IMG/VR virus record: IMGVR_UViG_3300036985_002823 | Span: 1-47,483 of that record | Source of the DNA: a virus | DNA length: 47,483 nucleotides | Strand: one strand, 5' to 3' | In this document: piece after piece, positions 1 through 47,483 of the stretch | Numbering within the stretch: the stretch's first letter is position 1 | How the letters are laid out: every line of letters begins with the position of its first letter | Program-made: the position numbers and the translations under genes | Notes under the pieces: model-generated | What the model saw: only the letters and a program-made list of their open reading frames with translations | Database searches by the model: none | Told to the model about the DNA's origin: nothing

Positions 1-126
1 ATATGCTTTAGTAAAAACCAACTTACTTATGAAGAAGTTAAGCATCAGTTTGTACTAGGTGTATTAGAAAGTCAAGCATTTCTCAATGGTAATATAGCTG
101 GTAAATGGTTTAAGGGAAAAGTATAA
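1..126 (+). CDS. 3' end of a cut-off unknown protein
   Basis: The reading frame is open from the first base to a TAA at 124-126 and gives 41 residues ending NIAGKWFKGKV. The start lies outside the window. No family is recognisable from this tail. The next gene begins 21 bases later in the same direction, so it probably belongs to the same early operon. It is called coding because the frame is open and in line with the packing of the genes that follow; it is too short to be sure. Confidence 0.5.
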   Translation: MCFSKNQLTYEEVKHQFVLGVLESQAFLNGNIAGKWFKGKV

Positions 127-147
127 TGAAAATATACAAGGAAAAAT

Positions 148-522
148 ATGACAGAAGAAACATTAGATACATGGCAAAAAGCTGTTGTCTTTTTAAAAGA
201 CAGAGGTGTTAAACAAATAAGAATAACATATGAAGGATCAGGAGATTCTGGAGCTATAGACAATGTTCTTTATTATGATAAAGAAGATGATGAATATTAT
301 TCTAGTCAGTTAAACATAAATGAATCTCAGCATGATGATATACAAAATCTAGCATATCCTATGTTAGATGGTTTAGAAGACTGGTATAACAATGAAGGTG
401 GTTATGGTACCATTACCATTGATCTTGATGAGTTTATTTATAATATACAAAATAATATAAGAATAACTGAAGTTGAAATGTATAGCCACAACGGCTTACT
501 AAAAGAATACTTAAAAGAATAA
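148..522 (+). CDS. Small acidic conserved protein, DUF6878-like
   Basis: This 124-residue acidic protein contains the string YEGSGDSGAID near residues 29-39, followed by strongly acidic segments. That GSGDSG pattern recalls DUF6878 proteins of phages and plasmids; the match is from memory. No enzyme motif, signal peptide or membrane segment is visible. The function is unknown. The stop is followed one base later by the next start, which indicates co-translation with the 115-residue protein downstream. An ATG at 126 lies in another frame that stops quickly, so 148 is preferred. Confidence 0.75.
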   Translation: MTEETLDTWQKAVVFLKDRGVKQIRITYEGSGDSGAIDNVLYYDKEDDEYYSSQLNINESQHDDIQNLAYPMLDGLEDWYNNEGGYGTITIDLDEFIYNIQNNIRITEVEMYSHNGLLKEYLKE

Positions 523-523
523 C

Positions 524-871
524 ATGAGTCATCCTATTCAGCACAGCAAAAGCTCAGCTAAAAAGTTTGGTGGTCAATGGGAAGATTATATCAAGTATCA
601 TGAGTGGTTTGATGAAACCAAAGGATGGGTTGGTCATAGTATTCACAGAATGTTTCGGCACCACTCTGAAGGCATATTTGAATGTGAAAAAATATTTGGT
701 ACACATTTTTTTAACTCAGATAATAATATTGTATACACCCGGTATGTAGGTGAACAGCATGTCAAAGAAGACTGCAATGGCTATATTCCATCAGCTAAAG
801 AATGGGTAGATGCTCTTAACAACAAAGAAACACCAACATGGATGCTCAAGACACAAAAACTAGAGGATTAA
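524..871 (+). CDS. Conserved small protein, DUF6915-like
   Basis: A 115-residue protein rich in His and Trp. It starts MSHPIQHSKSSAKKFGG and carries RMFRHHSEGIFECEKIFG in the middle, then EQHVKEDCNGYIPSAKEW. This layout (FGG, HH..GIF..E..FG, NSD, EQHV..D.G.IP) resembles the DUF6915 family found in phages and mobile elements, by memory. The conserved His, Glu and Asp positions could bind a metal, but no activity is known to me. Its 3' end overlaps the next gene by 34 bases in another frame. Confidence 0.75.
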   Translation: MSHPIQHSKSSAKKFGGQWEDYIKYHEWFDETKGWVGHSIHRMFRHHSEGIFECEKIFGTHFFNSDNNIVYTRYVGEQHVKEDCNGYIPSAKEWVDALNNKETPTWMLKTQKLED

Positions 872-1290
872 CTAATAAAATAAAAATTGATGAAGAATCT
901 TATAATAGCTTACTAGATATGTTAAATGCATCTGATGAAGATGCAATAGTAGCACTTACTGCTATAAACAATCTAGGAGGCAAAAAGAATCTTCTTCAAA
1001 CACTATTCTTAAGAAAGAATGCAAACTGCAGAAAAGATCTTTGGGAAAAACATGCTAAGAAAGTCCTTAAGTATCACGGTAGCTACACAGCTATGACACT
1101 AAAGTTTATTACATATGCTGATTTGTTTAAAGTAATTAAACACAACAAGTATACTTCTAAAGAAGACAAAGAGTTTGATATAGTGTTTTACACTAAAAGA
1201 CTACAAGATTTCATTAGTAGAAGTTTAATAGGCTTTGAAGATCTAATTGACTCTATAGAAATAAATGTAAAGCTAAAACAACATGAGTAA
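838..1290 (+). CDS. Unknown 150-aa protein
   Basis: I do not recognise a family. The protein is lysine-rich and predicted mostly helical, with NASDEDAIVALTAINNLGG near residues 30-48 and a long charged C-terminal half. It has no signal peptide or membrane segment. It overlaps the end of the previous gene by 34 bases and the start of the VWA gene by 8 bases, so it is part of the same translated chain. Its place just before the VWA/AAA+ pair makes a linked role possible, but that is only inference. Confidence 0.7.
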   Translation: MDAQDTKTRGLTNKIKIDEESYNSLLDMLNASDEDAIVALTAINNLGGKKNLLQTLFLRKNANCRKDLWEKHAKKVLKYHGSYTAMTLKFITYADLFKVIKHNKYTSKEDKEFDIVFYTKRLQDFISRSLIGFEDLIDSIEINVKLKQHE

Positions 1291-2527
1291 CAAAGCAGAA
1301 GAACTAGCAAAAGCTAGTAAAGAGTTAATGCTTAAGGAACCCTTCTATGGTATGTTCCTTACAATGTTAAACAAACAATGGAGTAATAAAGTACCTACTG
1401 CAGGTGTTAGCAGGCTAGGTATTAATTATCAGTTGTATCTAAATGAAGAGTTTTGGAAGACTCTTGAACCTAAACATAGAATAGCTTTGATCAAGCACGA
1501 ATTGCTTCATATAGGTTTTTTTCATATAACAGATTTTGATCACCTTACAAATAAAAAAATAGCTAACATAGCTATGGATTGTGAAATAAATCAATTTATA
1601 GATGAAGATAGTTTGCCACCAGGTGGTATGACTCTTGATTTGTTTCCTGAACTAAAACTAGAAAAGAAACAAGGTACCAAGTATTATTATGATAAGCTAA
1701 TGCAAGCTGCTAATAATCCGGGAACTTGTCCTAATCTAGATAAGATGATGGAAGCTGATGGTAATGGAGATGGTACTTGTGAAGTAGAAGTTGATGGAGA
1801 AGGTAATATTAAAGTAAAATTACCTAATCATGATTCTTGGCAAGAGTTTGAAGATCTTGATGAAGCAACTAAGAAGTTGATTAAAACACAAACAGAGCAT
1901 ATTCTTAAAGAAGTAGCTGATCAGGTTACTAAATCTAGAGGTACAGTACCCGGAGAGTTTGCAGAAATCTTACAAAAGATTAATGAGCTAGAACCTCCTA
2001 AGTTTAATTGGAGAGGATATCTTAGAAGGTTTGTTGGTGGGACTATTAAACATAACACCAGAATGTCCAGACACAAACCTAATTTTAGATTCATAGAAAA
2101 TCCTGGTATGAAGCATAAGTATAAAAAGAATATACTTCTTGCTATAGATACTTCAGGATCAGTATCTACAAGTGAGCTTCAAGAATTCTTATCAGAGATG
2201 TATCATATTCAAAAGAGTGGTACTAATATTACTGTCATTCAATGTGATAGTTCTATATCTCATATAGGAAAGTTTGATTCTAAAGCAGATTTTAAAATAC
2301 ATGGCAGAGGAGGCACCAGCTTTGAGCCTGTAACAGATTATTATGATCAGAATTTTAGAAAATTCAACTGCTTGATTTATTTTACAGATGGTGAGGCACC
2401 AGCCCCAGATAAATGTAGAGGACCAGTATTATGGGTTATCTCTAGTCAGTCCCAAGGACTAAATAAAGATTTAGAAGGTTTACAAATTCAATTACCAAAA
2501 GATTATGGCAACAAACAACAAAATTAG
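1283..2527 (+). CDS. VWA-domain protein with HExxH zinc-peptidase site
   Basis: The 414-residue protein has two recognisable parts. Near the N-terminus is KHELLHIGFFH, with H72-E73-xx-H76, the zinc-binding signature of metallopeptidases. The C-terminal half has a von Willebrand A fold signature: D289-T-S291-G-S293, then T345 in GRGGTSFEP and D369 in FTDGEAP, which together form a metal-ion-dependent adhesion site. This matches VWA-like predicted metallopeptidases (DUF2201 type), which usually sit beside a MoxR AAA+ ATPase, as here. The gene ends with TAG and overlaps the ATPase start by 23 bases. The pair probably works as a chaperone or remodelling unit; the target is unknown. Confidence 0.88.
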   Translation: MSNKAEELAKASKELMLKEPFYGMFLTMLNKQWSNKVPTAGVSRLGINYQLYLNEEFWKTLEPKHRIALIKHELLHIGFFHITDFDHLTNKKIANIAMDCEINQFIDEDSLPPGGMTLDLFPELKLEKKQGTKYYYDKLMQAANNPGTCPNLDKMMEADGNGDGTCEVEVDGEGNIKVKLPNHDSWQEFEDLDEATKKLIKTQTEHILKEVADQVTKSRGTVPGEFAEILQKINELEPPKFNWRGYLRRFVGGTIKHNTRMSRHKPNFRFIENPGMKHKYKKNILLAIDTSGSVSTSELQEFLSEMYHIQKSGTNITVIQCDSSISHIGKFDSKADFKIHGRGGTSFEPVTDYYDQNFRKFNCLIYFTDGEAPAPDKCRGPVLWVISSQSQGLNKDLEGLQIQLPKDYGNKQQN

Positions 2528-4774
2528 CATGAACTCTGAAGAGTTAAAATCATTATTAACTTATATCTATAACAATAATAAAATATTATTGGATAAAGGA
2601 TTGGCTGTACAAACAGTGAATGTAGAAGGTGAAGCAGGTGGTGGTAAAACTTCTACTATTCTTCAGTTAGCTAATGAGTTAGGTTTAGAGTTAGTTAGAA
2701 GAAATTTAGCAGAGTATGAGGATGTATCGGATTATAAAAAATAAATTTGCATAAATGGAAGAAATATAGTATCTTGTAGTTAAAACTTAACTTATAGAAC
2801 TATGAAAAATCTATTTAAAGACTTAAAAACTAAAGATCTTAAAAACAAGTGTGGTATTTATATTATACAATGTAAAGAACACTTATATGTAGGAAGTAGT
2901 AAATCATTGTGGTCAAGATTATATGAGCATAGATATGACATGAAAAATAATATTCATGGTAATGGCTATTTACAACATTGTTTTAATAAATATGGAGAAA
3001 CAGAAATCTATTTTAAAATAGTAGAATTTTGTGAACCTGTTGATAGAACTGTTAGAGAAGCTTATTATATAAAAGAATTAAAAGCTACAATGAATATGCA
3101 AGATCCTGTAACAAAAGTATTAAGTAAAGTATCAAGAGAAAAAATCTCAAAATCTTTAAAAGAATCTTATGCTAGCAATCAACATAAAAAACCAGATAAA
3201 AAACCTGTTGAAATGTATGATTTAGCTGGAGATTTTATAAAAGACTTTATTAATTGTGAAGAAGCTGCTAAGGAATTAGGAGTATCAACACATCACATAC
3301 AAGTTACAGCATCTAAATACTATGAAGGAAGAGTATGTGGAATAAACAGATTTAGATACAAAGACTCTAAAGTTTTACCACAAAAATTCAACTACATTAG
3401 ACCTCAAGTTATTACAAAATATTTTGATTTATTTATTATTGAACCTACAGGAGAAGAAGTTCCTGTAAAAAAGGGTATCAAGAATATAAATCAAATGCTT
3501 GTAGATCAACTTGTTAAAGGTAAAAGAGAAATAGTCTTAAAAGCAAAACCTACTAGGTCCGAGTAAAATTGTGTGAACTCAGGGAACAGCCTTATAAACA
3601 AGGCCAATCCTGATCCAAGTACTATAGAAATATAGTAAAGGAGCAACGACTAGGTAAAGTAATCTTAACAGGTGGTGCTGAAGACAAAATACCCAAGAGC
3701 GCACAACTATATTTTAATGCTACCAAGTATTAATAAAATATAGATGATATAGTCTGAACACTGTGTATACATAAAGACAGTGAGCTATAGGATAAAGAGC
3801 CTATAGGATAACAAATGTTAGTAGGTTATCCTTGTAAAGAACATGAGATGGTAGGTAAAGATGGTGCATTCAGATGGGTTGTAGAAGGTACTATGCCTCA
3901 GTATATTCAAGCTGGTTATAAACCAACTGGTGAGAAGAGAATGACACATGCTGCACCAGAGTGGGCACAAGGTAGAACACAGCCTGTGTTATTGTTATTA
4001 GATGATTATAGTAGAGCAACAGAGAAGTTTATCCAAGCAACTATGACATTGATAGAGACTCAGTGTTATAACAGCTGGTGTTTACCTCAAGGTTCATTTA
4101 TTGTATTAACTTCTAATCCAGATAATGGTAACTATTCTGTTAGTACAATGGATGCAGCTCAGAAGACTCGTGTTATCAATGTAAACTATAAGTTTGATGT
4201 TAATGTATGGGCTAGATATGCAGAGAAAACAGGTATAGATGGTAGATGTGTTAACTTTTTATTATTACATCCTGAGTTAATGGAAGGTGAAGGCATTAAT
4301 GCTAGGACTGTAACTATGTTCTTTAACTCATTGATGTCTGTTACTAACTTTGCAGACTCTTTACCACTTATTCAACAATTAGGCGAGGCAACTACTAACC
4401 CAGAGTTTACTACCATGTTTACTACATTTATCAACAACAAGTTAGATAAGTTAGTATCTCCTAAAGATATGTTACTTCATGATAATGAAGCATATATCAT
4501 GGGTGAGTTAAACAGCTGTATTGGTACTGATAATAACTATCGTGCAGATATTGCAAGTGTATTAGCCACAAGGTTAATTAACTTTACTTGTAACTATTCT
4601 GATAACAACTCTATTACTCCAAAGATCACTGATAGATTAATCAGATTCTCTACAGATCAAATATTTACTAATGACTTAAAGTATATCATTGTTAAGCAAA
4701 TACTTAATCACAATAAGCAAAAGTTTCAAAAGCTTATGTTAAACCCTGATGTATTGAAAATGTCAATGAAATAA
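2505..4774 (+). CDS. MoxR-like AAA+ ATPase, two exons split by a group I intron
   Basis: The gene is in two exons, 2505-2732 and 3818-4774, giving about 394 residues after splicing. Exon 1 holds Walker A, GEAGGGKTS (residues 42-50), and ends ...YEDVSD. Exon 2 starts LVGYP and holds Walker B in PVLLLLDDYSRA (D138-D139) and a sensor-1-like Asn in VLTSNPDNGNY. Joining the exons gives the VSD-LVGYP sequence expected of MoxR-type ATPases, without a frame break. Unspliced reading stops at 2742-2744. MoxR ATPases act with VWA proteins, and the VWA gene overlaps this one upstream. An ATG at 3815 is intron sequence and not a true start. Starts at 2505 and 2529 are both possible. Confidence 0.88.
2733..3817 (+). 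mobile_element. Group I intron with GIY-YIG homing gene
   Basis: The boundaries are set by the protein join and by group I rules: the upstream exon ends in T (2732) and the intron ends in G (3817). The core lies after the endonuclease gene. Pairings visible by eye are P4 (TCAGG 3579-3583 with CCTGA 3609-3613), P5 (GCCTT 3589-3593 with AAGGC 3600-3604), P6a (3621-3626 with 3631-3636), P7 (GACTA 3648-3652 with TAGTC 3750-3754) and P9 (CACTGT 3759-3764 with ACAGTG 3777-3782). A further hairpin pairs 3785-3790 with 3801-3806. I could not settle P1, P3 or P8. The non-coding parts, 2733-2801 and 3567-3817, hold only ribozyme sequence. Confidence 0.87.
2802..3566 (+). CDS. Intron-encoded GIY-YIG homing endonuclease
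   Basis: This 254-residue protein has the GIY-YIG nuclease domain at the N-terminus: G18-I-Y20, Y29-V-G31, R39, H43 and the catalytic Glu near E87 in VREAYYIKEL. The C-terminal part (about 135-190) contains VEMYDLAGDFIKDF, then CEEAAKELGVSTHHI and INRFRYKD, the pattern of a NUMOD1/IENR1-type DNA-binding helix-turn-helix. It lies inside the intron, 5' of the ribozyme core, as many homing genes do. It probably cuts intron-less copies of the ATPase gene and so spreads the intron. All key residues are present, so it looks active. Confidence 0.93.
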   Translation: MKNLFKDLKTKDLKNKCGIYIIQCKEHLYVGSSKSLWSRLYEHRYDMKNNIHGNGYLQHCFNKYGETEIYFKIVEFCEPVDRTVREAYYIKELKATMNMQDPVTKVLSKVSREKISKSLKESYASNQHKKPDKKPVEMYDLAGDFIKDFINCEEAAKELGVSTHHIQVTASKYYEGRVCGINRFRYKDSKVLPQKFNYIRPQVITKYFDLFIIEPTGEEVPVKKGIKNINQMLVDQLVKGKREIVLKAKPTRSE

Positions 4775-4775
4775 T

Positions 4776-5267
4776 ATGGAAGAACAAGCAACATATACAC
4801 CACTGGTAGCAACCCCCATTAAGGGGGAAGCTCCAGTATTAAATGCAGAAGTGTATGAAACACTAAAAGGGATGCTAAGAAGCCCTGATGAAGGTAACTG
4901 GAAGATGGCTCAAATGATCTTAAATGTTTGTGATATAAATAAATCTATATACTGGATTTGGAAACTTACAAGAGAAGGTTATGCTTCTAGAATGGTAAAC
5001 TTGAGAACTAAAGCAAGTAGAACTTTTAGGGATCACAGTAGACTATTTTATATTAGTGGTAAAGGTAGTTTAAACTTTGCAGAATATTGTATAAGAGAAA
5101 AAGTGCTTACTCCTGAAATATTTCAATATTTAGAGAAAGATCTAATGAGTAGAGCTGATCTTCAGTTTAAACACACTTTCTATGATACACAGTATAAGAT
5201 AAAAGATAAGTATAAACATCTTACTAATAATGTTGAATTTATAAAAGCAAATGATAAAGATGAGTAA
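4776..5267 (+). CDS. Unknown 163-aa protein
   Basis: I do not recognise a family. The protein has an N-terminal stretch with TPLVATPIKGEAPVLNAEVY and then a helical, basic region rich in aromatic residues (SIYWIWKLTREGYASRM). No catalytic motif is visible. It starts one base after the ATPase stop and overlaps the next gene, so it is translated with the ATPase/VWA set and may act with it. A GC-rich hairpin (4813-4827) lies inside the first 52 bases of the gene and may affect translation. Confidence 0.75.
   Translation: MEEQATYTPLVATPIKGEAPVLNAEVYETLKGMLRSPDEGNWKMAQMILNVCDINKSIYWIWKLTREGYASRMVNLRTKASRTFRDHSRLFYISGKGSLNFAEYCIREKVLTPEIFQYLEKDLMSRADLQFKHTFYDTQYKIKDKYKHLTNNVEFIKANDKDE
4813..4827 (+). 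promoter_or_regulatory. GC hairpin near a start codon
   Basis: CCCCC at 4813-4817 and GGGGG at 4823-4827 form a perfect five-pair stem with the loop ATTAA. It starts 37 bases after an ATG in a very AT-rich genome, where runs of five C and five G are rare. It has no T-run, so it is not a terminator. It could slow ribosomes or protect mRNA; this is inference only. Confidence 0.35.
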
Positions 5268-6399
5268 TATACAAAAGACACTGCATTTTGGTCATAGTTA
5301 CTATAATGTAGATACAAACAAACCACTTGACTATAATAAAGTTAGTGTAATAAATGGAAAAGAATATTTAAACAAAATAGAAAACAAGTTTAATAAAGTA
5401 TATACACCAACAGCAGGTGACATACTTTATATATTTCCTGATTCTACTATTCCTAGATTTAAACTTAAAAGTTTTTGTGAAGCTAATAATATTAAAATAA
5501 CTAATAACAAGCAAAAAGCTAATATTTTAGTAGCTAATCCTTCTGCACTTAGTAATCAAATGTTTGAAACAAAACATTGGTTAAGAACATTAAAGAAAGA
5601 AAGTTTAGTTAAGTATCTTAATAGCAAAGTTCCTATTAACAATGTTTTATTCTCTCAATTAAGAGAAGATATAAAAGATGTAAACTATGAATATATACTT
5701 TGTAGTTATGGTTTTTTAGATAAAATTAATAGTGGTAAATTTGGTATATCAGCAAAGTTTATTCAATATGATGATGTAATTGATGAAGATGATCCTAAGA
5801 CTTTAAATAATCACTGGGATTTTGATTATAACAATGGTCCACATTACTTACTTTTAGAAGAACAAAAAGCTACTTATCAGTTTGTAGAAGCCAATATTAA
5901 CAATCTGTATCATCAAGATGCTTTACTTAATCTTATTAATACAGGTGTTGTTATTGATGAAGAGTTATACAAAGGTCTTAGTAACATGCTAGAAAGTAAA
6001 AATAACTCTGATCATATTGTAGCTTTAGAAGCTATGGCAAATGCAGATTATTTAGAGTCAGCAGTTTATATCTTGTTGTTGTTCAAAGAACATAGCAGAA
6101 GAATCTTTGACTGTCCTACTAGATACCATGTTAATTTTAAGAGCTTGTGTAACTTCTTTGATATTAATAGAAGATCTTATGTGGGTATAGATGAGATTGT
6201 AAAAAAGCTTGTTGAAAAAGATATTCTTACTAGCAAGAATCTTTATATGTTACTAAACTTAGTAAAAGAAGAAGTTGAAAATAGTGGTAATACAGATTGT
6301 TTTAAAATGACTGATGTATTACCAACACCAGAACTTCAAGAACTTGCTAAAATAACAGATGCTAAACAAGTAAAAGAAGAAACAATAGAAGAACTATGA
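5260..6399 (+). CDS. Unknown 379-aa protein
   Basis: The family is not recognised. The protein begins MSNIQKTLHFGHSYY if the ATG at 5260 is used; this start overlaps the previous stop by eight bases (5260-5267). An ATG at 5251 would add three residues. The N-terminal third includes GDILYIFPDSTIPRFKLKSF; the middle and C-terminal parts are helical and acidic, ending VKEETIEEL. No membrane segment, signal or nuclease motif was seen. It overlaps the DUF3799-type nuclease gene by four bases and sits in the replication block, so a DNA-metabolism role is plausible but unproved. Confidence 0.75.
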   Translation: MSNIQKTLHFGHSYYNVDTNKPLDYNKVSVINGKEYLNKIENKFNKVYTPTAGDILYIFPDSTIPRFKLKSFCEANNIKITNNKQKANILVANPSALSNQMFETKHWLRTLKKESLVKYLNSKVPINNVLFSQLREDIKDVNYEYILCSYGFLDKINSGKFGISAKFIQYDDVIDEDDPKTLNNHWDFDYNNGPHYLLLEEQKATYQFVEANINNLYHQDALLNLINTGVVIDEELYKGLSNMLESKNNSDHIVALEAMANADYLESAVYILLLFKEHSRRIFDCPTRYHVNFKSLCNFFDINRRSYVGIDEIVKKLVEKDILTSKNLYMLLNLVKEEVENSGNTDCFKMTDVLPTPELQELAKITDAKQVKEETIEEL

Positions 6400-7409
6400 C
6401 AGAAACAACTAAAAAGACTCCTGCTGAATTAGAGCAGGAGTTTTATTCCAAGCCTTTGTATCTTAGTTATTCAGGATTGAATAAACTATTATACTCACCT
6501 CAACTGTATTATAAGCACTATGTGCTACAACAGAGAGAAGAACAACTAGAATCTTATCTTATTGATGGAAAAGTTATCCACTGTTTATTGTTAAATGATG
6601 GATCATTTGATGAAAATTTTATACTTTTGCCATCAACACTTCCAACAGGCAACTCAAGATTAGTGATAGACAAGGTCTTTTCACAAGTAGACAAAAGCAA
6701 TCCAGGATTACTCTCAGACCACTCAAACATTATAGTAGATATACTCAAAGAAATCAACTTACACCAGTCTCTTAAAACTGATGAGCAAAGAGTAGCTAAG
6801 ATTGTAACAGAAGAAAATATTAGTTATTATTCTTTCTTATTGAGTAGGGGAAACAAAGACATGATAGACTCAGAAACTTTACAAAGATGCAATGAGGCAG
6901 TAGATATACTTAAAGCTGATCCACAAGTGTGTAAGCTATTAGGTATATACAGATCAGAGATGGAGAACATAGACATACTTAATGAAATAGAGTTTCAAGA
7001 AAAAGATATAAATCTAGATCTTCCTCTAGGAGTAAAGGGTATTGTAGACAGTATTCAAATAAATCATGATGAGAAAGTAATCTACATTAATGACTTAAAG
7101 ACTACCGGTAAAACAATATCTGATTTTCCAGAGACTATAGAGTTTTATAACTATTCTATTCAAGCTGCTATTTATAAAAGACTAGTAACACACTATAAGA
7201 AAGATCTTATTAATTCTGGTTATAAAGTAGTCTTTAATTTTATAGTAATAGATAAGTATCAACAAGTTTATTGTTTTAAAGTTTCTGATGGGACTATGCT
7301 TGTTTGGGATAATCTTTTGTTAGAAAAGATGCATGAAGCAGCATGGCACTACAAACACCGGAATTATAAGTTACCTTACAAATTTGCTGCTAGTCAAGTA
7401 ATTTTATAA
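6396..7409 (+). CDS. PD-(D/E)XK nuclease, DUF3799-like
   Basis: The 337-residue protein starts with a segment containing YSGLNKLLYSPQLYYKHYV, typical of Cas4/RecB-like nucleases that begin with a 'S.L......P..Y' helix. The catalytic core is visible: GVKGIVDSIQI with D218, then INDLKTTGK with D233 and K235, then a helix with Q256 in YSIQAAIYKRL. This order fits the PDDEXK DUF3799 group, relatives of RecE-type exonucleases used in phage recombination or DNA end processing. The start overlaps the previous stop by four bases. It probably acts in the cell on phage or host DNA; the substrate cannot be told from sequence. Confidence 0.87.
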   Translation: MTETTKKTPAELEQEFYSKPLYLSYSGLNKLLYSPQLYYKHYVLQQREEQLESYLIDGKVIHCLLLNDGSFDENFILLPSTLPTGNSRLVIDKVFSQVDKSNPGLLSDHSNIIVDILKEINLHQSLKTDEQRVAKIVTEENISYYSFLLSRGNKDMIDSETLQRCNEAVDILKADPQVCKLLGIYRSEMENIDILNEIEFQEKDINLDLPLGVKGIVDSIQINHDEKVIYINDLKTTGKTISDFPETIEFYNYSIQAAIYKRLVTHYKKDLINSGYKVVFNFIVIDKYQQVYCFKVSDGTMLVWDNLLLEKMHEAAWHYKHRNYKLPYKFAASQVIL

Positions 7410-7426
7410 TTTTATTCAAAAAACTT

Positions 7427-7993
7427 ATGACATTAACATCTTTGTACAGAGATTATTTCCAAAAGAGCAGAGTATTTCTGTATCCTATACTAGAAATTAA
7501 AAGAGGTGTAAGTGTTACTCCCATAGAAACTTATATTTCATGGGATGGGCACTACAAACCTGAAGACAGAAAGTTTATAGTACTTTATCATTTAAGAAAT
7601 GACAAGGACTTTATAACTTTTGAGAAGAATATCTTGTTAGGAAACAAACTATTCTGTGATTTTAAGCCTGTTGAAGACAACAAGGCTGTTTATGTGTTTG
7701 ATTTTACAACCTTTGCAGCAGATTGGGATAACATTATTGATGGTAATTACTCAAAGCTAAGTAAACTGTATAAGAGAAAGATAGAGAACTTCTATGGCAG
7801 GAAGGATTCTAACTTTGCTTATATAGAAAGTTTCTTATATCCTGAGAAATACTTTAGCATGTACTCCCAGATAATAGATGTACCAGAATCTCTGCTAAAA
7901 GAGGTTGGAGAATTATGTTCTAAGATGGATCTAGACAAAGAAACATTAAAAGCAAATGTTAAAAGTTTGGAACTTAGAACAAAAACCCTTTAA
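7427..7993 (+). CDS. Unknown 188-aa protein
   Basis: No family is recognised. The N-terminal half looks beta-rich and contains YLHRN-like aromatic segments (FIVLYHLRND, YVFDFTTFAADWDN); the C-terminal half is helical. Neither signal peptide nor membrane helix is visible. It lies between the nuclease and the 140-residue gene with gaps of 17 and 23 bases, in the same transcript. The AT-rich leader before its ATG is typical of the genes here and has no Shine-Dalgarno motif. Confidence 0.75.
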   Translation: MTLTSLYRDYFQKSRVFLYPILEIKRGVSVTPIETYISWDGHYKPEDRKFIVLYHLRNDKDFITFEKNILLGNKLFCDFKPVEDNKAVYVFDFTTFAADWDNIIDGNYSKLSKLYKRKIENFYGRKDSNFAYIESFLYPEKYFSMYSQIIDVPESLLKEVGELCSKMDLDKETLKANVKSLELRTKTL

Positions 7994-8016
7994 TTTGTAA
8001 CCCTTAAACCAAATTT

Positions 8017-8439
8017 ATGACAGACTACAAAACAATGATGTTGGTGACAATTCCTTGGACACCAACAGAGAAAAGCTTCAGATTAATTCCTGTATCATCA
8101 GAATGTCCTTACCTGGATGTTGTGTACTGGAGAGACAAGAAAGTATTAGAGATTAACTCTACTTTCAAGAAACAAGAGTATGCAATGTTCCCAAAAGTAG
8201 ATGACAATGGTGATATTGAAATGAGAAAGTCACCTAAGAAAGCTGAAAATGGTCAGACAACTTCTGAGAAACAAGAAAGAAGAATGACTGAAGTTTTACA
8301 GAAGTATTACATTATTGACAAAGAAGAGATATTAAACTTTGTAAAAAGGTTTGCTATCAATGCTGATGAGATTGCTTATGACAAGATCATTAATGAAAGT
8401 GATATTGTAATAGCAGGTACACCTCAGATTATTACCTAA
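8017..8439 (+). CDS. Unknown 140-aa protein
   Basis: The family is not recognised. The protein starts MTDYKTMMLVTIPWTPTEK and has a basic linker near RKSPKKAENGQTTSEKQ, then a helical end. No catalytic motif is visible. It is the last gene before a strong intrinsic terminator (8461-8490), so it closes the first transcription unit of the left block. Its length and position suggest a small replication or regulatory protein, but nothing in it proves this. Confidence 0.75.
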   Translation: MTDYKTMMLVTIPWTPTEKSFRLIPVSSECPYLDVVYWRDKKVLEINSTFKKQEYAMFPKVDDNGDIEMRKSPKKAENGQTTSEKQERRMTEVLQKYYIIDKEEILNFVKRFAINADEIAYDKIINESDIVIAGTPQIIT

Positions 8440-8460
8440 ACAAAACCATGGCGTGGTTAT

Positions 8461-8490
8461 AGGGAGTGGAGAAATCTACTCCCTTTTTTA
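8461..8490 (+). terminator. Intrinsic terminator with GAAA loop
   Basis: The stem 8461-8470 (AGGGAGTGGA) pairs with 8475-8484 (TCTACTCCCT) through ten pairs with one G-T wobble. The loop is GAAA and is followed by a run of T. A weaker hairpin (AACCA 8444-8448 with TGGTT 8454-8458) stands just upstream. It lies between the 140-residue gene and the ExoX-tail-like gene, so a new promoter probably lies in 8490-8532; I could not identify its boxes. Confidence 0.87.
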
Positions 8491-8532
8491 TCTAACTTAA
8501 CACGGGGGAACAGCTTAACTGAACAAAATAAT

Positions 8533-8727
8533 ATGGAAATAAACAGCAAAGAATACAAAACTCATGTCTTTCCAATAGGAAAATACAAAGGTGAAAGAAT
8601 TAGTGAGTTTAATAACCTAAGTTATTTAGAATGGTTATTTGAAATGACAAAACTTGATGATACAAGTAGGCAAGTTATAGGTTTAAGAATTTATCAGTTA
8701 ACAACTCCTAAATCTTACACAAAATGA
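8533..8727 (+). CDS. Small protein resembling the ExoX C-terminal domain
   Basis: This 64-residue protein carries VFPIGKYKGERISEF, followed by LSYLEWLFEM. The pattern 'fGKyKG..i.e....YL.Wl' is that of the small domain at the C-terminus of ExoX-like exonucleases and of DUF3820-like proteins. Here it stands alone with no nuclease domain. It overlaps the DNA polymerase start in an ATGA junction, so the two are translated together and it may be a DNA-binding helper of the polymerase. The family match is from memory of the motif. Confidence 0.75.
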   Translation: MEINSKEYKTHVFPIGKYKGERISEFNNLSYLEWLFEMTKLDDTSRQVIGLRIYQLTTPKSYTK

Positions 8728-10631
8728 GCCAGAACCACTATGTAATTGACTATGAGACTCTGGCAGATTGTACTGTTCTTGTTGCAGAGCACTATAAAAA
8801 AGATGTAATCCACACTTTTGTAGTAGGTCACCTTAAAAATGACATTAAAGAACTATATGAATTCTTAAAAGGTAATGCAGCCAATAATGAATGGCATATA
8901 TCTTTTAATGGTTTAAGTTTTGACTCTCAGGTAACTGAGTTTATTCTTAAGAAAGGTCCTGGACTATTTAAACTATCCGGTGATGTAATTGCTGGAATGA
9001 TACATAAACTAGCTCAGGATATTATAAGAAGACAAGAGAACAATGAGTTTCCTCAATTTAGTGAGAAGGATCTATCTATAAAACAGATAGATGTATTTAA
9101 GCTAAATCACTGGGATAACCCGGCCAAAAGATCTAGTCTAAAATGGATTCAGTATTCTATGGACTGGCACAATATTTTGGATATGCCTATTCATCACAGT
9201 ACTAGTGTTACTACTCAAGAACAACTTGATACAATAGTTACATATTGTATTAATGATGTTAAGTCTACCAAACAGATTATGAATCTTAGTAAAGATCAGA
9301 TTAATCTTAGGAAAGACTTGACAAAAGAGTATGGTATTAATCTGTACAGTGCATCTGAGCCAAGGATATCTAAAGAGCTATTCCTTATGTTTCTTAGTGA
9401 TGAAACAGGCATAAAGAAATATGACCTGAGAAACCTGAGAACATCAAGAGACTTCATTAAAGTATCAGATATTATATTACCTTATACCAACTTTAAACAT
9501 CCTACATTTCAGAATTTACTTTTAAACTTTAAAAGTTTAGTAATTAATGCTAATGATACCAAGGGTGGATTCAAGTACAGTTTCAACTATAAAAATGTAA
9601 AAACTGACTTTGGTCTAGGTGGTGTGCATGGTTGTATTAAATCTGGAGTATATGAAGCTAAGGAAGGAATGGTAATTATGACTTCAGATGTTACTAGTTT
9701 TTATCCTAATCTGGCTATTAGAAACAAGTGGGCTCCAGCTCATTTACCTAAAGACATATTCTGTGATAAGTATGAATGGTTTTTTGAGGAAAGAAAAAAG
9801 ATACCCAAGAAAGATCCTAAGAACTATGTATACAAGATTATTCTAAATAGTACTTATGGTCTCAGTAATGACAAGAACTCTTTTTTGTATGATCCTGAGT
9901 TTACCATGAGAATTACAATCAATGGTCAGCTTACTCTAATGATGCTGTATGAAATGCTATCTGAGGGAATTCCTAACAGTATACCACTCATGCAAAATAC
10001 AGATGGTCTAGAGATGATGATCCCGGTAGAATATAAAGAGAAGTATATACAAATATGTTCTGAATGGGAAAAGATAACTAACCTACAGCTAGAGCATGAT
10101 GAGTATTCTAAGATGGTAATTGCAGATGTGAATAATTACATAGCTGTTAATACAGCTGGTAAATCAAAATGTAAAGGTAGATTTGAGTACAAAGAACTTG
10201 CCTTACACAAAAACAAATCACACTTAATCATACCTAAAGCTTTGAGTGCATACTTTATTGAGAACAAACTACCTGAGCAATTCTTACAAGAAAATAGAAA
10301 CATACTTGATTATTGTGCAGGAGTTAAAATCAAAGGTGAGTGGGAATTTCAGCAGACTTGTATAATAGACAGAGAAATAACAAGACAAACACTACAAAAA
10401 ACTCTAAGGTATTATATCTCCAACAATGGTTGTAAAATCTATAAGGTAAACAAAAATGATAAGAGAGAGATACAGCTAGAGTCAGGTAAGTGGATGCAGA
10501 CACTATTTAATGTGCTTGTAGACAAACCCTGGGCAGAATACAACATAGATGAGTCTTATTATCTAGACAAAATCTATAGAGAGATAAACAATATTCTACC
10601 TAAAGAAACAAAACAACTTAAATTATTTTAA
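8724..10631 (+). CDS. Family B DNA polymerase with 3'-5' exonuclease
   Basis: The 635-residue enzyme copies the phage genome. The exonuclease motifs are ExoI DYETL (D9, E11), ExoII FNGLSFD (N62, D67) and ExoIII YCINDVKS (Y174, D178). The polymerase motifs are A, SDVTSFYPNL (D322); B, KIILNSTYG (N375); and C, QNTDGLEM (D427). In motif C the first Asp of the usual DTD is Asn, while the second, catalytic Asp is kept. At 635 residues it is shorter than most cellular family B enzymes, as expected for phage types. It overlaps the ExoX-like gene by four bases. A family B polymerase is known in several crAss-like groups. Confidence 0.94.
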   Translation: MSQNHYVIDYETLADCTVLVAEHYKKDVIHTFVVGHLKNDIKELYEFLKGNAANNEWHISFNGLSFDSQVTEFILKKGPGLFKLSGDVIAGMIHKLAQDIIRRQENNEFPQFSEKDLSIKQIDVFKLNHWDNPAKRSSLKWIQYSMDWHNILDMPIHHSTSVTTQEQLDTIVTYCINDVKSTKQIMNLSKDQINLRKDLTKEYGINLYSASEPRISKELFLMFLSDETGIKKYDLRNLRTSRDFIKVSDIILPYTNFKHPTFQNLLLNFKSLVINANDTKGGFKYSFNYKNVKTDFGLGGVHGCIKSGVYEAKEGMVIMTSDVTSFYPNLAIRNKWAPAHLPKDIFCDKYEWFFEERKKIPKKDPKNYVYKIILNSTYGLSNDKNSFLYDPEFTMRITINGQLTLMMLYEMLSEGIPNSIPLMQNTDGLEMMIPVEYKEKYIQICSEWEKITNLQLEHDEYSKMVIADVNNYIAVNTAGKSKCKGRFEYKELALHKNKSHLIIPKALSAYFIENKLPEQFLQENRNILDYCAGVKIKGEWEFQQTCIIDREITRQTLQKTLRYYISNNGCKIYKVNKNDKREIQLESGKWMQTLFNVLVDKPWAEYNIDESYYLDKIYREINNILPKETKQLKLF

Positions 10632-10632
10632 A

Positions 10633-10830
10633 ATGGTTGACAACATAAATCTCCCCTCAGAACAAGGGGAGAACCAACCTAATAAGGTTACCGGTGAAGA
10701 ACATAATAAGGTACAAATCAAAGCCAATAGACAACTTGATTTGCTAGAATTAATCAAAATAATTGAAGATGAGCAAGACAATATACAAGGAACTAAGGAT
10801 GATAGACAACAAAGTCCTCCAAATATTTAA
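10633..10830 (+). CDS. Unknown 65-aa protein with hairpins in its gene
   Basis: The protein is short, hydrophilic and acidic (LPSEQGENQPNKVTGEEHN, then a helix LDLLELIKIIEDEQDN). No family is recognised. It starts one base after the polymerase stop and overlaps the next gene by up to 68 bases. Two successive hairpins lie in its first 57 bases. It may be a true small protein or a leader that couples translation of the following gene; the evidence for coding is the tight fit between neighbours. Confidence 0.5.
   Translation: MVDNINLPSEQGENQPNKVTGEEHNKVQIKANRQLDLLELIKIIEDEQDNIQGTKDDRQQSPPNI
10651..10689 (+). promoter_or_regulatory. Two consecutive hairpins after the polymerase gene
   Basis: CTCCCCT (10651-10657) pairs perfectly with AGGGGAG (10665-10671), and AACCT (10676-10680) pairs with AGGTT (10685-10689). 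They follow the polymerase gene by about 20 bases and have no T-run, so they do not look like a simple terminator. An mRNA-processing, attenuation or translational role is possible. Confidence 0.4.
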
Positions 10831-11365
10831 TGATGATTGGGCAGAAAGCCCAAGAGAATGGGATAACTTAGGCACCATGGCTATCTTTCATAGAAGATAT
10901 AATTTTGGAGACAAAGTTAATTTCTCATCAGATGACTTCAATGGTTGGACAGAAATGGAAAAGTACTTAATCAATGATCTAGATGCTGCAGTTGTTTTAC
11001 CTATCTACATGTATGACCACAGTGGTATAACAATAAATACTACAGGATTTAGTTGTCCATGGGACTCAGGTCAAATAGGTTTTATCTATGTAACAAAAGA
11101 TAAAGCAAAAGAAAACTACAAAGTACAAAGAATAACTAGCAAGTTAAAAGAAAGAATAGAGAAAGTTCTAGAAAATGAAGTTCAGACTATGGACTATTAT
11201 GTAACCGGTGAAGTATACGGATATCAAGTGATCAAGAGATCATTAGAAGAAGGGCAAGTTAGAGAAGAAATACTGGACTCATGTTCAGGATTTTATGGTA
11301 ATGACTTTGAAAAAAATGGCATTGCAGACTATGTAGATACAGACTCTTTAATTGATAAATTATGA
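10763..11365 (+). CDS. Conserved phage/plasmid protein of unknown function
   Basis: The 200-residue protein carries DDWAESPREWDNLGTMAIFH, then YDHSGITINTTGFSCPWDSG followed by QIGFIYV, and later MDYYVTGEVYGYQV. This set of motifs is common to a family found in phages and conjugative elements; I know no proven function for it. There is no signal peptide or membrane helix. The start is uncertain: ATGs at 10763, 10769 and 10799 are in frame, and 10799 (MIDNKVLQIFND) gives the shortest overlap with the upstream small ORF. The end overlaps the next gene by four bases. Confidence 0.82.
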   Translation: MKMSKTIYKELRMIDNKVLQIFNDDWAESPREWDNLGTMAIFHRRYNFGDKVNFSSDDFNGWTEMEKYLINDLDAAVVLPIYMYDHSGITINTTGFSCPWDSGQIGFIYVTKDKAKENYKVQRITSKLKERIEKVLENEVQTMDYYVTGEVYGYQVIKRSLEEGQVREEILDSCSGFYGNDFEKNGIADYVDTDSLIDKL

Positions 11366-11721
11366 ATAGATTAGAATTTAATAAGATTGTTGTAAACAGA
11401 ATAAACTTAATCAATCAAGTTCTTGCTAGTAAAGGCAAAGAATATGCTGGTGATTCAGATGTTTTTCATAACTTTAAATCAGCAACAGGATTAAGCTTTC
11501 ACAGCTCTCCTGAAAAAGTAGCATGGGAATTTGCAGTAAAACACTTTCAATCTATAAAAGACTTGTTAGAGCATGTGGATGTTGATGGAGCAAATGGTCA
11601 TCCTACTGAAGCTTATATAGAAGAGAAGATAGGTGATGCAATTAACTACTTAATTCTTATAGAGGCTATGCTTAAAGAAAGAGTTATTGATTATGAAAAT
11701 GATAAAATCCTAAATAAATAA
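11362..11721 (+). CDS. MazG/DUF1599-like all-alpha protein
   Basis: A 119-residue, helical protein with SKGKEYAGDSDVFHNFKSA near residues 24-42, a second helix with AVKHFQSIKDLLEHV and EEKIGDAINYLILIEAML near the end. The pattern 'K..eYa...d.f.NF', then 'EK..DaiNYl.L' fits the DUF1599 (nucleotide modification associated) group, relatives of MazG NTP pyrophosphohydrolases. It could hydrolyse or bind nucleotides used in phage DNA synthesis. It overlaps the previous gene by four bases and is followed two bases later by a second MazG-type gene. The specific substrate is unknown. Confidence 0.78.
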   Translation: MNRLEFNKIVVNRINLINQVLASKGKEYAGDSDVFHNFKSATGLSFHSSPEKVAWEFAVKHFQSIKDLLEHVDVDGANGHPTEAYIEEKIGDAINYLILIEAMLKERVIDYENDKILNK

Positions 11722-11723
11722 AC

Positions 11724-12110
11724 ATGAAAAAACAACTAGACAGTGTCAAGGAATTCCATGAAGCTTTTGGTCAAGCTAATGGATTGTATGTTAAAAATCT
11801 TAATCAAGATGAATATGAGTTAAGATATAGACTAATGGCAGAAGAAAATGATGAGTACTTACAAGCATGCAAAGACAACAATATAGATGAAATTGCAGAT
11901 GCTTTAGGTGATCAGTTATATATTCTCTGTGGTACTATCTTAAAACATGGATTGCAACATAAAATTCAGTTAATATTTTCTGAAATACACAGAAGTAACA
12001 TGAGCAAATTAGATGCTGATGGTAAACCAGTTCTTAGAGAAGATGGTAAAATTTTAAAAAGTAGCAGGTATTTTCCACCTGACATCAAAAAGATCCTTCA
12101 AATGGATTAA
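11724..12110 (+). CDS. MazG-type nucleotide pyrophosphohydrolase
   Basis: The 128-residue protein has the metal-binding pattern of the all-alpha NTP pyrophosphatases: E40-E41-xx-E44 in AEENDEY, and E56-xx-D59 with D63 in DEIADALGD. The end IHRSNMSKLDADGKPVLRED with a later PPDIKKIL is typical of phage and bacterial PRA-PH/MazG-like proteins. It probably cleaves nucleoside triphosphates or similar nucleotides to monophosphates and pyrophosphate in the cytoplasm. It is the last gene of the plus-strand block and ends just before the shared terminator. Confidence 0.87.
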   Translation: MKKQLDSVKEFHEAFGQANGLYVKNLNQDEYELRYRLMAEENDEYLQACKDNNIDEIADALGDQLYILCGTILKHGLQHKIQLIFSEIHRSNMSKLDADGKPVLREDGKILKSSRYFPPDIKKILQMD

Positions 12111-12112
12111 GT

Positions 12113-12142
12113 AATAGGGCTGCTCTTCGGAGTGGCCCTATT
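12113..12142. terminator. Bidirectional terminator between convergent blocks
   Basis: AATAGGGC (12113-12120) pairs with GCCCTATT (12135-12142). The stem continues through two G-T pairs and CTC/GAG to a TTCG loop, 13 pairs in all. A T-run follows on the plus strand. The minus strand has A-rich sequence on the other side and fewer T residues after the stem, so it works best for the left block. It lies between the MazG gene end (12110) and the end of the 1879-aa gene (12147). Confidence 0.9.
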
Positions 12143-12146
12143 TTTT

Positions 12147-15100
12147 TTATCTTCTACTAAAACTTTCAAAAGATTGAAGGCCTTTAACTGGATCAACCTG
12201 ACTACCTGAGAAACCTACCATGGTTCCAAAGTGGTTCCATATTTTAGCTTCACCTTCTTTTTGCCAAGGATAAGGACCTGTATCTTTTTTATAGAATAAA
12301 TCTTCATCTTCTCCCGGTAAAGCATGCATTGATAAATCTGTTATGATTTTAGCATAAGAAGTAATAGTTGGTCCAAATGCTAATGATGTAGAACTAGTCA
12401 AATCTAAATAACTATCTAAACCAAAACCCGGTAGAGGAATAAAACTCATGTTTTCTGCCTCTGTTTTTAATAATAGTGTTAAAGCTTGATTAGATAAAAA
12501 ACCTGTTAATTTAAAATCATCCTCACCTAATGCACCAGATTTAGCTTTTAGTTTTTCAAATCTATCCTCATCATCATCATCATAACCAAATAATAAAGCA
12601 GCAATCATAGCAACAGCTAATTTTTGTCCAACATCTACTAGCATTTTCATCATTGCTCTTTTTTCAGATGGTTGTAGATATTTTATATGTTGACCTAAAG
12701 TAGATATTATTTTACTTAAAGATTGTACAGCTTCTATATAATAACCAGATCTTACTGTACCTAAAGCAAAGTTAGCTCTGTCTTTACCAAATCTGCTCAT
12801 AAACATTGTAGTAAAGTATCTTCTCATAAAAGCAAATAATCTATAAGCAAAATACTGTTGAGCTTGTGGTTGTTCAAACTTAGCAAATGCACCATTCAGA
12901 TCTTTGAATTTCTCATGAACAGCATTTTGCATTTTGATAAACTCTTTACCAAGTACAAGTTTTTCTTGACCTGATTCATCAATTTCATAAGTTATACCAT
13001 AGGTAGAATCAATACCATCTTTAAGTTTTAATCTACCTTTTTCATCCATTTCAAAAGCATCAGCATAGTTTATTTTAGTTTCTCTACCATCAACTATCAT
13101 AGGTATTTTTTTATAATACATCATGGAATAGAAAAGTTGTAAACCACCTTCCATCTCCATAAACTTTCTAGGACTATAAATAAAACTTAAACTAGCAACA
13201 TCTTTAGCTAATGTTCTTGATGCATCTTTTCCTAAACTTTCATCAGCTTTACCTTCTAATGGATCCATTAACATGATAAGTTGAGTATCTATAGTATTGT
13301 AGTTTCCTCCCCATACTCTAGTAGTCCACTCTGACATTGCTGTTTTACTTCTGTATTTACCTTTAGCCATTGCAGTATAATCAAAATACTCACCAGCAGC
13401 AGCTTCTACATTTAATTGCCAAATAATACCCCAGTAGTTTTTAACAGCAGAAGGTAGGTTTAAAGCAAAATAATTTATTGATGCACCTTTTGTTATAGCT
13501 GCTGTAACTTTATTAGCCCAATCTAGATGTTTTTCATCATACATTTTACCTTTAAATTCTCTATTATAGAGAGCTTTAAATCCTGCAACACGGTTACTAG
13601 TACCTTTATTACCAAATAAAGCCTTCATACCATCTCTTAAAGTTCCTTGCTTAGCTTTTATTTTATCTATTTTTTGAGCAGCTTCATCTAAGTTTTCTAA
13701 AGTATTTAACATAGCTTGTGCAACTGGTGCAATTTCATTAAATACTTTTTGTTTCTCAGCCTGAAGCATATACAAGTTAAAAGATGTAATTAAGTCATAA
13801 GATACTTCTTCTATAGGAACATTAGACAAACCTCTCATTGGAATTTTATCAATAACAGGATCTAGTAAAGCATTCTTAGCCATTTCCATTTTTTGATAAT
13901 CTTCTTCAAATTCAATATTACCTAAACCTTCTTCTATATCAGTAACTTCTGCAGATGCTATATTAGCTTCTTCTCTAGATTTACCAGATAAAGTTGCCAC
14001 TATACCATTTTTAATACTTTTAATTCTATCAACCCATCTTTTAAGAGGTTTACCTGATCTTAGTAATTCAAGATTTTCTCTTACAGGAAATCTAGGTATA
14101 TCAAGATACAGCTTTTGACTTTTATCTAATCCAGTTTGATTTTTAATATGATATTCTGTTAAGACCTTAAGCATTTCTGCTTTTTTAGGATCACTCATTA
14201 TAGCATAGTATTCATCATTTATGTATTTACCTAAATCACTGTTAGGATCATTAAGTTCAACACTTCTACCTTGTTCAATAAACTGTTCTCTACTTAATGG
14301 TAAATATTCACCTCTGTTATTAACATACTTAGCTTTTTCTTCAGCTGTCATGTCTTTTTTAACAGTTCTAAAATCTTCTTTTATTATAGGAAAAGAATAT
14401 TTATTACTAGGAATACCATTTATAATATAAGTTTCATTTTCATACTTTACAGTAGTTTTTTCTATAAACTGATCATCTTCAGAGTCTTCTATAGGAATAG
14501 CAACACTCCAAGCACTTAACCTTTGATAAGATGTTTTAGTTTCATAAACTCCTGTTTTTTTATTTTCATACTCATACTCTTTTGTTACATGATTTTTATT
14601 AAACCAGTTTTTAAAATTTGCACTTTTATTAAAGTAGCTCTGTAACTTTTTTTCATCCTTCAATAACTCATTAGCACCTATAGCATCAAGAGTAGGAATA
14701 TTCATATTTAAAAGATGCTCATTAAGTTCATCTAAATAATATTCTGTAGGCTGTTTAAATTGTATTTGAGATAATTCTTTTAAAGCTTCTTTTATTTGAG
14801 CTTTTACAATACTACTTACAGGTATTTCATTATTATTAGAAGCATCTTGAATTCTGTTTATGTCTTCTTGTATGTTTTTTAGTTTTTCAAATATCTTATC
14901 CCGGTTAATCATTTTACCAGGATCAGTTTGACCATAACTATCTCTATACCCAATAAGCAGATCTGTCCTTTCTCTATAAAGTTCATCTACTCTATATTCT
15001 TTAGGTATTTCTTTAGATAACTCAGCTAATCTTGTGTAAATATCATTAAGTCTATCATAATAAGCCTGAGTATATTTTACTCTACTATTCTTTTTTAACC

Positions 15101-17786
15101 AGTCTAATTGAAGATCTTTAAACTCATCAGTTAAACTTCCATCACTACTATACTTAGTTACATTAGTATATCTAGGATCAGTAGAAATCATGTTAGAAAA
15201 AGCTTCAAATTCTCTTTGAAACTGACCCTTTTTAGGTAAAAAATCATAATACTTGCCCATTTTTTTTCTGTGGGCACTTAAATCTTTAGCTATTTTTTGA
15301 TCTTTTTCACTTTTTAATACTCCATTATCATCATATACAGAGTATAATTTTTCTCTTTCTTTTAAAAGCATATCCAGAATACTGTTATTTTCATAAGCAT
15401 CAAGCTCATTACTATTAGTTACTCTGAAGTCTTTTATTTTCATGTTAATTTCTTCAAGCTTTACAAAGGCATCATAATTTTCTTTTTCAAGAACTTTTCT
15501 GTCTTCATAATAACTTCTTACATATTCTCTATTAAAATATTTATTTAAGAAGTCTTCTTTATCTTGATAAGCTTGTTTAAGTTTTACAGGATCATTAGCT
15601 TTTTTTGCTTCTTCAATAGCCTCTTCTTTTTCAGCAAGGTCATATCTGCCACTTTTTACAGCTGATATAAGAGATAATACTGATTGTCTTGTTAATTTAC
15701 CATCAGCATCTCTTGTTACTTTTTCATCTACAGTAAGAAATGGTGAAAATTCTTTTTTAGGATCATTACCTGTCATACCTAAATCATCCATAAGAGGAGT
15801 CATCTTTTCTGAAAATTCTTTAGCTCTCATAAAAGCATTAGCAGTAATTTCTGAAGTATGTTTTTTTAAAAATAAAGCAAAGGTTGATATAATAGGATCA
15901 GGATTGGTAGAATAACTTTCAAACATTGTACTCCAAAAGTTAGAGTCTCCTAGTTCACCTGTATAAAGTTTTTTAATTTTATCTTCAGTAAAAGTGTATT
16001 TTTCTTTCTTTTCTTTTGCTTCTTTTAATAACTTGTCTCTGTATGCAGATGGAGCTTGTTTTTCTAAAGAATTAATTTCTTCATCTATTTGTTTAGTTAT
16101 ATTTTCAGCAAAATAGTTTAATAAATCTGTAGTTGTTTTAACAGCACCATCTTCTTGTATTTCAACAAATGTTTCTCTACCTTTTTTAATAGAAGCATCT
16201 AATGTAGCCACAAATCTAAATATGTAACTATCTTTAGGTACACCTGCTTCAAGCATGCTATTTTCAGTGTCACTAATAAACTGACTCCATTGTTTTAATA
16301 AGTCATGAGCATAAGCTACATCCTTAAGTTTATCTTCATACTTAGCATCACTGTTATTAATGTTTTCTAAGTATTTGTTTATTTCATTTAAAGTTTTATC
16401 AAGAGTAAATAAAGAACTAACAAGTGATTTTGTTTTAAATGCTAAAGTAAGATTAGCATAATTTTTAACTTTGTTAGGATCTACATCTTTCAATCTTTCA
16501 GCAATATCTCTTAAATAACCACCTGCTTGTTCATCTGCAATAACTTTTTTAATGTCCCAGTATGGTTTTGCCATTGTGAGCTTAAGTTGATTATCATTAT
16601 ACTGAATAAAATCATCAATAATGCTCATTATTTTACTTTCAGATTCTCTAGTTTTAATAGCATCTATTAATTCTCTAGAAGCTTTTTCTAACTCATTATT
16701 AAAGTTATTTACATCTTCAGGTTTTATTTCTTCTGTTTCAATCTTAAACTTATCACTTTGCAAAAGTTTAGCAATTTCTGTTAAAGGGGTATTTGTTTTT
16801 AACTTGTCAGCTTTTACTTTACCAAACTCACCTCTTATCTGTTGTCTTGTTTTATACAATAAGTCATTTTTAATAAACTCTTGAAAAGCCTGTGTATCAG
16901 TATCTAAAGCTATTGATGAGTTAGTATTTTTAAGTGAAGCATCATATTTTAAAGCCTCAGCTAATACTAGTTCTTTATAGATATCAGAATCTTTATTGAT
17001 CATAGTTGGATACATAGTATCAACATTGTTCATTATTTCTTCTGCTTGTGGTAGTTTTAAAAACTTAGCATATGCTTTATTAAAATCTTCTTTTTTGTTA
17101 AGTCTTAAAGAGTTAATAAAGGGTATAGATAGTTCACTAAAAGTAGTATTTAAAGTTATCCTATCTTCTACCATGTAATATTTACCATGCAAAGAAAACA
17201 CATATTGACCTTGGTATGGTATATTACTATTGTTAAGTAATAAATTAGCTTCTTTAGCTGTTACAATAACAAAGTCTTTGCCTAAAGTTTGACCTATTTT
17301 GTAGATAATTTCATCTTTTCTCATTTTGTTTTGAAGCTCTATAACATTTATAGGCTCTACAAAGTCATCAGGTACTTCATTAGCAATTTCTTCAAGTGTT
17401 TGATATTTTTCTTTTGCTTTTTCTTCTTCTTCTTCTGTTCTTTTAACTTTTTCACCTTCAAATATTTTAGATAAGTATTTGTTTTTATCTAACCATTCTT
17501 TGTAAGCAGGTTCATTAAACATATCTTCTTTAGCATTCTCAATAAGTTCAAGAGCACTAGTATTATATGTAAACTCTTGTCTTTTAACAAGAGGTACATG
17601 TTTGTTTAATAAAGCAGTTGCTTTTGCTGGTTCTGCTTCTAGGAATAAGAAAAATCCCCCGGCTACAGGTTCAGGAAGAATATCTTGTCTTGAAGACATC
17701 CATATTTTCCAGGTGTTATCTTCACCTAAAGTTTTTTCCAGAGCTACCCAGTCTGGACTAGTTTTTATTGGACATGCACCTTTCAT
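12147..17786 (-). CDS. Giant virion-internal protein, 1879 aa
   Basis: No enzyme domain is recognised. The protein is highly charged and helical through most of its length, with many Lys/Glu coiled-coil-like stretches. A region near the C-terminus contains SINYFALNLPSAVKNYWG and a likely membrane-like segment KLAVAMIAALLFGY (about 1712-1728), followed by an acidic DDDDED run; it ends QSFESFSRR. Its place directly after the RNA polymerase giant, with which it shares a TAATG overlap, fits the sets of two or three giant head-packaged proteins of crAss-like phages that are linked to the virion RNA polymerase. It may be another subunit or part of the ejection channel; this is inference from context. 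Confidence 0.82.
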   Translation of the reverse strand: MKGACPIKTSPDWVALEKTLGEDNTWKIWMSSRQDILPEPVAGGFFLFLEAEPAKATALLNKHVPLVKRQEFTYNTSALELIENAKEDMFNEPAYKEWLDKNKYLSKIFEGEKVKRTEEEEEKAKEKYQTLEEIANEVPDDFVEPINVIELQNKMRKDEIIYKIGQTLGKDFVIVTAKEANLLLNNSNIPYQGQYVFSLHGKYYMVEDRITLNTTFSELSIPFINSLRLNKKEDFNKAYAKFLKLPQAEEIMNNVDTMYPTMINKDSDIYKELVLAEALKYDASLKNTNSSIALDTDTQAFQEFIKNDLLYKTRQQIRGEFGKVKADKLKTNTPLTEIAKLLQSDKFKIETEEIKPEDVNNFNNELEKASRELIDAIKTRESESKIMSIIDDFIQYNDNQLKLTMAKPYWDIKKVIADEQAGGYLRDIAERLKDVDPNKVKNYANLTLAFKTKSLVSSLFTLDKTLNEINKYLENINNSDAKYEDKLKDVAYAHDLLKQWSQFISDTENSMLEAGVPKDSYIFRFVATLDASIKKGRETFVEIQEDGAVKTTTDLLNYFAENITKQIDEEINSLEKQAPSAYRDKLLKEAKEKKEKYTFTEDKIKKLYTGELGDSNFWSTMFESYSTNPDPIISTFALFLKKHTSEITANAFMRAKEFSEKMTPLMDDLGMTGNDPKKEFSPFLTVDEKVTRDADGKLTRQSVLSLISAVKSGRYDLAEKEEAIEEAKKANDPVKLKQAYQDKEDFLNKYFNREYVRSYYEDRKVLEKENYDAFVKLEEINMKIKDFRVTNSNELDAYENNSILDMLLKEREKLYSVYDDNGVLKSEKDQKIAKDLSAHRKKMGKYYDFLPKKGQFQREFEAFSNMISTDPRYTNVTKYSSDGSLTDEFKDLQLDWLKKNSRVKYTQAYYDRLNDIYTRLAELSKEIPKEYRVDELYRERTDLLIGYRDSYGQTDPGKMINRDKIFEKLKNIQEDINRIQDASNNNEIPVSSIVKAQIKEALKELSQIQFKQPTEYYLDELNEHLLNMNIPTLDAIGANELLKDEKKLQSYFNKSANFKNWFNKNHVTKEYEYENKKTGVYETKTSYQRLSAWSVAIPIEDSEDDQFIEKTTVKYENETYIINGIPSNKYSFPIIKEDFRTVKKDMTAEEKAKYVNNRGEYLPLSREQFIEQGRSVELNDPNSDLGKYINDEYYAIMSDPKKAEMLKVLTEYHIKNQTGLDKSQKLYLDIPRFPVRENLELLRSGKPLKRWVDRIKSIKNGIVATLSGKSREEANIASAEVTDIEEGLGNIEFEEDYQKMEMAKNALLDPVIDKIPMRGLSNVPIEEVSYDLITSFNLYMLQAEKQKVFNEIAPVAQAMLNTLENLDEAAQKIDKIKAKQGTLRDGMKALFGNKGTSNRVAGFKALYNREFKGKMYDEKHLDWANKVTAAITKGASINYFALNLPSAVKNYWGIIWQLNVEAAAGEYFDYTAMAKGKYRSKTAMSEWTTRVWGGNYNTIDTQLIMLMDPLEGKADESLGKDASRTLAKDVASLSFIYSPRKFMEMEGGLQLFYSMMYYKKIPMIVDGRETKINYADAFEMDEKGRLKLKDGIDSTYGITYEIDESGQEKLVLGKEFIKMQNAVHEKFKDLNGAFAKFEQPQAQQYFAYRLFAFMRRYFTTMFMSRFGKDRANFALGTVRSGYYIEAVQSLSKIISTLGQHIKYLQPSEKRAMMKMLVDVGQKLAVAMIAALLFGYDDDDEDRFEKLKAKSGALGEDDFKLTGFLSNQALTLLLKTEAENMSFIPLPGFGLDSYLDLTSSTSLAFGPTITSYAKIITDLSMHALPGEDEDLFYKKDTGPYPWQKEGEAKIWNHFGTMVGFSGSQVDPVKGLQSFESFSRR

Positions 17787-20700
17787 TATTCACACTCGTT
17801 TTTCTTGTTATCTATATCATTTTTATTAGTTGGAACATGTTGATTTACAATGTCATCAATTGATGGTCCAGCTTTAATATCCGGGTTAGTTACACCAAAG
17901 TTTTCATTTGTCTTGTTAGACAAATATAGTGATAATTCATCTGTTTTAGTAGTTTGTGGTTGAGTACCTAACTTAGCAGGTGTTTTAGGCATACCTGGTG
18001 TTAAGTCTGCAGCTCTTCTAAAGGTAAGAGTAATAGTATAGTTAGTAAGAGTCCTACCATCAGAAAGTTTAATTGCAGGAAAAGGATTCTTTTTTACATT
18101 ACCTAATGGTGTAGTATGAGAAAGGTTAAATCTTCCTTTACCATCCATTCCAAAAGTATAAATAGTTCCATCTTTGGTTAAAATTTCATTAGTAGGTTTT
18201 CTACCTTGATAATCTTCTTTATATGCTCCTTGGAATGTCATTTTACCTTTATTATCATCCCATATACCAAGACCTGAATCATTACCTATTGTATATACAA
18301 TAACTGGATAGCCTTCTGCAGATTTAGCTTCTGTAGTATCTCTATGTGGAGCAATACTTTGTTTATCTAAATAAATATTACCCAAAACAGAATCATAACC
18401 AGACATATCTATACCTAAAGCAGTTTGTATTTTATCTATTAAAGGTTGCAAGTCTGATATAGGAGGTAAAGGATTACCATCCTGATCAAGTTCATGATAA
18501 TCATAAATATATTTAGATTTATCAACTACTTTACCTGTTTTTTTAAGTTCTTCAATTAAACTTTTAACTTTATTGACTCCAGCAAAAGAGTTAATTAATA
18601 ATGGTTTAGCTTTAAGATTTACTCTACTCCACATATTACCAAAACTAAATTGCCAGTTAGCATTAACTCCAACATTTTCTTTATAAGCTTGTTTTTCAAT
18701 TTGTGGAGCTATAAGATTTATAACTTCTTGAGTATCAGCTTTTGTAGGATTGGTTTCAGCTTGAACTACACCATAATCTGAAGATATAACTTTTACAGCA
18801 GAAGTTACAGCAGCTTTTGATTGAGGAAGTTCTTCTCTTAACATATCTCTTACAGTCATAGTTACTTCTGGAAAATCTTTTTTCCATCTTGTATCATCTT
18901 GAGTATGAGTAATAGTAGCATTCCCAGTAGCTAATAATTTTTCAGCAGCTTTTGGATTTTGTACATAAGAATCATACATTAAGTTTAACATAATAGATTT
19001 AGCAGTACTATCCCATTCCTTAGTTTGTTCAGGAGTCATAGGTAAGTTTGCTCTACTTGTTAACTTTTTCAAGTCTCCCCCTCTTGTAGTTTCTAAAACT
19101 TTTTTAGCTACTGTAGGGTTATTAGCAACTATAGTTTTATAAAAATGGAAGCCTTGTTCTACACTTTGGAAAGTATAAGTTTTTGTACCAGAAGAAGTTT
19201 CTACATTAATAGTAAAAGGTCTAATAGCAAAATTACTTAAATCAGCATATTCTTTTGTACCTGCATAGATGTTAATCTTAGTTTCTGGTCTAGGTAATGT
19301 TTCAGTACTTACAGGAGCTTGAGTAGGTGTTTTTTCAGTTGTCTTTTTATTAAATACTGTATTGTCAAAGAAGTAAGAAGTAAATATTATGTCTTTACCT
19401 GATTTTTGAATATTAGCTAATTCATTTATAGCTGCATCAATACTAGCTTTGGACTTCTCTAAAGATTCTGTTGGCATTAATTTAAACTCTCTGTTAAGAT
19501 CTGATAGAGAATTCATAACTACAACTTCTGGATTATTTTCTTTTATTAAAGATAATACTTTATTATTTGGATTAGATTCTCCACTCATAGAAGCATTATC
19601 AAGTAATTTTTTATACTCGCTTGAAGTTTGATCCATTATATAAATACTAGGTTTTACTTCAGTAACAAAAGGTAAGTTATTGATATTTAAAGCATTATTA
19701 ACTTTGAGTCCTTTAACTTCATCTACACTTTTATTCCAATTTAAACCACGGTTTCTTAATGCAAAGTTTTTTGAGTTAAGATTAACTTTATAAAACTCAG
19801 TAAAGCCTTCAAAGAATTCATTAGCATTTTTACTATTAAATAACTTATTCATATCCACAGATGCCTTACTCATTACTCTTTTATACTTATCTAATGGCAT
19901 TACGGTCATCAAGTTAAACTCACTAGAATTCATACCTGATTGCAAGAAAGTATACATAGGTAATTCTGAAAAGAAATTACTTATATATTCATTTAATGCA
20001 AGGCTACCTGGTATTTTAATAAATGAAGGATCACCAAGCTCTTTTAACTGTCTTCTATAATCATTCATTTTAGCCTCATCCATATCAGCCTGATCAGTTA
20101 AAGTAAAATTTAAAATACCTGTATACTTTTTATCTTTTTGATTAGGTATAGCTCTTGCTACAAACTTATCTATTATAGTGTATTTTTTACCAAGTACTGG
20201 ATTATTTTTAATAATATCCATTAACTCAGCAGCAATAGTATTTTTACCAGACTTAAATAACTTGTAGTTATTGTAAGTATTTTTTAAAGCTGTTTGATTC
20301 AACCAGTTCTCATAAGCATATTTAGCTGCAGTTTCACTATTAGCAAACATGTTATTGTTAAAACTGTTAACTTTTAATTCATTATATTTTTGATTAAACA
20401 GCTGTTGTTGTTTAACATACTCATAAGAATAAGTTTTTCTCAAGTATTCTCTTTCTAAAGCAAACTCAATAAAGTCTTCTACTTTAGCATCTTGAAAAGC
20501 AGCTTGTTCTACATAAAATAAACCTTTATTTATATAAGCAAGAGGATTAAAACAAGTTTTATTATTAAAATCATCAATCACCTCTTCCAAGTTAATTAAC
20601 TCATTAATAGGTATTTGATTGTAGTGAGTATCTCCAGTTTTGTATTGCTTTAAACCATTTACAAAAAAGTAATGATACAATGCATTTTGATATCCTATAG

Positions 20701-23700
20701 CAAACTTATAAGCATCCTGACCTGTTACATCTTTAATTCTGTTAAATACTTTATAGTTTTCTACAGTATTTAATAGGTAATTAATCAGCTTTTCATCAGT
20801 TCTTGTTTTAAATAATGGACTAAATAGATCATTAGCAAAATCATAAACCATAAAAGGACCAAGTGCTCCACCTTCAAGTATTTTAGGTAATAAATCAGAA
20901 TTAATAGTGGGACTATTTTCTAAACCTTTTATTTCTCTAAGTTTTACTTTAGCTTCAAATAAGTTAGGTTCTGTACTAGTATCAGGATTTAATGTCATTT
21001 TCATTCTATCATAATCAGCCATTAAATCTTCAATAAGAAGATATTGAATAAAACCTGCAGATTGTGCTGGACCAAAGTTTAATTTTTGTAAAGCTGTAGC
21101 TTTTAACTCTTCAGTTGTAAATTTACTATCTGGATGCAAATAGTTTAATAATACTTGTAATCCATATACATTATCTTTATTTACAGAATAATCTTTAGGA
21201 GCATTTTTTGTAGATATTTTATCAAGCATTATTTTTTTAGCCATGGACTTAGCTCTAGAGCTGTCATGGTCACTTCCGTAGATTAGTTTAGATAATGGTG
21301 CTCTATAGTTACTTTCTAGATTAACATATTCTCTAATCATTGGATTAGTCATAAAATATGCTATTTCTTCATAAGGTACACCAGCATCAACCAAGAATAA
21401 TATTTTTGGTATTACTGTGGGATTACCTTGAATATAAGCTACCCATTCATCTTTACCAATATCTACAAATCCATTTAATAACTGTGATATAATTTCAGAT
21501 ACTAGGTTTTCATCATTAACATCTTTAATGTGAGATAATGATATTGAACCATCTTTAGTAGTTTGATATCTTAGTTTAATAGCATCATTAATACTAAAGT
21601 CTACTGCTTTTTCATCTTTATTTTCAGTTTTTATAACAATAGGCATAGTTTTATTAAGCTTTGCACCATGTATTCTAAACTGATTACTATTAGTACCACC
21701 TACTGCAACAATACCTAAACCTTGACCACCTGAAATATTATCTTGTTGTTTTTCAGTATTATAGTCTGGCTCTAACATTCTTGTAGCACTGATACCTTTA
21801 GCTTTATTTTTCTTACCAGTCATTATAGACTTTTCAAAGTCTCTTTTGCTATCATTTTCCTGGATGATTTTCTTAAGACCTTTTTCATCTTTAGAATCTT
21901 CAGTAATATATTTAGTAAGATGGGTATCATTAGGAGCTAATAACACATCAGCCATTTCAGGCATTGATAAAACATCAGTAAGAGCATCAATAAGATTATT
22001 TTCAACAACTTTTGTAAAGTTTCTTTTTTGCTCTTTAGCAAGACTTAATTCAATAGCAGTTTTAGATAATGATGTTTTTTCAGCATAAAGATCATCTAAA
22101 GCTTCTAGTATATTATCATAATCCTTTCTATCAAAGTTTTCAATCTTACTAGCAAATATACTATAAGCATCTTTTAAGTTATTTTTTAAATACTCTTGTA
22201 ACTTTTTATTTTGTAAATTTTCAAGTAACTCTTTATTATTTTTTGTAGTTAATGTTTTAAAATTACCTACATATGAAGTTTCAGCTACATCAAAAATAGC
22301 TTGTCTAAAATCAGCAAGATTATCTTTAATAAAGGCCCACTTTAATTGTTTCTCAGTAAGCTTTGTTTTAATTTCACCTTTTATAGCTTTTAGTTTTTCT
22401 TTTTCATATCTTTCTTCTAGCTGTTTAATATAGTCTTCTAACTCTTCATATGTCTTAAAGCTGTCTTTAAATAAAGTTCCTTTAGTAGATATGTACTTAG
22501 AGTAAGAAGTTAATTTATCAACGTCAAAGTCAGTACCAGACTTAGCTACAATTTCTGCTGGTATAATAACAATATTACCTGCTTGAGGAGGAAGAAACTC
22601 TTGTACTTCAGCAAACTCAGCAGAGTTAGGTCCTTGCACAGGAATTCTTACCCCGGTTAATCTGATTTTTAATCTATTGTTATCATCATTTAACCACTGG
22701 TTTACTTTTAACATTTCATTAAGTCTGTTAAAACTTGCTTTAAAATCAAGCTCTCTTTTACCATCCTTGTCTTTTTTGTATACAGCAATTTGACCAGATC
22801 TTACATAGTTACCTTTATCATCTTTTGCAAAATAATTAGTTTGAAATAAGTTTTGATAAGATTCATTAAGAGCTATCTTAACACCAAAAGCTTTTGTATT
22901 TTCTTTACCATTAACATCAACTATGTATCCTCTTATACCACTTGTTCCATAAGTCTCAAGTTCTTTTTTATCAGGTTTTCTATAGTTAACATCTTGTGCA
23001 AATACATTAGATACCTCAACTAAAGGTTCACCTGTAACTTTTAATCTTACTATTCTATTATTAATAATAGATAATAAAGCTTTTTCAATTCTAGGAGATG
23101 CTGGATGTGTACTTAAATCTACAACACCATTACTGTCAGTATCTATATAGTCAATTTCTGCTTGACTATACCCTTGTTTTTGTAATTCTTTCTTTACAAA
23201 TTTTACTAGTTCTTGAATATCACCTTCAATTTTACCAGTTTTAGGATCTTGAGTAAACTTTAACTTTCTTAATATATCAGCTCTTTTTAAACTAACTAGT
23301 CTATCAATCAAAGAAAACACTTTATCAGTATTTTCTTTTGCTTTTTCATTAATAGACTTACCTTCAGCATATAAACTAACATTAAATAACTTACGTAACT
23401 GAGTTGCTAAGGTAGATTGACCTTTGAAATAATCATTAACTTTTGTTTGATTTTTAAGATATGCTACATATATAGGATTGTTAGTAAACTCAAAGCCTTC
23501 TTTAAGTCTACTAGTATCATTTTTTTCAAATATATCATCACCTTTTGAATCAGGTGAGTTTTTAATATAAGATTGTTTTGATCCTGACTCAAATAGTATG
23601 TAGTCCATACCTTGTTTGATCATTTCAGTATTTAACTGTTCATATATTTTACCATCAATTACTCCTGGTATAAGTGGAAATAAACTAAACTTATGTATAC

Positions 23701-26700
23701 TGTTAATAGGGTATTTATCTTTAATAGCTAATGCACCCGCGTAACCTAATTTGTATACAGGAAATAATGAAGCTAGTTCATCAGCTGCTATACCTTTACC
23801 TTCTATAATACTCTTATAAACTTTTTCTTGAGCATCAGACCAATCTGATTCTAGTTTTTTTAATATTCTATAAGAGTCTATTGTGATATAACCTTGACCA
23901 TCAGCCTCTTTTATTTCAGCATAAGGCTTCATCCTTCCACCTTTAGGTATACCGTTTTCATCAATGCCATCACCATAAAGTTCTCTGTTTATTTGAGCTT
24001 CATTAGTAATGCCTTTTCTTATTAATGCATTTCTAAACATTTCTGCATACATATCAAAATATGCTGATTTGATTACAGAATCTTTAATAATAGCTGTATT
24101 AAAAGTACCATCATGTTTTTTTAGTTCTTTTTGAGGTATTTTACCTTCAGCCATTAATTTTTTCTCAAATTCTCTTTGAGCAAATGTGTTTACAAAATCA
24201 TTAGCTACTGAAGAAGTTGCAAATATAGTTCCTGGTGATTGATAAGGAGGTATCCTTTTTGTACCTTCAGCTTTAGCATGATTAAATTGGAAAAAATCTG
24301 TATGAATTAAGGCACCAGCCTCTGCTGTATAAACCCATGAGTTAAATACAAAAGATCTAATTACACCATTTCTAAGAGCTTCATTTTTAGCTTGTCCAAG
24401 TTGTTCTAATTTTTCTTTTACTTTAAGTTGATTTTTATCATCTAATGATATAAATTTTTTCTCAAAAGCTTTCTGAAGTTCAGCAGGTATAACATTTGTT
24501 TTTGTACTGTCTTTATAATACTGAATGTTTAAATCAGTAATTTTATCAAAGTATAATATTACTTGTTGTTTAAGATCTGCACTTAGGTCTTTATTATCTC
24601 TAAGTATTTCTTTTAGAGATTTATTACTTAGTTGATTCAATATATCATCAGATAAAAGTACTTCTTTTAGACTAAGTTTATCTTCAACTTTTTCTTGCTC
24701 TAGCACATCATCAAAGTTTGTAAACTGTAATGCTTTATCTTTTTCAAAACCATTATAGTTTTTATAATACTCATAATTATCTTTGATCATTTTTATTCTT
24801 TTCATCTCAGCTTCAATCTTAGGATAGATAATACTATCTAATATTTTTTCTTGAATTAGAGGATCAAAGTATTCATCATTAGCATCTTTTATAAAACCTT
24901 GTGTATCAGCAAATAAATAATCTGTTTGTTTATTTAAGTATGTATTATATTTTTTAACTTTTATACCCAAGTATGTTTTCTTTTCACCTGCTCTAGATGT
25001 TGCTTCTTTTACACCATAAAATAATAAACTTGTAATATCTGTAAATACTTTATCAAGTTTAGTCATTTTAGAATAGGGTATACCCTCTACAGTTCCATCC
25101 AAACCTACATAAGCAACTCCATCCATATCTGCTACATAAATACCATTATTGGAATTTGCTATTCCTGTTCTAGGATCAAATAAAGAGTTAAGAGTTATGC
25201 TAGCTGCTGTATTAGGGTTAAACTCAGGATTTAAGTATGACAAGTGTTTATAGTCACCGGTTGTGTCAAACATCTGACCTTTTTCTTTAATTTCAGAAAT
25301 ACTTCCTAAAATCTGAGTATATGTACTATTTAATGAAGCTGTTGATTTTAAATTACCAGAAGCAGCCTTAACCATTTGTGAAGCATACTCAATAGAATGT
25401 TCAGCTTCAAGTAATGCTAAATTATCAATTCTACCTACAGATGAATTATATGATATATAACCTTCTTTACCTGATTTATATTTTATTTTAAAGTTTTGAT
25501 TTTTACTTAAAAAATTAATGGGATCAGTAATTTCAAGATTGTTATATTCAGCTAGACCAATAGCTTGAGCTATATATTTAACATCTTCTTCTTTTAATTC
25601 TTTCTCAATACTAGGGTCATTAGTAAGATATAAACCTATACTATTTAAAAACTTTAAATAGTTTGGTTTATCTACTGTATATATAATTTGATCTTTAGAG
25701 TCAAATATTTCTTGTTTATTAAAAAAAGCTTTTTTAATCTCTGATAAGTCAAGCATGTTTTCTTTAGTATCAGATTTCTTTTTAACAAAGATTGATGTTT
25801 CTTGAGCAAACTTAGAAGGCCAGTCTTTCTTTTTTATTTTATAGTATTGAGCTGAAGCTTTACCTACTTTTACATCTAGTTTAATTGCATTATCTTCACC
25901 ATAGTTTATTTCATACTGTGTAGTAATAAGAGGCATTGAATAAAGATTTAATGATCTCCAGAAGCTTAGCCACATTTTTGCAGCATTTTCATTCTTCATT
26001 ACTACAGTAGGATTGCCTAATTTTGTTTCTAGTTGTTTAAAGTAAGGGGCAACATTATTTTTAATAGTTTCACCTAACTTATTATACAATCCTTCTATAT
26101 GTCTTTCACCGGTTAATTTATCCACTATAACTCTCCATGTAGAAATAAAATCAACAGGTTCAGGAAAACCTAAACTGTTTAACTTAATAGTACCATCTTC
26201 ATTTTGTTTGTATAAACTTTTTACAAGATATAAAGTTTCTTTAGCAGCTATGTCTTGAGATTTAGAACCATTAGCAGGCTTTTCACCCATTCTTTCTAAA
26301 TACTCTAGTTTCTTTTCATCTGTTTCATCAATCTCTACATCATAATCAGTAATAGTAAATATATCATTGAATGCTGAGTGCTCTTTATGAAATGCTACAA
26401 CAGAGTTTGTATTAGCTTTACCAGCAAGAACATCTTCTATACTGCCAAAATTTTCTTCTTTTAAAGCTGTAGTTAATACTTTAATTTTTCTTTTTAAAAT
26501 ATCTTTTTGAATATCAGAGTTAACAGTTTTTATTAAATCATTAGTTTTTTCTAACTCATTACTAAATGCAACTTTTACTATTTCATTATAAATCTTTACT
26601 TGATTTTTAGGACTTGTAATAGATGATAGAACAAAACCATTTCTTATTTCACCTTTAGCTTTACCTTGTTTAATAAAATTTTCAGTATAAAGTGATATAA

Positions 26701-29242
26701 TACCATCTATACTATTAGTAAGCTCCATAGCTTCTTGATAGTTTAATATAGTATCACCATTCTCAGCTAAAATACCAGAATTAAGTGTGCCAAATTCAAC
26801 ATTATCTACATTGTACTGAAACTTGCTTATGTCTTTTTCAGATTTAGCTGTGTACAAAATATTGAACATTTCATCAAGAACACTCTTACTACCAGGGTTA
26901 GAGTAAACATTTGTAGAATTTTTGAATAAATTCTTAAGTAGCTCCCACACTCTGTTAAATACTTTCTTGAATATGTTAGCTTTTTCATTCTCGGTTTTAA
27001 ATTTACCTTTATTAATAGCAAATATTCTAAACTCTTCTGCTATAAATTCTTCTAGTAATAGTCTATCAGCTTTGTTGTTAGGATTTAAGTCACTAAACTT
27101 AACAGTAACTTTTTCATAATTGTTACCAGCAGGTCCACCTGTTTTTTTAATTACTTGAAAACTGCCTTTAAGTTTTGCTGTAGATTTATATAAATTATCT
27201 TTTTCTTTTTTAGTAAGGTATAATTGACTAAATGCATGCCATGCTTCATGATAACCATGAGTATAGCTAGCACCTTGATATAAAGTAACTGCTGCATTTG
27301 AAAATGAAGCCCATGCATCAGAGTTTACTAATGTTCTAGTAAAATCAGTAGATATAAGTTTTTTACCATTCTCATCAACAGCTTTAAATATTGGATGACT
27401 TTCTAAAAATTGTTTAGCTCTTTTTTCTTGTTCTGCTGTAGTAGGTATTTCTTCAAGAAGTTTTGATCTATAGACAAATTCATCTCCATTTACATCAGGC
27501 AATTCAAAAGTGTTATTATTAGCATTATCTTCTTCAGCTTTTTGAACAACTTCTTTTACCTGCTTGTTTATTTCTATTTGAGCATCAGCATTTTCAAAAG
27601 TAAAATAGCCATTGACTATAAGTGGTTTGTTGTTAGTTTCATTCTTTATTACATTAAGATTGTGTCTTTCTGCTATAAAGTCATAGTAGTTTAAATTTGC
27701 TACATCTAATTCATTTTCTTCACCAATTTTATAAAACTCTAAATTATTAGAGTTATATGGACCTTTGATAAATGTTATATAGTATTCTCCTAAGTTATTT
27801 TTAAGAATTTCTTTTGAGCCTTCTTTATCATTTTCTATATCTAATCTTTTATTATCTACAAAAATACCATCACTGGTAATGTTGATATTAGATTTTAAAT
27901 TTATAAACTGTCTTATGTAGTTTATTTTATCATTTGCTGTTAATGACTTACCTAATAACTTAACATCATTAAGAAGTATGTCAAGCATAGAATTTAGCAC
28001 TTCAGCATCAGCAGATCTTTGATTTATTTTAAGAGGATTACTTATAGAAATGTTTATACCATTACCAAAAGTTAAATGAGGCACACTTCTACCATTTTTA
28101 TCAGTTAAAATTGATATACTTCTTTTTTGTTCTTCTGTTATATCAAACTCTTTTAATAAACTTTTTTCTGTTTTGTTAGCTGGTACAACAGGTATACCAA
28201 TCATTCCACCTGTTATCTCTAACAATACATTTTCTTGTTTTGCTTTTTCAATAAGAGATTTAATATAAGCTTGCTCCTGTTTTAATCTATTCTCAATAAT
28301 TTTATCAACTTTAGAATATATAGTTCCTAAGTCTTCTTTAATACCTTTTTGTTCAGCAACAGTTTCATATTGTTTTACAAGATCATTTTGAAGTCTTGTT
28401 TTTATACTTTCTAGTTTACTAGAATCTACAGATCCTATAATAAAGTATGCAATCTTTCCTTCACCTTCTTGTACAATTGCTCCATCTTCATTGAAATATA
28501 AAAAGTTTCCATTGTTATCTACAATAGCTGTAACAATATTATCAGATGCAGTTCTACCAGGATATAAGTTATTAGCTGGTAATTCAGATTCTTTAAGTGC
28601 TAGTAATCTAAAACCTCTATGACTTGAGTATTCAATATCACTAAAGGTTAATTCAACACCTTGATTTTGTTCTAATATATTACCTAATACTTTGTAGTAA
28701 ACATCTTTTTGAGGGTTGGTTTTATTTCTAATAGGTTTACCATTCTCTTCTTGTAATTGTTGACCTGTAGTTTTAGCTATTTCAGTAGGAAATAATAAAT
28801 CACTTTCTTCTACTACACCATCCTTAATAACTTCAATTTTTATTTGCTGAGGTTTAACTTGGTTAGCAATTTCTTTTTGTATTTCTTCTAAAGACTTACC
28901 TTGCAAACCTAATAACTTAGATAATTTATTTAAACCATCAACAGTTTTTACTGTATCTAATAAACCTTTTAAATTATCAAGTTGCTTACCGCTTAAATCT
29001 TGTGACATATCTAACTCAGGATTTGCTTTAAACAAATTGTTGATAATGCTAGGAATATGATAAGCAATACCCAAAGCTTGAGCATGATCTTGATTTTTAG
29101 TAAAGGTTGTATAATAAACTTTTTTAGTTATAAATACTGGATCAAAGTTCTTATTCTTTACACTGTCTTTTACTAGAACATTAACATATTGTTCTAATGC
29201 TTTCTTTAAATCACCTAGTTGTTCTAAATTACAAACACTCAT
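17786..29242 (-). CDS. Virion RNA polymerase giant protein with zincin, NADAR and AlkB-like domains
   Basis: At 3818 residues this is among the longest phage proteins. Near residue 665 is HEAWH with a downstream EEFIAEE (about 730), a zincin-type site. The RNA polymerase active site is SGTDFDVDKL, with D2238, D2240 and D2242, preceded by RIPVQGPNSAEFAEVQEFLPP-like sequence; it corresponds to bacterial NADFDGD, with Val for Gly. About residues 1840-1900 (HKFSLFPLIPG) may be the second barrel. Residues 3320-3475 form a NADAR (YbiA-like) domain: LSNFAI, SVEQGFHFYKT, then DDTRWKKDFP. Residues 3560-3750 are AlkB-like: H3633-R-D3635, H3709 and R3742 in TLTFRRA. crAss-like polymerases are packaged and ejected to transcribe early genes. 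Domain limits are approximate. Confidence 0.92.
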   Translation of the reverse strand: MSVCNLEQLGDLKKALEQYVNVLVKDSVKNKNFDPVFITKKVYYTTFTKNQDHAQALGIAYHIPSIINNLFKANPELDMSQDLSGKQLDNLKGLLDTVKTVDGLNKLSKLLGLQGKSLEEIQKEIANQVKPQQIKIEVIKDGVVEESDLLFPTEIAKTTGQQLQEENGKPIRNKTNPQKDVYYKVLGNILEQNQGVELTFSDIEYSSHRGFRLLALKESELPANNLYPGRTASDNIVTAIVDNNGNFLYFNEDGAIVQEGEGKIAYFIIGSVDSSKLESIKTRLQNDLVKQYETVAEQKGIKEDLGTIYSKVDKIIENRLKQEQAYIKSLIEKAKQENVLLEITGGMIGIPVVPANKTEKSLLKEFDITEEQKRSISILTDKNGRSVPHLTFGNGINISISNPLKINQRSADAEVLNSMLDILLNDVKLLGKSLTANDKINYIRQFINLKSNINITSDGIFVDNKRLDIENDKEGSKEILKNNLGEYYITFIKGPYNSNNLEFYKIGEENELDVANLNYYDFIAERHNLNVIKNETNNKPLIVNGYFTFENADAQIEINKQVKEVVQKAEEDNANNNTFELPDVNGDEFVYRSKLLEEIPTTAEQEKRAKQFLESHPIFKAVDENGKKLISTDFTRTLVNSDAWASFSNAAVTLYQGASYTHGYHEAWHAFSQLYLTKKEKDNLYKSTAKLKGSFQVIKKTGGPAGNNYEKVTVKFSDLNPNNKADRLLLEEFIAEEFRIFAINKGKFKTENEKANIFKKVFNRVWELLKNLFKNSTNVYSNPGSKSVLDEMFNILYTAKSEKDISKFQYNVDNVEFGTLNSGILAENGDTILNYQEAMELTNSIDGIISLYTENFIKQGKAKGEIRNGFVLSSITSPKNQVKIYNEIVKVAFSNELEKTNDLIKTVNSDIQKDILKRKIKVLTTALKEENFGSIEDVLAGKANTNSVVAFHKEHSAFNDIFTITDYDVEIDETDEKKLEYLERMGEKPANGSKSQDIAAKETLYLVKSLYKQNEDGTIKLNSLGFPEPVDFISTWRVIVDKLTGERHIEGLYNKLGETIKNNVAPYFKQLETKLGNPTVVMKNENAAKMWLSFWRSLNLYSMPLITTQYEINYGEDNAIKLDVKVGKASAQYYKIKKKDWPSKFAQETSIFVKKKSDTKENMLDLSEIKKAFFNKQEIFDSKDQIIYTVDKPNYLKFLNSIGLYLTNDPSIEKELKEEDVKYIAQAIGLAEYNNLEITDPINFLSKNQNFKIKYKSGKEGYISYNSSVGRIDNLALLEAEHSIEYASQMVKAASGNLKSTASLNSTYTQILGSISEIKEKGQMFDTTGDYKHLSYLNPEFNPNTAASITLNSLFDPRTGIANSNNGIYVADMDGVAYVGLDGTVEGIPYSKMTKLDKVFTDITSLLFYGVKEATSRAGEKKTYLGIKVKKYNTYLNKQTDYLFADTQGFIKDANDEYFDPLIQEKILDSIIYPKIEAEMKRIKMIKDNYEYYKNYNGFEKDKALQFTNFDDVLEQEKVEDKLSLKEVLLSDDILNQLSNKSLKEILRDNKDLSADLKQQVILYFDKITDLNIQYYKDSTKTNVIPAELQKAFEKKFISLDDKNQLKVKEKLEQLGQAKNEALRNGVIRSFVFNSWVYTAEAGALIHTDFFQFNHAKAEGTKRIPPYQSPGTIFATSSVANDFVNTFAQREFEKKLMAEGKIPQKELKKHDGTFNTAIIKDSVIKSAYFDMYAEMFRNALIRKGITNEAQINRELYGDGIDENGIPKGGRMKPYAEIKEADGQGYITIDSYRILKKLESDWSDAQEKVYKSIIEGKGIAADELASLFPVYKLGYAGALAIKDKYPINSIHKFSLFPLIPGVIDGKIYEQLNTEMIKQGMDYILFESGSKQSYIKNSPDSKGDDIFEKNDTSRLKEGFEFTNNPIYVAYLKNQTKVNDYFKGQSTLATQLRKLFNVSLYAEGKSINEKAKENTDKVFSLIDRLVSLKRADILRKLKFTQDPKTGKIEGDIQELVKFVKKELQKQGYSQAEIDYIDTDSNGVVDLSTHPASPRIEKALLSIINNRIVRLKVTGEPLVEVSNVFAQDVNYRKPDKKELETYGTSGIRGYIVDVNGKENTKAFGVKIALNESYQNLFQTNYFAKDDKGNYVRSGQIAVYKKDKDGKRELDFKASFNRLNEMLKVNQWLNDDNNRLKIRLTGVRIPVQGPNSAEFAEVQEFLPPQAGNIVIIPAEIVAKSGTDFDVDKLTSYSKYISTKGTLFKDSFKTYEELEDYIKQLEERYEKEKLKAIKGEIKTKLTEKQLKWAFIKDNLADFRQAIFDVAETSYVGNFKTLTTKNNKELLENLQNKKLQEYLKNNLKDAYSIFASKIENFDRKDYDNILEALDDLYAEKTSLSKTAIELSLAKEQKRNFTKVVENNLIDALTDVLSMPEMADVLLAPNDTHLTKYITEDSKDEKGLKKIIQENDSKRDFEKSIMTGKKNKAKGISATRMLEPDYNTEKQQDNISGGQGLGIVAVGGTNSNQFRIHGAKLNKTMPIVIKTENKDEKAVDFSINDAIKLRYQTTKDGSISLSHIKDVNDENLVSEIISQLLNGFVDIGKDEWVAYIQGNPTVIPKILFLVDAGVPYEEIAYFMTNPMIREYVNLESNYRAPLSKLIYGSDHDSSRAKSMAKKIMLDKISTKNAPKDYSVNKDNVYGLQVLLNYLHPDSKFTTEELKATALQKLNFGPAQSAGFIQYLLIEDLMADYDRMKMTLNPDTSTEPNLFEAKVKLREIKGLENSPTINSDLLPKILEGGALGPFMVYDFANDLFSPLFKTRTDEKLINYLLNTVENYKVFNRIKDVTGQDAYKFAIGYQNALYHYFFVNGLKQYKTGDTHYNQIPINELINLEEVIDDFNNKTCFNPLAYINKGLFYVEQAAFQDAKVEDFIEFALEREYLRKTYSYEYVKQQQLFNQKYNELKVNSFNNNMFANSETAAKYAYENWLNQTALKNTYNNYKLFKSGKNTIAAELMDIIKNNPVLGKKYTIIDKFVARAIPNQKDKKYTGILNFTLTDQADMDEAKMNDYRRQLKELGDPSFIKIPGSLALNEYISNFFSELPMYTFLQSGMNSSEFNLMTVMPLDKYKRVMSKASVDMNKLFNSKNANEFFEGFTEFYKVNLNSKNFALRNRGLNWNKSVDEVKGLKVNNALNINNLPFVTEVKPSIYIMDQTSSEYKKLLDNASMSGESNPNNKVLSLIKENNPEVVVMNSLSDLNREFKLMPTESLEKSKASIDAAINELANIQKSGKDIIFTSYFFDNTVFNKKTTEKTPTQAPVSTETLPRPETKINIYAGTKEYADLSNFAIRPFTINVETSSGTKTYTFQSVEQGFHFYKTIVANNPTVAKKVLETTRGGDLKKLTSRANLPMTPEQTKEWDSTAKSIMLNLMYDSYVQNPKAAEKLLATGNATITHTQDDTRWKKDFPEVTMTVRDMLREELPQSKAAVTSAVKVISSDYGVVQAETNPTKADTQEVINLIAPQIEKQAYKENVGVNANWQFSFGNMWSRVNLKAKPLLINSFAGVNKVKSLIEELKKTGKVVDKSKYIYDYHELDQDGNPLPPISDLQPLIDKIQTALGIDMSGYDSVLGNIYLDKQSIAPHRDTTEAKSAEGYPVIVYTIGNDSGLGIWDDNKGKMTFQGAYKEDYQGRKPTNEILTKDGTIYTFGMDGKGRFNLSHTTPLGNVKKNPFPAIKLSDGRTLTNYTITLTFRRAADLTPGMPKTPAKLGTQPQTTKTDELSLYLSNKTNENFGVTNPDIKAGPSIDDIVNQHVPTNKNDIDNKKNECE

Positions 29243-29252
29243 ATTAATTTTA

Positions 29253-32200
29253 TTAGCAAAGTTTATCTAAAAAGTTATTAGCAGCATCTTCTTCTGAAAC
29301 ATTATTATTATAAGAAGTTTCAGGTTTTACAATAGCCTTTTGATTATTGATAATTTGATCTTTATCTTCTTCTGTAATATTAGAAGTGCTTGGATCAATT
29401 ATAGCTACTATTTTGTTTTTTATGTCAGAAACTGGTACTATCACTTTATCACCTAATCCTTCCAAAGTTACATTATCTCCAGCTATTTTGCTAATAGAAT
29501 ATCTACTTGGTTGAGAATTTTTTTCTGGTGCATAAAGTACTTCATAACCTTGAACCTTAGCAGCCTCTAATGAAAACTTGTTGATATTTTTATTCATATC
29601 TTCAAGAGTAAGATTTGATTTATCTTCTTCTGTTTTTATGATATTTTCTCTTATATAAGTAAAAGGTTTTTCTTTTACTATATTATCAACAATTCTGTAA
29701 ACACCAATAACATTTCTCATTTTTCCATCAATTTCCATGTTAGTTTTTTTCAAAACTACTTTTTGACCCAATGGAGTAACATTACCTTCTCTAAAAGGTG
29801 TAGTTCTAACTACTCTACCATCATCCAAAGTAATTTCATAAGATTGGTTTTCATAGTTCATGTATTCACCTATAGCATATGTTCCTTCTAGTTGATTGTC
29901 ACCTTTAAGTTCTGTTATTAATTCTTTAAACTTTTCTGGTATAGACTTTTGGTTAAATACTTCTATATCAGCAGGTTGTGCAAAAGTTAATGTAGATATT
30001 ACAGTTTCTTCAGCAGGTTTGCCTTCTAAAGCAGCTAGTTCTGCATCATATTCTGCTTCTAAGATTTTAGGGTCTAAAACTTTTTGAGCTAGTTCAATAT
30101 CATCTGAACTCATATATCTAGGTTGAACTATCATAGGGTTAATAGTATCACCTGTTATTAATGTAGAATATTTATCTTTTAGTTGTTTAAATATTTCATC
30201 TTTTTTTCTAGCAACATATGCTTCTTTTGTTTCAGCTCTCTTAGCTTCTATATCTGTAGTAGTTGTACCTTCTAAAGTTTTTAGTTTAGCATCATATTCA
30301 GCTAGTACTTCAGGTGTAGTCATCTTATCTACTATAGCTTGATCCATACCAAACTTAGATACTAGATCTAATCTACCTTCTACTTCTCTTGGTACAAATC
30401 CAGTAGATGGAGTAACTGGAGCTTTTGATTTTATAGATTCTCTTTTCTTATTGATAGTCATTAAAAAATCAGGTGTCATAACACCCACTTTATCCATCTG
30501 ATCTATAACAGTATCAAGTTCCTTTTCACTTACTGCTTTATTTATAAGATTATTCCAGTTTATTTTACTTGTAATAAGAGGTTGTAAATAATCTTCAACA
30601 ACTTTATCATAAGTTACTTCAGCATATTCTTTTTTAAACTCAGGTTTTACTTCTGTAATTCTAGCATTATCATCATAACTAACACCTATAGGAATTAAAG
30701 CTAAAGAAGTAACTTCAATACCCAGCATGTCTTCTAGCATTTTTTTATAGATAGAAAGCTGAAGTCCATAAGCTTCTTTTTTTCTATTTTTATCTTCAGG
30801 TTTACCAAACTTGTTCCAGTTTTGAGAAGTTTTTATATCATATATTTTAAACTTACCATCTTTATCAATAACAAGTAAATCAAGCTCACCAGCAACTTTT
30901 TGCTCTGTTCCTTTAACATTGTATCTACCAAAAGGTACAACACCAGATGCTATAACAATCTCACCTCTTTCTTGTAGTTTCTTTCTTACTTCATATAAAG
31001 TATCATACAAACCATTGAAAGCAGCTTGTGTCATCTTTGTAGGTTTCTTAATAGGATTACCTTCAAAAAAATCTCTAGCAACACTATCCAGTTCATTACC
31101 CACATCTCTAGACTCTTGATAAAATACATCACCTAAAACTTTTTTAAATGTTTCACGTAATGTAGTAGGGGATTCTGTAAGGGCAGCTTTTAAGGCAGTA
31201 ACTTTTTTATCAGTAAGTTTATTTGTTAGAGATTTAAGACCTTTAACTTTTAAATTATCAACTACATAATTTACTAAGTTGTTAGCATATTCACTAGGAT
31301 ATTTGGCTTTTAGAGATAAATCTTTTAAAGCTTTATCAAATAGCTCAAATACAGGTTTTACATTCTCAACACCTTCAATATCAAATGCTGGTACATTATA
31401 TACTTCTTGTAAGATTTGATCTTTTAACTTAGTAACTCTAAGATTATAGTCTTCACCTTGGATTTTATAACCTGTCTGATCATCTTTCTTTTTAGCATCT
31501 TTAGATACTTGTTTTAATTTATCTAATGCTGCAGATTGTTCAGGAGTTAACTTATCAGATAACTTTCTGATAGCTAATGCATTTTCTACACTTTTAAGTT
31601 CAACTTCTTCTTCATCTGTTTTGTTTTCCTTATTAACAAGCTCTTCATATCTAGCTTGTAGTTGTTCTGTTGTTACAGCAGCATAAGTATCTTTTTTCTC
31701 AGCTTTTTGAGCTTCTTTAATATATTTACTTACTATATTATTAGCTATTGGACTTTCACTAATAAACTCATCTAAAGTTGTATCAGGAGATAAGGCATCA
31801 TTAGCAATAAGACTTTTTCTTTTTTCATCAAGTTTATCTAATAAATCTTGAGGATAAGTAGAAATTTCTCCTAAAGTAATACCAGCACCTTCTTCTGTAG
31901 TAATCTTAGCTTTAGGTTTTTCTTCTTCTTTTGCTTTAGGAAATAAACCATCAAATATATTTGCTACTTTTTTAAATCTTTCATCATCTCTACCTACTTC
32001 TTGTTCTTTTTCTTGATCATAAAGAGTATTAATACTGGGCACCGGTTTATTGTTTTCAACAGCATCTCTAAACTTTTTAAGATCTTCAGGTTTTAATATT
32101 AAACCAGATCTTTTGTATATCTCATTAAGTAAAAAGTTAAGATCATTTCTACCAGCAAATACATTATTATTATAAGCTAATGTATTTTCCATATCATCAA

Positions 32201-34973
32201 AAAGTTCTGAGTAAACATTAGCCATTCTTTTTTGTACAGCTAAAAACCCTTCAGGATTACTAAGAACATTTACAGCTTTAACTAAACCTTTAGCTTCATC
32301 AGATAAACTCATATTATCTAGTAGAATTTGGAAAGCTTTATTTACTTCAGTATCTATAAGCATTTCTTTGTTTTCACCAGCAATATGATTTAAAAACTTG
32401 TTAAAGTTTTTCTTAGACTCACTAATAAACTTATCTTTTTCCTCTTCAGTTTTAGCAAACTTCATTTTAGTGACAGTATCATAAAAGTTTTGAACAAGTT
32501 CAAGTTTCTTTTCTTTATCTTTTTTTACTTTAGCTTGTGCAGGTATTTCTGTATCAAGTGCTTGAATCTCACCTTTTAATATATTAATTTCATTAAATGA
32601 AGCTTGAGGACTCATAAATGATAAAAATGTTTGAGCTTCAGATTTAGCTATTTTGTTAGCTATACCAGAAAACTCTTGAGTCATTTTTTCCATCCTATCA
32701 GCTACATTCTGTAAAGATTGTCTACCAAATATTAGTTTTTTTTTAGCTTCTTCCCAAGCTCTATAAGATAATAAAGTTGGAGCATATAAATCATTTTTAG
32801 GATTATACTGCTTATAATTAAAAGGATTAGGCATCTCATTAGCAGTCATTTCATAATTTTGTTTTATGTTTTCTGCTCTTTGAATTACCTTGTCAATATA
32901 GTTTAATGCTTTACTACCATCTTCTATACCATATTGTTTAAAAGCATCTTTTGCTTCTTCAGGAGAAAGATTTTTGTAATCTTTAAGCTTCTTTAAGAAT
33001 ATATCATATTTACCTGTTTCTAAAGCTGTATGAATATGCTCAAATATAGATTCATCTTTTATATCTCTTGCTGTTTTAACATCATTGTTTTCTAATGCTT
33101 CATACAAGTCATCAGACATTTTTTGTTGTTTAACAGCATTGTTTAAATCAGGAGCAAAGTAATTTAGTATATTACCATAAAACTTATTTAAACTATTTAC
33201 TTCTTGAGTTCTTTGAGCATCTCTAGCTTCTTTAGCTTTTGTTACAGCATCTTTATTAAATAGATCTAGTGTTTTGCTTACTGCTCTAGAAGGAATACCC
33301 ATAATAGGTGATGCAAATAAACTCATAGCAAAACCACTAGCAAATGTTTCTGCACCTTGAGCTGAGAATTGATCATCTAGTCCTTTCATAAAGTAACCAA
33401 AATATCCTTCATAATCAGCTCTTGCCGGATCTTTATATAAAGCTTTTGCTTGTTCTGCTGATGCAGATGCTATTGCCTCTTGTAAATTTTCTTGAACACC
33501 TTCAGCTAAATTACCTTTTACATAATCCCAACCATATTTACCATAAACTTTAGGTTGCTTTAAGGCTTTAGCTGCCATTTTAGTTTTATCTAAAAAACCT
33601 TTACCAGCTTTAACAAATGTTTTATTGTCAAAAACAATATCATCAAAAAACTTAGCAGCATTAGGTTTAACTAATTTATCTACAGGAGCTAACATAGTTT
33701 CATACATAAACTTGTTACTCCACATAATTGCTGGTAAGTTCCACAATGCTGTTTTATGAGCTTGTTGATTAGCAAGGTTTTCTATTTTTTGCAAGTCTTC
33801 TCCACTAGGGTCTGTGCCGTGTTCTTCTCTGTATAACTTAATCAAATCTTCAGTAGTATCAATTTTAGTCATACCACCTTCAAGTTTAGCTTCAGCAACT
33901 GCGGCTTTAGTCATCATCACATCTCTAGCAAAAGCTCCAAATGTTCCAACAACTTTAGCATAGTCTGTTGCATAGTCTGTTGCTTTAACAGCTTGTAAAG
34001 TGTTTTCTAAAGGATTAAGCACTCTACCTGTTGCAGAAACAGCTTTTCCTACACCAGTATTCCAAAAGTTTCTAGCATCATTTATATTGTCAATACTTCT
34101 AAAAGTATCAGTAGCTTTAAATGCCTTAGTAGTTTTACCGGCAGTTTTACTTGCATCAACAACCTTATCAGCTATTTTAGCTCCTTCAACAATTTTTTCT
34201 GCACCCTTGGCAGTTCTTGCAAACATGGCTGGTAATGTAGCTTCTGAAGCTAAACCACCTGTAAGACCTGTAACAGCCATCAAAGCTAAATCTTCAGCTA
34301 ATATATCAAGACCTATACCTACTGTATAACCAGAGTTTAAAAAAGTATTTACTAAAAATCCACCAACACCACCTCTAGAAGAGGATCCTCTTTCCATTAT
34401 TCTTTTCATTTCTCTAGCACCTTCAATATCTGGAGCTAAAGGATCAGTAAACATATCTCCCCAAGATGTAACACCGGATTTAAAACCTGTCCAAACAAGT
34501 GCTGGCCATTGGCTAGCAGCTCTTACAAACTCATCACCTAAAGTCATTTTATCATTATAAAGACTTTCATTATCTCTATAAGGAGAAAATCCTAGAGTTT
34601 TGTAAGGTTTTGAGTTATAATATCTTTCAAAATTTGCACCATCAAAATCACCATTATAAGTATATGGTCTCATATACTCATAGTTTTTATTGTCACTTAA
34701 TGTTTTATTTTTTAAAGCATCAAGAGATATAGCAGGATTTGATCTTTCAGGTACATATTTGTTCATAGGATTAGAGCCTGTAACAGGATTACCCACAACA
34801 TATTTGTATATATCTATGCTCTCAGGTTTAGCTGGGAGTTCTTTATAATTACTTGCAATAGTCTCTAAACTATTTATCGGCCTTTCAGTAATAGGAGTTT
34901 CAGCTGAAGAATCAGCTGTTTCAACATTAGGGTTCTCAACTGACTCTTCAGTCATATTTATTTCTTCAGCCAT
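29253..34973 (-). CDS. Giant virion-internal protein with PD-(D/E)XK nuclease motif, 1906 aa
   Basis: The N-terminal 110 residues are polar and proline-rich; residues about 200-260 hold small-residue-rich hydrophobic stretches (VNTFLNSGYTVGIGLDIL, LMAVTGLTGGLA) that could contact a membrane. The centre is helical and charged. At 1363-1405 is a nuclease core: GELDLLVIDKDGKFKIYDIK, with E1363, D1365, D1379 and K1381, then YGLQLSIYKKML with Q1405, the Cas4/RecB pattern. It lies ten bases upstream of the RNA polymerase gene and is probably packaged with it. The nuclease may act on host or phage DNA on entry; no target is visible. Confidence 0.87.
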   Translation of the reverse strand: MAEEINMTEESVENPNVETADSSAETPITERPINSLETIASNYKELPAKPESIDIYKYVVGNPVTGSNPMNKYVPERSNPAISLDALKNKTLSDNKNYEYMRPYTYNGDFDGANFERYYNSKPYKTLGFSPYRDNESLYNDKMTLGDEFVRAASQWPALVWTGFKSGVTSWGDMFTDPLAPDIEGAREMKRIMERGSSSRGGVGGFLVNTFLNSGYTVGIGLDILAEDLALMAVTGLTGGLASEATLPAMFARTAKGAEKIVEGAKIADKVVDASKTAGKTTKAFKATDTFRSIDNINDARNFWNTGVGKAVSATGRVLNPLENTLQAVKATDYATDYAKVVGTFGAFARDVMMTKAAVAEAKLEGGMTKIDTTEDLIKLYREEHGTDPSGEDLQKIENLANQQAHKTALWNLPAIMWSNKFMYETMLAPVDKLVKPNAAKFFDDIVFDNKTFVKAGKGFLDKTKMAAKALKQPKVYGKYGWDYVKGNLAEGVQENLQEAIASASAEQAKALYKDPARADYEGYFGYFMKGLDDQFSAQGAETFASGFAMSLFASPIMGIPSRAVSKTLDLFNKDAVTKAKEARDAQRTQEVNSLNKFYGNILNYFAPDLNNAVKQQKMSDDLYEALENNDVKTARDIKDESIFEHIHTALETGKYDIFLKKLKDYKNLSPEEAKDAFKQYGIEDGSKALNYIDKVIQRAENIKQNYEMTANEMPNPFNYKQYNPKNDLYAPTLLSYRAWEEAKKKLIFGRQSLQNVADRMEKMTQEFSGIANKIAKSEAQTFLSFMSPQASFNEINILKGEIQALDTEIPAQAKVKKDKEKKLELVQNFYDTVTKMKFAKTEEEKDKFISESKKNFNKFLNHIAGENKEMLIDTEVNKAFQILLDNMSLSDEAKGLVKAVNVLSNPEGFLAVQKRMANVYSELFDDMENTLAYNNNVFAGRNDLNFLLNEIYKRSGLILKPEDLKKFRDAVENNKPVPSINTLYDQEKEQEVGRDDERFKKVANIFDGLFPKAKEEEKPKAKITTEEGAGITLGEISTYPQDLLDKLDEKRKSLIANDALSPDTTLDEFISESPIANNIVSKYIKEAQKAEKKDTYAAVTTEQLQARYEELVNKENKTDEEEVELKSVENALAIRKLSDKLTPEQSAALDKLKQVSKDAKKKDDQTGYKIQGEDYNLRVTKLKDQILQEVYNVPAFDIEGVENVKPVFELFDKALKDLSLKAKYPSEYANNLVNYVVDNLKVKGLKSLTNKLTDKKVTALKAALTESPTTLRETFKKVLGDVFYQESRDVGNELDSVARDFFEGNPIKKPTKMTQAAFNGLYDTLYEVRKKLQERGEIVIASGVVPFGRYNVKGTEQKVAGELDLLVIDKDGKFKIYDIKTSQNWNKFGKPEDKNRKKEAYGLQLSIYKKMLEDMLGIEVTSLALIPIGVSYDDNARITEVKPEFKKEYAEVTYDKVVEDYLQPLITSKINWNNLINKAVSEKELDTVIDQMDKVGVMTPDFLMTINKKRESIKSKAPVTPSTGFVPREVEGRLDLVSKFGMDQAIVDKMTTPEVLAEYDAKLKTLEGTTTTDIEAKRAETKEAYVARKKDEIFKQLKDKYSTLITGDTINPMIVQPRYMSSDDIELAQKVLDPKILEAEYDAELAALEGKPAEETVISTLTFAQPADIEVFNQKSIPEKFKELITELKGDNQLEGTYAIGEYMNYENQSYEITLDDGRVVRTTPFREGNVTPLGQKVVLKKTNMEIDGKMRNVIGVYRIVDNIVKEKPFTYIRENIIKTEEDKSNLTLEDMNKNINKFSLEAAKVQGYEVLYAPEKNSQPSRYSISKIAGDNVTLEGLGDKVIVPVSDIKNKIVAIIDPSTSNITEEDKDQIINNQKAIVKPETSYNNNVSEEDAANNFLDKLC

Positions 34974-34975
34974 AG

Positions 34976-37825
34976 TTATTTATTTAATATACTATAATTT
35001 TTTTGAGATTGCAATTTAAAAGCTTCTAAATGATTTTGTTCACTTAGTCCTACTTTACTAATAGGTAATTGATATTCAGTTTTTTCTTCTGTTAACTTAC
35101 CATTAGAAATATACTTTTGAGTTGCTACAACAGAAACAGTACCTCTAGCTTTGTCATAGTTTTTGTAAGTAATAGTTCCACCATAATCAGAATAAGCATC
35201 AACTGTGTGGTCTACTCCAGATCTTATTATAAGTTCAGTATTACTCATTTGAGATCCTTTAATTACATCACTTTTAGTTATTGTGTTATTAAAGAATAAT
35301 GTAACACCATCCTTTAGTATTTTAGCTTTTGCATCAGCTTCAGGTCCTTTGTCTTTTGAGCCTAATACTTTATCTAGATAATCTTTAGGAATATTTACTG
35401 TAATAGAAGATACATTTTCTTTTTCGGCAGCAATACCAGATAGTAAAGCAGCTATTGTAGGTTTATTTTTTTCACTTCCTGATCTAGCAGTTGTAATAAG
35501 ACTTTGAATTACTCTTTGAGCATATTCATTATTGTCTTCTTCATAATTATCTAAACTGTTATTACCAGTAACTATTTTGTAGTTATCATTTCTTAAAGCT
35601 TCGCTCATAGTGTTAATAACATCTGCAGAAACAGCTCCAGGTTTTTTTAAATCCAAAGCTTCATATTTTACAGCACCTGATGAAATTACACCACCACCTG
35701 ATAATCCTATTCCTGTATTAGTTAATTGAGCAGTAGTATTGTATGTTGTATAAAATTGTTTTTGTAAAGCTTCATAAGCATCTTGAGCATCTCCTGCATC
35801 AACATCATAATTGCCAGCTTTCATTTCTTTTTCTATATAACCTTTTACAAAACCAGCCGGAGCATCTTCAGTACCACCTAAATATATTCCACCTTTTGAT
35901 ATTAACAAGTCAGCATAGTTAGCAACTTTGTTATCAGTTGTTGCTGATTTTTTAATTTTATCTATAGTTTGTTTAGTAGCATTTATAGCATTTGTAACCT
36001 TAGCTATATAAGTATCATGAGATTTTTTAATGTTATATACTCTTTCTTTATTATTCATTATAACACTATCAGACCATGAAACATCTCCTAAAGGATTGCT
36101 TTTAGAATCAAGCATTTTATTTGTATTATTAAATACAGCATAATATCCACCAGAACCTTTTTTCTTATTAATAGCTACTAAAAGGTCTTGAGGATTTTTA
36201 ATAGAGTTCCAGTTATCTCCATATGTATTTTTAAGATATTGTTCAGCACCATTATTATTTTTAGCATTATTTTTAGCTTCATTAAATACATCATAAAGAT
36301 AGTTTACAGCACCATTTTTAGATTCACCCTCATTTTTCATTTCAGCTACAACATTAGTTCTTTGATAAAGAAGTTCTGGACTATCTTCTAAACCTAAACT
36401 AACAGTGGAACCCGGTGTTGCTTCAACTGATAAACCTTCTTCAAAGTTTCCACCTGGTGCTGGTATAGTACCATTAGCAACTCCTTTTTTAATAGAAGCT
36501 ACATCTGTATCATACCCGTGTTTGGTTTTCATTTTTTCAAGATCAATAGCAAAATTGTAAGAAGCTAAATCTTTAGCCAATACATTTTTGTATTCTAGCT
36601 CTTTCATATTTAAAGAACTTTCATAAGCCATCTCACTTTTTCTAGCTGCTGTTTTAGCACTTATCTCACCATAAGGATTTGCAACAACTTTTCTTTCCAT
36701 ACCTCTTTTAGATAAAGATTCAGCTAAATTGTTCATGTCTTGAACTTGTAGTGTAAAAGCATTTGATGTTAAAGCTTTGTTAATTAAGTATTTAACATCA
36801 CCTTTGTTATAATCAGAAGTAACATCTGTTAAAGTGTTATTAAGTTCTTTTTTATTAGTATCTAATTCAGTTCTTTTTTGAACTGCCATGTTATAAAGTT
36901 GTTGATCATAATCATTAAGCTTTCCTTTATTGTTCTTTTTTCTTTCCAACTCAAGAACAACATTATTTACTTGATCATAATCATCAGTTGTTTGTTTTAA
37001 TTGCTTACTTAAATCAGAAAGTCCTTTTGTATACACACTTGTAACATATGCTTTTTGTGATTCTTCTTCAGAGCCATATATATTAATACCAGCTCTTACA
37101 TTATCTTTCATATCAACATAAGCCTTAGTTTGATAGTTTGATTGTATTCTAGGATCATCTCCATAAACACTTTTAAACAAACCATACAAACCACCTTTAA
37201 CAACATCTCCATTAGTATCAGTTACAACCCAGTCACCACTTACATCAGTTTTAGAAGCATTGAAACCTTTTTCCATAACCAGTTTCATAGCTTTTTCTTT
37301 CCATGGAACATAAGCTTCATAACTATCAAGACTGAATCCCATAGCATCTTTAGCTGACATGTTTTTAAAATCTTCCATTTGATACTGAAGTTTTTTAACA
37401 CCTTCATCCCAGTATACACCATTACATTTTTCAGGATCTTTACAATTTTTATAACCTTCTGCTGTTTGTAATTGATTCTGAAGTTTTTTAGTTGTAGACA
37501 TATCTTTAAGTATAAGATCATCCTCATAAAAACCTTGAAATACATTTAAAGCAGCATCTACATTTTGTTCTTTAGACAAGTCTAAACCTGATATTTTTTT
37601 AATATCTTGATCAATCATTTTAAAAAACTCATCTCTTCTTCTAACACTATCTTCTCTTGATAATGGAGAATTAAGTAAACTACCATATAAACTATTTATT
37701 TTCTTTTTTCCTATATCATACTTGCTTTGTCTAGCTTGCATAACATTAGCAAAAAAGTTAAGATCAGGTTGAAATGGTTGAATTTGAGGTATGTAATCTG
37801 TTAAGCCTTGTATATAGGTTGCCAT
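34976..37825 (-). CDS. Cargo-type virion protein, 949 aa
   Basis: The start MATYIQGLTDYIPQIQPFQP, followed by NFFANVMQARQSKYD, resembles head-internal cargo proteins of crAss-like phages, by memory. The rest is helical and polar with many Asn/Lys and long coiled-coil-like stretches (residues about 270-340). A pair of Cys residues lies near 130-140 (KNCKDPEKC). No enzyme motif is seen. It is two bases upstream of the 1906-aa gene and follows the 68-base gap after the 514-aa gene. It likely fills the head and leaves with the DNA. Confidence 0.82.
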   Translation of the reverse strand: MATYIQGLTDYIPQIQPFQPDLNFFANVMQARQSKYDIGKKKINSLYGSLLNSPLSREDSVRRRDEFFKMIDQDIKKISGLDLSKEQNVDAALNVFQGFYEDDLILKDMSTTKKLQNQLQTAEGYKNCKDPEKCNGVYWDEGVKKLQYQMEDFKNMSAKDAMGFSLDSYEAYVPWKEKAMKLVMEKGFNASKTDVSGDWVVTDTNGDVVKGGLYGLFKSVYGDDPRIQSNYQTKAYVDMKDNVRAGINIYGSEEESQKAYVTSVYTKGLSDLSKQLKQTTDDYDQVNNVVLELERKKNNKGKLNDYDQQLYNMAVQKRTELDTNKKELNNTLTDVTSDYNKGDVKYLINKALTSNAFTLQVQDMNNLAESLSKRGMERKVVANPYGEISAKTAARKSEMAYESSLNMKELEYKNVLAKDLASYNFAIDLEKMKTKHGYDTDVASIKKGVANGTIPAPGGNFEEGLSVEATPGSTVSLGLEDSPELLYQRTNVVAEMKNEGESKNGAVNYLYDVFNEAKNNAKNNNGAEQYLKNTYGDNWNSIKNPQDLLVAINKKKGSGGYYAVFNNTNKMLDSKSNPLGDVSWSDSVIMNNKERVYNIKKSHDTYIAKVTNAINATKQTIDKIKKSATTDNKVANYADLLISKGGIYLGGTEDAPAGFVKGYIEKEMKAGNYDVDAGDAQDAYEALQKQFYTTYNTTAQLTNTGIGLSGGGVISSGAVKYEALDLKKPGAVSADVINTMSEALRNDNYKIVTGNNSLDNYEEDNNEYAQRVIQSLITTARSGSEKNKPTIAALLSGIAAEKENVSSITVNIPKDYLDKVLGSKDKGPEADAKAKILKDGVTLFFNNTITKSDVIKGSQMSNTELIIRSGVDHTVDAYSDYGGTITYKNYDKARGTVSVVATQKYISNGKLTEEKTEYQLPISKVGLSEQNHLEAFKLQSQKNYSILNK

Positions 37826-37870
37826 CTGTTTATTTTATGTTTTAAATATATAAAATTTTATTTATCTAGA

Positions 37871-37889
37871 TTAAACTTATAAAGTTTAA
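37871..37889. promoter_or_regulatory. Inverted repeat in a 68-base gap between virion genes
   Basis: TTAAACTT (37871-37878) and AAGTTTAA (37882-37889) form an eight-pair stem with loop ATA, just after the stop of the 514-aa gene. It is A/T-only at most pairs and no T-run follows on the minus strand, so it is not a convincing terminator. The AT-rich stretch to 37826 could hold a promoter for the giant-protein genes, or an RNA processing site. Confidence 0.35.
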
Positions 37890-37893
37890 AACT

Positions 37894-39438
37894 TTATCCT
37901 GGATAACTTTGATTTGGTAAATATCCATCATCTGTATTAGCAGCTGCTTTCTTAGAATAAAGTATCTCAAACATTTTTTCAGGATTATTAGGATTTAGCT
38001 GTTTAGCTTTTTCCCATGTACTATTAATATAATCACTATCTTGTTCTGGAGTAGGTGTATAATTTGTAGCAACATAATCAACAAATCCACCACTTGATGG
38101 ATTCGTGTAATAATTAGGGTATAAACTATTGAGTGCTTGAGTTTTAGCTCTGTTAGTTATACCATTAATAAAAGCTTTTCTTAATTCTTGTCTTGCTAAA
38201 CTTTTAGAATTATCAAACTGTTGGTTCATAATAGTATACTTATCCCACAACTGAGTATCTAAGTTAGCTTGGTTTTGAGATGCTGTATTAAGGATACTAG
38301 CTCTATTTTGCTCTAACTGATTAGCTAAACCTACATTTAAGTTATTATACCTACCCATAACATCGGCAGCATTTTTTAATGCTTGTCCTTGTATTTGAGA
38401 AGATCTAGCAGACAAAGCTTGTGGTCCAGTAAAGGCAGCTAAACCTTGAGTTTGAATATTAGCTTGTTCTGCATTAGCGGCTAGTTCTCTAGTAGGATCA
38501 TAGAAAGTTGCTCCCGGTAAATTTACATCAGGTGTAGCTTGCCAAGGTTGATATCTTTTAATTCTATTAAGATCACCAAAGGCTCCAGCAATACCTACAA
38601 TATCCTGTAACCACCACGGAGCTTTTTCTTCTACAATTTTTGTATATAAAGGTCTTCTTTCACCTTTTTTTATAGTTTTATCATCAACTTTTCCACCAGG
38701 TACAGTACCATCTACATTAACTTTACCATCTACATTAACTTTAGTTCCATCTTTTTTAGTTGTAGTGGTTGTTTCTGCAGGCTTACCATCTTCATCAGTA
38801 TAATATTCAGTATACTCATAAGGTTTGTCAGCAGTATCTTGCCAGTATTTTTTTCCATCTTGCTCAACAAATCCTTGTCTTTGCATTAATTTTTCATACT
38901 CATCTTTTGGCTTGTATACTTTTTCAGGAGCAATAGCTCTAAACCACCATTGTTGATCTTTATAAGCACCTACAACATCATCTTTAGAAAGCTTGCCTTC
39001 ATTTACAGATTTTTGTACATCTGCAATACTTGGTGTAGCAGAACTGTTATTAGCAGTTTGCCAAGCTTTAATAAGTTTATTATTTGGTTTAGGATTTTTA
39101 TTAATCATATAATCATAAACCACATTCTTATATTTACCTGCAGAATATTCTTGTAATTCTTTAATACCTGATCTTACAGTTTTATCAATGTCAGATGCAT
39201 TGCTACTTTCTGGACTAAGTTCTGGTAATCCAACTCTTTTTCTAAGCATATTAAGCCTAGTTAAGCCTTTTACACCATAAGCTTCTTTTTCACCATATCC
39301 TGCTTGTTTTTCAGCTTTAGTATATTCATACTGGTTAACTTCAGCTGGAGTAAGATCTTTTACATACTCCCAATCTTTACCACCATTATTTGATATGTAA
39401 AATTTATTACCTTCTAGTTTACTTAATTTATCTGCCAT
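37894..39438 (-). CDS. Virion structural protein, 514 aa
   Basis: The protein has a hydrophilic N-terminal half and a C-terminal half rich in Gln/Asn/Ala (ELAANAEQANIQTQGLAAF, then a long helix through GLANQLEQNRASILNTASQN), which resembles portal- or tail-associated proteins of crAss-like phages. In the centre, VGIAGAFGDLNRIKRYQPW precedes LPGATFYDPTREL, a conserved-looking string. A perfect 18-bp tandem duplication encodes repeated VNVDGK (38707-38742). No enzyme motif is visible. It lies between the 1296-aa and 949-aa genes in one transcript; a structural role is inferred from position. Confidence 0.78.
   Translation of the reverse strand: MADKLSKLEGNKFYISNNGGKDWEYVKDLTPAEVNQYEYTKAEKQAGYGEKEAYGVKGLTRLNMLRKRVGLPELSPESSNASDIDKTVRSGIKELQEYSAGKYKNVVYDYMINKNPKPNNKLIKAWQTANNSSATPSIADVQKSVNEGKLSKDDVVGAYKDQQWWFRAIAPEKVYKPKDEYEKLMQRQGFVEQDGKKYWQDTADKPYEYTEYYTDEDGKPAETTTTTKKDGTKVNVDGKVNVDGTVPGGKVDDKTIKKGERRPLYTKIVEEKAPWWLQDIVGIAGAFGDLNRIKRYQPWQATPDVNLPGATFYDPTRELAANAEQANIQTQGLAAFTGPQALSARSSQIQGQALKNAADVMGRYNNLNVGLANQLEQNRASILNTASQNQANLDTQLWDKYTIMNQQFDNSKSLARQELRKAFINGITNRAKTQALNSLYPNYYTNPSSGGFVDYVATNYTPTPEQDSDYINSTWEKAKQLNPNNPEKMFEILYSKKAAANTDDGYLPNQSYPG
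38707..38742. repeat. 18-bp perfect tandem repeat
   Basis: Two identical copies of ACCATCTACATTAACTTT lie head to tail at 38707-38724 and 38725-38742, in frame inside the 514-aa gene, adding six residues (KVNVDG type). The identity at DNA level points to a recent duplication, probably by slippage in a linker region. Confidence 0.9.
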
Positions 39439-39449
39439 AATATTATTTA

Positions 39450-42400
39450 TTATAAGTAATCTTTATAATCATCTAAGAATGATGAGCTTTTAGATTTGGT
39501 TTGTGTTTTGACTTCAGGTTTCTTTTTAACTTCTACATTTTTACTAGCAGGTTTAGTAGTTTGTTCAACTACTACATCTTCTTCTACAGGTATTTCCTCT
39601 GCAAACATTCTTTCACCACCTGGTATAGGAGTAGGCATCATAGGATATTTTACAGGTTTAAATGTATAAGGATCAACAGCACCCATACCTTGCATAATTT
39701 GATTTTGTAGCTGAGGATTGTTTTTAAAATTTTCAGGTGTTGCTCCCGGAATAGCAAAAGTTTTATAAAAAGGGTTTTTTCCTAAACCTGCATTTTTATA
39801 ATTTTCTGAAATTATAACTTTACCTGGAGTTATCATATCTTTTAATAAAGCATCTATTTTTTTTAATTTTTCTATTGTTGCATTTTTATCAGATAGTAGT
39901 GATAACTTATGGTTTTGATCAAGATTTGAAGCAAGAGAAGTTTTTTCATATTTTATAATATTACTATTTATATCTTTAAGGTTTTCTAATAATTGTTTTT
40001 TCTTATATTTAACCTCATCCATTGCTTTTTGTAAGTTATATGCTTCTTCTTTTTGTAAGTTATATGCTTCTTCTTCTTTTGATTTATTTATTTGTTTTTT
40101 AACATTTTGATATTCTCTAGCCCATTCACGTTCTCCATAAGGATCTGCAGATGCTCCAGCTTGAGCCATTGGTAATCCACCATATTTCATACTACGGAAT
40201 TGAGAAATAATGTTTCCACCATATCTTTGTACACCCATGTCTGCATCAGGTTGTTCTTCCTGAGCTTGAGTAGGTGCATACATTGTTGGATCAATATCAT
40301 TAGCTATCATATAAGGCATAGCTACTACAGGAATACCTTGAGGGAAACCTTTGATAGATTCTTGAGCCATTGCAAGTTTAGCTAACTTCATATTGTTATT
40401 AGCTATCATTGCCTCAGCTGTTTTTCTTTCTAGATCTTCAGAGTTAGCATCAGATAATATCTTTCTATATTTATTAATGTCATACTTCTTAGCAATCTCA
40501 GCTGGAGTGTATCCACCTTTTTTAGGAGCCATACCAAACTGTGCTAAAATATTAGGATCTTTAATCTTCATACTAGCAGTATCACTGTAGATGAAAGAAT
40601 TATCTGGAAGATCTAAAGGTACACCACCTTGGCTATGTCTTTTACCTGATATTTTAAAGTGTGCTGGAATACCATCAATATTTACTAAAGCAGTTTCACC
40701 ACCTTCAGCTTCTAAGTTAGCTTGGTCTCTTGGTACAGCAGTTAAACTATTTCTAACTTCTGTAGGTTGTTGAGAGAATCTTTGACTATCTACTTGAGTA
40801 GGTAAACTGAATTGTCTGTTACCATTAGTACCATATAAACCTGGTTGCATTTTTACTTCAAGACCTGATAAGGCTTGAGGTAATGCTCCACCAAATTTAG
40901 TTCTGTATGCACCATATCCTCCAGGGAATTGTACTGGAACTTGTTGATCTGGTCTAAATTCACCCATACCTTCTGCATCACGATAGTCACCTCTATTACC
41001 TAATACAATAGGTTGGTTTTGCATAGGATCTAACTTAGGTTTTTTCTCTAGATTAGATGCTAACCAATTAGCAGCACCTGGAGCATATTGACCTATAGCT
41101 TTACCAATACCTTTTGTTTTTCTTTTAACTTTAGATTCTATTGTTTCTTCTGGACCAACTTCTGTATCTGTAGGACCTGTTAATTCAGGTTTACCTTTTT
41201 GAAGAGGTTTCATATCCATACCAGCTTTTTTAGCAAGTATCTCATCTTTAGTAGGTTTAACACCTTGAGCTGATGCCAGATTAAGATTACCTATATTAGT
41301 ATCTGGTTCATTTGGACCTTGAAGATTTGCACCAGTTCCTAAAGTAGAAGGTTTAGTGCTTGCAGCAAGATTAGGAGTTGATGCAGGAGATTTAAAGTTT
41401 AAATTCATACCTGTATCTGGAACATTCATATCTTGTAATTGAGGATATGTTCCTGTAACAGAACCTGGTTGAGCCATTGCTCCCGAAGGTTGTTGTATAG
41501 ATTGCCAGTATTTTTCAGTAGTAGGACCAAAGTATTTATCTACATTTGATTCTAAACTAAATTGTTGACCGGGAGCTAAATTTTTACCTTTAGTTGTAGC
41601 TTGACCTCTTGATTGAATAATTTCTTGAGCTCTTTCTGGATAAAGTTCATGGTATCTTTGTTGGAATGCACCAGTAGCTTCACTCATTTTTCCAGGATTA
41701 GCAACATTAGCAGCCTGTGCTGCTTTATACATTTTTTCTAATTCATAGTATTGTTCAGGAGTTACTTGACCAGCCATCTGATACTTACTTAATCCACCGC
41801 CATACTTTTTATTTTTAATAAGCTGTTGCATTTTTCTTGCAGTAGCTGTATCTGTAGAAGTTCTTAATTTAGATGGATCTAATTGAACATTCTCATCAGC
41901 ATATCCTGGACCATATCCAGATGGTGTAAAAAACTCAGCAAATGGAGAATAATAACCTCTTGCACTTTCCATTAAACTATTATCATCTGTAGGTAAAGCA
42001 GATTGTTTTTGAATATACTGATCGGAGTAATTTCTGTCTTGAAACTCATTATTATCATAATCTTGTAGATACTCTTGCATTAAAGGATTCTTCTTTAACA
42101 TAAGACTTCTCATATAACTAGATTCTTTTAGACCATCAGGCATTTGACCTTTACGCATTTGCATATTTTCAGGTTCTATCATATTTCTAGATCCTGTACC
42201 TGCTGTATCTTCAAACTCAGTACTACCTTGATTATAATAATCATTCATCAATTGTGATGGAGTTGCACCTTGTTGTCTTTGTTTTTCAAATCCTGGTAAG
42301 TTAAGTTCAGTATCTTTTACAGGAACTTGTTTAATTCCCTTACCTGTAAACTTATAAGTTACTGATTTAGGGCCAAACATTTTTCTACCAGTTTTACCTA

Positions 42401-43340
42401 ATAGTCTTGCCATAGCTCCCCACTCAGGAGTACCTTCAAAGTTAGTTAAGTTAAAAGTTTTATCTTTTAATCTTTGATTAAGATCAGCCATCTTAGCATA
42501 ATCAGCATTACTCATCATATATTGAGACTGAATATCAGCTGGTAGGTATTTTGAGTAATCTCTACCTGTTGGAAATAAATCAGGTAAAGTTTTTGCAAAA
42601 TCTACAGGAACATCATCTGGTTCTTTTTGTTTACCTTTTTTAGCTTGATATGTTTGGTCCATATCTTCCATACCTGTAGCGTAAGGATTAAGAGCTTGCA
42701 TAGCTACTTTTTCTTCTTCCTTAATAAATGTATTATATACATTATTCTTAATAGCATCATCAAAAGAAGCTCTCTTATTTTCTAGGTAGTTTTGGTTACC
42801 ACCTTGAATTGTAGTTTTACCTCCAGCAGCATAAGTCTTTTTCATCTTTTTAGATGCAGCTTTAATAATCTTAGCAAGGTTAGATCCACCATCATCCATC
42901 ATAGGAAACTCATCTTCATTAGATGCATCTAAAGCACCACCCCATTCAACAGCCGGGAATGATCCATAGTTCATAGGTGAATGATATCCACCATGTAACA
43001 TCTCAGGCATTTCATTAGGCCCACCTGGTAATCCTCCACCCCAACAGAATTCTGTAATATCTCCACCATAAGCATATGGCCTAGTAGGTCCACCATAATA
43101 AGTACCACCTTGTTTTAAGAAGAATGGATTACTCATAGGTATATTAAGCTTGTCATTTACATGAGATCCATAGTTAAAAAACTGATCTGCAGTAGGTTGT
43201 CCATTGTGAGGAGCACCACTTAAACTGCCACCATGTTTTGCAAAAAATGCATCTGGAGTATCATACTCATTGTAGAATGCAGCAATACCATCTGGGGTAT
43301 TAGGATAACCTGCGGCTGCTAATATTTCTTCTTTAGTCAT
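39450..43340 (-). CDS. Gly-Gly-rich virion structural protein, 1296 aa
   Basis: The first 200 residues and several later patches contain many short Gly-Gly motifs (KHGGS, YYGGP, AYGGD, FCWGGGLPGGP, LHGGY, EWGGA, AAGGK, KYGGG, RYGGN, KYGGL). A conserved block at about 895-1000 begins KRHSQGGVPLDLPDNSFIYS and ends near GFPQGIP; I recall this block from crAss-like structural proteins. A C-terminal coiled coil includes a tandem EEAYNLQK repeat. There is no enzyme motif. It is 27 bases downstream of the transglycosylase protein and is probably part of the tail or head-neck; which part is not clear. Confidence 0.82.
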   Translation of the reverse strand: MTKEEILAAAGYPNTPDGIAAFYNEYDTPDAFFAKHGGSLSGAPHNGQPTADQFFNYGSHVNDKLNIPMSNPFFLKQGGTYYGGPTRPYAYGGDITEFCWGGGLPGGPNEMPEMLHGGYHSPMNYGSFPAVEWGGALDASNEDEFPMMDDGGSNLAKIIKAASKKMKKTYAAGGKTTIQGGNQNYLENKRASFDDAIKNNVYNTFIKEEEKVAMQALNPYATGMEDMDQTYQAKKGKQKEPDDVPVDFAKTLPDLFPTGRDYSKYLPADIQSQYMMSNADYAKMADLNQRLKDKTFNLTNFEGTPEWGAMARLLGKTGRKMFGPKSVTYKFTGKGIKQVPVKDTELNLPGFEKQRQQGATPSQLMNDYYNQGSTEFEDTAGTGSRNMIEPENMQMRKGQMPDGLKESSYMRSLMLKKNPLMQEYLQDYDNNEFQDRNYSDQYIQKQSALPTDDNSLMESARGYYSPFAEFFTPSGYGPGYADENVQLDPSKLRTSTDTATARKMQQLIKNKKYGGGLSKYQMAGQVTPEQYYELEKMYKAAQAANVANPGKMSEATGAFQQRYHELYPERAQEIIQSRGQATTKGKNLAPGQQFSLESNVDKYFGPTTEKYWQSIQQPSGAMAQPGSVTGTYPQLQDMNVPDTGMNLNFKSPASTPNLAASTKPSTLGTGANLQGPNEPDTNIGNLNLASAQGVKPTKDEILAKKAGMDMKPLQKGKPELTGPTDTEVGPEETIESKVKRKTKGIGKAIGQYAPGAANWLASNLEKKPKLDPMQNQPIVLGNRGDYRDAEGMGEFRPDQQVPVQFPGGYGAYRTKFGGALPQALSGLEVKMQPGLYGTNGNRQFSLPTQVDSQRFSQQPTEVRNSLTAVPRDQANLEAEGGETALVNIDGIPAHFKISGKRHSQGGVPLDLPDNSFIYSDTASMKIKDPNILAQFGMAPKKGGYTPAEIAKKYDINKYRKILSDANSEDLERKTAEAMIANNNMKLAKLAMAQESIKGFPQGIPVVAMPYMIANDIDPTMYAPTQAQEEQPDADMGVQRYGGNIISQFRSMKYGGLPMAQAGASADPYGEREWAREYQNVKKQINKSKEEEAYNLQKEEAYNLQKAMDEVKYKKKQLLENLKDINSNIIKYEKTSLASNLDQNHKLSLLSDKNATIEKLKKIDALLKDMITPGKVIISENYKNAGLGKNPFYKTFAIPGATPENFKNNPQLQNQIMQGMGAVDPYTFKPVKYPMMPTPIPGGERMFAEEIPVEEDVVVEQTTKPASKNVEVKKKPEVKTQTKSKSSSFLDDYKDYL
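40026..40073. repeat. 24-bp perfect tandem repeat
   Basis: Two identical 24-base copies (40026-40049 and 40050-40073) lie in frame in the 1296-aa gene and encode the eight residues EEAYNLQK twice. They sit in a coiled-coil-like Lys/Glu region, where whole-repeat gain or loss keeps the helix phase nearly intact. Exact DNA identity suggests a recent event. Confidence 0.92.
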
Positions 43341-43367
43341 ATTACAAATATAATAAATATAATAAAA

Positions 43368-45131
43368 TTAATCCACAAAATCAAGCCAACCACCTGTTTT
43401 ATATACATTTGGGTTATAAATATTTTTACCACCCGGGCCAAACACATCATAGTTTCTAGTAAACAATTTGTTTATACTAGACTGGATGTTCTTAGATGTA
43501 CCATACTTTTTAGCTTTTCTTTTAAGTTTTGGTGGTGTATATGGACCACCTCTTCTAAATTCATCTTCTCCTATTTCTCCACCTTCTTCTTTATAAGGAT
43601 ATTTTTCATAAGCTTTTTCAAACTCTTTTTCAAACTTTGAATCTTTCTTTAAAAGTATTTTATTTACATAATCTTTTGTTTCTTTAGGTAAACTGTTTAC
43701 CCAGTTATAAGAATTATAAATATCAATACCTTTTTTCTTTTGTTCATTAAGATGTTTTAAAGTATTTCCTCTTCCCCAGTTATAAGCAGCAAGAGCTTTT
43801 GCTAATTTAACACTATCTTTTTGACCAGGTTTATTTATAAAGCTTGAATCATAAAGGTCATTCATATACCATTTTTGAACTTTTGCATTAACTTCAGGAT
43901 CAAATATATCTTCTCCTTTTTTTAACACTCCAGCTTTAATTGCATCAGTTTCAACATTTTCTTTTATTTGTGCTAATCCTCTTGCTTTAGCAGGTGATAT
44001 AGCTTTAGGATTAAAGGTTGATTCTTTAAATTGTTGCCTTACTAAAAGATTTTTATCTATACCTGTTACAGGTTCTTGATTATTAAAGTTTGGATTAAAT
44101 ACTTGTCTACTATGTTGTTGTACAAATAAAGTATTAGGATCATTATAAATATTAAAACCCCCATCCTGATACTCATCAAGCCATCCACCTTCTTTCATAT
44201 GAGTATGAGTCTTAGTGTTTTGTCCACCAAAAGGATAATGACCTGTTATGTTAGGTAGAGAAGGATCTCCTCCATAAGCAAAATCTCCATGTTCACCTAA
44301 TTCTATTTGTGGAAATATATTTCTTCCACCATACTTAGGAACTTCACCCTGTCTCATATCCCAAGTAAATCCTGAGTCATCTTTAGCACCTAAAGCTGCT
44401 TGTACAGCATCTGATAGTCTTCCAGCTTTAAAGCTTTTATTTGCAATATTTATTGCTTTATCTGAACTTTTCCATTTACTAGGATTAATATATGGTATTT
44501 TATCTTTTAATATTTTTGTAGTTGCTCCTAAAGTTTCATCAAGTTCTTTTCCACCAGCTTTGTTATAATTTTGGTACATCTTAAAAGCTTGATCTATAAA
44601 CTGTTGTTGTTTACTAGCAGGTAAATATTTTGAAGCTTTAACAGCATCTTGCAATAAGCCAAATCCACCAGTTATAATTTTTCCACTTTTTCCTATTTTA
44701 CCTAATAAAGGTATAGCACCAAATGCTTCAAGAGCTGTTTCACCGCTAAGACCTGTATTTTTATAAGCTCTATAAACATCATCCCATGATGATATACCAG
44801 TTGGATCAAATACTTCTGCAATGTTTTCTAACCAAGAATCTCTATCTTCCACTTGTTTACCTTTTTGAGCCATAGGTATTTCAGTAACATACTGACCTGG
44901 GAATGTATAGTCCATACCCGGGTACATCATCTGACCATAACCTAAGTCATCTTCTCCATATACAGGATAATCTACACCCTGCATGGTTATATCATTAGAG
45001 GGAATTCTTGTAACCTGGCCTGGATATTTCCACTGACCTAAGTTAGTGTAAAGTACATCATGTTTGTAAGGATTTGTTTTACCCACAGGTTTTCTGATGT
45101 ACTCATTTCTAGGTATTTTATTCTGTTTCAT
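43368..45131 (-). CDS. Virion protein with lytic transglycosylase (SLT) domain
   Basis: In this 587-residue protein, residues about 360-455 match a soluble lytic transglycosylase fold: LLVRQQFKESTFNPKAIS with catalytic E370, then ARGLAQIKENV, then ALAAYNWGRGN. Such domains cleave peptidoglycan glycan strands and, in a virion, help DNA and proteins pass the cell wall. The N-terminal part is structural (YPGQVTRIPSND, MDYTFPGQYV). Gly-Gly motifs like those of the 1296-aa protein recur, including EGGWLDEYQDGG and TGGWLDFVD at the extreme C-terminus. The start overlaps the stop of the GIY-YIG gene (TAATG), which seems to have been inserted just in front of it. Confidence 0.88.
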   Translation of the reverse strand: MKQNKIPRNEYIRKPVGKTNPYKHDVLYTNLGQWKYPGQVTRIPSNDITMQGVDYPVYGEDDLGYGQMMYPGMDYTFPGQYVTEIPMAQKGKQVEDRDSWLENIAEVFDPTGISSWDDVYRAYKNTGLSGETALEAFGAIPLLGKIGKSGKIITGGFGLLQDAVKASKYLPASKQQQFIDQAFKMYQNYNKAGGKELDETLGATTKILKDKIPYINPSKWKSSDKAINIANKSFKAGRLSDAVQAALGAKDDSGFTWDMRQGEVPKYGGRNIFPQIELGEHGDFAYGGDPSLPNITGHYPFGGQNTKTHTHMKEGGWLDEYQDGGFNIYNDPNTLFVQQHSRQVFNPNFNNQEPVTGIDKNLLVRQQFKESTFNPKAISPAKARGLAQIKENVETDAIKAGVLKKGEDIFDPEVNAKVQKWYMNDLYDSSFINKPGQKDSVKLAKALAAYNWGRGNTLKHLNEQKKKGIDIYNSYNWVNSLPKETKDYVNKILLKKDSKFEKEFEKAYEKYPYKEEGGEIGEDEFRRGGPYTPPKLKRKAKKYGTSKNIQSSINKLFTRNYDVFGPGGKNIYNPNVYKTGGWLDFVD

Positions 45132-45846
45132 TATCTTGGTGAATAAAGTGTTTTAGTATCTGTTCTTCTATTTGATCTTATATTATAAACAGTATATGTA
45201 GAAATATTATATTTTAAAGCAATTTCTTTAGTAGTCATTTCTTTATTTTTTATAATATTTATTATTTCAAGTACTGTATCAATAGAAAGTTTTCTGCTTC
45301 TATGATTTAAGCTTACTTTTAATCTGTGTTCTAAGGTATGAGTTTTACCTTTTTTAATATTTGATATTTTATTTCTAGTTTCTTTAGATACAATTACTCC
45401 TTTTCTATGTCCTACTCTTCCTTCTAAAAAAGATTGTTTTATAGCTTTTGATAAATTTTGTTTGTGTTCCTCTGTTCTTATGCCTGGTTTTTTACCTTTT
45501 CTTATTTCAGACATTTTTAATTTAACTTTATCTGTATGTTTTCTACCTCTCATTGGGGCAGTTGCAGAATAAGTACAATTTAATCCTTTATTAACACAAT
45601 CATAAAATTTTATATAAAACTCTTCCATTGGATTAATATCATATTTATCTAAGTTATTTGCTATAATTTCAAATATATGATTTTCAAATGTATATTTATT
45701 AAATGATTTATACAGTTTTACTTGAGTTTTTGCTGAACAGTTTTTATAAAAATTTAATCTTTTTTTATAATTAAATGTTTGCCCAATGTATATTCTACCG
45801 GAAGGACTAGTAATTTTATATATAACACCTGTATTCATCATCTTGG
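45127..45846. repeat. Near-perfect direct repeats flanking the free-standing endonuclease
   Basis: TTCATTATCTTGG at 45127-45139 and TTCATCATCTTGG at 45834-45846 agree at 12 of 13 bases. On the minus strand each reads CCAAGAT[A/G]ATGAA and holds the end of one gene (SPR-stop) overlapping the ATG of the next. Removing one copy plus the endonuclease gene would rebuild a single stop/start junction between the two virion genes. Confidence 0.85.
45131..45841 (-). CDS. Free-standing GIY-YIG homing endonuclease
   Basis: This 236-residue protein has the nuclease domain V6-I-Y8, Y18-I-G20, R28 and a Glu at 73/74 (PMEEFYIKFY). It continues with repeated NUMOD3-type DNA-binding motifs (GRKHTDKVKLKMSEIRKGKK, and others to about residue 190) and a helix-turn-helix at 195-232 (TTKEIALKYNISTYTVYNI). 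The key residues are intact. It lies between two virion genes with tiny overlaps at both ends. Its last residues, LYSPR, copy the last residues of the upstream protein. It probably cuts the same site in phages that lack it. No intron core is visible around it. Confidence 0.92.
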   Translation of the reverse strand: MMNTGVIYKITSPSGRIYIGQTFNYKKRLNFYKNCSAKTQVKLYKSFNKYTFENHIFEIIANNLDKYDINPMEEFYIKFYDCVNKGLNCTYSATAPMRGRKHTDKVKLKMSEIRKGKKPGIRTEEHKQNLSKAIKQSFLEGRVGHRKGVIVSKETRNKISNIKKGKTHTLEHRLKVSLNHRSRKLSIDTVLEIINIIKNKEMTTKEIALKYNISTYTVYNIRSNRRTDTKTLYSPR

Positions 45847-47483
45847 AGAGTATAAACTTTTTAAATCCGCGATCATGATCAACATTTTGTAGTTCATGTT
45901 CTGACCAGCAATAACTCTCTTTCTTAATAGAACTGAAGTTGTATAGTGTCTGAATTTCTTTCTCTGTAATTCAGGTTTGTTATAGTTTAAGTTAGCCGGG
46001 TTAAGTACTCTTACATAACCATTAGGAGCTGTATCCCAAATAGGTCTTTGTGCTGCAAGATTGAATTCACCCCTGTCATCTGTAATATCCCAGAACTGAT
46101 TGAATCTGTACTTGTTCTCTTCTTTAGAAAACAGTATATCTATATTAGTTGGATTGATAATAGGATACTGGAGAATAGCATTAGGATTATCTTTAGGTTT
46201 AATATTTAATCTCAACAATCCTGATACCTGTTCTGTGTTGTAAAGAACAGCCTCATCAAAGTTGTAGTCAAGCACATGGAATCTGTCATAACAGTTAGCT
46301 GCATATTTATAAGCTTCCATTATATATTCTATACTTCTTATGCTATTAACTGTGCCCCCGGTATTTACAGTAAACTCAACCTCAAATGGAAAGTTAAATC
46401 CATAGTAGTTACAGTACAAGTCACATCTTTCATTATGAATCCATATTGACTTTCTATCATAAGGACTCACAGTCATAAATGTATTCTTACCTGGTAGGTT
46501 AAGAGTTGGGTGCCAGTCATGGTAACTAATCCATCCATCAGTTTTTGGATCATAACTTACTGTCCATGAAGCATCTTGAAAATATAAAGGATCACCTAAT
46601 TCTATAATAGTTTCAGTAGGAAGATACATAAACTGGTTAGTACCAGGTATGTATTCAAAGTCATCTGCAGTAAATGGATTCTTTAATATAAAATCTCTTT
46701 TACTAAAGTATAACAATCCATTTTCATTATCATACATAGACTGACATCCTATACCTATTACAGGATTATCTATAAGACTAAAGTCTGGGAATATTTCAGT
46801 TAGCTGATATGGTAGATATTGTGCAAACCACCACTTCATGTTTACATTAGATACTTCTTTAAGACCACCAGCCATGCTAAATATCTTACCTTGGTTTTGA
46901 CTTATCCAGTATAAACCAGCAGGTGTATTTATAACACTTAATCTATTCTGACAACTAGCATACTCATGAGATGCATCAACATTAATTATTTGTTGCATAG
47001 GTTGTGAAAACAAACCACCATCTCCAATAGTAAGCTTGGTACCTAAATCAGTTTGTAACTGATCAGTACCTTGGAATTGTACAGGACTTGCAGCATCAAA
47101 AAATATCATAGCACCACTTTTGTTCACGGGCTTGATACATGTAACTACATTATTAAAGTCATAATAGTTATTCGGTAAAAAGACTCTCCAACCATCTTTA
47201 AGTCCTTCATACTGAGCCGGCAATGAGTATATTACTCTAGTTGGTTGATACACAAAACAAGTTGCAGCATCATAAGGATTGTAACTTGGCTCTTGAGTAT
47301 TTGCCCATGATGTATAGTTGAATGGTAACTTAGAAGTACTTAATGATATATCATACTTGTAATAGTTACCAGACTTAATAATATCTGTAGCAAATAGATC
47401 TTTAGTACTTCCTCCTAAATAAGCATTATAGAATTTTTCTCTAGCTAGTTCACCATAATCTCTAAAAGCTAAGTTGATTTCTG
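45838..47483 (-). CDS. Tail/muzzle-type virion protein, 5' part outside the window
   Basis: The frame is open to the right edge, so 547 residues are visible and the true start is beyond 47483. A GTG codon at 47253 is internal and not the start; the frame before it reads ...SYNPYDAATCFVYQP without a stop. The visible part is beta-rich with aromatic repeats typical of propeller-like tail proteins: GDGGLFSQPMQQIINVD, NTPAGLYWISQNQGKIF, and later GIGCQSMYDNENGLLYFSKR and VSYDPKTDGWISYHDWHP. I associate this pattern with crAss-like muzzle or tail-hub proteins, by memory. It ends ADLKSLYSPR and overlaps the endonuclease start by a few bases. Confidence 0.82.
   Translation of the reverse strand, partial: EINLAFRDYGELAREKFYNAYLGGSTKDLFATDIIKSGNYYKYDISLSTSKLPFNYTSWANTQEPSYNPYDAATCFVYQPTRVIYSLPAQYEGLKDGWRVFLPNNYYDFNNVVTCIKPVNKSGAMIFFDAASPVQFQGTDQLQTDLGTKLTIGDGGLFSQPMQQIINVDASHEYASCQNRLSVINTPAGLYWISQNQGKIFSMAGGLKEVSNVNMKWWFAQYLPYQLTEIFPDFSLIDNPVIGIGCQSMYDNENGLLYFSKRDFILKNPFTADDFEYIPGTNQFMYLPTETIIELGDPLYFQDASWTVSYDPKTDGWISYHDWHPTLNLPGKNTFMTVSPYDRKSIWIHNERCDLYCNYYGFNFPFEVEFTVNTGGTVNSIRSIEYIMEAYKYAANCYDRFHVLDYNFDEAVLYNTEQVSGLLRLNIKPKDNPNAILQYPIINPTNIDILFSKEENKYRFNQFWDITDDRGEFNLAAQRPIWDTAPNGYVRVLNPANLNYNKPELQRKKFRHYTTSVLLRKRVIAGQNMNYKMLIMIADLKSLYSPR

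Follow-up and report, generated by a model that had tools for sequence, protein, structure and literature searches.

This locus raises the question of why an RNA polymerase of the virion type should end in a NADAR and an AlkB-like domain, and what these domains might do in the host cell. The window, meaning the whole stretch of DNA analysed here, is a virus record of 47,483 bases bearing the hallmarks of a crassvirus: a muzzle-protein domain at the right end, a DNA polymerase of the B family and, on the minus strand, three giant ORFs, hereafter A, B and C.

29253..34973, minus strand: protein A, giant cargo protein with a PDDEXK domain, 1906 aa; its sole Cys is the last residue (codon 29256-29258)
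17786..29242, minus strand: protein B, virion-type RNA polymerase with an accessory tail, 3818 aa (open frame; core profile match to 6vr4, 1.3e-40)
12147..17786, minus strand: protein C, giant RNAP-associated cargo protein, 1879 aa; its sole Cys is residue 5 (codon 17772-17774)
45838-47253: muzzle-protein fragment

Two ORFs resembling GIY-YIG/NUMOD homing endonucleases were also observed, at 2802-3566 and 45131-45841, the latter abutting the muzzle-protein fragment.

The frame of protein B was free of stops along its entire length. A profile of 38 RNAP cores matched the phi14:2 virion RNA polymerase 6vr4, with the DxDxD motif aligned, and by this match the ORF is a Crassvirales virion-type RNA polymerase, as had been proposed for the 3818-aa protein. 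Its parts are listed below.

29231..29233, minus strand: Cys4, facing A
27236..27250, minus strand: HEAWH zincin-like motif in the N-terminal region, aa 665-669
22181..23110, minus strand: RNAP core used as profile, aa 2045-2354 (profile match to 6vr4)
22517-22531, minus strand: catalytic DFDVD, aa 2238-2242
18803..19279, minus strand: NADAR domain, aa 3322-3480, catalytic E3362, K3369 and H3446 (Pfam, YbiA/8bau profile matches, AF2 and Foldseek, invariant residues)
17942..18814, minus strand: AlkB-family 2OG-Fe(II) dioxygenase domain, aa 3477-3767, with N3622, Y3624, H3633, D3635, H3709 and R3742
17789..17956, minus strand: native RNAP C-terminal segment kept beyond the inserted cassette, aa 3763-3818 (C-terminus profile match)
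17792..17794, minus strand: Cys3817, the penultimate residue, facing C

In one relative (cr108_1; L172 18396-18700), the RNAP frame was interrupted within the catalytic motif (...VAKAGSD / DIDKMY...) by ~290 bases, which are probably a self-splicing intron.

The identity of the NADAR domain is near certain. Pfam NADAR (PF08719) matched aa 3330-3453 with 45.6-52.8 bits, above the curated cut-off of 35.1. The AF2 model, built on an alignment of 40 rows (the window and IMG/VR loci), reached a pLDDT of 89.6, and only YbiA and 8bau (Phytophthora NADAR) matched it in Foldseek below E=0.001. The original prediction had placed the domain at about 3320-3475; the position was right, and the bounds are corrected here to 3322-3480. 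E3362, K3369 and H3446 were invariant across 57 NADARs, and the first two correspond to the catalytic E88/K95 of the E. coli C7 NADAR (PMC11543638). The candidate for the position of the third catalytic acid is an invariant T-H; the ungapped alignment with 8bau sets H3446 at E125, and the alignment with YbiA opens a gap there. The third acid is probably replaced by His, as stated for phage NADARs.

The AlkB-family assignment of aa 3477-3767 is also near certain. Taken by itself, the Pfam match to 2OG-FeII_Oxy_2 (PF13532) at aa 3566-3655 is weak, since its 20.8-23.9 bits fall under the curated cut-off of 31.2, which is a filing threshold and not a biological feature. The scores of relatives secure the call (L036 83 bits, L038 and L043 51 each, L134 37) and, as these stand in the same alignment, mark the window domain as a divergent member of the family. 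A profile of the tail AlkBs matched E. coli AlkB at E=8e-11, with N120/Y122, H131/D133, H187 and R204 in register. The AF2 model reached a pTM of 0.80, and its best 50 PDB matches in Foldseek were all of the AlkB family (E=7e-11, prob 1.00). A sequence search of the PDB with the first five AlkBs had found no match; the matches came with the wider profile and with the search by fold. No relative of the tail AlkB subfamily was confirmed in GTDB bacterial genomes, and no annotated match to the window AlkB was found in PHROGs. The residues H3633-x-D3635, H3709 and R3742 were exactly as originally described, and the N-x-Y, HxD, H and R were kept by all 11 tail AlkBs, which are 24-80% identical to that of the window. 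The two folds anticipated for the tail, NADAR/YbiA and the AlkB double-stranded beta-helix, were thus both returned by AlphaFold and Foldseek, and a search for the loss of catalytic residues among relatives found none in 11 AlkBs and 57 NADARs.

We also asked whether the tail is particular to this phage. The NADAR profile search of IMG/VR returned 71 loci, and in 58 of them NADAR shared an ORF with the RNAP motif, mostly at the C-terminal and at times at the N-terminal side; in some of the others it lay in another giant ORF. The loci with the RNAP motif included 46 RNAP cores distinct at <60% identity. On 72 RNAP tails we found NADAR (33), AlkB (14), SF1 helicase (11), DUF7831 (9), SLOG/cpYpsA (7), ART-PolyVal (3) and others, counts which are not frequencies because the tails were partly selected through NADAR. 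The order of domains was NADAR-AlkB in the window, the reverse in L002, NADAR-AlkB-helicase in L001, AlkB-NADAR-helicase in L038 and L043, AlkB-SLOG-NADAR in L041, and NADAR-ART-AlkB in L036; SLOG adjoined NADAR in L005, L006 and L041. In the sample drawn by the RNAP core alone (the closest 80 loci of 509), profiles detected NADAR in four loci, two of which are the same phage lineage, and AlkB in four, Pfam added two further AlkBs, and ~34 tails were more than 150 aa longer than the accessory-free length. NADAR and AlkB tails therefore recur among crAss-like polymerases; the fusion described originally holds, and is extended here from one tail to many. As judged from these sequences, the RNAP tail is a hypervariable cassette site that takes exchangeable enzymes in changing orders. 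A separate observation is that the tails of L013, L015 and L036 join ART-PolyVal, an ADP-ribosyltransferase, and NADAR in one polypeptide, placing a writer next to an eraser.

At the DNA level the window is demonstrably mosaic, with cassettes exchanged between distant phages. In DNA, the AlkB block (17941-18815) shares 82-84% identity with L001, L002 and L003, phages whose RNAPs are just 24-41% identical to that of the window, and the NADAR block (18830-19285) shares 80-81% with L005, L006 and L011. The RNAP cores of L001, L002, L003, L006 and L011 share 21-41% identity with the window core. Conversely, L016 has an RNAP nearer to that of the window (45% identical) and a NADAR that is only 40% identical. 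We considered and dropped the idea that 80 bp where NADAR begins, 82-92% alike in DNA across distant phages, form a recombination hook, as codon use in them was only slightly more uniform than that of other conserved positions.

The alignments also demonstrate where the cassettes enter, namely upstream of the native RNAP C-terminus. Accessory-free RNAPs have a conserved terminal segment ~870 residues past the core, and in six relatives with extra residues (L002, L018, L020, L101, L134 and L146) this segment was found beyond them, at the extreme end. The window end matched a profile of accessory-free C-termini with 16.8 bits (iE 2e-6, for a search of a small set). L018 and L089 represent the filled and the empty state: NADAR fills the alignment gap, and the two share 63% identity where they align.

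Whether the tail reaches the host depends on its packaging. Mass spectrometry detected homologues of the three cargo proteins in virions of crAss001 (gp47, gp50 and gp49 in the order A, B, C; PMC10172136) and, according to the record annotation, of phi14:2 (gp67, gp66 and gp65). In the window, A, B and C contain 0.05-0.08% Cys, and most non-virion ORFs 1-2%. Cys was absent altogether from the 11 tail AlkBs, which total 3,160 residues, and from the 9,097 tail-NADAR residues counted; E. coli AlkB has four, T4 gp30.3 two and YbiA none. The absence is a strong signal for AlkB and a weaker one for NADAR, since YbiA itself lacks Cys. Because both domains are Cys-free like the other cargo, and the terminal Cys and the native C-terminus are retained, the tail should travel in the virion. 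The expectation that it rides with the virion was in this way supported, and the window tail is likely packaged with the RNAP; virion presence was seen in homologues, and the window phage is known from a metagenomic fragment alone.

The few cysteines of the cargo proteins lie at facing termini. Cys was present at the end of A in 63 of 70 loci, at the start of B in 77 of 84, within the last few residues of B in 119 of 124, within the first 12 residues of C in 107 of 108, and at the end of C in none of 64; the counts are not independent, as loci of one record set share ancestry. Per RNAP-core cluster (46 clusters, 50% identity), the figures were 11/15 for the A end, 19/25 for the B start, 40/43 for the B end and 33/34 for the C start. 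The interior Cys frequency was 0.007% in A, 0.04% in B and 0.03% in C. At A-B junctions Cys stood on both sides in 63 cases, on neither in 5 and on one side in 1; at B-C junctions the numbers were 107 for both and 1 for neither.

Some exceptions are explained by an ORF break inside the RNAP (L091) or by neighbours that match RNAP pieces (L043, L027). A-B fusions (L022, cr10_1, cr130_1) lacked the Cys at the fused start and kept that of the B end; in L022 and cr130_1, the two in which C was observed, C still starts with its Cys. The pattern was the same in cr108_1, in which B is additionally split inside the catalytic motif. L057, with B and C fused, had no Cys at its end. Both phi14:2 and crAss001 follow the rule, with the RNAP Cys of crAss001 ninth from the end, and TAG-as-sense Suoliviridae-type phages, in which interior Cys is less rare, still have the terminal ones. 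We rejected L093 as a B+C fusion that keeps its junction Cys; with TAG read as sense and two Cys (1877, 1882) at the boundary, it is probably two rule-abiding proteins.

The single Cys at the A end, B start, B end and C start suggests a head-to-tail cargo train linked by disulfides. Metal binding by these residues and their docking to a third protein are alternatives. We found no report of the terminal-Cys rule in the literature searched, and the disulfides reported for crAss001 are in tail assembly, none being reported between cargo proteins (PMC10172136). The mass spectrometry of that study set reduced samples against untreated ones. We put forward only tentatively, at somewhat less than an even chance, an A-B(RNAP)-C train that would be oxidised while in the particle and become reduced in the host cytoplasm, with the RNAP cassette inside, so that enzymes and polymerase would be threaded in fixed order and host modification disarmed before transcription. 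If the rule does reflect disulfide linkage, it offers a direct and cheap test of cargo ordering and ejection in crassviruses.

The reading that we favour, and hold to be fairly probable, is that the RNAP C-terminal region serves as an effector insertion site, and that the NADAR and AlkB tail is packed, injected and erases host-made marks at once. Between the RNAP body and its own C-terminal peptide sit an ADP-ribosyl hydrolase of the NADAR kind and a demethylase of the AlkB type; these would be packed with the RNAP, cross the phage tail partly unfolded within a chain of cargo proteins, and refold with the RNAP in the host cytoplasm. There they would immediately clear nucleic acid close to the transcribing polymerase of ADP-ribose and of alkyl or methyl marks that the host has made, soluble ADP-ribose signals being an alternative target of the NADAR in this scheme. 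Mark removal would protect the incoming genome and the early transcripts before new proteins exist. The substrates, the injection and the anti-defence role are what we infer for the tail, and the last of these is plausible. The single phage NADAR assayed in the literature, from an E. coli phage and of the gp30.3 family, removed ADP-ribose from guanine in vitro and did not rescue cells from DarT1 (PMC11125620). Among the window ORFs scanned by Pfam we found neither an ART nor a linked DarT toxin of the DarTG type; PADLOC gave a weak candidate-model match only.

Soluble ADP-ribose signals have been argued equally as a NADAR target (PMC9503650). In the first of three rivals, the tail is injected, the NADAR acts on such signals or on toxins of host immunity, and the AlkB resets methyl marks of host or phage, with no repair of genome bases. 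For the Macro, NADAR and SLOG domains of phages the soluble target has been argued (PMC9503650), for sporadic phage AlkBs the resetting of methyl marks (PMC7824862), and the three tails with SLOG beside NADAR fit the former; however, the recurrence of NADAR, AlkB and a nucleic-acid helicase on the polymerase (L001, L038, L043) indicates nucleic acid, and we regard this account as unlikely. Less probable still, though with analogies in its favour, is a tail that guards RNA by demethylating or de-ADP-ribosylating nascent viral transcripts, as is thought for the AlkB and Macro/NADAR domains fused to the RdRp of RNA viruses. NADAR occurs beside RdRp in RNA virus polyproteins (PMC9503650), and among the structures matched by our AlkB model are polyproteins of Riboviria and one Pithovirus protein whose name refers to a NADAR domain, but the domains are also found N-terminally or in other giant ORFs. 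That a protease removes the tail before it is packaged, or that the tail is carried along without enzymatic function, is very improbable: the HExxH zincin-like motif, which 60 of 71 RNAPs have within their first 1300 aa, could make the RNAP a metallopeptidase that might process the polyprotein, yet the catalytic residues are invariant across 24-80% identity and, past the cassette, the protein still has its native C-terminal peptide and terminal Cys.

If the favoured reading, that of an injected eraser of host-made marks, is true, the phage arms its virion polymerase with interchangeable counter-defence enzymes active at time zero, and the RNAP C-terminal cassette becomes a searchable site for new anti-defence domains in a virus group highly abundant in the human gut. 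The original suggestion that the module could be undescribed holds within the literature searched, where no paper joining Crassvirales and AlkB was found; one paper that joins NADAR with crAss-like phages contains no treatment of such a fusion.

Among known systems, the phi14:2 gp66 polymerase shares a homologous catalytic core, the gene order and the terminal Cys with the window RNAP, but it has 2180 aa, and the window protein has 3818 with NADAR and AlkB domains. T4 gp30.3 and the YbiA/DarT1-linked NADARs share the fold and the catalytic Glu and Lys, and the ungapped alignment would put His at the acid position, as is reported for phage NADARs; they are free-standing, whereas in the window a virion RNAP carries the NADAR. 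E. coli AlkB has the same HxD...H...R, N-x-Y and fold, and differs from the window AlkB, which is fused, has large extra loops and is ~15% identical. Some RNA viruses have polyproteins in which AlkB or NADAR accompanies RdRp and SF1 helicase; these resemble the polymerases of L001, L038 and L043, which carry the same domain trio, and the NADAR protein of Pithovirus LCDPAC02 likewise combines NADAR with an AlkB-like region. The viruses are unrelated, and these likenesses are likely convergent. Thermus phage P23-45 also fuses its virion RNAP to another giant virion part, which there is the tape measure protein and not effector enzymes (PMC10770324). We file the window system with the polyvalent proteins known from phages and conjugative elements (Iyer et al. 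2017, as described in PMC7824862 and PMC9503650), as injected effectors of the polyvalent type for which a virion RNA polymerase is the carrier. The set of tails has the polyvalent features (large, multidomain, shuffled, including ART-PolyVal), and the window tail holds NADAR and AlkB only. Polyvalent proteins are likewise giant, injected, multidomain proteins with shuffled effector domains, and ART-PolyVal stands beside NADAR in relatives of the window; in contrast to them, the carrier here is the virion RNAP itself, and its effectors are inserted upstream of the conserved RNAP C-terminus.

Follow-up and report, generated by a model that had tools for sequence, protein, structure and literature searches.

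A free-standing GIY-YIG endonuclease gene lying between two versions of a muzzle gene end in crAss-like phages

Homing endonucleases spread when a carrier allele serves as the template for repair of a cut empty allele and the flanking sequences are co-converted, and the free-standing endonucleases of phage T4, according to the sections of the review drawn on here, are intergenic insertions whose cut sites lie hundreds to thousands of bp away (PMC2988022). In the mitochondrial atp6, atp9, cox2 and nad3 genes of Glomus, an inserted C-terminus is joined to the gene core and is followed by an endonuclease ORF and then by the native C-terminus (Beaudet et al. 2013, PMC3630166). The differences between the two C-termini of Glomus atp6 are largely synonymous, and atp6 of Allomyces macrogynus is cited in the same study as an example of the same type (PMC3630166). 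Here we describe a crAss-like phage locus that probably arose in a comparable way, a GIY-YIG endonuclease gene having inserted near the stop codon of a virion protein gene so that a re-spelled gene end now lies upstream and the displaced native end serves as the C-terminus and stop of the endonuclease.

The DNA analysed, hereafter the window, is a virus record of 47,483 bases, and the three genes at the junction lie on its minus strand without gaps. The first is the C-terminal part of the gene for the muzzle protein, a tail-tip gene product of crAss-like phage; it is truncated by the window end (45838..47481, minus strand, 547 aa), matches the Pfam family PF25731 crAss_MUZ (E 1.4e-10) and had 34 relatives at 45–80% identity in a first IMG/VR scan. 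It is followed by a free-standing GIY-YIG/NUMOD3 endonuclease gene (45131..45841, minus strand, 236 aa), assigned through Pfam and phrog_314, and then by a gene for a lysozyme-like virion protein (43368..45131, minus strand; Pfam SLT, E 1.2e-16) whose start overlaps the endonuclease stop. The lysozyme gene is immediately 3' of the muzzle gene in four relatives (L001, L002, L003 and L031). In GenBank phages the 4.1-kb region had no match at the DNA level, and only distant relatives were found at the protein level.

The muzzle and endonuclease genes end nearly alike. The muzzle tail, here termed copy A (45838..45867, minus strand), encodes DLKSLYSPR and a TGA stop with the deviant, re-spelled codons GAT TTA AAA AGT TTA TAC TCT CCA AGA TGA, and the endonuclease tail, copy B (45131..45160, minus strand), encodes in frame residues 228–236 of the endonuclease, DTKTLYSPR, and a TAA stop with the codons GAT ACT AAA ACA CTT TAT TCA CCA AGA TAA. 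The muzzle stop (TGA) shares bases with the start of the endonuclease, giving ATGA with the first of two adjacent ATGs and TGATG with the second; the endonuclease stop (TAA) and the lysozyme ATG are likewise combined in TAATG. These overlaps fall within two 13-bp direct repeats on the minus strand, a left one, CCAAGATGATGAA (45834..45846), and a right one, CCAAGATAATGAA (45127..45139), which constitutes the native stop/start overlap and is also present at the empty sites L001, L031 and L121. A preliminary description of this DNA had recorded that both tails read D-x-K-x-LYSPR with synonymous codon differences at Leu, Tyr and Ser, that a stop overlaps the next start on both sides, and that the flanks are direct repeats identical at 12 of 13 positions; the letters bear out all three statements. 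Its view that the locus is the footprint of an insertion, in which the target end was duplicated and the stop/start overlap kept on both sides, likewise holds, and empty sites exist in relatives.

The endonuclease combines two features expected of a GIY-YIG homing endonuclease, a catalytic motif with its Arg, Glu and Asn residues and a modular DNA-binding region. The GIY-YIG domain spans residues 5–62 (45656..45829, minus strand) and, although its Pfam score of 17.7 lies below the cut-off of 22.6 (E 0.0046), it contains the motif GVIY...IYIG; E73 and N88 are located just past it. The NUMOD3 DNA-binding motif at residues 99–119 (45485..45547, minus strand) scores 38.1 bits, above the cut-off of 20.4, and the match to the phrog_314 homing endonuclease has an E value of 4.8e-22. 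A predicted C-terminal helix-turn-helix at residues 187–222 (45176..45283, minus strand) is formed by AlphaFold2 helices at 187–198, 204–210 and 215–222. The enzyme looks intact, since all 24 aligned endonucleases share R28, E73 and N88. The AlphaFold2 model is confident in the catalytic domain, over residues 1–90 (block mean pLDDT 88–98), and gives the C-terminal helices, and its overall pTM of 0.43 means that the domain arrangement cannot be read from it. Three stretches have a pLDDT below 50, and one of them coincides exactly with the copied nonapeptide, residues 228–236, which is predicted to be disordered, beyond the helix-turn-helix and outside the predicted fold. Where the copied tail stands, other members of the endonuclease family end in a different motif, of the NKTNLIYA type, and most likely the enzyme carries the tail only as a passenger. 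No credible Rfam match was found across the junction (44900–46100), which led us to reject an RNA element there, whether a group I intron or of another kind; as the muzzle frame is also complete upstream, the gene is free-standing and is neither intron- nor intein-borne. Elsewhere in the window, a second GIY-YIG endonuclease gene with a NUMOD1 motif (2802–3566, plus strand) overlaps a group I intron at 3529–3776 (Rfam RF00028, 64.6 bits). An ATPase-like gene, with the ORF 3815–4774 as its 3' part, appears to be interrupted by this intron.

Four protein-guided IMG/VR scans yielded 143 distinct muzzle 3' junctions, 141 of which have no GIY-YIG gene adjoining the muzzle end. The muzzle protein terminates in S-x-R at all 143 (SPR in 74, SLR in 34, SFR in 7, and others), and most have the TAATG overlap. 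The S-x-R end is conserved across these junctions (L001–L356) even though the sequence preceding it varies, and its presence in all 143, 141 of them without the gene, establishes that the tail is a property of the muzzle protein itself. Comparison with relatives lacking the endonuclease had been proposed in the preliminary description, which would have been undermined by a different, longer muzzle end in such genomes; in the empty-site relatives L001, L002, L003, L031, L121 and L169 the upstream protein keeps the same end. Among genome contigs there were four hits to the muzzle protein, including one of 36% identity (L358) whose contig was binned as a Woesearchaeota archaeon but is probably phage DNA placed in the wrong bin. 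A different GIY-YIG endonuclease gene occupies the same muzzle 3' junction, from 5162, in another crAss-like phage (L155 and its near-duplicate L157), which marks the junction as a repeated insertion site; no muzzle-end copy is detectable in this gene, which shows that insertion at this site does not require one. In L002, whose muzzle site is empty, a GIY-YIG gene lies directly 3' of the lysozyme gene (9304–9918) and carries no copy of the lysozyme end.

The layout recurs in one further genome, L004 (IMGVR_UViG_3300020167_000001), in which a 53%-identical endonuclease occupies the matching muzzle site, and these two genomes are the only carriers with a tail copy. In both, the endonuclease ORF lies between two muzzle 3' ends, the upstream one in frame. 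The L004 muzzle ends in KMLVMLSDVKNLLSPR and the L004 endonuclease in SDLMLADIKNLLSPR; the copy, LMLADIKNLLSPR in the endonuclease and VMLSDVKNLLSPR in the muzzle, spans 13 residues, as against 9 in the window.

That such tails might match through chance or convergence gains a little from the slight similarity of the family end motif to the copied tail (KTNLIYA vs KTLYSPR). Yet the end-anchored BLOSUM62 score of muzzle against endonuclease tail is 38 over 9 residues in the window and 55 in L004, and 3,146 unrelated pairings of 22 other endonuclease ends with the 143 muzzle tails reached a maximum of 24. Furthermore, copy B and the native muzzle end of L121 have the same sequence (CTTTATTCACCAAGATAATGAAACAGAA), the 28 identical nt running across the stop, and the insertion site is the same in two phages. 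Chance is thus excluded for practical purposes. We also rejected tail copying as a general habit of the endonuclease family, as the end of the upstream gene was copied in only 1 of 77 relatives with a readable upstream gene, and that one, L039, is on the same contig as L004.

Which of the two copies is native is seen most clearly in L004, whose endonuclease tail matches the muzzle end of the empty sister L002 at 31 of 36 nt over the last 12 codons, compared with 20 of 36 for the L004 muzzle's own end. Over the last 27 nt, both endonuclease tails have a mean identity of 0.75 to ten native tails, within the range of the natives among themselves (0.66–0.82), whereas the muzzle tails of the window (0.62) and L004 (0.55) are the two lowest of 14. 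For the leucine at position -5, both filled muzzle genes use TTA, and the two endonuclease tails, like nine of the ten native tails, use CTT; the codon usage of copy B is normal. The downstream version is therefore the native-like one and the upstream version the deviant one, clearly in L004 and more weakly in the window, where, against the nearest relative L001, copy B matches at 22 and copy A at 20 of 27 nt, a small difference. These codon comparisons indicate that the endonuclease tail is the displaced native muzzle end, a conclusion that would be weak from the window and its nearest relative by themselves. They reverse the direction proposed in the preliminary description, in which the endonuclease tail was a re-coded target end brought by the element and the muzzle gene kept its original ending: the near-identity of the two peptides with synonymous differences fits that version too, but the empty sites keep codons of the endonuclease-tail type in the comparisons with both genomes, and we consider it very improbable. 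Since it is the muzzle copy that deviates, any escape from cutting would be better placed there than in the endonuclease tail, and re-spelling as protection against cutting is a plausible reading of the codons.

The insertion we favour would have placed a free-standing GIY-YIG gene about 9 codons before the muzzle stop in the window, and 13 in L004. The muzzle gene would then have been completed upstream by a copy of its last codons, deviant in spelling but encoding almost the same peptide, and by a separate stop, on which the endonuclease starts. Having no end of its own, the endonuclease frame would run on into the displaced native muzzle end, the source of its 9 final residues, its stop and the TAATG overlap with the lysozyme gene. 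With such an arrangement the muzzle protein would retain its conserved C-terminus and the lysozyme gene its native start context, so that both translations are kept. Beyond the layout, the empty sites, the second case and the native-like copy inside the endonuclease, all of which are observed, we infer the following: the enzyme would recognise and cut the native muzzle end, carriers would be protected by the re-spelling of the upstream copy and the separation of the native copy from its upstream half, and the element would spread by double-strand-break repair with the re-spelled end carried along. The preservation of the muzzle peptide while its DNA differs speaks for this model; the weak signal of direction in the window against its nearest relative and the restriction to two cases both count against it. 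Because free-standing T4 enzymes cut far from their own genes, the cut need not be at the muzzle junction.

The codons of the muzzle end bear on the main rival, in which the end was duplicated in place, the downstream copy remaining native-like for the sake of lysozyme translation initiation and the upstream copy, needed only for its peptide, drifting synonymously; this would involve neither an imported end nor selection against cutting. In the window, none of the 11,376 15-codon stretches in the virion genes is more atypical than muzzle codons -24 to -10, which include the rare codons TTG, ATC, ATC and GCG (within codons -21 to -10, 45868..45903, minus strand), with shares of only 0.3–7% in their synonymous families, and in L004 codons -18 to -4 rank first of 3,090. 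Rare codons were rejected as proof by themselves after a control within the muzzle gene, in which 12 of 141 empty sites have the end among their five most atypical stretches (median percentile 0.14), so muzzle ends lean atypical anyway. Codon agreement with relatives over the last 14 codons is 0.64 among natives, 0.44 for the window and 0.27 for L004, drops that rank 44 of 552 and 22 of 562, respectively, among all such muzzle stretches. Re-spelling is thus well supported in L004 and moderately supported in the window. In favour of drift, codon-level conservation among empty relatives is higher over the last 9 codons (0.77) than over the gene body (0.62), which may point to a nucleotide-level signal in the native end, and the window tail (0.54) is near the level of its body (0.59). 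The L004 tail (0.29), however, is far below its body (0.60), beyond what relaxation alone would give, and in both genomes the atypical stretch extends to codons upstream of those copied. Duplication and drift can explain the window, L004 less well, and overall we regard this rival as unlikely. A degenerate, exact-pattern DNA scan of viral contigs for a donor of the re-spelled end returned 0 matches.

The nearest muzzle relatives of both carriers are empty (L001, identity 0.80 to the window; L002, 0.79 to L004), and with a closer empty relative for each carrier, the gene must have been gained or lost more than once. An alternative history, combinable with the insertion explanation, is that the endonuclease was joined once to the muzzle end in an ancestor of the window and L004, inherited vertically and lost in relatives. 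The two endonucleases are indeed mutual best matches by far (53%, the next about 41%); nonetheless, the closer empty relatives would demand several losses, and each endonuclease tail matches the peptide of its own lineage (LYSPR in the window and L001, LLSPR in L004 and L002), which makes this ancient fusion quite unlikely in our estimation. Over its final 120 nt the window muzzle gene is closer to L031 than to L001 (5:17 informative sites, against 202:106 elsewhere; Fisher p 1e-4), and the right flank is L001-like (56/60 vs 50/60). An upstream, one-sided co-conversion tract is only suggested by this pattern, since the muzzle gene is mosaic elsewhere too and the L031-like stretch ranks only 17 of 521. 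The window (45838–45915) and L031 also share a 4-residue insertion before the final muzzle segment (VLNQSMNYK / IAGQNMNYK) that is absent from L001, hinting at recombination at the muzzle 3' end.

Should the insertion model hold, a selfish gene would occupy the coding end of an essential virion gene with the help of neither intron nor intein, and would bring a replacement ending so spelled that the enzyme no longer cuts it. The many empty sites, the second carrier and the other endonuclease at the muzzle/lysozyme junction make the question directly testable, and the re-spelled codons would predict where the enzyme's recognition sequence lies.

How does the locus compare with known systems? The endonuclease of L155 and L157 shares its target gene, its position and, or nearly so, the stop/start overlaps on both sides, but differs from that of the window in lacking a detectable muzzle-end copy. 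In the T4 gene 60/mobA cassette, with its 50-nt translational bypass, an endonuclease has likewise inserted near part of a gene, together with a change in sequence that shields the carrier from cutting; in that cassette the change to the coding region is a bypassed insert, whereas here the gene end is duplicated and re-spelled. The T4 SegA-G (GIY-YIG) and MobA-E (HNH) genes are also free-standing, lie between essential genes and often overlap the upstream stop, as in UAAUGA at nrdA/mobE, but the sections of the review drawn on here mention no copy of an upstream gene's end such as is found in the window (PMC2988022). The closest likeness is to the mobile endonuclease ORFs of fungal mitochondria, which lie between two target 3' ends of which the upstream one completes the target and the downstream one is native and relative-like, with much of the difference synonymous and, in atp9, a GIY-YIG enzyme (PMC3630166). 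With this layout already published, the preliminary description's suggestion that no such tail had been described was overstated; no phage example was found in the open-access literature, and the arrangement is apparently undescribed in phages. It is enticing to speculate, albeit tentatively and with somewhat less than even confidence, that the locus represents a phage version of the fungal tail-replacing element, one that travels with a synonymously re-spelled target end, restores the protein, destroys the cut site and has given up its own stop for the target's native end. The two differ in host, in the length of the copied end, 9–13 codons here and about 50–280 nt in fungi, and in the fate of the native remnant, which in these phages forms the endonuclease's own C-terminus and stop together with the stop/start overlap of the next gene (PMC3630166).
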